This document shows positions 1 to 35,331 of a stretch of DNA of 35,331 bases, in pieces. Source of the stretch: Micromonospora sp. HK10 (GTDB lineage Bacteria > Actinomycetota > Actinomycetes > Mycobacteriales > Micromonosporaceae); the NCBI RefSeq assembly GCF_000982955.1, contig NZ_KQ058690.1:1-35331 (forward strand), written 5' to 3'. Numbering within the stretch: position 1 is the stretch's first letter; every line of letters starts with the position of its first letter. The position numbers and the translations under genes were made by a program. The notes beneath the pieces were generated by a model. It did not search any database. It worked only from the letters and a program-made list of their open reading frames with translations, and was not told where the DNA came from.

Positions 1-1164
1 CTGCCAGGCGGTGAGGTCGCCGGCGCCGGCGGGCGTGGCGGTCCAGGCCGCGAGCAGCCCGGCGTCGGCGGTGGCCAGCACGGCCGCGCGGAGCTGGCCG
101 TCGAGCAGCCGGCGCAGTCGCGCCACTCCCGGCGCGTCCGACCCGGGCAGCAGGGGACCGGCGTACGCCTGGAGCGCCCCCGCCGGGTCGCCGCGTTCCA
201 GCAGCTCGGTGACGGTACGGAAGTCGGCGCGCACGGCCGGCCGCAGCCGGTACGGGCGGGAGTCGAGGACGTCCTCGCCGAGTGCCCGGCGCAGCCGGGA
301 CAGTTCGGCGCGCAGGGTGACCGGGTGCAGCCGGTCGTCGCCGTACAGGTCGAGGCCGAGTTGCTCGCCGGTGCGCCCCTCCGGGTGTTCGGTCAGCAGC
401 ACCAGCAGTTCGCTGTGCCGGCGGCCGAGCCGGATCCGCCGGCCGCCGATGCGCAGCTGGGCCTCGTCCCGGCCGAGCGCGGCGACGTGCAGCACGTCCG
501 GCTCGGCGGGTGCCGCGCCGGCCAGCAGGAACGCCTCGGCGGCGCGGGCGGTGGCCCGGACCAGGGCCAGGCTCTGCGGGGTGGCCAGGTGGTCGCCCCC
601 GGTGATGTCGACGGCGCCGAGCAGCCGCCCGCTGATCGGGTCGTGGATCGGCGCGGCGGCGCAGGTCCAGCGCTGCACCGGCCGGACGAAGTGCTCGGTC
701 GCGAAGATCTGCACGCTGTGGTCGACGGCGAGGGCGGTGCCGGGCGCGTTGGTGCCGGCGTGTGCCTCGTCCCAGCGCGCGCCGGGCACGAAGTTCATCC
801 GCTCGGCGTGCCGGAGCACCCCGGGGTGCCCGTCCACCCAGAGCAGCCGCCCGTACGCGTCGCAGACCGCCATGAGGTGCGCGCCGTCCTGGGCGATGCC
901 GCCGAGCAGGTCGCGGAAGAGCGGCAGCACGCGGGCCAGCGGATGCCCGGCCCGGTAGCTCTCCAGCGCGTCGTCGGCGAGGTCGACCGGGGCGGTGGTC
1001 TCCGGGTCGAGCAGCGCGGACCGCTCCCAGGACCGGCGGACCACGTCGCGGACCCGCTCGGGCGTGGTGCCGGCGGTGAGGAACGCCTCGTGGGCGGCAC
1101 CGACCTGCGCGATCCGCTCGGCCGGATCGGCGCCGAACTCCAGGGCGAGCCACGGGTCGGTCAT
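1..1164 (-). CDS. GAF-domain transcriptional regulator, C-terminus cut by window edge
   Basis: The open frame runs from an ATG at 1164 to the window edge, giving 388 codons with no stop, so the C-terminus is missing. It begins MTDPWLALEFGADPAERI and has a strong GAGGAGGT ribosome site about 6 nt upstream. Residues about 90-215 look like the GAF ligand-binding domain of actinobacterial regulators (WVDGHPGVLRHAE, then DEAHAGTNAPGTAL, then AAPIHDPISGRLLGAVDIT). Residues about 225-300 resemble a winged-helix output segment (RRHSELLVLLTEHP, then HPVTLRAELSRLRRALG). Such GAF regulators are often found beside aldehyde or alcohol dehydrogenase genes, but none is adjacent here, so the ligand and target are unknown. 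It is divergent from the response-regulator operon. A perfect 7-bp inverted repeat lies just upstream of the start. Confidence 0.8.
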   Translation of the reverse strand, partial: MTDPWLALEFGADPAERIAQVGAAHEAFLTAGTTPERVRDVVRRSWERSALLDPETTAPVDLADDALESYRAGHPLARVLPLFRDLLGGIAQDGAHLMAVCDAYGRLLWVDGHPGVLRHAERMNFVPGARWDEAHAGTNAPGTALAVDHSVQIFATEHFVRPVQRWTCAAAPIHDPISGRLLGAVDITGGDHLATPQSLALVRATARAAEAFLLAGAAPAEPDVLHVAALGRDEAQLRIGGRRIRLGRRHSELLVLLTEHPEGRTGEQLGLDLYGDDRLHPVTLRAELSRLRRALGEDVLDSRPYRLRPAVRADFRTVTELLERGDPAGALQAYAGPLLPGSDAPGVARLRRLLDGQLRAAVLATADAGLLAAWTATPAGAGDLTAWQ

Positions 1165-1185
1165 CGGCGACCTCCTCGCGCCCAT

Positions 1186-1201
1186 GGTGACCCAGGTCAC
1201 C
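1186..1201. promoter_or_regulatory. Inverted repeat GGTGACC-CA-GGTCACC, candidate operator
   Basis: This is a perfect 7-bp inverted repeat with a 2-bp spacer, 22 bp upstream of the GAF-regulator start. Its position suggests an autoregulatory operator. That is inference from position and symmetry only. The rest of the 306-bp gap (1165-1470) is GC-rich. It includes two CTTA steps 11 bp apart (1400-1414) that could be an OmpR-type half-site pair for the divergent operon. No convincing -35/-10 pair was found. Confidence 0.4.
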
Positions 1202-1470
1202 GCTGATCGCCAACCGGCGCCGGGCCCGTCTCACCGCGAATCCCGGACCCTGGTCCCGGAGGCAGTGATCCGGCTCACCCGGGCGGCTCGCACCGGGCCC
1301 CTGCGGCGGGACGAACGCCGCAGCCGGCGCACTGGGTGACACCCTTTCCGAGCTGGGGTTGTTCCGGCCCCGCTGGAGTGGAGGATGGCTGCGGCGGCGC
1401 TTACGGAACCCTTATCTCCGGCCTGGGACCGTAGGTGGCACGGACGAGGAGCACGGGGGAGCGGAGCGCG

Positions 1471-2136
1471 GTGCGGGTACTGGTGGCGGACGACGAGCGG
1501 TTGCTGGCGGACACGGTCGCCGAAGGGCTGCGTCGGTTCTCGATGGCGGTCGACGTCTGCTACGACGGGGACGGCGCGCTGGAACGGATCGGGGTCAACC
1601 GGTACGACGTGGCCGTGCTGGACCGGGACATGCCCGGCGCCACCGGCGACGAGGTCTGCCGCAGCCTCGCCGGCTCCGCGGCAGGCACCCGGGTGCTGCT
1701 GCTCACCGCGGCCGCCGGGATCCGGGACCGGGTGATGGGGCTCGGGCTCGGCGCCGACGACTACCTGACCAAGCCGTTCGCCTTCGCCGAACTGGTGGCC
1801 CGGGTGCAGGCGCTGGGCCGGCGGTCCGCCCCGGCGGTGCCCCCGGTGCTGGAGCGGCACGGGGTGGTGCTCGACGTGGCCCGGCACACGGTAAGCCGGG
1901 ACGGGCGGGCGCTGGGCCTGAGCCCCAAGGAGTTCGCCGTCCTGCACGTGCTGATGCGGGCCGGTGGCGGCGTGGTCAGCGCCGAGGAACTGCTGGAACA
2001 GGCCTGGGACGAGTTCGCCGACCCGTTCACCAACGCGGTCCGGGTCACCGTGATGACGTTGCGCAAGAAGCTCGGCCAGCCGTCGGTCATCCACACGGTG
2101 CCGAAGGCCGGTTACCGGATCGGCGAGCCAGCGTGA
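1471..2136 (+). CDS. OmpR/PhoB-family response regulator (VanR-like position)
   Basis: This is a two-domain response regulator of 221 aa. The receiver domain has the acidic pair D7/D8 (VADDE), phospho-acceptor D51 (VAVLDRDMPG), T79 (LLLT) and K101 (YLTKPF). The C-terminal winged helix (about 130-221) has the usual LSPKEFAVLHVLMRAGG, then VMTLRKKL, then VPKAGYRI signature. The GTG at 1471 is preferred because it places VRVLVADDE at the N-terminus with GGGGGAG upstream; an earlier GTG at 1435 is possible. Its stop overlaps the kinase start by 4 nt (GTGA), so the pair is translationally coupled. The downstream PLP enzyme, ligase and dipeptidase suggest it controls a VanRS-type cell-wall response. 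That role is inferred from context. Confidence 0.88.
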   Translation: MRVLVADDERLLADTVAEGLRRFSMAVDVCYDGDGALERIGVNRYDVAVLDRDMPGATGDEVCRSLAGSAAGTRVLLLTAAAGIRDRVMGLGLGADDYLTKPFAFAELVARVQALGRRSAPAVPPVLERHGVVLDVARHTVSRDGRALGLSPKEFAVLHVLMRAGGGVVSAEELLEQAWDEFADPFTNAVRVTVMTLRKKLGQPSVIHTVPKAGYRIGEPA

Positions 2137-3185
2137 GCCCCCGCCGCCGGGTCCTGCTGGTCGGGGTGCTCGCGCTGCTCGCCGGGTTCCTGCTGCCCAA
2201 CCTGGTCAAGTGGCTGCTCGAACTGGTGTGGTGGCGGGCCCAGCAGTTCTGCGGGCTGGCCACGATCGGCGCGGTGTGCGAACCGGCCCGCCCGTTCGTG
2301 CCGCTGCTGCCCCTGCTCACCGAGCTGGCGCTGCTGGTGGCCGTCGGGGTCGCGGTGTGGGCGGGGGCCCGCTGGTGCCTGCGCCCGGTGCGCGACCTCG
2401 CCGACCCGATCGCCAACCTCGGCCCGCAGAACCTCGGCTACCGGATCCGCCGTCCGGGCCGCGACGAGCTGGCCCGGCTCTCCCGGGCGATCGACGACAT
2501 GATGGACCGGGTCACCGCCGGCTACGAGGGGCAGCGGCGGTTCGCCGCGAACGCCTCGCACGAGCTGCGTACGCCGCTGGCGGTGCAGCGGACCCTGATC
2601 GAGGTGGGCATGGCCCAGTCGCTCACCGGCGAACAGCTCGACCTGCTCACCGCCCAACTGCTGGCCACCAACGAGCGTAACGAGCGGCTCATCGAAGGGC
2701 TGCTCGCGCTCAGCGAGAGCGACCAGGGGCTGCGCTCCGCGACCCCGCAGCGCCTCGACGAGATCGTCGGCACCGTGCTGGCCGCGTACGCGGACCGCGC
2801 CGCCCAGGCCGGGGTCACGGTGGAGAGCCAGCTGGCGCCGCGACTCGTGCCGGGCGAGCGGGTGCTGCTGGAGCGCCTGGTCACGAACCTGGTGGAGAAC
2901 GGGATCAAGTACAACCGGCCGGGCGGTCGGCTCACCGTCACGGTCGGCGGGAACCCGGCGCTCACCGTGGTCAACACCGGCCAGACCGTGCCGGGCGAGG
3001 CGGTCGCCGGGCTCTTCGAACCGTTCCGGCGCCTGGCCCGGGACCGGACCAACCAGGGCGGCGGGGCCGGGCTCGGCCTGGCCATCGCCCGCTCGATCAC
3101 CCAGGCGCACGGCGGCATCATCGCCGCCCGGCCGGGCGAGGACGGCGGCCTACGGGTCGACGTCCAGCTACCCGCCCTGACCTGA
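2133..3185 (+). CDS. Membrane sensor histidine kinase (VanS-like position)
   Basis: This 350-aa sensor kinase partners the upstream regulator. Two hydrophobic segments (about 7-30 and 56-80) flank a short extracytoplasmic stretch of about 30 residues with two cysteines (C40, C49), which could form a disulfide. A HAMP-like linker (LRPVRDLADPIANL) follows, then the HisKA H-box with H143 (ANASHELRTPLA), the N-box (LVTNLVENGIKYN) and the G-box (GGGAGLGLAIARS). The GTG at 2133 overlaps the regulator stop. The tiny sensor loop is like those of kinases that sense cell-envelope events at or in the membrane, VanS proteins included. The signal cannot be read from the sequence. The next gene starts about 100 bp downstream. 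Confidence 0.88.
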   Translation: MSPRRRVLLVGVLALLAGFLLPNLVKWLLELVWWRAQQFCGLATIGAVCEPARPFVPLLPLLTELALLVAVGVAVWAGARWCLRPVRDLADPIANLGPQNLGYRIRRPGRDELARLSRAIDDMMDRVTAGYEGQRRFAANASHELRTPLAVQRTLIEVGMAQSLTGEQLDLLTAQLLATNERNERLIEGLLALSESDQGLRSATPQRLDEIVGTVLAAYADRAAQAGVTVESQLAPRLVPGERVLLERLVTNLVENGIKYNRPGGRLTVTVGGNPALTVVNTGQTVPGEAVAGLFEPFRRLARDRTNQGGGAGLGLAIARSITQAHGGIIAARPGEDGGLRVDVQLPALT

Positions 3186-3286
3186 CCCACCCCGCACCAC
3201 CCTCCGGGAGTCGCCGACACGGCCTCCCGCGATGACCCCTGCCCCGAAACGACCGACGGCGTGCGACGCCGGGAGAGGAGACCGCG

Positions 3287-5503
3287 GTGCCGACCCGTAC
3301 CGATCAATCCGGGCCGCCGGCCGGCCGGCTGCTCTGGGCCGACGTGGCCAAGGGCGCCTGCATCATCCTCGTGGTGCTCTGGCACGTCATCGTCAAGCAC
3401 TACCTGCAGATCGACTGGCGGCTCGACCTGCCGCTGCCGGGCGCCTGGGGGCTGTTCGGCGAGCAACTGCTCCCGCTGCGGATGCCGCTCTTCTTCACCA
3501 TCTCCGGGATCTTCGCGGCGCACGCGGTGGTCCGGCCGTGGCGGGTCGCGACCCGCCCCCGGATCGCCCGCAACCTCTACCTCTACGCCACCTGGCTGCT
3601 CATCCACACCGCCCTGCTGGCCCTCGCACCGGGCTTCCCCACCGACCGCGCCACCAGCCTCGGCGGCCTGCTCGCCCAGCTCACCGTCACCCCTTCCAAT
3701 CTCTGGTACCTGTACGCCCTGGCGCTCTACTTCGCGTTGGCCAAGGCGCTGCGCCGGCTCCACCCGGCGGTGCTGCTGGCCGGCGCGGGCGTGCTCTCCG
3801 CGCTCGCGGCGACCGGCCTGCTGGACGGTCCCGGCAACCGCGGGCAGGTCTACCAGAACCTGGTGTTCTTCCTGGCCGGCGTGCACGCGCGGGGACACCT
3901 TCAGCGCTGGGCGGCGAGCGCCACCGCGCGCCGGCTCGCCGCGGTCGGTGCCGCGTACGCCGCCGTGCTGGCCGGCATGGCGCTGGCCGGGGCCGCGGGC
4001 TGGCCGGGGGTGCGGCTGCTGGTGTCGGCCGTCGCGGTGGCGTTCGGCCTCACCGCGGCGGCCCGGCTGGCGAAGCTTCCGGTGGTCGGGGCGGCGCTGG
4101 CCCGGCTCGGCCGCCGCACCCTGCCGATCTACGTGCTGCACATGCCGGTGCTGGCGCTGCTGCACCGGTTCCTCGCCGGCCCGGTCGCCGAGCTGAACGG
4201 ACCGGGGCGGCTGCTGCTGGCGGCCGGCTATCCGGCCCTGCTCACCGCGGTGGTGCTGGTGCTCAGCCTGGCCGTCCACTGCGGACTCACCGCCGCCGGC
4301 GCGCGCTGGATCTTCGACCTGCCCGGCCGCGCGCGGGCAGACCACCTGCCCCGCCCCGCGCCGGTGGACCACGACCTGCCCCGCCCCGCGCGGGCGGACC
4401 ACGACCCAGAAGGAGAAAGCATGTCCCGCAGCCACGCCCCGGCCCTGCCGGACCGGGCCAGCGTCGAGGAGGCCGCCCGGTGGCTGTCCGGCCGGGTGGT
4501 GCGTACCCCCGTGCTGAACAGCCCGGCGATCGACCGGCTGGCCGGCGCCCGGATCCTGCTGAAGGCGGAGAACCTCCAGACCGGGGGCTCCTACAAGATG
4601 CGCGGCGCGATGCTCGCGGTGGGTCGGCTCGCCGCCGCCGGCCACCACGGGGTGGTGGCGCAGAGCACCGGCAACCACGCGGTGGCGGTGGCCCTCGCCG
4701 CCCGCCGGCACGGCCTGGCCGCGACCGTGGTGCTGCCGGTCGACGCCGCGCCGGTCAAGGTGGCCCGGGCCCGGGCGGCCGGGGCGCGGGTCGTCCTGGC
4801 CGGCACCAGCGTCGAGGAGCGGCTGGCCGCCGCCCGCCAGGTCGCCGACACCGCCGGTCACCCGCTGGTCGACGCGTACGACCACCCGGACGTGGTGGCC
4901 GGGCAGGGCAGCGCCAGCCTGGAGCTGATCGAGGAGGCGGCGCGCGCCGGCACCCCGCTGGACGCGCTCGTGGTGCCGGTGGGCGGGGGCGGCGGCGTGG
5001 CCGGGGCCTGCCTGGCCGCCGCCGGCACCCCGATCGAGGTGTACGGCGTCGAGCCGGTCGGCTGCGACTCGCTGGCCCGCAGCCTCGCCGCCGGCCGGCC
5101 CACCCCGGTCGTGCCGGCCGCCACCATCGCCGACGGGCTCCGCCCGGGCTGCGTCGGGGAGCTGCCGTTCGCGGTGGCGCGGGACACCGTGCGGGGCGTC
5201 GTCCGGGTCGACGACGACGCGATCGCCGAGGCGTTCCGGCTGCTGCTGCTGGAGCTGAAGGTGCTCGTCGAGCCGTCCGGCGCGGCCGGGCTGGCCGGCG
5301 CGCTGCGGCTCGCCGCATGGCCGGTCGACCCCGGCTACCTCGGCGGCGCGCTGCGGCCGGACGACCCCGACGGCGGGCGAACAGAGCGGTACCGGACGGT
5401 CGGCGTGGTGCTGACCGGCGGGAACGTCGAGGCGGAACTGGTCGCCCGGTTGACGGCCGGGGTCGTCGCCGACCGGGCACGGATGGAAGGGGTGGCGGCG
5501 TGA
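3287..5503 (+). CDS. Acyltransferase-3 membrane domain fused to fold-type II PLP enzyme (serine racemase/dehydratase-like); VanT-like architecture
   Basis: One uninterrupted frame encodes 738 aa from a GTG at 3287, with GAGAGGAG about 6 nt upstream. Residues 1 to about 345 are a multi-pass (about ten helices) acyltransferase-3 domain starting with ADVAKGACIILVVLWH, as in NolL/fucose O-acetylase-like proteins. A linker of about 30 residues with two LPRPAP/LPRPAR repeats follows. From residue 379 comes a PLP domain: Schiff-base lysine 437 (GGSYKMRGA), an STGNH loop (T461), a glycine-rich phosphate loop (VGGGGGVAG) and an EPVGCDS segment near where serine racemase binds metal. Enterococcal VanT joins the same kind of membrane domain to an alanine-racemase-fold serine racemase; here the PLP fold is unrelated. 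L-Ser to D-Ser racemization at the membrane is inferred. Serine or threonine dehydration is the main alternative. An in-frame ATG with a strong ribosome site (4421) may also yield the PLP domain alone. The stop overlaps the ligase start. Confidence 0.82.
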   Translation: MPTRTDQSGPPAGRLLWADVAKGACIILVVLWHVIVKHYLQIDWRLDLPLPGAWGLFGEQLLPLRMPLFFTISGIFAAHAVVRPWRVATRPRIARNLYLYATWLLIHTALLALAPGFPTDRATSLGGLLAQLTVTPSNLWYLYALALYFALAKALRRLHPAVLLAGAGVLSALAATGLLDGPGNRGQVYQNLVFFLAGVHARGHLQRWAASATARRLAAVGAAYAAVLAGMALAGAAGWPGVRLLVSAVAVAFGLTAAARLAKLPVVGAALARLGRRTLPIYVLHMPVLALLHRFLAGPVAELNGPGRLLLAAGYPALLTAVVLVLSLAVHCGLTAAGARWIFDLPGRARADHLPRPAPVDHDLPRPARADHDPEGESMSRSHAPALPDRASVEEAARWLSGRVVRTPVLNSPAIDRLAGARILLKAENLQTGGSYKMRGAMLAVGRLAAAGHHGVVAQSTGNHAVAVALAARRHGLAATVVLPVDAAPVKVARARAAGARVVLAGTSVEERLAAARQVADTAGHPLVDAYDHPDVVAGQGSASLELIEEAARAGTPLDALVVPVGGGGGVAGACLAAAGTPIEVYGVEPVGCDSLARSLAAGRPTPVVPAATIADGLRPGCVGELPFAVARDTVRGVVRVDDDAIAEAFRLLLLELKVLVEPSGAAGLAGALRLAAWPVDPGYLGGALRPDDPDGGRTERYRTVGVVLTGGNVEAELVARLTAGVVADRARMEGVAA
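4340..4407 (+). repeat. In-frame tandem repeat in the linker (about 2.4 copies of 27-30 bp)
   Basis: GACCAC...CTGCCCCGCCCCGCGC units begin at 4340 (27 bp), 4367 (30 bp) and 4397 (partial). They encode the DH-LPRPA repeats of the linker between the membrane and PLP domains. All steps are multiples of three, so the frame is kept whatever the copy number. Slippage at such a repeat is one way an original stop codon between two genes could have been lost. Confidence 0.75.
4410..4423 (+). promoter_or_regulatory. Internal ribosome binding site and ATG for the PLP domain
   Basis: AAGGAG (4410-4415) lies 5 nt before an in-frame ATG (4421) that begins MSRSHAPALPDRASVEEAA, the natural N-terminus of a stand-alone fold-type II PLP enzyme of 360 aa. 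It is one of the best ribosome sites in the window. This suggests either a recently fused pair of genes or one locus that makes both a membrane-bound and a free PLP enzyme. Confidence 0.65.
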
Positions 5504-6636
5504 GTGGTGCTGCGGTACGGATCGGTGTCCTGTTCGGTGGCCCGTCGGCGGAGCACGAGGTCTCCTGCGCCTCGGCGCTCGGCGTGGCCCGGGCCCTGGC
5601 CGAGCGGGGACACCAGGTGGTCGCGCTCGGGATCGACCGGGACGGGACGCTGCGGCTGGTGCCGGAGCCGGTGCTCGCGGGGCACCTCGCGAGCGTGGCC
5701 GCCGGGCGGGCCATCGACGACCGGCTGCCGGTGACCGGGCCGCCCGTCGAGCTGCGCCGCGGCAGCCGTGCCGGCACGGTCGCGGTCACCGCCGCCGACG
5801 CGCCGGCCAGCCGGTACGTCGAGCTGGACGTGGCCTTCCCGGTGCTGCACGGCCCGTACGGCGAGGACGGCGTGGTGCAGGGGCTGCTCGAATCGCTCGG
5901 CGTGCCGTACGTCGGGTGCGGCATCCTCTCCTCCGCCGTGGGGATGGACAAGGTGGCAATGAAGCGGGCGCTGCGGGCCGAGGGCGTGCCCACCACCCCG
6001 CACGTCTGGTTCGACGCCGCGACCTGGCGGGCCGCCGAGGACCCGGAGAAGCTGGTCGTCGGGCTGCGCTGGCCGCTGTTCGTCAAGCCGGCCCGGATGG
6101 GCTCCTCGATCGGGATCTCCCGGGTGGCCGAGGGCGACGATCTGGTGGCGGCGGTCGAGGAGGCGCTCCGGCACGACCAGGTGGTGCTGGTCGAGCAGGG
6201 GGTGACCGGCCGCGAGTTGGAGTGCGGCGTGCTGGGTGGCTGGCGTCCGGAGGCGTCGGCGGTCGGCGAGGTCCGGGTCACCGGCGGCTGGTTCGACTAC
6301 CGGCAGAAGTACTTCGGCGACGCCGATCCGATGATCGTGCCGGCGCAGCTGCCCGCCGAGATCACCGAGCGAATCCGCGAGCTGTCGGTCCGGGCCTTCA
6401 CGGCGATCGGCGGCTGGGGCCTGGCCCGGGTCGATTTCCTCTACGACGAGACGGCCGGCGAGGTGTTCGTCAACGAGCTGAACACGCTGCCCGGCTTCAC
6501 GGCGCACTCCATGTACCCGAAGGTGTGGGCGGCGTCCGGCGTCGACTATCCCGAGGTGGTGGACCGCCTGGTGGCGCTCGCCTTCGCGCGGCACGCGGCC
6601 CGGCCGGGCGTACGCCCCGCTGGTGGTGCGGCATGA
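5500..6636 (+). CDS. D-alanine--D-alanine ligase family protein (ATP-grasp)
   Basis: This 378-aa ATP-grasp ligase joins D-Ala to D-Ala or another D-amino or hydroxy acid in peptidoglycan precursor synthesis. Visible motifs are the N-terminal GGPSAEHEVS with E18, LHGPYGEDG, MDKVAMK, FVKPARMGSSIG, an omega-loop KY pair (K270, Y271 in FDYRQKY), R310 (ARVDFL) and the metal-site NELNTLPGFT. The C-terminal half reads most like DdlA-type enzymes. The omega-loop tyrosine and L314 are D-Ala-D-Ala-like. D-Ala-D-Lac and VanC D-Ala-D-Ser ligases often have Phe, and VanC2 has Arg, at these places. The GTG start overlaps the upstream stop and the TGA overlaps the dipeptidase ATG. Being in a regulated operon with a dipeptidase suggests an accessory ligase, not the housekeeping Ddl. 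Confidence 0.9.
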   Translation: MSGAAVRIGVLFGGPSAEHEVSCASALGVARALAERGHQVVALGIDRDGTLRLVPEPVLAGHLASVAAGRAIDDRLPVTGPPVELRRGSRAGTVAVTAADAPASRYVELDVAFPVLHGPYGEDGVVQGLLESLGVPYVGCGILSSAVGMDKVAMKRALRAEGVPTTPHVWFDAATWRAAEDPEKLVVGLRWPLFVKPARMGSSIGISRVAEGDDLVAAVEEALRHDQVVLVEQGVTGRELECGVLGGWRPEASAVGEVRVTGGWFDYRQKYFGDADPMIVPAQLPAEITERIRELSVRAFTAIGGWGLARVDFLYDETAGEVFVNELNTLPGFTAHSMYPKVWAASGVDYPEVVDRLVALAFARHAARPGVRPAGGAA

Positions 6637-7268
6637 TCCTGCTCTCCGATCCCCGGGTCGCCGCGGTGTCCAGCCGGGACGACGGCGACCCGCTGGTCGA
6701 CCTGCGGGACCTGCCGGAGCTGCGGCTGGACGGCCGGGCCGCCGACCCGGCCGGGGCGTACGCCCGGGTGCGGCGCGGGGTCGCGGACCGGTTGCTGGCC
6801 GCGCAGCGCGCGCTGCCGGGCGGCCTGCGCCTGCTCGTCGTCGAGGGGTACCGGCCGTACCGGTCGCAGCTGGACATCTTCACCGGCTACCGGGACGAGT
6901 TGCGCCGGCGCTATCCGGACTGGTCGCCGGAGCGGCTGCACCGGGAGACCACCAAGTTCGTCTCGCCGGTCGAGGTGGCGCCGCACAGCACCGGCGGGGC
7001 CGTGGACCTCACCCTCTGTGACGCCGACGGCATCGAGCTGGACATGGGCACGGCGCTTGACGCCACCCCGGAGGAGAGCGCCGACGCCTGCTTCACCGCG
7101 GCCCGGCACATCCCGGTGAGCGCGTGGCGGAACCGGCAGGTCCTGGTGGCCGCGCTGAGCGGGGCGGGGCTGGTGAACTACCCGACCGAGTGGTGGCACT
7201 GGTCCTACGGCGACCGGTACTGGGCGCTGCTCAGCGGAGCGCCGCACACCCGTTACGGTCCGTTGTGA
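6633..7268 (+). CDS. vanX: VanX-type D-Ala-D-Ala dipeptidase (M15D zinc peptidase)
   Basis: This 211-aa cytoplasmic zinc dipeptidase is close to VanX in length (202 aa). The active site can be read directly: R74 (VVEGYRPYR), H118 and D125 (HSTGGAVDLTL), E186 and H189 (EWWHWSYGD). The H-D spacing of 7 and E-H spacing of 3 match VanX (H116/D123, E181/H184). The EWWH form points to M15D dipeptidases rather than VanXY or VanY carboxypeptidases. In resistance clusters VanX removes normal D-Ala-D-Ala so that precursors ending in D-Lac or D-Ser accumulate. The ATG overlaps the ligase stop (ATGA). It is the last gene of the coupled run. No signal peptide is seen. Confidence 0.92.
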   Translation: MILLSDPRVAAVSSRDDGDPLVDLRDLPELRLDGRAADPAGAYARVRRGVADRLLAAQRALPGGLRLLVVEGYRPYRSQLDIFTGYRDELRRRYPDWSPERLHRETTKFVSPVEVAPHSTGGAVDLTLCDADGIELDMGTALDATPEESADACFTAARHIPVSAWRNRQVLVAALSGAGLVNYPTEWWHWSYGDRYWALLSGAPHTRYGPL

Positions 7269-7290
7269 TTCGTAGGCCCGACTGAACGGT

Positions 7291-7330
7291 CCGGCCGTCC
7301 CGTCCGTACCAGGCGTCGAACGGGACCACC
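7291..7330 (+). terminator. Possible stem-loop after the dipeptidase gene
   Basis: GTCCCGT (7297-7303) pairs with ACGGGAC (7320-7326). The stem extends by CCGG/CCGG across a 2x2 internal loop. It has no T-run, which is usual in actinomycetes. It is the only candidate for separating the Van-like operon from the secreted protein gene. Confidence 0.35.
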
Positions 7331-7349
7331 GGACGACGGGAGTGACAAC

Positions 7350-8024
7350 GTGAAGGTGCAACGCAGGCACGTGCTGGCGGCGACCGTGGCGCTGGCCGCC
7401 TCGGCGGTCGTCGCGGTGGGTACGGGGATGGGGTTCGCGGAGACCGCCCCGCCCGCGCGGTCGGCCTGTGCGGGGTCGGTGACCTTCTCGGCGGAGGGCG
7501 GCGCGCCGGCGGCGACCAGCGACCGGTTCCCGGTGGGCACCCGGCTGCGGGTGACGAACCTGGACAACGGCCGGGCCGCGACCGTCACGGTGACCGGCCC
7601 GTCGGGCAGCTGCGTGCTGCTCAACGCGGCCGCCATGGACCTGGTCCGCGAGCCGGGCAAGAACGTGATCCGGCGCAACGTGGTGGAACGCCTGGACGCC
7701 GCGGCGCCCGGCGGCGGCACACCGGCCGGCGAGGACATCCGTCCGGGCCGGGCCCAGCCGGCGGCGCGCCCGCCGGCGGCCGGCAGCGTCTGCGCCGGGG
7801 CGATCACCTTCTCGGCCGAGGGCGGCGCGCCGGCGGCCACCAGCGGGCAGTTCCCGGTCGGCACCCGGCTGCGGGTGACCAACCTGGACAACGGCAAGGT
7901 CGCGACCGTCACGGTGACCGGCCCGTCGGGCAGCTGTGTGCTGCTCAACGCCGCGGCCATGGACCTGATCCGGGAGCCCGGCAAGAACCTGGTCCGGCGC
8001 AACACGGTGGAGCTGCTGCGCTGA
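7350..8024 (+). CDS. Secreted protein with two tandem RlpA-like double-psi beta-barrel domains
   Basis: This 224-aa protein has a signal peptide (MKVQRRHVLAATVALAASAVVAVG, cleavage probably near residues 25-31). Two nearly identical domains of about 74 residues follow, starting at C40 and C148, joined by a Pro/Ala/Gly linker. Each contains FPVGTRLRVTNLDNG, then TVTGPSGSCVLLNAAAMDL, as in RlpA/expansin-type double-psi barrels. Each has two cysteines (CAG and GSC) that probably form a disulfide. The DRGP region needed for RlpA lytic transglycosylase activity is replaced by TGPSG, so peptidoglycan binding or a structural role is more likely than catalysis. GTG start with GGGAG upstream. It lies 81 bp downstream of the vanX-like gene and may be separately transcribed. 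Confidence 0.78.
   Translation: MKVQRRHVLAATVALAASAVVAVGTGMGFAETAPPARSACAGSVTFSAEGGAPAATSDRFPVGTRLRVTNLDNGRAATVTVTGPSGSCVLLNAAAMDLVREPGKNVIRRNVVERLDAAAPGGGTPAGEDIRPGRAQPAARPPAAGSVCAGAITFSAEGGAPAATSGQFPVGTRLRVTNLDNGKVATVTVTGPSGSCVLLNAAAMDLIREPGKNLVRRNTVELLR
7467..8012 (+). repeat. Internal duplication of the beta-barrel domain (two copies, 324 bp apart)
   Basis: Bases 7467-7688 and 7791-8012 are near-identical, roughly 90% by eye, including long runs with no difference. The high DNA identity, third codon positions included, suggests a recent duplication or ongoing gene conversion. Confidence 0.85.
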
Positions 8025-8036
8025 CCGCCGGCCGGT

Positions 8037-8083
8037 GCCGGGTGGACCGCCGAGGGCCGACGCGCCCTGGCGATCCACCCGGC
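8037..8083. terminator. Strong bidirectional stem-loop between convergent genes
   Basis: GCCGGGTGGA (8037-8046) pairs perfectly with TCCACCCGGC (8074-8083). Inside it, CGCC/GGCG and AGGGC/GCCCT continue the stem, leaving a loop of about 6 nt. It lies between the convergent secreted-protein gene and the ABC permease gene. It can serve both strands. Confidence 0.75.
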
Positions 8084-8091
8084 CGAGCCGC

Positions 8092-9081
8092 TCAGGCGAT
8101 CCGGCGGAGCCGGCGTACGGCGAGGTAGAGCAGGAGGGCGGCGAGGGCGACGAAGATGCCGGTCTCGATCCACTGGAACAGCCAGAACCGGTCCGCCGGC
8201 TGGTACAGCTCCCAGTTGTAGGCGCCGGGCTCGGCGCCGAGCTCGGCCCCGCACCGGTGACCGTCCGGTCCCTTGCCGCCCGGCGGGCACATGATCCGGG
8301 TGTCGGCCGCCACCATCCGCCCGTCCGGGTTACGCACGCCGCTGGCGAGGATCCAGTTGCCCCGGCCCTCCTGCAGCGGTTCGGCCCCCTCGATCGGGAA
8401 GGTGCGGGTCCGGGCGGCCTGGTAGTGCGGCCTGGCCAGGATCGCCACCGCCGCCCGGACCCCGATGAACGCGGCCAGGGTGACGCCCATGGCGGGCAGC
8501 ATCCGGCGCCAGAGCGTGCCGGCGAAGACGCCGAGCGCCACCGCGAAGAGGGTGTAGCCGATCGGGGCGATGCCCTGCAGGTCGAAGACGATGAAGCCGA
8601 GCCGGCCCTCGTGCGCGGCCTGGGTCAACGGGCTGACCCACCAGGCCATGCCCAGTCCGTAGCCGATCGCCAGGGTCACCGTGACCGCGACGACCAAGCC
8701 GAACTTCACCAGGGCCCACCGGGTCCGGCCGACGCCCTGGGTCCAGGCGAACCGGTGCGTGCCGTGCTCCACCTCCCGGGCGACCAGCGGGGCGCCCCAG
8801 AACAGGCCGACGAGCACCGGCAGGACGACGAGCAGGACCGCCACCAGGTTCAGGCTGGCGTACCGGTTGGTGAACTGGCGGAACGACGACTCGCAGCCGT
8901 TCGCGGTGACCGGGTCGACCGTCGAGCGCGCGAGCTGGTCGACGCAGTCGGGCAGCCCGAGCTCGGTGAAGCTGTGCCGCATCGACAGGCCGATCGGGAC
9001 CATGAGGGCCGCCAGCGCGGCGAACCCGAGGAGGGTGAAGAGCAGCTGCTTGCGGTGCTGCCGCCAGGCCAGCCAGATCAT
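8092..9081 (-). CDS. ABC transporter permease (ABC-2 type)
   Basis: This 329-aa membrane protein begins MIWLAWRQHRKQLL, typical of actinobacterial ABC-2 permeases in GntR-linked operons. It has about six hydrophobic segments, with a long outer loop after the first (CVDQ...CESSF, two cysteines) and a second outer loop near residues 230-290 that also has two cysteines. The sequence AREVEHGTHRFAWTQGVGRTRW is a characteristic cytoplasmic coupling motif of these permeases. Its ATG overlaps the stop of the ATPase gene (ATGA), so the two are coupled. The substrate is unknown. The YtrA-type regulator suggests induction by cell-envelope stress or a peptide antibiotic, by analogy with the Bacillus ytr operon. 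Confidence 0.88.
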   Translation of the reverse strand: MIWLAWRQHRKQLLFTLLGFAALAALMVPIGLSMRHSFTELGLPDCVDQLARSTVDPVTANGCESSFRQFTNRYASLNLVAVLLVVLPVLVGLFWGAPLVAREVEHGTHRFAWTQGVGRTRWALVKFGLVVAVTVTLAIGYGLGMAWWVSPLTQAAHEGRLGFIVFDLQGIAPIGYTLFAVALGVFAGTLWRRMLPAMGVTLAAFIGVRAAVAILARPHYQAARTRTFPIEGAEPLQEGRGNWILASGVRNPDGRMVAADTRIMCPPGGKGPDGHRCGAELGAEPGAYNWELYQPADRFWLFQWIETGIFVALAALLLYLAVRRLRRIA

Positions 9082-9968
9082 GCCGGCACCTCCCAGGCCG
9101 CGTGGCTCGTGGTGGTCTCACCCTCGGCGAGGTACGCCAGCACAAGGTCCTCCAGCGTCACGTCGTGCACGGTCCACTCCGGGGAGAGGACCTCGCCGCT
9201 CGTCCGGACCAGCAGCGTCGACTGCCGGGCGGTGTGACTCGCCCGCACCACGGCGTCGACCCCCTCGATCGGTTCGCCGTCGTGCCGGGGCCCGACCAGC
9301 TGCCGGTGTGCGGCGACCAGGTCGTCGACCGCGCCCGCCAGGTGCACCCGGGCGGCCTGCAGCACGACCAGGTAGTCGCAGACCCGCTCCAGGTCGGCCA
9401 GCAGATGCGAGGAGAGCAGCACGGTGGTCTCGGACTCGGCGACGCTGCCCATCAGCGACTGCAGGAACTCCCGGCGCGCCAGTGGATCGAGGCTGGCGAC
9501 CGGTTCGTCCAGGAGCAGCAGCCGGGGCCGCTTCGCGAGGGCGAGCGCCAGCGCGACCTGCGCCCGCTGGCCGCCGGAGAGCTTGCCGACGGGCAGCTTC
9601 GGCGGGATGCCGAGCTGGGCCAGCCGGTTGCGGGCGAGCGCCCCGTCCCAGCTCCGGTTCATCCGGCGGCCCGCCTCCACCAGCTCGGCCGCGGTGAAGT
9701 CCCGGTAGAGCGGGGTGTCCTGGGCGACGAAGCCGATCCCGGGCAGCACCGACGGGTTGGCGTACGGCGCTTCGCCGAAGATCCGCACCGCGCCGGCGTC
9801 CGGCCGCAGCAGGCCTACCGCGAGGTGCAGCAGGGTGCTCTTGCCGGCACCGTTCGGGCCGACGAGGGCGGCGATCCGCCCGGCGGGCAGGCGCAGCGAG
9901 CAGTCCCGCAGCGCCCAGGTTCTTCCGTACCGTTTGCCGAGCTGCTCGGCCTCCAGCGCGATCTCCAT
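9078..9968 (-). CDS. ABC transporter ATP-binding protein
   Basis: This 296-aa ATPase drives the downstream permease. It has Walker A (GPNGAGKST), Q-loop (FVAQDTPLY), signature (KLSGGQRAQ), Walker B (LLLLDEPVASLD) and H-loop (LLSSHLLADL). The ATG at 9968 has AGAGGA 6 nt upstream and gives MEIALEAEQLGKRYG. An alternative ATG at 9983 overlaps the regulator stop (ATGA) and would add five residues. A C-terminal region of about 80 residues after the ATPase core matches the usual extension of this family. It is the middle gene of a regulator-ATPase-permease operon. Confidence 0.92.
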   Translation of the reverse strand: MEIALEAEQLGKRYGRTWALRDCSLRLPAGRIAALVGPNGAGKSTLLHLAVGLLRPDAGAVRIFGEAPYANPSVLPGIGFVAQDTPLYRDFTAAELVEAGRRMNRSWDGALARNRLAQLGIPPKLPVGKLSGGQRAQVALALALAKRPRLLLLDEPVASLDPLARREFLQSLMGSVAESETTVLLSSHLLADLERVCDYLVVLQAARVHLAGAVDDLVAAHRQLVGPRHDGEPIEGVDAVVRASHTARQSTLLVRTSGEVLSPEWTVHDVTLEDLVLAYLAEGETTTSHAAWEVPA

Positions 9969-9979
9969 CAGCTGTCCTC

Positions 9980-10396
9980 TCATCCTGCTGAGGCGGGTTC
10001 GGCACGCGTCGTGCCGGCGACGAGTGCGGCCCGCATGGTGGTCTCGACCAGGGCGGTGACGTCTTCCGGGGTGAGCCCGGCGGCGCGGGCGCGGTGCAGC
10101 CAGGCCACCAGCTCCTCGCGGAGCTCGGCCTGATCGGCCAAGGCGGGGCCGGCGAGCGTCCGGCGGACGAAGGTGCCGACGCCGGGGCGCCCCTCGACCA
10201 GACCTTCGATCTCCAGCTCGCGGTACGCCTTGAGCACCGTGTTCGGGTTGATGGCCAGCGACTGCGCGACGTCGCGGACCTTCGGCAACTGGTCGCCAGC
10301 GGTCAGCAGCCCCACCCGCAGGGCCTGTTTGACCTGCTGGATCAGCTGCACATAGGTGTTCACCTTGGACCGGCCGTCCAGTACGAACTCGATCAC
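9980..10396 (-). CDS. GntR-family regulator, YtrA subfamily
   Basis: This 138-aa protein has an N-terminal winged helix-turn-helix (YVQLIQQVKQALRVGLLTAGDQLPKVRDVAQSL, then INPNTVLKAYRELEIEGLVEGRPGVGTFV). A short C-terminal helical segment of about 60 residues replaces the large effector domain of other GntR proteins. That short form and the linked ABC genes are typical of the YtrA subfamily, which represses its own operon until envelope-active compounds are present. GTG start. The operator palindrome lies 12-39 bp upstream. The stop overlaps the first possible ATPase start. Confidence 0.9.
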   Translation of the reverse strand: MIEFVLDGRSKVNTYVQLIQQVKQALRVGLLTAGDQLPKVRDVAQSLAINPNTVLKAYRELEIEGLVEGRPGVGTFVRRTLAGPALADQAELREELVAWLHRARAAGLTPEDVTALVETTMRAALVAGTTRAEPASAG

Positions 10397-10407
10397 GCGA
10401 CGCCCTT

Positions 10408-10435
10408 CTATTGTCCTACGACAGTAGGACTATAG
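10408..10435. promoter_or_regulatory. Palindromic operator for the GntR/YtrA regulator
   Basis: GTCCTAC-GACA-GTAGGAC is a perfect 7-bp inverted repeat. It extends to 28 bp (CTATT...TATAG) with one mismatched pair. It is markedly AT-richer than its surroundings and lies directly upstream of the regulator, where YtrA-type repressors bind. On the minus strand TATAGT could be the -10 box inside the operator. Confidence 0.8.
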
Positions 10436-10622
10436 AACAGGATGGCGGCGGCCGGGACCCGCTGTGGAGGATCGGGCGTGTCGGAGGCAGGAGTCACCGG
10501 CTCAAGCCGGCGTGCGCCGGCGAGCTTCCTCGCTGCGGGGCGAGCGGATCGATGACGCCGGGCTGTGGCGACGTCCCCGCCTATCGCCGGGATCTGGCCG
10601 TGCGCAGGGGGACGGGCGGCCG

Positions 10623-10673
10623 GTGGACCACCATGGGCGCTACCTGGGGAGATTGGTGCCCATGGCGGTCCAC
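10623..10673 (-). terminator. Stem-loop after gabT
   Basis: Arms 10623-10640 and 10656-10673 match at 16 of 18 positions around a 15-nt loop. They lie 20 nt past the gabT stop on the minus strand, the right place for a terminator. There is no T-run. The remaining 10436-10622 holds no supportable gene. Confidence 0.55.
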
Positions 10674-10692
10674 GACCGGGAGCTGACCGGGG

Positions 10693-11964
10693 TCAGCCGA
10701 ACGCGACGTCCAGGATGTCCAGACCCCGGGCCAGCTCGTCGTCGGAGATGACCAACGGCGGCAGGAAGCGCAGCACGTTGCCGTACGTGCCGCAGGTGAG
10801 GGTGAGCAGGCCGGCGGCGTGGCAGGCCGCCGAGACCGCCGCCGCGGCGGTCGGGTCCGGGGTCAGGGTGCCGGGCTGCACCAGCTCCACGGCGAGCATC
10901 GCGCCCCGGCCGCGCACCTCGGCGATCCGCGGATCACGGCCGGCCACCGCGCGCAGCCGGTCGGCCATGACCGCGCCGATCCGCCGGGCGGCGGCGGCCA
11001 GGTCCAGCTCGCGCATGGTCTCGATGGCGGCCAGCGCGGCCGCACAGGCGATCGGATTGCCCCCGTACGTGCCGCCGAGGCCACCGACGTGCACCGCGTC
11101 CATCAGCTCGGCCCGGCCGGTGACCGCCGCCAGCGGCAGGCCGCCGGCGATCCCCTTGGCCAGCGTGATCAGGTCCGGCTCGACGCCCTCGTGCTGGCAG
11201 GCGAACCAGTCGCCGGTGCGGCAGAACCCGGTCTGAATCTCGTCGGCGACGAAGACCACCCCGGCGCCGGTCGCCCACTCGCGCAGCGCCGGCAGGAAGC
11301 CCTCGGCCGGCACCACGAACCCGCCCTCACCCTGGATCGGCTCGATCAGCAGCGCCGCCACGTTCTCCGCGCCGACCTGCTTCTCGATCAGCTCGATGGC
11401 CCGGGCCGCCGCGGTCGCCCCGGCCAGGCCGCCGTCGCGCAGCGGGTACGACATCGGCACCCGGTAGATCTCCCCGGCGAACGGCCCGAACCGGTGCTTG
11501 TACGGCATGTTCTTCGCGGTCAGCGCCATGGTCAGGTTGGTCCGGCCGTGGTACGCGTGGTCGAAGACCACCACCGCCGGCCGCCCGGTCGCGTGCCGGG
11601 CGATCTTCACGGCGTTCTCCACCGCCTCGGCGCCCGAGTTGAACAGCGCCGAGCGCTTCTCGAAGCCGCCCGGGGTCAGTGCGTTGAGCTGCTCGCACAC
11701 CGCCACGTACGACTCGTACGGGGCGACCATGAAGCAGGTGTGGGTGAAGCGCTCCACCTGCGCCCGCACCGCCTCGACCACCCGTGGGGCGGAATTGCCC
11801 ACGTTCGCCACCGCGATGCCGGCGGCGAAGTCGATCCACTCGCGCCCGTCGACGTCGGTGATGGTGCCGCCACCGGCGCGGTCGACGTACGCGCTGATGG
11901 TGCTGCCCACGCCTCGGGCGACCGCGGCCCCGCGGCGCTTGTGCAGCTCGTCCGACGATGTCAC
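10693..11964 (-). CDS. gabT: 4-aminobutyrate aminotransferase
   Basis: This 423-aa class III PLP aminotransferase moves the amino group of GABA to 2-oxoglutarate, giving succinate semialdehyde. Signatures are NSGAEAVENAVKIAR, DHAYHGRTNLTMALTAK, IEPIQGEGGF, ADEIQTGFCRTG and the PLP lysine in ITLAKGIAGG, then GGTYGGNPIACAAA. The GTG at 11964 is chosen for GGAGAG about 9 nt upstream and a normal N-terminus (TSSDELHKRRGAAVARGV); an ATG 60 bp earlier has no good ribosome site. It lies 63 bp after the gamma-aminobutyraldehyde dehydrogenase gene on the same strand, giving putrescine-type catabolism through GABA. Confidence 0.92.
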   Translation of the reverse strand: MTSSDELHKRRGAAVARGVGSTISAYVDRAGGGTITDVDGREWIDFAAGIAVANVGNSAPRVVEAVRAQVERFTHTCFMVAPYESYVAVCEQLNALTPGGFEKRSALFNSGAEAVENAVKIARHATGRPAVVVFDHAYHGRTNLTMALTAKNMPYKHRFGPFAGEIYRVPMSYPLRDGGLAGATAAARAIELIEKQVGAENVAALLIEPIQGEGGFVVPAEGFLPALREWATGAGVVFVADEIQTGFCRTGDWFACQHEGVEPDLITLAKGIAGGLPLAAVTGRAELMDAVHVGGLGGTYGGNPIACAAALAAIETMRELDLAAAARRIGAVMADRLRAVAGRDPRIAEVRGRGAMLAVELVQPGTLTPDPTAAAAVSAACHAAGLLTLTCGTYGNVLRFLPPLVISDDELARGLDILDVAFG

Positions 11965-12027
11965 TGGGCTGCTCTCCGTTCGCGACTGCGGGGCTCGCAG
12001 ACCCGGCTCACTCCTCGCGCTCACCGG

Positions 12028-13464
12028 TCAGCCCTCGATGTTGTGCATGACGTGCTTGATCCGGGTGTAGTCCTCCAGGCTGTAGACCGAGAGGTCCTTG
12101 CCGTGCCCGGAGTGCTTGAAGCCGCCGTGCGGCATCTCGGAGACGAACGGGATGTGCGTGTTCACCCAGACGCAGCCGAAGTCGAGCCGGCGGGTCATCC
12201 GCATGGCCCGGCCGTGGTCCTTCGTCCACACCGACGCGGAGAGGCCGTAGTCGACGCCGTTGGCCCAGCGCACCGCCTCGTCCTCGGCGGAGAAGCGCTG
12301 CACGGTGATGACCGGGCCGAACACCTCGTCCTGGATGATCTCGTCGGGCTGCCGGACGCCCGACACGACGGTCGGGGCGTAGAAGTAGCCGCGCTCGCCG
12401 AGCTGGGCGCCGCCGGTCTCGACGCGCGCGTGGTCCGGCAGCCGGTCCACGAAGCCGCGTACCCGGGCCAGCTGGTTGGCGTTGTTCAGCGGGCCGTAGA
12501 GCACGTCCTCGTCGTCCGGGGCGCCGGTCTTCGTGTTCCGGGCCTGCTCGGCGAGGGCGGCCACGAAGTCGTCGTGGATGCCCGGCCCGGCCAGGACCCG
12601 GGTGGCGGCCGTGCAGTCCTGCCCGGCGTTGAAGTAGCCACCCACCGCGATGGCCTCGGCCGCCGCCGCCACGTCCGCGTCGTCGAAGATCACCACCGGG
12701 GCCTTGCCGCCGAGCTCCAGGTGGGTCCGCTTGAGATCGGGGGCGGCCGCCGCGGCGACCTCCATGCCGGCCCGGGTCGAGCCGGTGATCGAGACGAACT
12801 GCGGGGTCGGATGCGACACCAGCGCCCGGCCGGTGTCCCGGTCGCCGCAGACCACGTTGAACACGCCCGGCGGGAGGAACTCGGCGGCGATCTCGGCCAG
12901 CAGCAGCGTCGACACCGGGGTGGTGTCCGACGGCTTGAGCACCACCGTGTTGCCCGCCGCCAACGCCGGGGCGATCTTCCAGACCGCCATCATGAGCGGG
13001 TAGTTCCAGGGCGTGACCTGCGCGCAGACGCCGATCGGCTCGCGCCGCACGTACGAGGTGTGGCCCGCCATGTACTCGCCGGCCGAGCGGCCCTCCAGCA
13101 GGCGGGCCGCCCCGGCGAAGAAGCGGAACTGGTCCACCGCCGGGGGCAGCTCCTCGTCCGCGGTGAGCTGGCGCGGCTTGCCCGTGTTGCGGACCTCGGC
13201 GTCGACCAGCTCGGCGGCCCGGGCCTCCACCGCGTCCGCGAGCTTGAGCAGGGCCTTCTGCCGCTCGGCCGGGGTGGCGTCCCGCCAGCTCTCGAACGCG
13301 GTGGCGGCCGCCGTCATGGCCAGGTCCACATCCGCCGACCCGGAGACCGGCGCCTGGGCGAAGACCTCGCCGGTGCACGGGTCGATCAGGTCGGCGTAGC
13401 CGCCGTCCACCGGGTCGACGTACTCGCCGTTGACGAAGTTGCGCAGCTGTTGCCGATCGCTCAT
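12028..13464 (-). CDS. Gamma-aminobutyraldehyde dehydrogenase
   Basis: This 478-aa NAD(P)-dependent aldehyde dehydrogenase probably oxidises 4-aminobutanal to GABA. It has VTPWNYPLMMAVWKIAPALAAGN, LKPSDTTPVS, the glycine motif SITGSTRAG, the catalytic glutamate in LELGGKAP and the catalytic cysteine in NAGQDCTAATRV. C-terminal EVFGPV and NTHIPFVSEMPHGGFKHSG are typical of PatD/Prr-type aminobutyraldehyde dehydrogenases. ATG at 13464 with GGAGA 6 nt upstream. The substrate call also rests on the adjacent gabT. A betaine-aldehyde type enzyme is the main alternative. Confidence 0.88.
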   Translation of the reverse strand: MSDRQQLRNFVNGEYVDPVDGGYADLIDPCTGEVFAQAPVSGSADVDLAMTAAATAFESWRDATPAERQKALLKLADAVEARAAELVDAEVRNTGKPRQLTADEELPPAVDQFRFFAGAARLLEGRSAGEYMAGHTSYVRREPIGVCAQVTPWNYPLMMAVWKIAPALAAGNTVVLKPSDTTPVSTLLLAEIAAEFLPPGVFNVVCGDRDTGRALVSHPTPQFVSITGSTRAGMEVAAAAAPDLKRTHLELGGKAPVVIFDDADVAAAAEAIAVGGYFNAGQDCTAATRVLAGPGIHDDFVAALAEQARNTKTGAPDDEDVLYGPLNNANQLARVRGFVDRLPDHARVETGGAQLGERGYFYAPTVVSGVRQPDEIIQDEVFGPVITVQRFSAEDEAVRWANGVDYGLSASVWTKDHGRAMRMTRRLDFGCVWVNTHIPFVSEMPHGGFKHSGHGKDLSVYSLEDYTRIKHVMHNIEG

Positions 13465-13572
13465 CAGAAGTCTCCGAAGGGTGGCCGGGGGTAGGGTCGG
13501 CGGAGGTTATCGCAATCTGACTGCCATCTTGGCCACTGAATTCGCGGCAGACAAGGGTTTGAGCAACTGTTT

Positions 13573-13586
13573 CCGCGCGAACGCGG
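13573..13586. promoter_or_regulatory. Small inverted repeat in the divergent aldehyde dehydrogenase promoter region
   Basis: CCGCG-CGAA-CGCGG is a perfect 5-bp inverted repeat about 20 bp before the plus-strand aldehyde dehydrogenase start, within the 141-bp divergent spacer 13465-13605. It could be a regulator site shared by both directions. The spacer is AT-richer than its flanks (about 13507-13572), consistent with promoters, but no clean hexamer pair stands out. Confidence 0.3.
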
Positions 13587-13605
13587 GTGGACTACGCTGC
13601 CGATC

Positions 13606-15045
13606 GTGGAGCCGAGAGCCTTCTATGTCGCCGGCCGCCCCGCCCACGGCGCGGGCGAGCTGACCGTCACCCACCCGTACGACGGCCGCCCGGTGGGGCG
13701 TACCACCCTCGCCACGCCGGAGCAGGTCGAAGCCGCCGTCGCGGCAGCCGCCGGGGTGGCCGCGGCGGCCGCGGCCCTGCCCGCGCACGCCCGCGCGGCG
13801 GCGTTGGACCACGTCTCCCGGCGGCTCGCCGAACGGGCCGACGAGGCCGCCGCCCTCATCACCGCCGAGAACGGCAAGCCAATCAAGTGGGCGAAGGCGG
13901 AGGTCGGGCGGGCCGTCTCCACCTTCCGCTGGGCCGCCGAGGAGGCCCGGCGCTTCTCCGGCGAACTGCAGCGCCTGGACACCGACCCGGCGGCCACCGG
14001 ACGGATCGCCCTGGTCCGGCGTGTGCCCCGCGGCCCGGTGCTGGGCATCGCGCCGTTCAACTTCCCGCTGAACCTCGTCGCGCACAAGGTCGCCCCCGCC
14101 CTCGCCGTCGGCGCGCCGATCGTGGTCAAGCCCGCCCCCGCCACCCCGCTCTCCGCGCTGCTGCTCGGCGAACTCCTGGCCGAGACCGCGCTGCCCGAGG
14201 GGATGTTCTCCGTCCTGCCGCTGCCCAACGAGCGCGCCGCCGAACTGGTCGCCGACCCCCGGCTGCCGGTGGTGTCGTTCACCGGCTCCGGGCCGGTCGG
14301 CACCGCCATCCGCCGCGCCGTGCCCGAAAAGCACGTGACCTTGGAACTGGGCGGCAACGCCGCGGCGGTGATCTGCGAAGACTGGAACTCCGACGCGGAC
14401 CTGACCGCCGCCGCGCACCGGATCGCCACCTTCGCCAACTACCAGGCCGGGCAGTCCTGCATCGCCGTGCAGCGGGTCTACGTCCACGAGTGGATCTACG
14501 ACGGCTTCCTGCCCCGGCTGGTCGCCGCCGTGCAGGAACTGCGCACCGGCGACCCGACCTCCGCACTCACCGACGTCGGGCCGTTGATCTCCGAGGACGC
14601 CGCGCGGCGGGTCGAGGAATGGGTGGACGAAGCGGTCACCGCCGGGGCCACCATCGAGGTCGGCGGGCGCCGGGACGGCGCCAGCTACCCGCCCACCGTC
14701 CTGTCCCGGGTGCCCTCGTCCGCCCGGGTCTGCCGCGAAGAGGTCTTCGGGCCGGTGCTGGTGGTCGCCCCGGTCACCGACGACCGGGCCGCGTTCGCCG
14801 CCGTCAACGACTCCGCGTACGGACTGCAGGCCGGCGTGTTCACCCACCGGCTGGACGTCGCGTTCGACGCCGCCCGGACCCTGGAGGTCGGTGGGGTGAT
14901 CGTGGGCGACGTGCCGTCGTACCGGGCCGACCAGATGCCGTACGGTGGGGTGAAGGGCTCCGGCGTCGGCCGGGAAGGGCTGCGCAGCGCCATGGACGAC
15001 TACACCGAGCCGCGGGTCATGGTGCTCACCGGGGTGGCGCTGTAA
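13606..15045 (+). CDS. Aldehyde dehydrogenase family protein (possible succinate-semialdehyde dehydrogenase)
   Basis: This 479-aa aldehyde dehydrogenase has IAPFNFPLNLVAHKVAPALAVG, VKPAPATPLS, SFTGSGPVG, the catalytic glutamate in LELGGNAAA and the catalytic cysteine in YQAGQSCIAVQRV, then EVFGPV. It differs clearly from the neighbouring enzyme and is transcribed away from it. The sequence resembles the glyceraldehyde-3-phosphate/lactaldehyde-type branch of the superfamily. Oxidation of succinate semialdehyde made by GabT would complete the pathway, but that is context only. GTG start with no clear ribosome site, so it may be leaderless. It ends 4 bp before the convergent deaminase gene with no room for a terminator. 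Confidence 0.82.
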   Translation: MEPRAFYVAGRPAHGAGELTVTHPYDGRPVGRTTLATPEQVEAAVAAAAGVAAAAAALPAHARAAALDHVSRRLAERADEAAALITAENGKPIKWAKAEVGRAVSTFRWAAEEARRFSGELQRLDTDPAATGRIALVRRVPRGPVLGIAPFNFPLNLVAHKVAPALAVGAPIVVKPAPATPLSALLLGELLAETALPEGMFSVLPLPNERAAELVADPRLPVVSFTGSGPVGTAIRRAVPEKHVTLELGGNAAAVICEDWNSDADLTAAAHRIATFANYQAGQSCIAVQRVYVHEWIYDGFLPRLVAAVQELRTGDPTSALTDVGPLISEDAARRVEEWVDEAVTAGATIEVGGRRDGASYPPTVLSRVPSSARVCREEVFGPVLVVAPVTDDRAAFAAVNDSAYGLQAGVFTHRLDVAFDAARTLEVGGVIVGDVPSYRADQMPYGGVKGSGVGREGLRSAMDDYTEPRVMVLTGVAL

Positions 15046-15049
15046 CCGC

Positions 15050-16282
15050 TCACCAGGTGCCGTCGTCGCGTAACCGGGCGGGTGCCCGGCCGAGCAGCAG
15101 GGTGGTCAGCGCGGCGTCGATGTCCGCGCCGAGGAACCACTCGCCGGCCTGGTCCAGCGCGAAGACCCGGCCCCGCTCGTCGACCGCGATAATGCTGTCG
15201 CCGCGCTCGGTGCCCAGCGGAAACAGCCGTACGCCGAGCACCGCGCCGAAGTCGGCGAGCGTGTCGGCGGTGTGCGCGGCGCGCAGCGGATTGGTGGTGA
15301 AAGGGCTGATCCACACCTGCTGCCCCGGCCCCCGTCTCCGGGTCAGCAACGCGGGAAACGCGGTCAGGGCCCGCTCGGCCGCGAGGAGCGGCTCGTGGCG
15401 GTGGTGTCGCCCGGCGACCTGCCGGGTGTCGGTGATCGCGCCCATGGCCAGCGCCTCGTTGAAGATGCTGTCCTCCCAGCCTGCCTCGACCAGCGCATGG
15501 GAAACCTCGTCGGGAAAACGCCCCGGATGGACGGCGGGTGCCGGTTGCGGATGCCACGCCTCGGTGTAGGCCAGGTCGGACCAGGGCAGCGCGTGGAACC
15601 GCACCAGGAAATTGACGCACGAGTCGCACGGCAGCTCGGCTGAGCCGCCGGCCGGGTCACCGGCCTCCCGGATCCGGAAGAACTCGATGCGGGCAGCCCC
15701 GAGCAGCGCCTGCGCCTCCGCCAGGGTCAGGGCCGGGAGACCTTGGGCGGCGCGCTGATGATCGTGCTCGTGCAGCACGTCGGAGACAACGATCAGCTCG
15801 GCGTGGCGTTCCCCGCCCCGCACCAGCTGCCCGGGGGGCAGTTGGTCCAGATAGGCCCGAACCAGCGGATGGTGATGCAGCTCGATGTCGCCCTTCGCGC
15901 CGTGCGCCACGTGGGTCCGGCCGTCGAGGGTGAGATGCGCGGCTGCCCCGGGGATCGGCAGCCGGGTCAGCTCGCGGAGCAACTGGCTCGCCGGGTCGAC
16001 CGTGCGGGGCGCGCGCGGCGCCGGCGAGCGCCGCTGACGGAACAGCTGCGCCACCGCCGGCAGCGGCAGGCGGGGCCAGCTGGAGACCTCGCCGGTCTCC
16101 TTGTCCACCACGGTCGCGGGCAGGTCGCCGGGGAGCGCCCGGGCCTCCCGAGCGACCCGGGACGTGATCAGGTAGCCGAGGTCGAACTCCTCGACCACCG
16201 GCGTGCAGGGGGACCCGAGGCGTTCGGAGTCGCGCCGCGCCCAGACGGCGGCGAGTTGTTCGGCCTGCTGTCGTTCGATCAC
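15050..16282 (-). CDS. YwqJ-type deaminase joined to a SUKH-like C-terminal domain
   Basis: This 410-aa protein has three parts. Residues 1 to about 110 contain LPATVVDKETGEVSSWPRLPL, an N-terminal segment often seen ahead of such deaminases. Residues 120 to about 235 hold a zinc deaminase core with H160-A161-E162 (RHAELIVVSD) and P218-C219-x-x-C222, the complete HAE/PCxxC ligand set of the YwqJ family. Residues about 250-410 look like a SUKH-3 immunity domain (PDEVSHALVEAGW, then GRVFALDQAGEWFLGADIDAALTTLL). No signal or secretion domain is seen. It faces the toxin operon. It could be an immunity protein with an extra enzyme domain or a remnant toxin-immunity pairing. The GTG start is uncertain. 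Confidence 0.72.
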   Translation of the reverse strand: MIERQQAEQLAAVWARRDSERLGSPCTPVVEEFDLGYLITSRVAREARALPGDLPATVVDKETGEVSSWPRLPLPAVAQLFRQRRSPAPRAPRTVDPASQLLRELTRLPIPGAAAHLTLDGRTHVAHGAKGDIELHHHPLVRAYLDQLPPGQLVRGGERHAELIVVSDVLHEHDHQRAAQGLPALTLAEAQALLGAARIEFFRIREAGDPAGGSAELPCDSCVNFLVRFHALPWSDLAYTEAWHPQPAPAVHPGRFPDEVSHALVEAGWEDSIFNEALAMGAITDTRQVAGRHHRHEPLLAAERALTAFPALLTRRRGPGQQVWISPFTTNPLRAAHTADTLADFGAVLGVRLFPLGTERGDSIIAVDERGRVFALDQAGEWFLGADIDAALTTLLLGRAPARLRDDGTW

Positions 16283-16361
16283 GGACCGAAACTACCGGAC
16301 CCCACGGATCCCGTGGCGCCCGGTATGGTCTCCCCTACCGACGGTGACGGAGGGAGTGGCG

Positions 16362-16775
16362 GTGGCCGAGAGCGCGGACCGGGACGCCAATCGCGCGCTG
16401 CGCGCGCGATTCGACGAGGTGTACGGCCAGTACCAGCGACTTCGGTCCGGACTGGACGAACTGCAGACCCGACTCGCCGAGCTTCGGGTGACCGAGCGCT
16501 CCGAGGACGGCCAGGTAACGGCGGTGGTCGGGGCCCGGGGCGAGCTGATCAGCGTCGAATTCACCCCCTCCGTCTTCCAGGACCGGGACGCCAAGGCGCT
16601 CGGCCGCAAGGTCACCGCCACGGTGGGGCGCGCCTCCGCCGCCGCTGTCGACGCCACCCGGGAGCTGGTCGCCGGTTATCTGCCACCCGGCTCACCGTCG
16701 GTGGAGTTCCTGCGTACCAATGACTTCGGTGCGCTGCTGGGCCGCGCGGACGCGGTCATGTCGCGCGGGGAGTGA
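16362..16775 (+). CDS. YbaB/EbfC-like small protein
   Basis: This 137-aa protein begins [31 protein letters not shown]. An N-terminal amphipathic helix is followed by a beta-sheet core ([23 protein letters not shown]) and a C-terminal helix, the YbaB/EbfC nucleoid-protein fold. In actinomycetes such proteins often precede WXG100 proteins in secretion-toxin loci, where they may act as chaperone-like partners. The GTG at 16362 has GGGAG 5 nt upstream; GTGs at 16356 and 16344 are alternatives. The next gene starts 4 nt after the stop. Confidence 0.72.
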
Positions 16776-16779
16776 CCCG

Positions 16780-17136
16780 GTGGCCGAAGGGGAGATCTGG
16801 CTGGACCCGGAGCGGGCCCGCCGCGGCGGTGCCGACCTGACCGCGGCGGGCGAGGCGATCGGCGCGGCCCGGCGCGAGGCGGGCGGTGCCATCGCGGCGG
16901 CGAGCGCGGAGCGTCCGTGGGGCCGCGACGACATCGGCGCCGCCTTCGAGAAGCACTACCGGGGGTACGAGGAGACGCTGCTGCGGGCGTGGGAGCTGCT
17001 GGGCCGATCGGTGCAAGGACTGGGTGGCGAGGTCGTCCGGTCCGTGGTGTCCACCGTGGAGACCGATGGCGGCGCGTCGCGCCGGCTCGGCGATATCCTG
17101 CGCGGGCACCGATCCCCGCCTCGGCACTGGCGCTGA
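16780..17136 (+). CDS. WXG100-like (ESAT-6-type) protein
   Basis: This 118-aa, largely helical protein has a W-G turn in the middle ([19 protein letters not shown]). That is the helix-turn-helix hairpin with WxG-type turn of ESX/type VII partners. It begins [20 protein letters not shown]. The GTG at 16780 has GGGGAG upstream. It probably pairs with the large toxin or helps its export by a type VII system. No secretion apparatus gene is in the window. The toxin gene follows after 18 bp. Confidence 0.75.
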
Positions 17137-17154
17137 CCCCCGGAGGATCCGCGC

Positions 17155-20100
17155 GTGAGCCTGCTGCCCAGCCCGATCCCGCATCCGCTCGACCACTGCC
17201 CGTGGGACCTGCCCGGTTGGATCTACGAGGCGTTGGACTGGGTCGTCGGGGTCGAGTGGCCGGACGGGAACGAGCGCGCCGTCTGGGACCTCGCCGACCA
17301 GTGGTACACGGTCTCCGACGTCCTCGCGGTCCCGCGTGCCGACGCGATCGCCGCGGCCGGCGAGGTCCGCGGCGGGTACGGCGGCGTCGGCCTGGTGGCC
17401 GAGGTCTTCGACATCGCCTGGGACAAGGTCGCGAAGGACGAGGACGCGCCGCTGCACGCGGTACTCGCGATCAGCGACGAGATGGGCCGGATCGTCGAGT
17501 CCTGCGGCTGCGACATCGAGGGCGCCAAGCTCGAGGTCTGGATCGAGCTGGGCATCCTCGTCATCGAGCTGCTGTCCCTGGCGGTGGCGACCGTGCTCAC
17601 CCTGGGCGCCGCGTCGCCGGCCGCCGGCGCGGCCGTCACCGCCAGCCGGATGGTGGTGCAACAGATCTTCAAGCGCCTCGTGGCGCAGCTGGCGCGCAAG
17701 GCGATGAAGGACGGCCTCAAGGAGGCGGGCGAGCGGGCCGCCAAGGAGGCCGCCCGCAGCGGCGTACGCCGGTTCGCCCGCCGGGCCGCGATCAGCGGAC
17801 TCGTCGAGGCCGGGCAGGAGGCCGGCACCAGCCTCGCGACCCAGGCGTACCAGAATTCCACCGGACGCCGCGACGGGCTGGACCTGACCGACGTCGGCAC
17901 GTCGGCGCTCGGCGGTTTCGCCGGCGGTGGCGTGGCGCCGCTGGCCGGCCTGGGCCGGCACGCGCACGGCGGCTTCGCCGGGATCGGCGAGCGCTTCGGC
18001 CGCGAGATGGCCGGTGAAACCCTGGCGGAGGGCGCCGCCGGGCTGGCCACCGGGCAGAACGCCTCGCTGGAGGATCTGGCCCGCGCGGCGGTCTCCGGGG
18101 CCAGCGGCTCGGCCACCAGCCAGGCCGACACGGCCCTGCACCACCGCCTCGACGGGAAGCTGGCCGATCTGGCTCTGCCCACCGAACTCGCCTTCCCCGG
18201 TGAGACGCAGGACACCGCCGGGCTCCTTCCGGCGCAACGGACGCTCCATCCGGTCGCCGCGGATGCCCGTCCTGCCGCCCCCGCACAGCCGGAGCCGGCG
18301 GTGGCCGATTTCGCCGCGGCAGACCCGCACCCAGCCGGGCGAGGGGCGAGCCCGTCCTCCGGTGATGCCGGGCAGCTCCTCGCACCTGGCCAATCCGATC
18401 GTGCGGCCGTCGAAGCCGGCCCGTCGTACGCGAGCCCGACGGCCGACCACGAGGCGGCGCTGCCGCGTGTCGGGGCCGCGGCCGCCCCCATCCTCTCCTC
18501 GGTGACCGTCGAGCCGCCCCTCACGGCGGCGTCCCCGGCCAGCATCGGGAGGCCCGGCGGCGTCGCATCGCCGGGAGCCGGCGACCACAGTTCCGGGTCA
18601 GCGCACACCACGTCCGGCGTCGACCTCGGCGGACCGGGCCAGCCGCTACCGGTGCACCCCAACCCCGCCTCCGCGCCGGCACCCGTCACGCAGCCGGCCG
18701 CCTCCGCGCCGGTGGTCCCTGACCGCCCGTCAAACGGTGCGATGCCGGCGCAAGCCGAACCGCTGACCTCCCCTGCACCGCATCAGCACCCGCGACCTCC
18801 GGCCGACCCGCTGGCCGCGCCCCCAGCCTCCGACCCCCGGCCGGTGCCGAACCCGCGGTTCCCGCTGCTGGAGGCACTGGCGCCGCAGCCGTCGCACGAT
18901 CCCGCACCATCTCGGCCGGAGCCCTTCGACCCGCTGCCACCCCGCCGCCCGTCTCCGGAGGAACTGGCCGCCCGTCGGGCGGCCGAGCGGGAGGCCTTTG
19001 AGCGACGCCGGTATCAGGGCAACCTCCGCGCGCAGCGGGAGTGGTTCGAGGACAAGCGGCGGCGCCGCCGGGCGAAGGAACTACGGGAGTCCGCGGAGCG
19101 GCAGTTGGCAGCCGCCCGTTGGCTGCTGCGGCGTGCCTACGAGCTGCGGAACGAGGGACAGCCACAGCTCGCCGACGAACACCATCGGGAGGGACGCCGT
19201 AGGGAGAACTTCTACCATCGGTTCGTCGACGAGGCCGAGGCGACGCTGACCGGCGAGTTCGTGCCGGCTCAGGTGACCGTCGAGGACGACGCCGACTTCT
19301 ACCGGATCAACGACGATGTGGCCGATCTCGCGGTCGGCGCCGTCGAATCGTCGGACCTGTCGGCCCTCACCGGCGACGGCCGCCCGCCGCCGATCGACCG
19401 GTCCCGGCGCTACGGCGTACGCGGAGGGCTGCGTCCGCCGCTCGCGCTGCACCAGACGGACCTGGAGCGGCAGATGCCGCGAAACCCGGACGGCAGCGTG
19501 ATGCGGACCGCCGACCCGCGGCACGGTGGTTGGTTCCAGCTCGCCAACGACGGCGGTCCGCAGGCCGACGCGACCCGGAGCATCAACTGTCTCGACTGCA
19601 CCCTGTCGCTCTACGAGACCTGGGTACACGGCCGGCCCCGGGTCTCCGCACCGCGTACCTTCGACGGCTACCTGATGGGGGACGTCCGCCAACCGGTCGG
19701 CGGCGAGGCGGACGGGCCCCGGCGGGTCGAGGAGATCACCGGCGGCCAGTTCCAGGACCTCTGCCCGGGCCGCGGGCCGACAACCGAGCCGGAGGTACGG
19801 CAACGGGTCGAACACGGCTATCGCGACCTGCACCGTCAGTTGCTGGCGGGTGGTCACGGCAGCTACGCGTTCCTGATCACCGGCTGGCAGAACGGCGCGT
19901 CGCACGCCTGGGTGGCGCTCAACCAGAACGGCACCGTGCTCTACCTCGACCCGCAGCAGGGTGTCGCCTGGGACCAGCCGCTCTACACCCACAGCGGGGT
20001 GCCGCACGACGACAACGTCGTGGGCCTCGACGCGCTGGTGCTCGGCCCGGACGGCCAGCCGATGCCGGTGCCGGGCCGACCGCCCGGCCGCTACAACGTG

Positions 20101-21462
20101 CTCCCCGCACCGCACGAACGGCCCGAGCCGCCGCCGGCACCGGATCTGCCGGCCCCGTACGACGGCGACCAGCCCGCCCCGGACTTCAACCGGGTTCACC
20201 TCCTTGGCGAGGGCACGACTCTGCGCCACGGCGACGTCTCGTCCCCACCTGGCAGCCTGCCCGAGCCGGACCCGGACGACGCCAGGCGGAGAGAGCACCT
20301 CGCCGCCCATGCGGAACGGATCGGAGCCGGGCTCTTCGTCCGGGACGCGATCGCCGCGAGCGCGCACCTCGACGAGGTCTTCGCCGCCGGGGTGACCCCG
20401 GTCGAACTGGCGCACCACGTGGACCCGGCGACGCTGCGGCGGCTGGTCCCGACGCTGGACGAGCCGGCCGCCGCCGACCTGGCCCGGCTGCTCGGTGACC
20501 CACGGGTCCGGCACATGCTCGACCAGGCCTGGGAGGCGCCGCCCCGAGGCGAACCGCTGCTCGCCGAGTTTCTGCTCCACCAGCTCGCCGGGCAACCGGA
20601 CGTGGCGCGGATCGTGCTGTCGGTCCCGGAACTGGGAGACTCACTGCTGGCCAGACCGTTGACGCTCCACAGGTTGGCGGGTCAGCAAGAAGCCCTGGGC
20701 GTTCTCGGTGCCGTCCTCGGCGACCTGGCCGTCCGCGGCCCCGAGGCGTTGACCCACCACGACGATCCCGTGCCGGCTCCGACACCGCTGACCTCGGAAC
20801 AGCGGGCGATAAGTGCTACGGTGCGCAACCGTCGACAGCGACCGCTGCAACTCGGCTTTGACCAGGCACGGAAGGACGATGCCGGCTACCGGCTCGCGTA
20901 TGTGGAGAAGCTGTATGTCGATGCGGCGGAAGCGCAGTTGCAGCTGAATGCCCTCGCCCTGCGGCTGGCGGGGGATTGCGGGCATCCGGGCTGGAGAAGT
21001 GAGCCGAAGAAGCGCGACAGGGTGATGGACAAGCTGATCGAATATCGCAATGACGCTTCTCGGTTGAAGGATCTCGCTGGCGCGAAGGTGGAATTCGACC
21101 GTCTGGACGACATCTATCGAGCGCTGAGCCAGTTGGCCGCCGATCCCTCGGTGCGGATCCTCAGCATCAAAGATCGGTTCCAGTCGCCGCAGGGCAGCGG
21201 ATATCGCGACGTGCTGCTCAACCTGGACATGCCGAACGGGCACGTGGCGGAGCTTCGCCTGCAACTGCGGTCAGTGGAACGGGTGGCCCGGTGGGAGCAT
21301 GCCCTGTACGAGGTCCGGCGAGACCTGGAGACGTTGTCCGAGTCAGTTGGACGGCCCCTGATGAAGGTGGAGGAGGCCATCCGGGACGGTCTGCTCCGCC
21401 GGGCGCAGGACGCCTACCAGAGGGCGCTTGAGGAAGGGCTTGGGGGGACGACGAAACCGTGA
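17155..21462 (+). CDS. Polymorphic toxin: WXG100-like N-terminus, glutamine-deamidase (papain-fold) domain and RelA/SpoT-like C-terminus
   Basis: A 1435-aa protein. Residues 1 to about 125 form the WXG100-like trafficking head (CPWDLPGWIYEALDWVVG). A hydrophobic helix (about 129-161) and Ala/Gly-rich helical segments run to about 340. A Pro/Ser/Ala-rich spacer reaches about 600, then a highly charged helical stretch to about 700. Residues about 790-990 resemble papain-fold toxin glutamine deamidases: C812 and C815 (INCLDCTLSLYETW), H917 (SHAWVALN) and D932 (YLDPQQG). Residues about 1250-1410 resemble the RelA/SpoT nucleotidyltransferase domain: K1339-D1340-R1341-F, G-Y1350-R-D and E1366 (HVAELRLQL). 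The usual synthetase His after GYRD is replaced by Leu. Modification of target glutamines and pyrophosphate transfer to a nucleotide or RNA are predictions. Export by a type VII system is inferred. The stop overlaps the immunity-candidate start. Confidence 0.85.
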   Translation: MSLLPSPIPHPLDHCPWDLPGWIYEALDWVVGVEWPDGNERAVWDLADQWYTVSDVLAVPRADAIAAAGEVRGGYGGVGLVAEVFDIAWDKVAKDEDAPLHAVLAISDEMGRIVESCGCDIEGAKLEVWIELGILVIELLSLAVATVLTLGAASPAAGAAVTASRMVVQQIFKRLVAQLARKAMKDGLKEAGERAAKEAARSGVRRFARRAAISGLVEAGQEAGTSLATQAYQNSTGRRDGLDLTDVGTSALGGFAGGGVAPLAGLGRHAHGGFAGIGERFGREMAGETLAEGAAGLATGQNASLEDLARAAVSGASGSATSQADTALHHRLDGKLADLALPTELAFPGETQDTAGLLPAQRTLHPVAADARPAAPAQPEPAVADFAAADPHPAGRGASPSSGDAGQLLAPGQSDRAAVEAGPSYASPTADHEAALPRVGAAAAPILSSVTVEPPLTAASPASIGRPGGVASPGAGDHSSGSAHTTSGVDLGGPGQPLPVHPNPASAPAPVTQPAASAPVVPDRPSNGAMPAQAEPLTSPAPHQHPRPPADPLAAPPASDPRPVPNPRFPLLEALAPQPSHDPAPSRPEPFDPLPPRRPSPEELAARRAAEREAFERRRYQGNLRAQREWFEDKRRRRRAKELRESAERQLAAARWLLRRAYELRNEGQPQLADEHHREGRRRENFYHRFVDEAEATLTGEFVPAQVTVEDDADFYRINDDVADLAVGAVESSDLSALTGDGRPPPIDRSRRYGVRGGLRPPLALHQTDLERQMPRNPDGSVMRTADPRHGGWFQLANDGGPQADATRSINCLDCTLSLYETWVHGRPRVSAPRTFDGYLMGDVRQPVGGEADGPRRVEEITGGQFQDLCPGRGPTTEPEVRQRVEHGYRDLHRQLLAGGHGSYAFLITGWQNGASHAWVALNQNGTVLYLDPQQGVAWDQPLYTHSGVPHDDNVVGLDALVLGPDGQPMPVPGRPPGRYNVLPAPHERPEPPPAPDLPAPYDGDQPAPDFNRVHLLGEGTTLRHGDVSSPPGSLPEPDPDDARRREHLAAHAERIGAGLFVRDAIAASAHLDEVFAAGVTPVELAHHVDPATLRRLVPTLDEPAAADLARLLGDPRVRHMLDQAWEAPPRGEPLLAEFLLHQLAGQPDVARIVLSVPELGDSLLARPLTLHRLAGQQEALGVLGAVLGDLAVRGPEALTHHDDPVPAPTPLTSEQRAISATVRNRRQRPLQLGFDQARKDDAGYRLAYVEKLYVDAAEAQLQLNALALRLAGDCGHPGWRSEPKKRDRVMDKLIEYRNDASRLKDLAGAKVEFDRLDDIYRALSQLAADPSVRILSIKDRFQSPQGSGYRDVLLNLDMPNGHVAELRLQLRSVERVARWEHALYEVRRDLETLSESVGRPLMKVEEAIRDGLLRRAQDAYQRALEEGLGGTTKP

Positions 21463-21899
21463 CTGGCGTGGCCGGCAATAAGTTCCCGAGGTTCTTCGAG
21501 TACTACGGGTCGTCACTCAAGCTCGTCGAAACGCCCGATGGGGGTGTCGCCGGATGGCGTCTCTCCGAGGACAGCGGCGGCTGGGAACCGGCCAACCACC
21601 TGATCGACAAGGCCCTCTCCGCCGGTGGTGAGCAGGAGATCTATGAGATTTCGCCGGACGAATTCATCTGGCTCACCGAGCAGGAGCGCGGCCGGCATCT
21701 GGACGGCGACGGGCCGGTGTTCGCTCTGTACAAGACCGTGGAAGCACTTCAGGACACCATCCGGGCAGAGCGACGTTATCCAACCCCGAGGGAGCAGGCC
21801 CTCATCACCGGCATCCGGCGGCGGACGTTCGTCATGTTCGAGGAGCAGTTGCGGGCGGCGGGCGACCCGGGCGCGGACCCGAGCATCGCCGCCCCCTGA
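21459..21899 (+). CDS. Candidate immunity protein for the toxin
   Basis: This 146-aa cytoplasmic protein begins VTGVAGNKFPRFFEYYGSSL. No family was recognised. It is acidic in the middle (EIYEISPDEFIWLTEQE) and helical toward the end. The GTG overlaps the toxin stop by 4 nt, so it is made together with the toxin. That position, small size and acidity are typical of polymorphic-toxin immunity proteins. It shares the lower GC of the toxin tip, suggesting both were acquired together. Which of the two toxic domains it neutralises cannot be told, though the RelA/SpoT-like tip is nearest. Confidence 0.7.
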   Translation: MTGVAGNKFPRFFEYYGSSLKLVETPDGGVAGWRLSEDSGGWEPANHLIDKALSAGGEQEIYEISPDEFIWLTEQERGRHLDGDGPVFALYKTVEALQDTIRAERRYPTPREQALITGIRRRTFVMFEEQLRAAGDPGADPSIAAP

Positions 21900-21941
21900 C
21901 GACCTTCCGTACGGGTTGCCCCTGCCCACGACGAGGAACGG

Positions 21942-21979
21942 CCCGGCCGGACCGGTCCGCGGGAGGACCGCCGGCCGGG
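21942..21979 (+). terminator. Stem-loop ending the toxin operon
   Basis: CCCGGCCGG-AC-CGGTCC (21942-21958) pairs with GGACCGCCGGCCGGG (21965-21979), leaving a 2-nt bulge and a 6-nt loop. It is 43 nt after the immunity-gene stop. There is no T-run. Confidence 0.6.
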
Positions 21980-22017
21980 TCGACCAGAAACCAACGACAC
22001 CAGGAACCCGACGACAA

Positions 22018-22041
22018 CCGGTAACCACGACACCGGTAACC
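22018..22041 (+). repeat. Short direct repeat CCGGTAACC, period 15
   Basis: Two copies (22018-22026, 22033-22041) with similar flanks (ACGACA) lie 22-45 bp before the TPR gene start. They could be a regulator half-site pair. No regulator can be named. Confidence 0.35.
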
Positions 22042-22062
22042 GACGACAGGAGCGGAAGCGGC

Positions 22063-22734
22063 ATGACGACGGCGGACCGGATCGAGCTGGCGCGGGAGCT
22101 GTACGAGAGGGCGGTGTTCGGCGGCGACGCCGACGCGCTGGTCACGGCCGACCGGGCGTTGGACGGGGTGGAGGCCGATCTCGCCCTGGCCCGGGGTCGG
22201 GTGCTGCATGCCCGCTACCTGGCGGAGGAGGTCGAGGACCCGCGGGAGCTGGAGCTGTTCGAGCGGGCCGCCGAGCTGTACCGGCAGCTCGGCGACGAGC
22301 GCGGTGAGGGTGAGGCCCGGTTCTGGGTGGGCTGCCTGCACCAGGTGATCCGGGGCGATGGCGACGCGGCGGCCCCGGCGTTCGCCCGGGCCCGGGAACT
22401 GGCCACCCGGGCCGGCGACAAGTTGACCCTGTCGTACGTGCTGCGGCACCTCGCGTTCCTCGATCAGGCGGCGGGCCGGCTCGACGCCACGCGGCAGCTC
22501 ATGGAGGAGTCGACCCGACTGCGCCGGGAGGTGGGCTTCCTGCCCGGTGTGGCGGCGAACCTGCTCGCGCTCGGCTACCTCGCCGCGGAGCAGGGCGATC
22601 CGGAGGGGGCCCTGGGCCTGGTCGACGAGGCGACCCAGGTGGCCGAGGCGTGCAGCGCCCACGGCATCGTGCGCTGGGCCGAGGAGGCCCGGACGGACCT
22701 CGCGCCGGCCGGGGAGGGCGCTGGGCGGCCGTGA
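22063..22734 (+). CDS. Tetratricopeptide-repeat protein
   Basis: This 223-aa, all-helical protein begins MTTADRIELARELYERAVFG. It has about four TPR-like helix pairs (LFERAAELYRQLGDERGEGEARFWVG, AFARARELATRAGDKL, ATRQLMEESTRLRREVG and a last GALGLVDEATQVAEAC unit). No enzymatic motif or signal is present. It is probably a protein-interaction scaffold. ATG with AGGAGCGG about 9 nt upstream. It overlaps the endonuclease V start by 4 nt, so the two are co-translated. Confidence 0.78.
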   Translation: MTTADRIELARELYERAVFGGDADALVTADRALDGVEADLALARGRVLHARYLAEEVEDPRELELFERAAELYRQLGDERGEGEARFWVGCLHQVIRGDGDAAAPAFARARELATRAGDKLTLSYVLRHLAFLDQAAGRLDATRQLMEESTRLRREVGFLPGVAANLLALGYLAAEQGDPEGALGLVDEATQVAEACSAHGIVRWAEEARTDLAPAGEGAGRP

Positions 22735-23417
22735 CGGCGGGACCGGTCCGGTACGTGCCGCCGGCCGACGTCACGGAGGCGCTGCGCGTACAGGAGGAGT
22801 TGCGGTCGCGGGTGGACCTGGTCGGGCCGGGGCCCACCGCGCCCACGACGGTGGCCGGCCTCGACGTGGCGTACGCCGAGCGCGGTGACCGGCTCGCGGC
22901 GGCCGTCACGGTGCTCGACGCCGCCACGCTGGCCGTGGTCGACCAGGCGGTGAGCGTGGGCCGGCCGGCCTTCGGGTACGTGCCGGGGCTGTTCGCCTTC
23001 CGCGAGCTGCCCGCCCTGCTGGCCGCCCTGGAGCGGTTGACCGTCCGGCCCGAGCTGCTGGTCTGCGACGGGCACGGGCTGGCGCACCCGCGCCGGTTCG
23101 GGCTGGCCTGCCATCTCGGCCTGGTCACCGGCCTGCCCGCGATCGGGGTGGCGAAGACGCCGCTGGTCGGGCAGTGGGCGCCGCCCGGCCCCGAGCGCGG
23201 CGCCTGGAGCGCGCTGCGGGACGGCGGCGAGGTGGTCGGCCGGGTGCTGCGTACCCGGGACGGGGTGAAGCCGGTGTTCGTCAGCGTCGGGCACCGGATG
23301 AGCCTGGACAATGCCGTGGACCGGGTGCTGGCGTTGTGCCCGCGGTACCGGTTGCCGGAGACCACCCGTACCGCCGACCGGCTGTGCCGGGAGGCCCTGG
23401 CCGCCGTGCCTGGCTGA
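22731..23417 (+). CDS. nfi: Endonuclease V
   Basis: This 228-aa nuclease cuts DNA near deaminated bases, mainly hypoxanthine. The catalytic acidic residues are visible in VAGLDVAY, PGLFAFRELPALL and LLVCDGHGLAHPRRFGLACHLG. The family VAKTPLVG motif follows. GTG start at 22731 overlapping the TPR gene stop. The C-terminus (GHRMSLDNAVDRVLALCPRYRLPETTR) is complete. Length matches the family. Confidence 0.92.
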   Translation: MTAGPVRYVPPADVTEALRVQEELRSRVDLVGPGPTAPTTVAGLDVAYAERGDRLAAAVTVLDAATLAVVDQAVSVGRPAFGYVPGLFAFRELPALLAALERLTVRPELLVCDGHGLAHPRRFGLACHLGLVTGLPAIGVAKTPLVGQWAPPGPERGAWSALRDGGEVVGRVLRTRDGVKPVFVSVGHRMSLDNAVDRVLALCPRYRLPETTRTADRLCREALAAVPG

Positions 23418-23556
23418 GGTCGCGCCCGGCCGACGAGGTGCGGCGACGCGGGCGGGTGTCGCGGCACACATGCTGAGCGCTCGATGGGCGGGTATCACCA
23501 GGACCCGGTAGTAACCTGACCGGCGGATCCGGTCGGGCGGGACAGGTGAGGTGGAG

Positions 23557-24555
23557 ATGTCGGTGAGGCGGCACGCGGCGCGGCTGGCCACGGTCGGCGC
23601 GATGCTGGGCGGCCTGCTGGCCGTCGTGGCGTCCCCGGCGTCGGCCGCCGACGACCGGGTGGAGGTGCGCGCGGCGAGCAGCTTCACCGTCGGCGGGGCG
23701 GCCGGCTCGTTGGCGGTCGAGGTGCGCAAGCGCACCGATGGCTGCGTGCAGCTCCGGACCGCCCTCGGGCTGCACCTCGACGGGGTACGCGCCGAGCAGG
23801 TCCGGGTGCAGGTGAACGGTGCCGGTCGGTGGTGGCCGGTGGCGGTCTCCGGGGGCGGCGGCACGGTGACCACGCCACGGACCGCGCCGGCGAAGCCCAC
23901 CCTGTGCAAGGGCAAGAGCATCACGGTCCGCTACCGGGTGGCCTTCCTGGGCGGCGCGCCGGGCGGGCGGCTCGCGGTCGTCGGCGAGGCGACCGCCGCC
24001 AGTGGCCGGGTGCTGGGCCGCGCCGGTGACTCGGCCCGCGTGGTGGGTGGCGCGCCGGCCGCCTCGCCGACGCCGACGCGGAAGCCGTCCCCGACCCCGA
24101 GCCCGAGCGTGGAGGTGACCGTCGCGTCGGCCGACGACAGCGCCCCGGCGCTGGCCGCGGCCGGCCCGGCCGCCGGGTCCCGCACCGCCGCGGCCGGCAC
24201 GTCCTCCGGAGGTTCCCTCGTCATGTGGATCGGCATCCTGCTGGTGCTCGTCGGCGCCGCCCTGATCGTCCTCCTGGTCCGGCGCAACCGGGCCGACCGG
24301 ACCGACGAGCCGGCCACCGGCCACCCGCCGGTGCCGGCGGCGGGCGGGACGGGCGGCACGACGTACCGCGCCGGTGCCCCGGCGGGCCCGGTGTACGGGC
24401 AGCAGCCGCCCACCCCGAGGGTGTACGGGGCGCCCGCGCCCCGACCGGCCGGCAACGTCTACGGCGCCCCCGCGCCGACCGGCGGACCGGGTGGCGAGCC
24501 GCCGGCCCCGGCCGGTGGTGACGCCACCAGCGTGCTGCCCCGTCCGCCCCGCTGA
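23557..24555 (+). CDS. Surface-anchored protein with signal peptide, one membrane helix and a repetitive Pro/Gly/Tyr tail
   Basis: This 332-aa protein has a signal peptide ending near SPASAADD. An outer beta-rich domain of about 150 residues follows, with two cysteines (DGCVQL, TLCKG), then a PTPTRKPSPTPSPS stalk. A single membrane helix (SLVMWIGILLVLVGAALIVLLV) is followed by RRNR and a cytoplasmic tail with three VYG motifs, two of them VYGAPAP. No known family was recognised. The ATG at 23557 is preferred for AGGTGAGG 5 nt upstream; a GTG at 23551 is in frame. The upstream spacer (23418-23556) holds no gene. Confidence 0.75.
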   Translation: MSVRRHAARLATVGAMLGGLLAVVASPASAADDRVEVRAASSFTVGGAAGSLAVEVRKRTDGCVQLRTALGLHLDGVRAEQVRVQVNGAGRWWPVAVSGGGGTVTTPRTAPAKPTLCKGKSITVRYRVAFLGGAPGGRLAVVGEATAASGRVLGRAGDSARVVGGAPAASPTPTRKPSPTPSPSVEVTVASADDSAPALAAAGPAAGSRTAAAGTSSGGSLVMWIGILLVLVGAALIVLLVRRNRADRTDEPATGHPPVPAAGGTGGTTYRAGAPAGPVYGQQPPTPRVYGAPAPRPAGNVYGAPAPTGGPGGEPPAPAGGDATSVLPRPPR

Positions 24556-24565
24556 GCCGGCCCGG

Positions 24566-24580
24566 CCCCGCGCCGGGGTT
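24566..24580 (+). terminator. Short GC hairpin after the surface-protein gene
   Basis: CCCCG-CGC-CGGGG followed by TT, 11 nt after the stop. The stem is short, so this is weak. Confidence 0.3.
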
Positions 24581-24677
24581 ACCGTGACGGTGGCGGGCGA
24601 CCAGCGGACCGGGGAGGCCCGCGCCGGCGGCCCGCCGGTGCTTGAGACGTGCCCCGGTGCCCGCGCCGGTTCGCCGA

Positions 24678-24683
24678 TAAGAT
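24678..24683 (+). promoter_or_regulatory. Possible -10 box for the Trm112/SIS/manA run
   Basis: TAAGAT fits TANNNT and lies 60 bp before the Trm112-like start in a 187-bp spacer. The hexamer 17 bp upstream (GGTGCC) is a poor -35. Confidence 0.3.
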
Positions 24684-24742
24684 CGCGTGCGCCGGGTGGC
24701 ACCGCCGACCGGTGAGACCGCATACGTGGAAGGAGCCGCGCT

Positions 24743-24955
24743 GTGGCCCTGGACCCGCAGTTGCTCGAGATCCTCGCCTGCCCGGACACGCACCACGCCC
24801 CGCTCGACTACGACTCGCAGGCGCAGACCCTCACCTGTACGGAGTGCGGCCGGATCTTCGAGGTGCGCGACGACGTGCCGGTGCTGCTGCTGGACGAGGC
24901 GCGCGGCGGGCCCGCGGCGGAGGACGCGCGCGGCGGCTCCGCGCCGCAGCCGTGA
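24743..24955 (+). CDS. Trm112-like zinc-ribbon protein
   Basis: This 70-aa protein has the fold signature of Trm112/UPF0434: LLEILACPDTHHAPL, then LTCTECGRIFEVRDDVPVLLLDEA. Two of the usual ribbon cysteines are clear (CTEC) and one lies in ACP. The GTG at 24743 has AAGGAG 7 nt upstream. Trm112 proteins activate methyltransferases in other organisms; the partner here is unknown. It is coupled to the SIS gene by stop-start overlap. The same trio (this gene, SIS, manA) is conserved in mycobacteria. Confidence 0.85.
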   Translation: MALDPQLLEILACPDTHHAPLDYDSQAQTLTCTECGRIFEVRDDVPVLLLDEARGGPAAEDARGGSAPQP

Positions 24956-26148
24956 TGGAGGGTACGGCCGGGGTCAGCGGGCACCGGCACGCCGACGAGT
25001 CACTGCTGGACGACCCGCGCCAGTTGGCCGAGCAGGACCCGGGCGGCATGCTGCGGTTCACCGCGTCGGCCGGTGCCCAGGTGCGCGAGTCCGCGGCGCT
25101 GGCCGCCGAGGCCAACCTGACCGTGCTGGCGGACGAGGGGCGGCCCCGCGCGGTCGTCATCGCCGGCATCGGCACCGCCGGGCGTACCGGTGACGTGCTG
25201 GCCACGGTCGCCGGGCCGCGCTGCCCGGTGCCGGTGATCCCGCACCGCAGCGCCGGCGTGCCTGGCTGGGTGGGCGCGGCGGACGTGGTCATCGCGGTGA
25301 GCGCCTCCGGCCGCAGCCCTGAGGCGCTCGGCGCGGCCGAGGCGGCGCACCGGCGGGGTGCCCGGCTGGTCGCGGTCGGCGCACCGGACTCCCAACTCCA
25401 GTCGGTCGCCGAGCGGGCCCGGGCGCCGTTCATCCCGGTGCCCCGGCGGGCCCCGGCCCGGGCCAGTCTCTGGGCGCTCACCGTGCCGGTGCTGCTCGCC
25501 GCCCGTACGCTCGGGCTGGTGAAGGTCAACGAGGCGGACCTGGCCGAGACCGCGGCCCGGCTGGACGCGGAGGCCGACCGCTGCCGCCCCACCGCCGAGT
25601 CCTTCGTGAACCCGGCGAAGTCGCTGGCCCTGGGGCTGGCCGGCTCGATCCCGATCGTCTGGGGTTCGTCCCCGCTGGCCACCGTGGCCGCCCGGCGGTT
25701 CGGTGACACGCTCTCCGCCAACGCCCGCTACCCGGTGGTCGCCGGGGCGCTGGGCGAGGCGGGCCGGGGCCGGGTCGGTCTGCTCGACGGCGTCTTCGGC
25801 GGGCTCGCCGAGGGGGAGCGGGACATCTTCGCCGACCCGGACGAGACCGAGAGCAGCGCCACCCGGCTGCGGCTGGTGCTGCTGCGCGACGGCGGGTTGA
25901 ACGCCGAGGACGACACCGACGAGCCGCTCGCGGTGGAGGAGCGCCGGGCCGACGCGGTGCAGACCCTCGCCGAGCGGCGCGGGGTGCGTTGCGACGTGGT
26001 GACCGCCGAGGGCGGTTCCGCGCTGGAGCGGCTGGCCTCGCTGATGGCGGTGCCGGATTTCGCCTCGGTCTACCTGGCCCTGGCACACGGGCTGGACCCG
26101 ATGGCCGTCCCGGCCATCACGGAAATGAAGGAGCTGGCAAACCAGTGA
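24955..26148 (+). CDS. SIS-domain phosphosugar isomerase-like protein
   Basis: This 397-aa protein has two SIS-type halves. The first (about 60-180) has VVIAGIGTAGRTGDVLA and VIAVSASGRSPEALGAAEAA. The second is PMI/PGI C-terminal-like (about 215-390: IVWGSSPLATVAARRFGDTLSANARYP, then the ITEMKELAN tail). It matches bifunctional phosphoglucose/phosphomannose isomerase-type proteins found beside manA and manB in actinomycetes. A role in mannose-phosphate supply is inferred. ATG at 24955 overlaps the Trm112-like stop (TGATG). A GTG one codon earlier is possible. Confidence 0.85.
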   Translation: MEGTAGVSGHRHADESLLDDPRQLAEQDPGGMLRFTASAGAQVRESAALAAEANLTVLADEGRPRAVVIAGIGTAGRTGDVLATVAGPRCPVPVIPHRSAGVPGWVGAADVVIAVSASGRSPEALGAAEAAHRRGARLVAVGAPDSQLQSVAERARAPFIPVPRRAPARASLWALTVPVLLAARTLGLVKVNEADLAETAARLDAEADRCRPTAESFVNPAKSLALGLAGSIPIVWGSSPLATVAARRFGDTLSANARYPVVAGALGEAGRGRVGLLDGVFGGLAEGERDIFADPDETESSATRLRLVLLRDGGLNAEDDTDEPLAVEERRADAVQTLAERRGVRCDVVTAEGGSALERLASLMAVPDFASVYLALAHGLDPMAVPAITEMKELANQ

Positions 26149-26173
26149 GCACGTGCGGCACCGGGCGGAGAGC

Positions 26174-27181
26174 ATGAGCGCCAACGGTGGGACGAAGGCG
26201 ATCATCGCCGCCCTGGCGGCGAATGTCGGCATCGCCGTCACCAAGTTCATCGCGTTCCTGCTGACCGGCTCCTCGTCGATGCTGGCCGAGTCGATCCACT
26301 CGGTCGCCGACTCCGGCAACCAGGGTCTGCTGCTGCTGGGCGGTCGGCGGGCCAAGCGGGTGGCCACCCCGGAGCACCCGTTCGGCTACGGGCGGGAGCG
26401 CTACATCTACGCGTTCATCGTGGCGATCGTGCTGTTCAGCCTCGGTGGCCTCTTCGCGCTCTACGAGGCGTACCACAAGGCGGCCGATCCGCACCCGATC
26501 GAGAGCTGGCAGTGGGTGCCGGTGGCGGTGCTGGTGGCGGCGATCCTGATGGAGAGCTTCTCGTTCCGTACCGCGATCAAGGAGTCCAACCTGATCCGCG
26601 GCAACCAGACCTGGGTGCGGTTCATCCGCCGCGCCAAGGCGCCCGAGTTGCCGGTGGTGCTGCTGGAGGACTTCGGCGCGCTGATCGGTCTGGTCTTCGC
26701 GCTGTTCGGTGTGGGCATGACCCTGATCACCGGCAACGGCATGTGGGACGCCGCCGGCACCGCGATGATCGGCGTGCTGCTGGTGCTCATCGCCCTCACC
26801 CTGGCGATCGAGACCAAGAGCCTGCTGCTCGGTGAGGGCGCCGACCCGAACGACCTGGCGGCGATCGAGAAGGCCGTCGGCGCCGGCCCCGAGGTCGAGC
26901 GGATCATCCACATGAAGACGCTCTACCTGGGTCCGGAGGAGCTGATGGTGGCCGCGAAGATCGCGGTGCCGGCCTGCGAGTCCGCCGAGGAACTGGCCCG
27001 GGGCATCAACACCGTGGAGGCGCGGATCCGCGCCGCGGTGCCGATCGCCCGGGTGATCTATCTGGAGCCGGACATCTACTCCGCGGCGGCCGAGCGGGCG
27101 GGCACCGGGCAGGCGGCGCACACCGCGGCGGCGCAGGCCGAGGTTGCCGTGGACGAGGTGTCCGGCCGGCCCGGGAGCTGA
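26174..27181 (+). CDS. Cation diffusion facilitator transporter
   Basis: This 335-aa membrane exporter of divalent metals (Zn, Mn, Fe or Co) has about six helices and the family signature MLAESIHSVADSGNQGLLLLG, with metal-site H and D. A second site is in LLEDFGALIGLVFAL. The cytoplasmic C-terminal domain (about 220-310) resembles the CDF dimer fold. ATG at 26174 with GGAG about 4 nt upstream. An in-frame GTG at 26153 is weaker. It sits between the SIS gene and manA, 2 bp before the latter's start. The metal is not predictable. Confidence 0.88.
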   Translation: MSANGGTKAIIAALAANVGIAVTKFIAFLLTGSSSMLAESIHSVADSGNQGLLLLGGRRAKRVATPEHPFGYGRERYIYAFIVAIVLFSLGGLFALYEAYHKAADPHPIESWQWVPVAVLVAAILMESFSFRTAIKESNLIRGNQTWVRFIRRAKAPELPVVLLEDFGALIGLVFALFGVGMTLITGNGMWDAAGTAMIGVLLVLIALTLAIETKSLLLGEGADPNDLAAIEKAVGAGPEVERIIHMKTLYLGPEELMVAAKIAVPACESAEELARGINTVEARIRAAVPIARVIYLEPDIYSAAAERAGTGQAAHTAAAQAEVAVDEVSGRPGS

Positions 27182-27183
27182 CC

Positions 27184-28335
27184 GTGGAGCTGTTGCGGGG
27201 ACGGATCCGGGACTACGCGTGGGGCTCGCGCACGGCCCTCGCCGGGTTGCAGGGGCGGCCGGTGCCGAGTGCCGGCCCGGAGGCCGAGCTGTGGCTGGGC
27301 GCCCACCCGGGTGCCCCGGCCACCGTCGACCGGGCGGGCGGCGCGGTGAGCCTCACCGACCTGCTGGTCGCCGAACCGGAGCACTGGCTGGGCGAGCGGC
27401 TGGTCGGCCGGTTCGGCACCCGGCTGCCGTTCCTGTTGAAGGTGCTGGCCGCGGACGCTCCGCTGAGCCTGCAGGCGCACCCGGACGCCGAGCAGGCCCG
27501 GGCGGGATACGCGGCGGACGTCGACCGGCTCAACTACGTGGACCCGTTCCACAAGCCGGAGCTGCTGGTCGCGCTGAGTGAGTTCGACGCGCTCTGCGGG
27601 TTCCGCGATCCGGAGGTGTCGGCGGCGGCGATCGAGGCGTTCGGCGTACCGGCGTTGGCGCCGGTGGTGGGGGCGTTGCGGACCGGTCCGGCGGGGCTGC
27701 GGGAGGCCGTCCGCCTGCTGTTGAGCTGGCCGGAGTCGGAGCGGGCCGGGCTGGTGGCGGAGGTGCTGGCGGCACGCGCCGACGGCCCGGACGCGGAGCT
27801 GGCCCGGGCCCTGGCGGCGGGCTATCCGGCCGACCCCGGGGTGGTCGTGGCGTTGCTGCTGCACCATGTCCGGCTGGCGCCCGGCGAGGCGATCTGGATG
27901 CCGGCCGGCAACCTGCACGCCTACCTGCGCGGCACCGGCGTGGAGATCATGGCGGCCAGCGACAACGTGCTGCGCGGCGGGCTCACCCCGAAGCGGGTCG
28001 ACGTGGACGAGTTGCTGCGGGTGCTCCGCTTCGAGGTGCTCGGCGAGCCGGTGGTCCGCGCCGTGCCGGTGGCTGCCGGGGTGGTGACCTGGCCGGTCCC
28101 GGTGGACGACTTCGCGTTGCACCGGGTGGCGCTCTCGGCCGGTGACCCGGAGGTGCGGCTGGCGCTGCCCGGCCCGCGGGTGGTGCTCTGCGCCGCGGGC
28201 ACCGTGACGGTGGACGACGGGGTGGGCCGGGTCGGCCTGGGGCCGGGGCAGGCGGCGGTGGGCACCGCGGCGGGTGGTCCGCTGCTGGTCGGCGGCGTGG
28301 GCGAGGCGTACGTCGCCACTTGCGGCGCCTGCTGA
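27184..28335 (+). CDS. manA: Mannose-6-phosphate isomerase, class I
   Basis: This 383-aa zinc enzyme interconverts fructose-6-phosphate and mannose-6-phosphate, feeding GDP-mannose. It begins VELLRGRIRDYAWGSRTALAGL. Zinc ligands are in LSLQAHPDAEQA (Q and H), FHKPELLVAL (E) and WMPAGNLHAYLRG (H). It also has the family GVEIMAASDNVLRGGLTPKRVD. GTG with GGGAG upstream. It is the last gene of the run. No terminator is obvious within 28336-28380. Confidence 0.95.
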   Translation: MELLRGRIRDYAWGSRTALAGLQGRPVPSAGPEAELWLGAHPGAPATVDRAGGAVSLTDLLVAEPEHWLGERLVGRFGTRLPFLLKVLAADAPLSLQAHPDAEQARAGYAADVDRLNYVDPFHKPELLVALSEFDALCGFRDPEVSAAAIEAFGVPALAPVVGALRTGPAGLREAVRLLLSWPESERAGLVAEVLAARADGPDAELARALAAGYPADPGVVVALLLHHVRLAPGEAIWMPAGNLHAYLRGTGVEIMAASDNVLRGGLTPKRVDVDELLRVLRFEVLGEPVVRAVPVAAGVVTWPVPVDDFALHRVALSAGDPEVRLALPGPRVVLCAAGTVTVDDGVGRVGLGPGQAAVGTAAGGPLLVGGVGEAYVATCGAC

Positions 28336-28386
28336 GGATCCAGCCCGGCCCGGCCGCCGCGACGAATCCGACTTTTCCGAAATAGC

Positions 28387-28392
28387 TTGACT
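28387..28392 (+). promoter_or_regulatory. Possible -35 box upstream of ahcY
   Basis: TTGACT is close to TTGACA. The matching -10 (GACTCT, 17 nt downstream) is poor. It begins a 250-nt leader before the ahcY ATG. I looked for the conserved SAH-riboswitch core in 28336-28642 and did not see it. Confidence 0.3.
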
Positions 28393-28479
28393 GCCTGGTC
28401 GCTCGGTGTGACTCTATGGGTACGCAGCGTTGTCGCGACGAAGGTCCGGTGACGCGCGGGGGATCCAAACCGGGGGGAT

Positions 28480-28535
28480 GCACGGGGCGGCCGGGCCGTG
28501 GGCGGAAAGTCCGTTCATGACCGACCGCCCCGTGC
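28480..28535 (+). promoter_or_regulatory. Stem-loop in the ahcY leader
   Basis: GCACGGGGCGG (28480-28490) pairs perfectly with CCGCCCCGTGC (28525-28535) around a 34-nt loop, about 110 nt before the ahcY ATG. It could be an attenuator or other structured leader element. Its role is unknown. The full 307-bp gap 28336-28642 otherwise contains no supported gene. Confidence 0.45.
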
Positions 28536-28642
28536 GCTGTCCGCCGGCCGGGTCGGCGCGCCTCGGCCAACCGGGCACGGGAGACGAACCGGACCCGCGT
28601 AAGGTGGAAGGCTGCGCAGCACTTCGTTCGACAGGAGCTTCC

Positions 28643-30142
28643 ATGACCAGCACCCTCCCGGCGGCCCCCAGTGGCGCGTCGTCCGGCGCCCGGCCGAGCA
28701 CCCTCGCCGAGGGCGACTACAAGGTGGCGGATCTGTCGCTCGCCGCGTTCGGGCGCAAGGAGATCCAGCTCGCCGAGCACGAGATGCCCGGGCTGATGGC
28801 GATCCGGCGCGAGTTTGCCGAGGCCCAGCCCCTGGCCGGCGCCCGGATCACCGGTTCCCTGCACATGACCATCCAGACCGCCGTCCTGATCGAGACCCTG
28901 GTCGCGCTCGGCGCGCAGGTCCGCTGGGCGTCCTGCAACATCTTCTCCACCCAGGACCACGCCGCCGCCGCGATCGTGGTCGGCCCGGACGGCACTCCGG
29001 AGGCCCCGGCCGGCGTCCCGGTCTACGCCTGGAAGGGCGAGACGCTGGAGGAGTACTGGTGGTGCACCGAGCAGGTGCTGACCTGGCCGGACGGGCAGGG
29101 CCCCAACATGATCCTCGACGACGGCGGTGACGCCACCCTGCTCGTGCACAAGGGCGCCGAGTTCGAGAAGGCCGGCGTGGTGCCCCCGGTCGAGTCCGCC
29201 GACTCCGAGGAGTACGCGGTCATCCTCCAGCTGCTGCACCGCTCGCTCGCCGAGGACGGCCAGCGCTGGACCCGGATCGCCGCCGGCATCAAGGGCGTCA
29301 CCGAGGAGACCACCACCGGCGTGCACCGGCTCTACGAGATGCACCGCGCCGGCACCCTGCTCTTCCCGGCCATCAACGTCAACGACTCGGTGACCAAGAG
29401 CAAGTTCGACAACAAGTACGGCTGCCGCCACTCGCTCATCGACGGCATCAACCGGGCCACCGACGTGCTGATCGGCGGCAAGATGGCCGTCGTCATGGGC
29501 TACGGCGACGTGGGCAAGGGCTGCGCCGAGTCGCTGCGCGGCCAGGGCGCCCGGGTCGTGGTGACCGAGGTCGACCCGATCTGCGCGCTCCAGGCGGCGA
29601 TGGACGGCTACCAGGTGGCCACCCTGGACGACGTGGTCGAGCAGGCCGACATCTTCATCACGGCGACCGGCTGCTTCAGCGTGATCACCCACGAGCACAT
29701 GGCCCGGATGAAGCACCAGGCCATCGTGGGCAACATCGGTCACTTCGACAACGAGATCGACATGGCCGGCCTGGCCAAGCGGTCGGACGTGACCCGGGAG
29801 AACATCAAGCCGCAGGTCGACGTGTGGCGCTTCGACGACGGCCACGCCATCATCGTGCTCTCCGAGGGCCGCCTGCTGAACCTGGGCAACGCCACCGGGC
29901 ACCCGAGCTTCGTGATGTCGAACTCGTTCGCCAACCAGACCATCGCCCAGATCGAGCTGTTCACCAAGACCGACGACTACCCGGTCGGCGTGTACGTGCT
30001 CCCGAAGCACCTGGACGAGAAGGTCGCCCGGCTGCACCTGGACGCGCTCGGTGCCAGGCTGACCACCCTCACCAAGGAGCAGGCCGCCTACCTGGGCGTG
30101 TCCCAGGAGGGCCCGTTCAAGCCGGAGCACTACCGCTACTGA
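28643..30142 (+). CDS. ahcY: Adenosylhomocysteinase
   Basis: This 499-aa NAD-dependent enzyme splits S-adenosylhomocysteine to adenosine and homocysteine, clearing the inhibitor left by methyltransferases. Signatures: [35 protein letters not shown], the NAD-binding [22 protein letters not shown], the catalytic [19 protein letters not shown] and the C-terminal KPEHYRY. The long internal insertion is typical of actinobacterial AhcY. ATG with AGGAG 6 nt upstream. The frame stays open upstream to 28430 without a ribosome site. A perfect palindromic terminator follows. Confidence 0.97.
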
Positions 30143-30157
30143 TCGACGCCGCGGTGT

Positions 30158-30189
30158 GAAAGGGGCCCCTGCCGGCAGGGGCCCCTTTC
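30158..30189. terminator. 32-bp perfect palindrome, bidirectional terminator
   Basis: GAAAGGGGCCCCTGCC followed directly by its exact complement GGCAGGGGCCCCTTTC. Between ahcY and the convergent TPR gene. A/T tracts at the ends give both strands a short T-run. Confidence 0.9.
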
Positions 30190-30196
30190 CGCGCTC

Positions 30197-31066
30197 TCAG
30201 GCGCGCCAGCGGCCCCGGACCAGGCGGCGGACCAGGGGCGGCGCGATCCAGGACCAGACGCAGTAGAGCACCCAGAGCACCGACACCACGAGCGCGGCGA
30301 CCTGGAGGCCGGCCAGGTTGAGCACGACGATGGCCGCCGCCGCGGCGAACCAGAGCCGGAAGCCGAACCGGTAGAGCGGGCGCAGCGGGAGCAGCAGCGG
30401 GTGCGCGTACACCCGGGTCTCCCAGGCGGCCTCGGCGTAGTCGGCGTCGGCCGGGTCGTGCGCCACCGCCCGGCCGAACGAGCGGTGCGCCTCGCCGACC
30501 CGTCCCGCCGTCACCGCCACGCTGCCGTGCAGGGCCAGCGCCGCCGGATGGTCCGGGTGCCGGCCGAGGAAGTCGCGGGCCGCCCGCTGGGCGCTCCGGT
30601 CGTCGCCGCGGGCGTAGGCGAGCTGGATCCGGCTGGCGTAGACGGCCGGCTCCTCCGGCGCGAGCGCGGCGGCCCGGTCGACCAGCCGGCCCGCCTTGTC
30701 GGTCTGCCCGACCGAGGTGCACAGGTCCGCGTACTGGCAGAGCAGCCAGGGGTCTTCCGGTTCGAGGGCCAGCGCGTCCAGCAGCGCCCGCTCCGCGGGG
30801 GCGAGCGCGCCCTGCTCGCGCAGCGCCCGGCCCAGCCGGCCGAGCAGTTCGGCGTCCGGGCCCACCTCGGCGAGCCCGCGCCGGGCGGTCTCGGCGACCT
30901 CGTCCCAGCGGTCCAGCTCGCTGAGCGCGACCGTGCGGCACCGGTACGCCAGCCGGCCGGTGGCCGCCGACCCGCCCACCTTGCCCAGCTCGGTCAGTGC
31001 CTGCTCGGGCCGGTTGGCCTCCAGTAGCGCGACCACCCGCGCCAGCTGCTGCTCGGGGGCGGTCAC
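30197..31066 (-). CDS. TPR-repeat membrane-anchored protein
   Basis: This 289-aa protein begins VTAPEQQLARVVALLEANRPEQAL. Five or so TPR helix pairs (AERALLDALALEPEDPWLL, LVDRAAALAPEEPAVYAS, RAARDFLGRHPDHPAALAL, SFGRAVAHDPADADY) are followed by two membrane helices near the C-terminus (WFAAAAAIVVLNLAGLQV, ALVVSVLWVLYCVWSWI). The TPR part is probably cytoplasmic. The GTG start overlaps the stop of the upstream gene by 4 nt. Function unknown. Confidence 0.82.
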   Translation of the reverse strand: MTAPEQQLARVVALLEANRPEQALTELGKVGGSAATGRLAYRCRTVALSELDRWDEVAETARRGLAEVGPDAELLGRLGRALREQGALAPAERALLDALALEPEDPWLLCQYADLCTSVGQTDKAGRLVDRAAALAPEEPAVYASRIQLAYARGDDRSAQRAARDFLGRHPDHPAALALHGSVAVTAGRVGEAHRSFGRAVAHDPADADYAEAAWETRVYAHPLLLPLRPLYRFGFRLWFAAAAAIVVLNLAGLQVAALVVSVLWVLYCVWSWIAPPLVRRLVRGRWRA

Positions 31067-31515
31067 CGCAGGCCGCCGGCCAGCACGATGATCAGCCCTT
31101 CGACGAGGCCGAGCCCGAGCGTCGCGGCGATGCCGGCCTTCACCAGCGAGGTCGGCTCGCCGCCGCGCATCTCGTAGCTGCGGAACCGGCCCTTCTGCAG
31201 CAGGTTGGCGACCGTCCAGGCCAGTGCGCCGCAGAGCGCGCCGACCACCCGGCCCGGCCCGGACACCCGGCCGTCGAGCAGCATGGTGGTGACCAGTACC
31301 CGGGCGGCCAGGGCGACCAGCCCGGCGCCGGCGATGGCCAGGGTGTCCCGGGCCGGCAGCCGGAGCCGGCCGGCGTTGATCAGGGCCAGGGTGGTACCGG
31401 CGAGCGCCCCACCGAGGATGGCCGGATAGATCAGTGAGCCCGGCCGCCACGGTGGGCGCCGCGGCCCGGCGTACGCGGTGGGGGTGATCGTGGGGGTGAA
31501 GAGGTCGTCGGCCAC
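31063..31515 (-). CDS. Small multi-pass membrane protein of unknown function
   Basis: This 150-aa protein begins VADDLFTPTITPTAYAGPRRPPW. It has about four hydrophobic segments (LIYPAILGGALAGTTLALI, TLAIAGAGLVALAARVLVTTML, VVGALCGALAWTVANLL, LVKAGIAATLGLGLVEGLIIVLAG). No family was recognised. GTG with AGGA upstream. Coupled to the TPR protein gene. Confidence 0.72.
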   Translation of the reverse strand: MADDLFTPTITPTAYAGPRRPPWRPGSLIYPAILGGALAGTTLALINAGRLRLPARDTLAIAGAGLVALAARVLVTTMLLDGRVSGPGRVVGALCGALAWTVANLLQKGRFRSYEMRGGEPTSLVKAGIAATLGLGLVEGLIIVLAGGLR

Positions 31516-31650
31516 GGTCGTCCTGTCTGGCGAGGGGTCTGCCGGATCCTGCCACAGCCGGGAGAAGAACAGTGGCCCCCCGCCAGGTGAAGGTTGTCAT
31601 GAACGACTTGACGCACCGTCGGAACAGGAGGAAGGTATGGCTGCCCTAAG

Positions 31651-31669
31651 TTAACTGAGGCGTGCCTAA
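31651..31669. promoter_or_regulatory. IdeR/DtxR-type iron box
   Basis: TTAACTGAGGCGTGCCTAA matches 13 of 19 positions of the iron-box consensus TTAGGTTAGGCTAACCTAA and sits 18 bp before the efeU ATG. It stands out as AT-rich. Iron-dependent repression of efeUOB is the natural reading. Confidence 0.7.
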
Positions 31670-31686
31670 CCGACTACGGAGTACCG

Positions 31687-32574
31687 ATGTTCGCCACGTA
31701 CCTGATCGGCCTTCGGGAGGGCCTGGAGGCCACCCTGGTGGTCAGCATCCTGGTCGCCTTCCTGGTGAAGTCGGACCGGCGCGGCCGGCTGCCGCAGGTC
31801 TGGCTCGGCATCGGCGCGGCCGTGGCACTCTCGGTGCTCTTCGGCTGGCTCATCGAGTACACCTCGACCACCCTGCTGGACACCTCCGACGAACGGGAAC
31901 TCTTCGACGCCGTCACCTCGGTGGCCGCCGTCGTCTTCGTCACCTGGATGATCTTCTGGATGCGCAAGGCCGCCCGGAGTATCGCCGGTGAGCTGCGCGG
32001 CAAGCTCTCCGACGCGCTCGCGGTCGGCGCGTTCGCGGTCGCCGGCATGGCCTTCCTCGCGGTCGTCCGGGAAGGCCTGGAGACCGCCCTGATCTTCTAC
32101 TCCGCGGCGCAGAGCGCCGCCGGCGGCGCCAGCCGGGGGCCGCTGCTCGCCCTGATCGGCGGGATCCTCACCGCCGTGGTGATCGGCTTCCTGCTCTACC
32201 GCAGCGCGCTCAAGCTCAACCTGAGCAAGTTCTTCACCTGGACCGGCGCGCTGCTGATCCTCGTCGCCGCCGGCATCTTCAAGTACGGCGTGCACGACTT
32301 CCAGGAGGCCGGCGTGCTGCCCGGCCTGAACAACCACGCCTTCGACATCTCCTCGGTGCTCGACCCGAGCACCTGGTACGCGGCCCTGCTCAGCGGCATG
32401 TTCAACATCACCGCCACGCCGTCCGTGCTCGAGGCGATCGCCTGGGTGGCGTACGCGGTCCCGGTGCTGCTGCTCTTCCTGCGCAAGCCGGCCGCACCCG
32501 CCCGGCCCGCCGCCCCGCCCGCCGCCCCGCCGGCCGGCACCGACACCCCGGTCACCGCGCCGCAGCGCGCCTGA
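31687..32574 (+). CDS. efeU: Ferrous iron permease EfeU (FTR1 family)
   Basis: This 295-aa permease has about seven membrane helices. It carries the two REGLE iron-path motifs: REGLEATLVVSIL near the N-terminus and VVREGLETALIFYSAA in the middle. The C-terminal tail is Pro/Ala-rich. ATG with GGAG upstream. It is the first gene of efeUOB, imports iron with EfeO and EfeB, and lies behind the iron box. Confidence 0.95.
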   Translation: MFATYLIGLREGLEATLVVSILVAFLVKSDRRGRLPQVWLGIGAAVALSVLFGWLIEYTSTTLLDTSDERELFDAVTSVAAVVFVTWMIFWMRKAARSIAGELRGKLSDALAVGAFAVAGMAFLAVVREGLETALIFYSAAQSAAGGASRGPLLALIGGILTAVVIGFLLYRSALKLNLSKFFTWTGALLILVAAGIFKYGVHDFQEAGVLPGLNNHAFDISSVLDPSTWYAALLSGMFNITATPSVLEAIAWVAYAVPVLLLFLRKPAAPARPAAPPAAPPAGTDTPVTAPQRA

Positions 32575-32603
32575 TGCCCGCCTTCCGAGGAGACACCGCA
32601 CCG

Positions 32604-33737
32604 ATGCGTACCACTCGATTCGTCGTGCCCGCCGCCGCCGGGTTGCTCGCCCTGACCGGCCTGGCCGGCTGCGGAGGCGGCGGGGACCAGCAGGACGCCA
32701 AGGCCGGCGGCCCGATCGAGGTCAAGGCCACCGACAGCGCCTGCGAGGTCGCCGCCACCGAGATCGGGGCCGGCCAGGTCACCTTCAAGGTGACTAACTC
32801 GGGATCCAAGGTCAACGAGTTCTACGTCTACGCCGCCGGTGACCGGGTGATGGGCGAGGTGGAGAACATCGCCCCCGGCCTGAGCCGCGAACTGCGCGTC
32901 GAACTGCCCGCCGGGACGTACGAGACGGCCTGCAAGCCGGGCATGAGCGGGCGCGGCATCCGGGGCGCGCTCAAGGTCAGCGGCACCGCCGCCACCGTGG
33001 CGCCCGACGCCGCCCTCAGCGAGGCCACCGCCAGCTACCAGCGGTACGTGCGGAGCCAGACCGCGGCGCTGCTCACCAGGACCGAGGAGTTCGTGGCCGC
33101 CGTCAAGGCCAACGACGTGGCCAAGGCCAAGGAGCTCTACCCGGTGACCCGCACCTACTGGGAGCGGATCGAGCCGGTCGCGGAGAGCTTCGGCGACCTC
33201 GACCCGAAGATCGACGGTCGGGAGGAGGTCGTCGAGGAGGGCATGGAGTTCACCGGCTTCCACCGGATCGAGAAGGACCTCTGGACCACCGGCGACGTCA
33301 GCAAGGACGGCGCGCTCGCCGACCAGCTGCTCACCGACGTCAAGGCGATCGTGGCGAAGGCCAACGCCGAGAAACTCACCCCCCTCCAGCTCGCCAACGG
33401 CGCCAAGGCGCTCCTCGACGAGGTCGCCAGCGGCAAGATCACCGGCGAGGAGGAGCGCTACTCGCACACCGACCTCTGGGACTTCAACGCCAACCTGGAA
33501 GGTTCCAAGGCGGCCATCGCGGCCCTCCGGCCCGCCCTCGAGCAGCGCTCGCCCGACCTGGTCAAGCAGCTCGACACCGAATTCGGCAACGTCGAGGCCG
33601 CGCTCGGCAAGCACCGCGTCGGCGACGGCTGGAAGCTGCACAACCAGCTCAGCAAGGCCGAGCTGAAGGAGCTGTCGGACAGCATCAACGCGCTGGCCGA
33701 GCCGATCAGCAAGGTTGCCGCCGTCGTCGCTCGATGA
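32604..33737 (+). CDS. efeO: Iron uptake lipoprotein EfeO
   Basis: This 377-aa protein has a lipoprotein signal (MRTTRFVVPAAAGLLALTGLAGC). A cupredoxin-like N-terminal domain (about 45-130, with EFYVYAAGDRVMGEVENI) is followed by a peptidase-M75 imelysin-like domain. That domain has the metal-binding HxxE motif in GFHRIEKDLW and DVKAIVAKANAEKLTP. It feeds iron to EfeU. ATG at 32604 with GAGGAG about 11 nt upstream; an ATG at 32574 overlapping the efeU stop is possible. Directly overlaps the region before efeB. Confidence 0.93.
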   Translation: MRTTRFVVPAAAGLLALTGLAGCGGGGDQQDAKAGGPIEVKATDSACEVAATEIGAGQVTFKVTNSGSKVNEFYVYAAGDRVMGEVENIAPGLSRELRVELPAGTYETACKPGMSGRGIRGALKVSGTAATVAPDAALSEATASYQRYVRSQTAALLTRTEEFVAAVKANDVAKAKELYPVTRTYWERIEPVAESFGDLDPKIDGREEVVEEGMEFTGFHRIEKDLWTTGDVSKDGALADQLLTDVKAIVAKANAEKLTPLQLANGAKALLDEVASGKITGEEERYSHTDLWDFNANLEGSKAAIAALRPALEQRSPDLVKQLDTEFGNVEAALGKHRVGDGWKLHNQLSKAELKELSDSINALAEPISKVAAVVAR

Positions 33738-33760
33738 CGACCCGACCGGGAGGTGACGCG

Positions 33761-35086
33761 ATGAGTGAGCCCAGCGAGCCGGCCGGCGCGGTGCGCGCGC
33801 CGAGCGCCGGGGAGACCGCACGCGGGGTGTCCCGGCGCCGGGCCATCACCCTGGCCGGGGCCGGTGTCGCCGGCGTGGCCGGGGTGGCCGCCGGCGCGGG
33901 CGCCCTCTTCGGCGGGGGACACCAGGCGTCGGCCACCGCGACCGCCGCCGGAGCCGTCCCGTTCTTCGGCGCGCACCAGGCCGGCATCACCACCCCGGCC
34001 CAGGACCGGCTGCACTTCGTCGCGTTCGACGTGATCACCAAGGACCGGGCGAAGCTGGTCGCGCTGCTCCAGGAGTGGACCGCCGCCGCGGCCCGGATGA
34101 CCGCCGGCCAGGACGCCGGGCTGATCGGCGCGGTCGACGGCATGCCGGAGGCCCCGCCGGACGACACCGGCGAGGCGCTGGGGCTGCCCCCGTCCCAGCT
34201 CACCCTCACCGTCGGCTTCGGCCCGACGCTGTTCCGCGACGCCCAGGGCCGGGACCGGTTCGGCATCGCCGGCAGGCGCCCGGCCGCCCTGGCCGACCTG
34301 CCGCGCTTCGCCGGCGACGCGCTCAAGCCGGAGCTCTCCGGCGGGGACATCTGCGTCCAGGCCTGCGCCAACGACCCCCAGGTGGCGGTGCACGCCATCC
34401 GCAACCTGGCCCGGATCGGCATGGGCGTGGTCAGCGTCCGCTGGTCGCAGCTGGGCTTCGGGCGTACCTCGTCGACCACGCGGGGGCAGGCCACGCCGCG
34501 CAACCTGTTCGGCTTCAAGGACGGCACCGCCAACCTCAAGGCCGAGGACGCCGACCTGCTCCGCGAGCAGCTCTGGGCCCAGCCCGGCGACGGCCAGGAC
34601 TGGATGACCGGCGGGTCCTACCTGGTCACCCGCAAGATCCGGATGCTGGTCGAGACCTGGGACCGCAGCCCCCTGGCGGAGCAGGAAATGATCGTCGGGC
34701 GGGCCAAGGGCAGCGGCGCGCCGCTGGGCAGGCGGGCCGAGTTCGACGAGCCGGACTTCGCCGCCAAGGGCGACGACGGCGCGCCGGTGATCGCCGAGAC
34801 CGCGCACGTCCGGCTCGCCCACCCGGACCAGAACGACGGCGCCCGGCTGCTGCGCCGCGGCTACAACTTCGTGGACGGCTCGGACGGGCTGGGCCGGCTC
34901 GACGCGGGACTCTTCTTCATCGCCTACCAGCGCGACCCCCGCCGGCAGTTCGTGCCGATCCAGACCCGGCTGGCCCGCAACGACGCCATGAACGAGTACC
35001 TGCGGCACGTCTCCAGCGGCCTCTTCGCCTGCCCGCCGGGCGTGCGCGACGCCGCCGACTGGTGGGGCCGGGCGCTCTTCTCCTGA
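33761..35086 (+). CDS. efeB: DyP-type heme peroxidase EfeB, Tat-exported
   Basis: This 441-aa protein has a twin-arginine signal (SRRRAITLAGAGVAGVAGVA) and a DyP peroxidase core with the GFKDGTANL motif. Its C-terminus is NFVDGSDGLGRLDAGLFFIAYQRDP. In EfeUOB it handles iron oxidation or heme-iron release outside the membrane. ATG at 33761 with GGGAGG 7 nt upstream; an ATG at 33734 overlaps the efeO stop. A stem-loop follows. Confidence 0.95.
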   Translation: MSEPSEPAGAVRAPSAGETARGVSRRRAITLAGAGVAGVAGVAAGAGALFGGGHQASATATAAGAVPFFGAHQAGITTPAQDRLHFVAFDVITKDRAKLVALLQEWTAAAARMTAGQDAGLIGAVDGMPEAPPDDTGEALGLPPSQLTLTVGFGPTLFRDAQGRDRFGIAGRRPAALADLPRFAGDALKPELSGGDICVQACANDPQVAVHAIRNLARIGMGVVSVRWSQLGFGRTSSTTRGQATPRNLFGFKDGTANLKAEDADLLREQLWAQPGDGQDWMTGGSYLVTRKIRMLVETWDRSPLAEQEMIVGRAKGSGAPLGRRAEFDEPDFAAKGDDGAPVIAETAHVRLAHPDQNDGARLLRRGYNFVDGSDGLGRLDAGLFFIAYQRDPRRQFVPIQTRLARNDAMNEYLRHVSSGLFACPPGVRDAADWWGRALFS

Positions 35087-35107
35087 CCCGGGCGAGCAGC
35101 GGGTTCC

Positions 35108-35150
35108 CTGACCCCTGCGGCGGCAGGCGCCGAGCCGGCCGAGGGGTCAG
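35108..35150. terminator. Stem-loop between efeB and the convergent gene
   Basis: CTGACCCCT (35108-35116) pairs perfectly with AGGGGTCAG (35142-35150) around a 25-nt GC-rich loop. Confidence 0.6.
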
Positions 35151-35184
35151 CCGCCGAGGGCGCACGCGGGCTGTCGCCGGCGGG

Positions 35185-35331
35185 TCAGCGCTCCGTGCGG
35201 ACCGGGGCGGGCTGTCCGCGTACCGGCTCGGGCTGGCCGGGGACGGCGGCCGCCGGCGCGGCGGGCCGCAACCCGGTAGGCGGCCGGGCCGGGACGGCGG
35301 TAGCCGGCGCGGCGGGGCGCAACCGGGTCGG
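35185..35331 (-). CDS. Partial gene with proline/alanine-rich repeat tail (C-terminus only)
   Basis: A minus-strand frame without stops enters from the right edge and ends at TGA (35187-35185), giving 48 residues. The visible tail is a degenerate repeat of about 17 residues (LRPAAPATAVPARPPTG, then LRPAAPAAAVPGQP) ending VRTER. The convergent stem-loop at 35108-35150 supports a gene end here. Family unknown. Confidence 0.45.
   Translation of the reverse strand, partial: PTRLRPAAPATAVPARPPTGLRPAAPAAAVPGQPEPVRGQPAPVRTER
35240..35331 (-). repeat. 51-bp direct repeat within the partial gene
   Basis: 35240-35280 and 35291-35331 are near-identical with a 51-bp period, a whole number of codons. 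The window ends inside the second copy, so more copies may follow. Confidence 0.6.

Follow-up and report, generated by a model that had tools for sequence, protein, structure and literature searches.

The DNA analysed, here called the window, is a stretch of 35,331 nucleotides from Micromonospora sp. HK10 (assembly GCF_000982955.1, contig NZ_KQ058690.1, positions 1-35,331 of the forward strand). An operon lies at positions 1471-7268. Domains of the window proteins were called from Pfam and NCBIfam model scores compared with the model cut-offs, and the features are as follows.

1471..2136, + strand: VanR-like response regulator with a GTG start (PF00072 and PF00486; best NCBIfam model VanR-O, 262.8 bits, cut-off 505)
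2133..3185, + strand: VanS-like short sensor kinase with HAMP, HisKA and HATPase_c domains (VanS-O is the second-best model, 142 bits, cut-off 720)
3287-5503, + strand: open frame comprising AT3 and PALP (PF01757 acyltransferase-3, amino acids 16-326; PF00291 PALP, fold type II, amino acids 403-676)
3287..4420, + strand: AT3 (acyltransferase-3) membrane module, with acyltransferase residues D19, K22 and H33 of D-x-x-K-x10-H kept
4408..4415, + strand: Shine-Dalgarno sequence AGAAGGAG, within the open frame and ahead of ATG 4421
4421..5503, + strand: fold type II PLP enzyme (PALP), a predicted amino-acid racemase with active-site residues K59, T83 and R134
5500..6636, + strand: D-Ala ligase, Ddl-like (NF002528, 403 bits, cut-off 262), with Met338 where VanN and VanA have Arg
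6633..7268, + strand: VanX-like M15 dipeptidase with conserved APHSTGGAVDLTL, LDMGT and EWWHW motifs
7350..8024, + strand: SCO2207-family/DUF5979 protein, which adjoins the operon in 28 of the 33 operon loci compared

The gene set claimed in the preliminary description (response regulator, kinase, AT3 with a PLP enzyme, Ddl and VanX-like dipeptidase) is confirmed by Pfam and NCBIfam, and PF00291 places the PLP part in fold type II, as had been stated. The genes had been described as joined by 4-nt overlaps except at the kinase-to-fusion step, and the sequence reads accordingly, with overlaps at 2133-2136, 5500-5503 and 6633-6636 and a gap of 101 nt between kinase and AT3. The claimed lack of vanH also holds, as the domain scan of window proteins turned up no D-lactate dehydrogenase. 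Proteins with PF02826 are present elsewhere in the genome. Inspection by eye revealed no signal peptide in the VanX-like dipeptidase. The sequence ahead of the operon has one short inverted pair of repeats but no direct ones.

About half of the sampled genomes of the genus carry the operon (75 of 151, by hand tally). The AT3 states of these 75 genomes were assigned by hand from an alignment listing. A search for fusions of AT3 with a fold II PLP enzyme, which had been proposed, finds the two aligned as one open frame in 14 of the 75 (hand tally, including one frame truncated at the end of a contig). In 44 of the genomes AT3 has decayed or is missing. The VanX-like gene is present in 69 of the 75 loci; five stretches stop short of its position, and one genome (G067) is without it. 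This genome has PALP-Ddl without VanRS or VanX (L269), and the VanX-like gene sits in its VanT-like locus instead (L095).

Among 51 in-frame ATG and GTG codons examined in the open frame (first ten codons excluded), ATG 4421 is the only one with a Shine-Dalgarno sequence, and the 8-base sequence occurs once on the + strand of the window. In 73 of the 75 operon genomes, a similar site lies ahead of an in-frame start codon close to where PALP begins. Because PALP has its own Shine-Dalgarno sequence ahead of ATG 4421, the free protein is probably produced alongside the fusion or as the main form. The VanT-like fusion proposed earlier therefore stands in part: AT3 is joined to the PLP domain in one frame, but the covalent join is dispensable, since PALP has its own start and AT3 is so often gone. 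A covalent VanT-style fusion as an essential feature was rejected on the same two grounds, the ribosome-binding site of PALP being conserved.

In a tree of AT3 sequences, those from operon loci group together in a single branch (SH-aLRT 99). The nearest branch, in this unrooted tree, holds the AT3s of AT3-racemase-Ddl loci (join 91, not starred), in agreement with the kinship to VanT-like systems that had been suggested. The motif D-x-x-R/K-x10-H, an AT3 acyltransferase motif according to the part of PMC12423673 available, is kept in 65/65 operon and 41/41 racemase-linked AT3 rows, redundant copies included. Direct comparison with the membrane part of VanTN was set aside, the AT3 profile matching it weakly (3.9 bits), as a distant member of the same Pfam family. 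Of 396 genomes in a phylum-wide search at 1e-30, one yielded an AT3, that of the window itself; this is no proof of rarity, because only four candidates were scored in the rows listed and a separate search met AT3 relatives 44-59% identical in other Actinobacteria. Supply of AT3 in trans where the cis copy is absent was also considered. An AT3 is found in trans in 29 of 44 genomes where it is absent in cis vs 3 of 31 others (Fisher p 1e-6). The idea was rejected, as there are three changes on the tree and at most one discordant pair among seven independent pairs, so the complementarity is a clade-level one only and has no independent support.

The second AT3 loci of the genus have a fold III racemase in all 38 cases. 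At the housekeeping Tyr position these VanT-like racemases have His (32), Asn (5) or a gap (1), and enterococcal VanTN has Asn. Most of them thus differ from VanT in having His rather than Asn. We take the relevant residues to be VanT Asn696, Alr Tyr354, DdlB L282 and VanC R322. A VanX-like gene is present in 2 of the 38 loci. In four loci of another Micromonosporaceae genus, a PALP 62-66% identical to that of the window lies beside a Ddl nested in the VanT-like ligase lineage (99/96 and 96/90), and a murG paralogue adjoins the pair in three of them. The earlier proposal of a convergent VanT is supported by this relative, teamed with a ligase of the VanT-cluster type. No simple racemase replacement took place in one genome (G574), because it has a set with a fold III racemase (L266) as well as the one with PALP. 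Two further genomes (G698 and G598) have a PALP-VanX pair without an adjacent Ddl; these arrangements and that of G067 were counted against the D-Ser explanation.

Within PALP, K59 and T83 are present in 74 of 75 rows, the other being a partial hit without these columns, and R134 is present in all 75. Thr83 and Arg134 correspond to Ser84 and Arg135 of human serine racemase, positions at which the four best PDB relatives have Ser and Arg: 1ve5, labelled a threonine deaminase, 5cvc and 6lut, labelled serine racemases, and 1v71 from S. pombe. Threonine dehydratase 8y1j and the IlvA-like paralogue in the genome (L002) have Ala at both; Ala at the Ser84 position, the IlvA/TdcB-type mark, is absent from the window PALP. 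The catalytic residues predict a racemase, as the preliminary description supposed. Thr alone is no racemase mark, because four other PALPs of the compared set carry it without Arg (L004, L052, L054 and L055). S84T is the sole S84 mutant of the human enzyme reported, in the part of PMC6424897 available, to keep racemisation, with a 10-fold loss; Thr in place of Ser at residue 83 was accordingly counted against a racemase. The divalent-metal site of serine racemase, E210/A214/D216, reads E/C/S in PALP (A214 to C, D216 to S), and Tyr replaces Phe ahead of the catalytic lysine.

VanC and VanG clusters have a D-Ala-D-Ser ligase. Met occupies the discriminating position in all 67 window-type ligase rows, as it does in housekeeping Ddl and that of Listeria; Arg stands there in VanN and VanA, and Gln in the VanT-like loci (37/37). 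Met338 is therefore an argument against a D-Ser ligase of the VanC/VanG kind. Models for D-Ser ligases fall far below cut-off (VanG NF000091, 277 vs 495 bits; NF000207, 249.5 vs 520 bits). Ser150 and Tyr216 are named in ligases in the available part of PMC7691350. Tyr216 (DdlB numbering) was discarded as a D-Ser marker, as Tyr is found in the ligases compared, including VanN, and only VanA is without it. The dipeptidase scores 44.8 bits with the VanX model (cut-off 320) and keeps its M15 motifs. The metal-site change in PALP and Met338 of the ligase were both counted against a D-Ser product.

The best explanation, to which we assign a probability of about 0.45, is a VanRS-like operon with a predicted PALP racemase that likely makes D-serine, which would give cell-wall precursors with different ends. 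PALP would racemise an amino acid, D-Ser being the most likely product; the dipeptidase may share the specificity of VanX, and cell-wall antibiotics may act as inducers. AT3 would be a membrane partner that the operon can do without; a single capture from a VanT-like locus is the simplest account of its origin if the unrooted tree is read in that direction. As its acyltransferase residues are kept, it may do more than import serine and acylate a component or precursor of the wall.

An unlikely alternative is that PALP is a dehydratase that degrades L- or D-serine or hydroxyaspartate, the operon protecting or tuning the D-Ala pool without forming D-Ser ends. Its best NCBIfam models are indeed ammonia-lyases (threo-3-hydroxy-L-aspartate, 241 bits; threonine, 219 bits), both below cut-off, and the human racemase also dehydrates. 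In the available part of PMC6424897, the Ser/Arg pair is common to serine racemases and hydroxyaspartate dehydratases, and human Arg135 positions acidic substrates. However, PALP has Thr and Arg in place of the Ala/Ala pair, Pfam reports no ACT domain in it, it is accompanied by a ligase, a VanX-like dipeptidase and a VanRS-like pair, and outside the four loci of the other genus the ligase lineage seen there is found with a fold III racemase. That PALP racemises another amino acid, e.g., Asp, or epimerises Thr, so that precursors end in D-Ala-D-X with X not Ser, is improbable. The conserved Arg134, the loop D151-A-Y (H-P-N in the human enzyme) and the presence of aspartate racemase 5ybw among the PDB relatives are consistent with it; the His or Asn of the VanT-like partner racemases, Asn being the VanTN residue, speaks against it.

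We know of no D-Ala-D-Asp ligase in this ligase family, a further point against another amino acid. Slightly less likely than a dehydratase is an inducible D-Ala-D-Ala ligase paralogue, the gene set serving as a wall-stress or developmental backup that leaves precursor ends unaltered. Such a paralogue fits the Met338 and Tyr271 found in 67/67 rows, the general D-Ala-D-Ala ligase models, which alone are above cut-off among the matches listed, and the published tree, in which, according to the part of PMC8698665 available, these ligases form a clade amid the housekeeping Ddls. Its product would be destroyed by the VanX-like dipeptidase of the same operon, and the genome already has a second Ddl, 45% identical to that of the window (L109).

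A broader reading of the D-serine operon is held more tentatively. In Micromonosporaceae, VanT-type D-Ala-D-Ser remodelling may have exchanged its fold III serine racemase for a fold II racemase at least twice, by AT3 capture in the window operon and by ligase capture in the other group (L215), forming a modular kit of AT3, a racemase of either fold, a ligase and a VanX-like peptidase. The convergent VanT of the preliminary description is supported in part, by the AT3 kinship, the fold II enzyme, the PALP relative beside a VanT-type ligase and the racemase-type residues, but the fusion is dispensable, the ligase has Met and the operon was already published. If this reading is true, the D-Ser branch of glycopeptide-type wall remodelling was put together using racemases of two unrelated folds, and VanT's AT3 domain, so far unexplained, can be tested in operons that naturally have it joined, separate or absent. 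The published "dehydratase" becomes a concrete racemase hypothesis.

The operon is not new; it was named the pdx operon, with a likeness to D-Ala-D-Ser systems suggested and PALP called a serine-threonine dehydratase (Andreo-Vidal et al., 2021; PMC8698665, seen in part). This operon of Micromonosporales has the same PALP, Ddl-like, VanX-like and VanRS-like genes in the same genus. A term search of the main text finds no acyltransferase or membrane module mentioned in it, and the passages available are without VanT-like AT3 sister loci, ligase exchange or active-site residues. New here, at the level of sequence, are the kinship of the AT3 branch, PALP beside a VanT-like ligase, the Thr/Arg active site and the PALP start. 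VanC, VanG and VanN clusters with VanT have an AT3-type membrane domain by a PLP racemase, a ligase, a VanX/XY-type peptidase and VanRS, to which the AT3 with a predicted racemase, the ligase and the VanX-like and VanRS-like genes of the operon would correspond; their PLP enzyme is of fold III and their ligase has Arg. AT3-alanine racemase-Ddl loci of Micromonospora and other Actinobacteria have the neighbouring AT3 branch and the ligase lineage found with PALP in the other genus; they differ in the fold III racemase with His or Asn, the Gln of the ligase and another two-component pair. The vanHAX layout for D-Ala-D-Lac also has VanRS, ligase and VanX, but the operon is without vanH beside them, has Met vs Arg in the ligase, and carries PALP in the place of the dehydrogenase. 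Fold type II serine racemases of the eukaryotic type share the Lys, the Arg135 equivalent and a hydroxyl residue at the Ser84 position, and the window enzyme differs from them in Thr vs Ser, in its metal site and in the Tyr before the lysine.

The content and positions of the five operon genes, as proposed in the preliminary description, were confirmed from the sequence and from domain and family models:

1471–2136, + strand, response regulator
2133–3185, + strand, kinase
3287–5503, + strand, acyltransferase-3 membrane module (AT3) and fold type II PLP enzyme (PALP)
5500–6636, + strand, D-Ala ligase-like gene (Ddl)
6633–7268, + strand, M15 dipeptidase

Three joints are 4-nt overlaps, also as described, and a 101-nt gap precedes the AT3. 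The assignment of the PLP domain to fold type II holds as well (PF00291 match); in the PDB it ranks closest to 1ve5 (labelled threonine deaminase), serine racemase 5cvc and S. pombe protein C320.14. Besides a single AT3 of the operon kind, the 6.9 Mb genome, where the window is contig C42, has three Ddl-like genes, a single alanine racemase and one VanX-like gene of full length. A SCO2207-family/DUF5979 gene (window 7350–8024, + strand) neighbours the operon at 28 of the 33 loci sampled, AT3-less ones included. Elsewhere in the window, a gene with YwqJ-deaminase and SUKH-3 immunity domains (15053–16282, − strand) and a 1435-amino-acid protein with a WXG100-like N-terminus, a glutamine-deamidase papain-fold and RelA/SpoT domains (17155–21459, + strand) form a polymorphic-toxin-like pair. 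FTR1 permease, cupredoxin/imelysin and DyP peroxidase are consecutive at 31687–35083 (+ strand), an EfeUOB-like iron uptake set.

The operon is real and already published. The same arrangement was reported in Micromonosporales as the pdx operon, with the PALP labelled a serine-threonine dehydratase and a likeness to D-Ala-D-Ser remodelling suggested; in other orders, rare vanRSY loci were reported to include Ddl and genes for alanine/aspartate racemase (Andreo-Vidal et al., 2021; PMC8698665). In a term search of the main text of that paper, "acyltransferase" is found in one reference only, and "membrane protein" and "transmembrane" are absent. It was the sole match for "pdx operon" with Micromonospora, and among the papers listed by further literature searches none dealt with an AT3/fold II pairing.

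A match to the AT3-PALP protein at 1e-50 is present in 84 of 151 genomes of the genus; by hand tally, 75 of these have the operon PALP, six an AT3-racemase locus alone and three a more distant PALP alone. An intact cis AT3 is present in 31 of the 75 operon genomes, aligning with the PALP as a single open frame in 14 and as a separate neighbour in 17; the other 44 have a broken or remnant AT3 or none at all (hand tally). On the PALP+Ddl tree of these 75 rows the trait requires 13 changes; the cis AT3 has therefore often been gained or lost. An SD-like site ahead of an in-frame ATG/GTG close to the PALP start is found in 14/14 fused, 16/17 separate and 43/44 AT3-less genomes; one of the two misses has the same site at another offset (by eye) and the other a weak site. 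In the AT3-PALP frame of the window the PALP start is the sole codon with such a site among the 51 in-frame ATG/GTG codons examined. We conclude that translation of the PALP probably begins at this start, and a fusion protein may be made as well. The covalent fusion originally proposed thus gains no support as an essential feature, given this start and the AT3 missing or decayed in 44 of 75 genomes. A trans AT3 is found in 3/31 genomes with a cis AT3 vs 29/44 without (p 1e-6), and in 32/75 operon genomes vs 6/76 others (p 6e-7); 27 of the 29 trans-only genomes are one clade, and both associations were discounted as the rows are phylogenetically non-independent. A VanX-like gene is present in 69 of 75 operon loci, five stretches stopping short of its place, three because the contig ends there and two through the choice of stretch. 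Genome G067 has PALP-Ddl without an adjoining VanX or VanRS pair (L269 5707–9052), and its VanX-like gene lies in its VanT-like locus (L095, AT3-racemase-Ddl-VanX), apparently in just one of the two sets.

Sister loci, taken as all 38 AT3 matches away from a PALP in the 151-genome search, resemble VanT systems. A fold III alanine-racemase-type gene adjoins the AT3 in all 38, Ddl is present in 37 (the contig ends within the remaining locus) and a VanX-like gene in two. A Tyr/His/Asn column in the racemase and a Met/Gln/Arg position in the ligase probably set Ser specificity. The racemase column has His in 32, Asn in five and a gap in one, with Tyr in the housekeeping enzyme of the window genome and Asn in enterococcal VanTN. 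The ligases have Gln in 37/37, with Arg in VanN and VanA and Met in housekeeping and Listeria Ddl. Operon AT3s form a single branch (SH-aLRT 99) nearest to that of the sister loci (98), with a value of 91 (not starred) for the node uniting them, in an unrooted, quick-method tree of 112 rows (97 different) with several long branches flagged. The direction of a putative AT3 capture is one we can only infer, because the tree is unrooted. The acyltransferase motif D-x-x-R/K-x10-H (PMC12423673) is kept in 65/65 operon and 41/41 racemase-linked AT3 rows, redundant copies included. The AT3 part of VanT is described as without a settled role (PMC9558356; PMC12423673), and a serine importer is possible. 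In other bacteria this AT3 family is also fused straight to Ddl (P0040, P0044, P0083), to a response regulator (P0054) and to CapA-like domains (several of P0071–P0082).

A PALP search of 250 genomes at 1e-60 found relatives in 53, and all 16 matches outside the genus were retrieved. The active-site pattern of the operon is kept in 11, of which one has a gap at Arg135 and another has Asn at the 214 position; two belong to a Phe/Thr sister type and three to a Ser/Arg/Asp type. Neither an AT3 nor a fold III racemase was detected in any of the 16. Ddl adjoins the PALP in nine of the 11 pattern-keeping loci: five of these ligases are of the window-like Met type, and the remaining four, which share a single genus code, are of the Gln type. 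The other two loci are PALP-VanX without Ddl. Eight of the 11 have a full VanX-like gene and one has a fragment. In a midpoint-rooted tree, where VanN and L110 were flagged as long branches, all four Gln-type ligases fall within the VanT-like ligase lineage; closest to them are AT3-Ddl fusions, at 99/96, and, at 96/90, a racemase-linked ligase. A murG paralogue is found next to Ddl in three of these four stretches (L215 1981–3159, L217 7861–10950, L218 1540–3795), the two scored being below the NCBIfam murG cut-off; murG-like genes are reported in vanO-type operons (PMC8698665). Exchange between PALP and fold III racemase is not exclusive, because genome G574 has a VanX-racemase-Ddl(Gln) set in addition to its PALP set and each of the two PALP-VanX genomes encodes, at other sites, a racemase and a Gln-type Ddl. 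Sister PALPs, 52–57% identical with a Phe/Thr/Arg/DPY active site (L103–L105, L223, L224), lie away from Ddl/VanX and are a possible outgroup for the racemase. A Streptomyces plasmid CDS (L229 4861–7062) has alanine racemase and Gln-type Ddl as one protein, and genome G599, in addition to its PALP-Ddl(Gln) pair, has a VanX-like gene preceded by an SRYP-type (VanA-like) ligase (L267 6479–8302).

The proposed replacement of the racemase by an unrelated PLP fold is supported in part: AT3 kinship and the Gln-type ligase beside a related PALP favour it, and the covalent fusion and D-Ser ligase parts gain no such support. Window-type ligases have Met in 67/67 rows, as in Ddl, and D-Ser ligase models score far below cut-off; this is the main counter-evidence to a D-Ser reading. 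A plain D-Ala-D-Ala ligase with a VanX-like protein in one operon would mean a futile cycle, so a second substrate other than D-Ala is tentatively favoured.

The probability that D-Ser is the PALP product may be put at about 0.45. Numbered as in human serine racemase, Lys56 and Thr84 are present in 74 of 75 operon PALP rows (one gap) and Arg135 in all 75. In the human enzyme S84 is the re-face base; racemisation is lost in S84A, D and N and is kept, 10-fold weaker, in S84T (PMC6424897). The Ser/Arg pair is also typical of hydroxyaspartate dehydratases (PMC6424897) and is present in the four best PDB relatives, 1ve5 included. Among paralogues in the window genome, IlvA-like L002 has Ala/Ala, L003 has Ser/Arg/Asp and four further PALPs carry Thr but lack the Arg. 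The operon PALP, with Thr/Arg, differs from threonine dehydratase 8y1j, which has Ala at both positions, and its metal site is altered relative to that of serine racemase.
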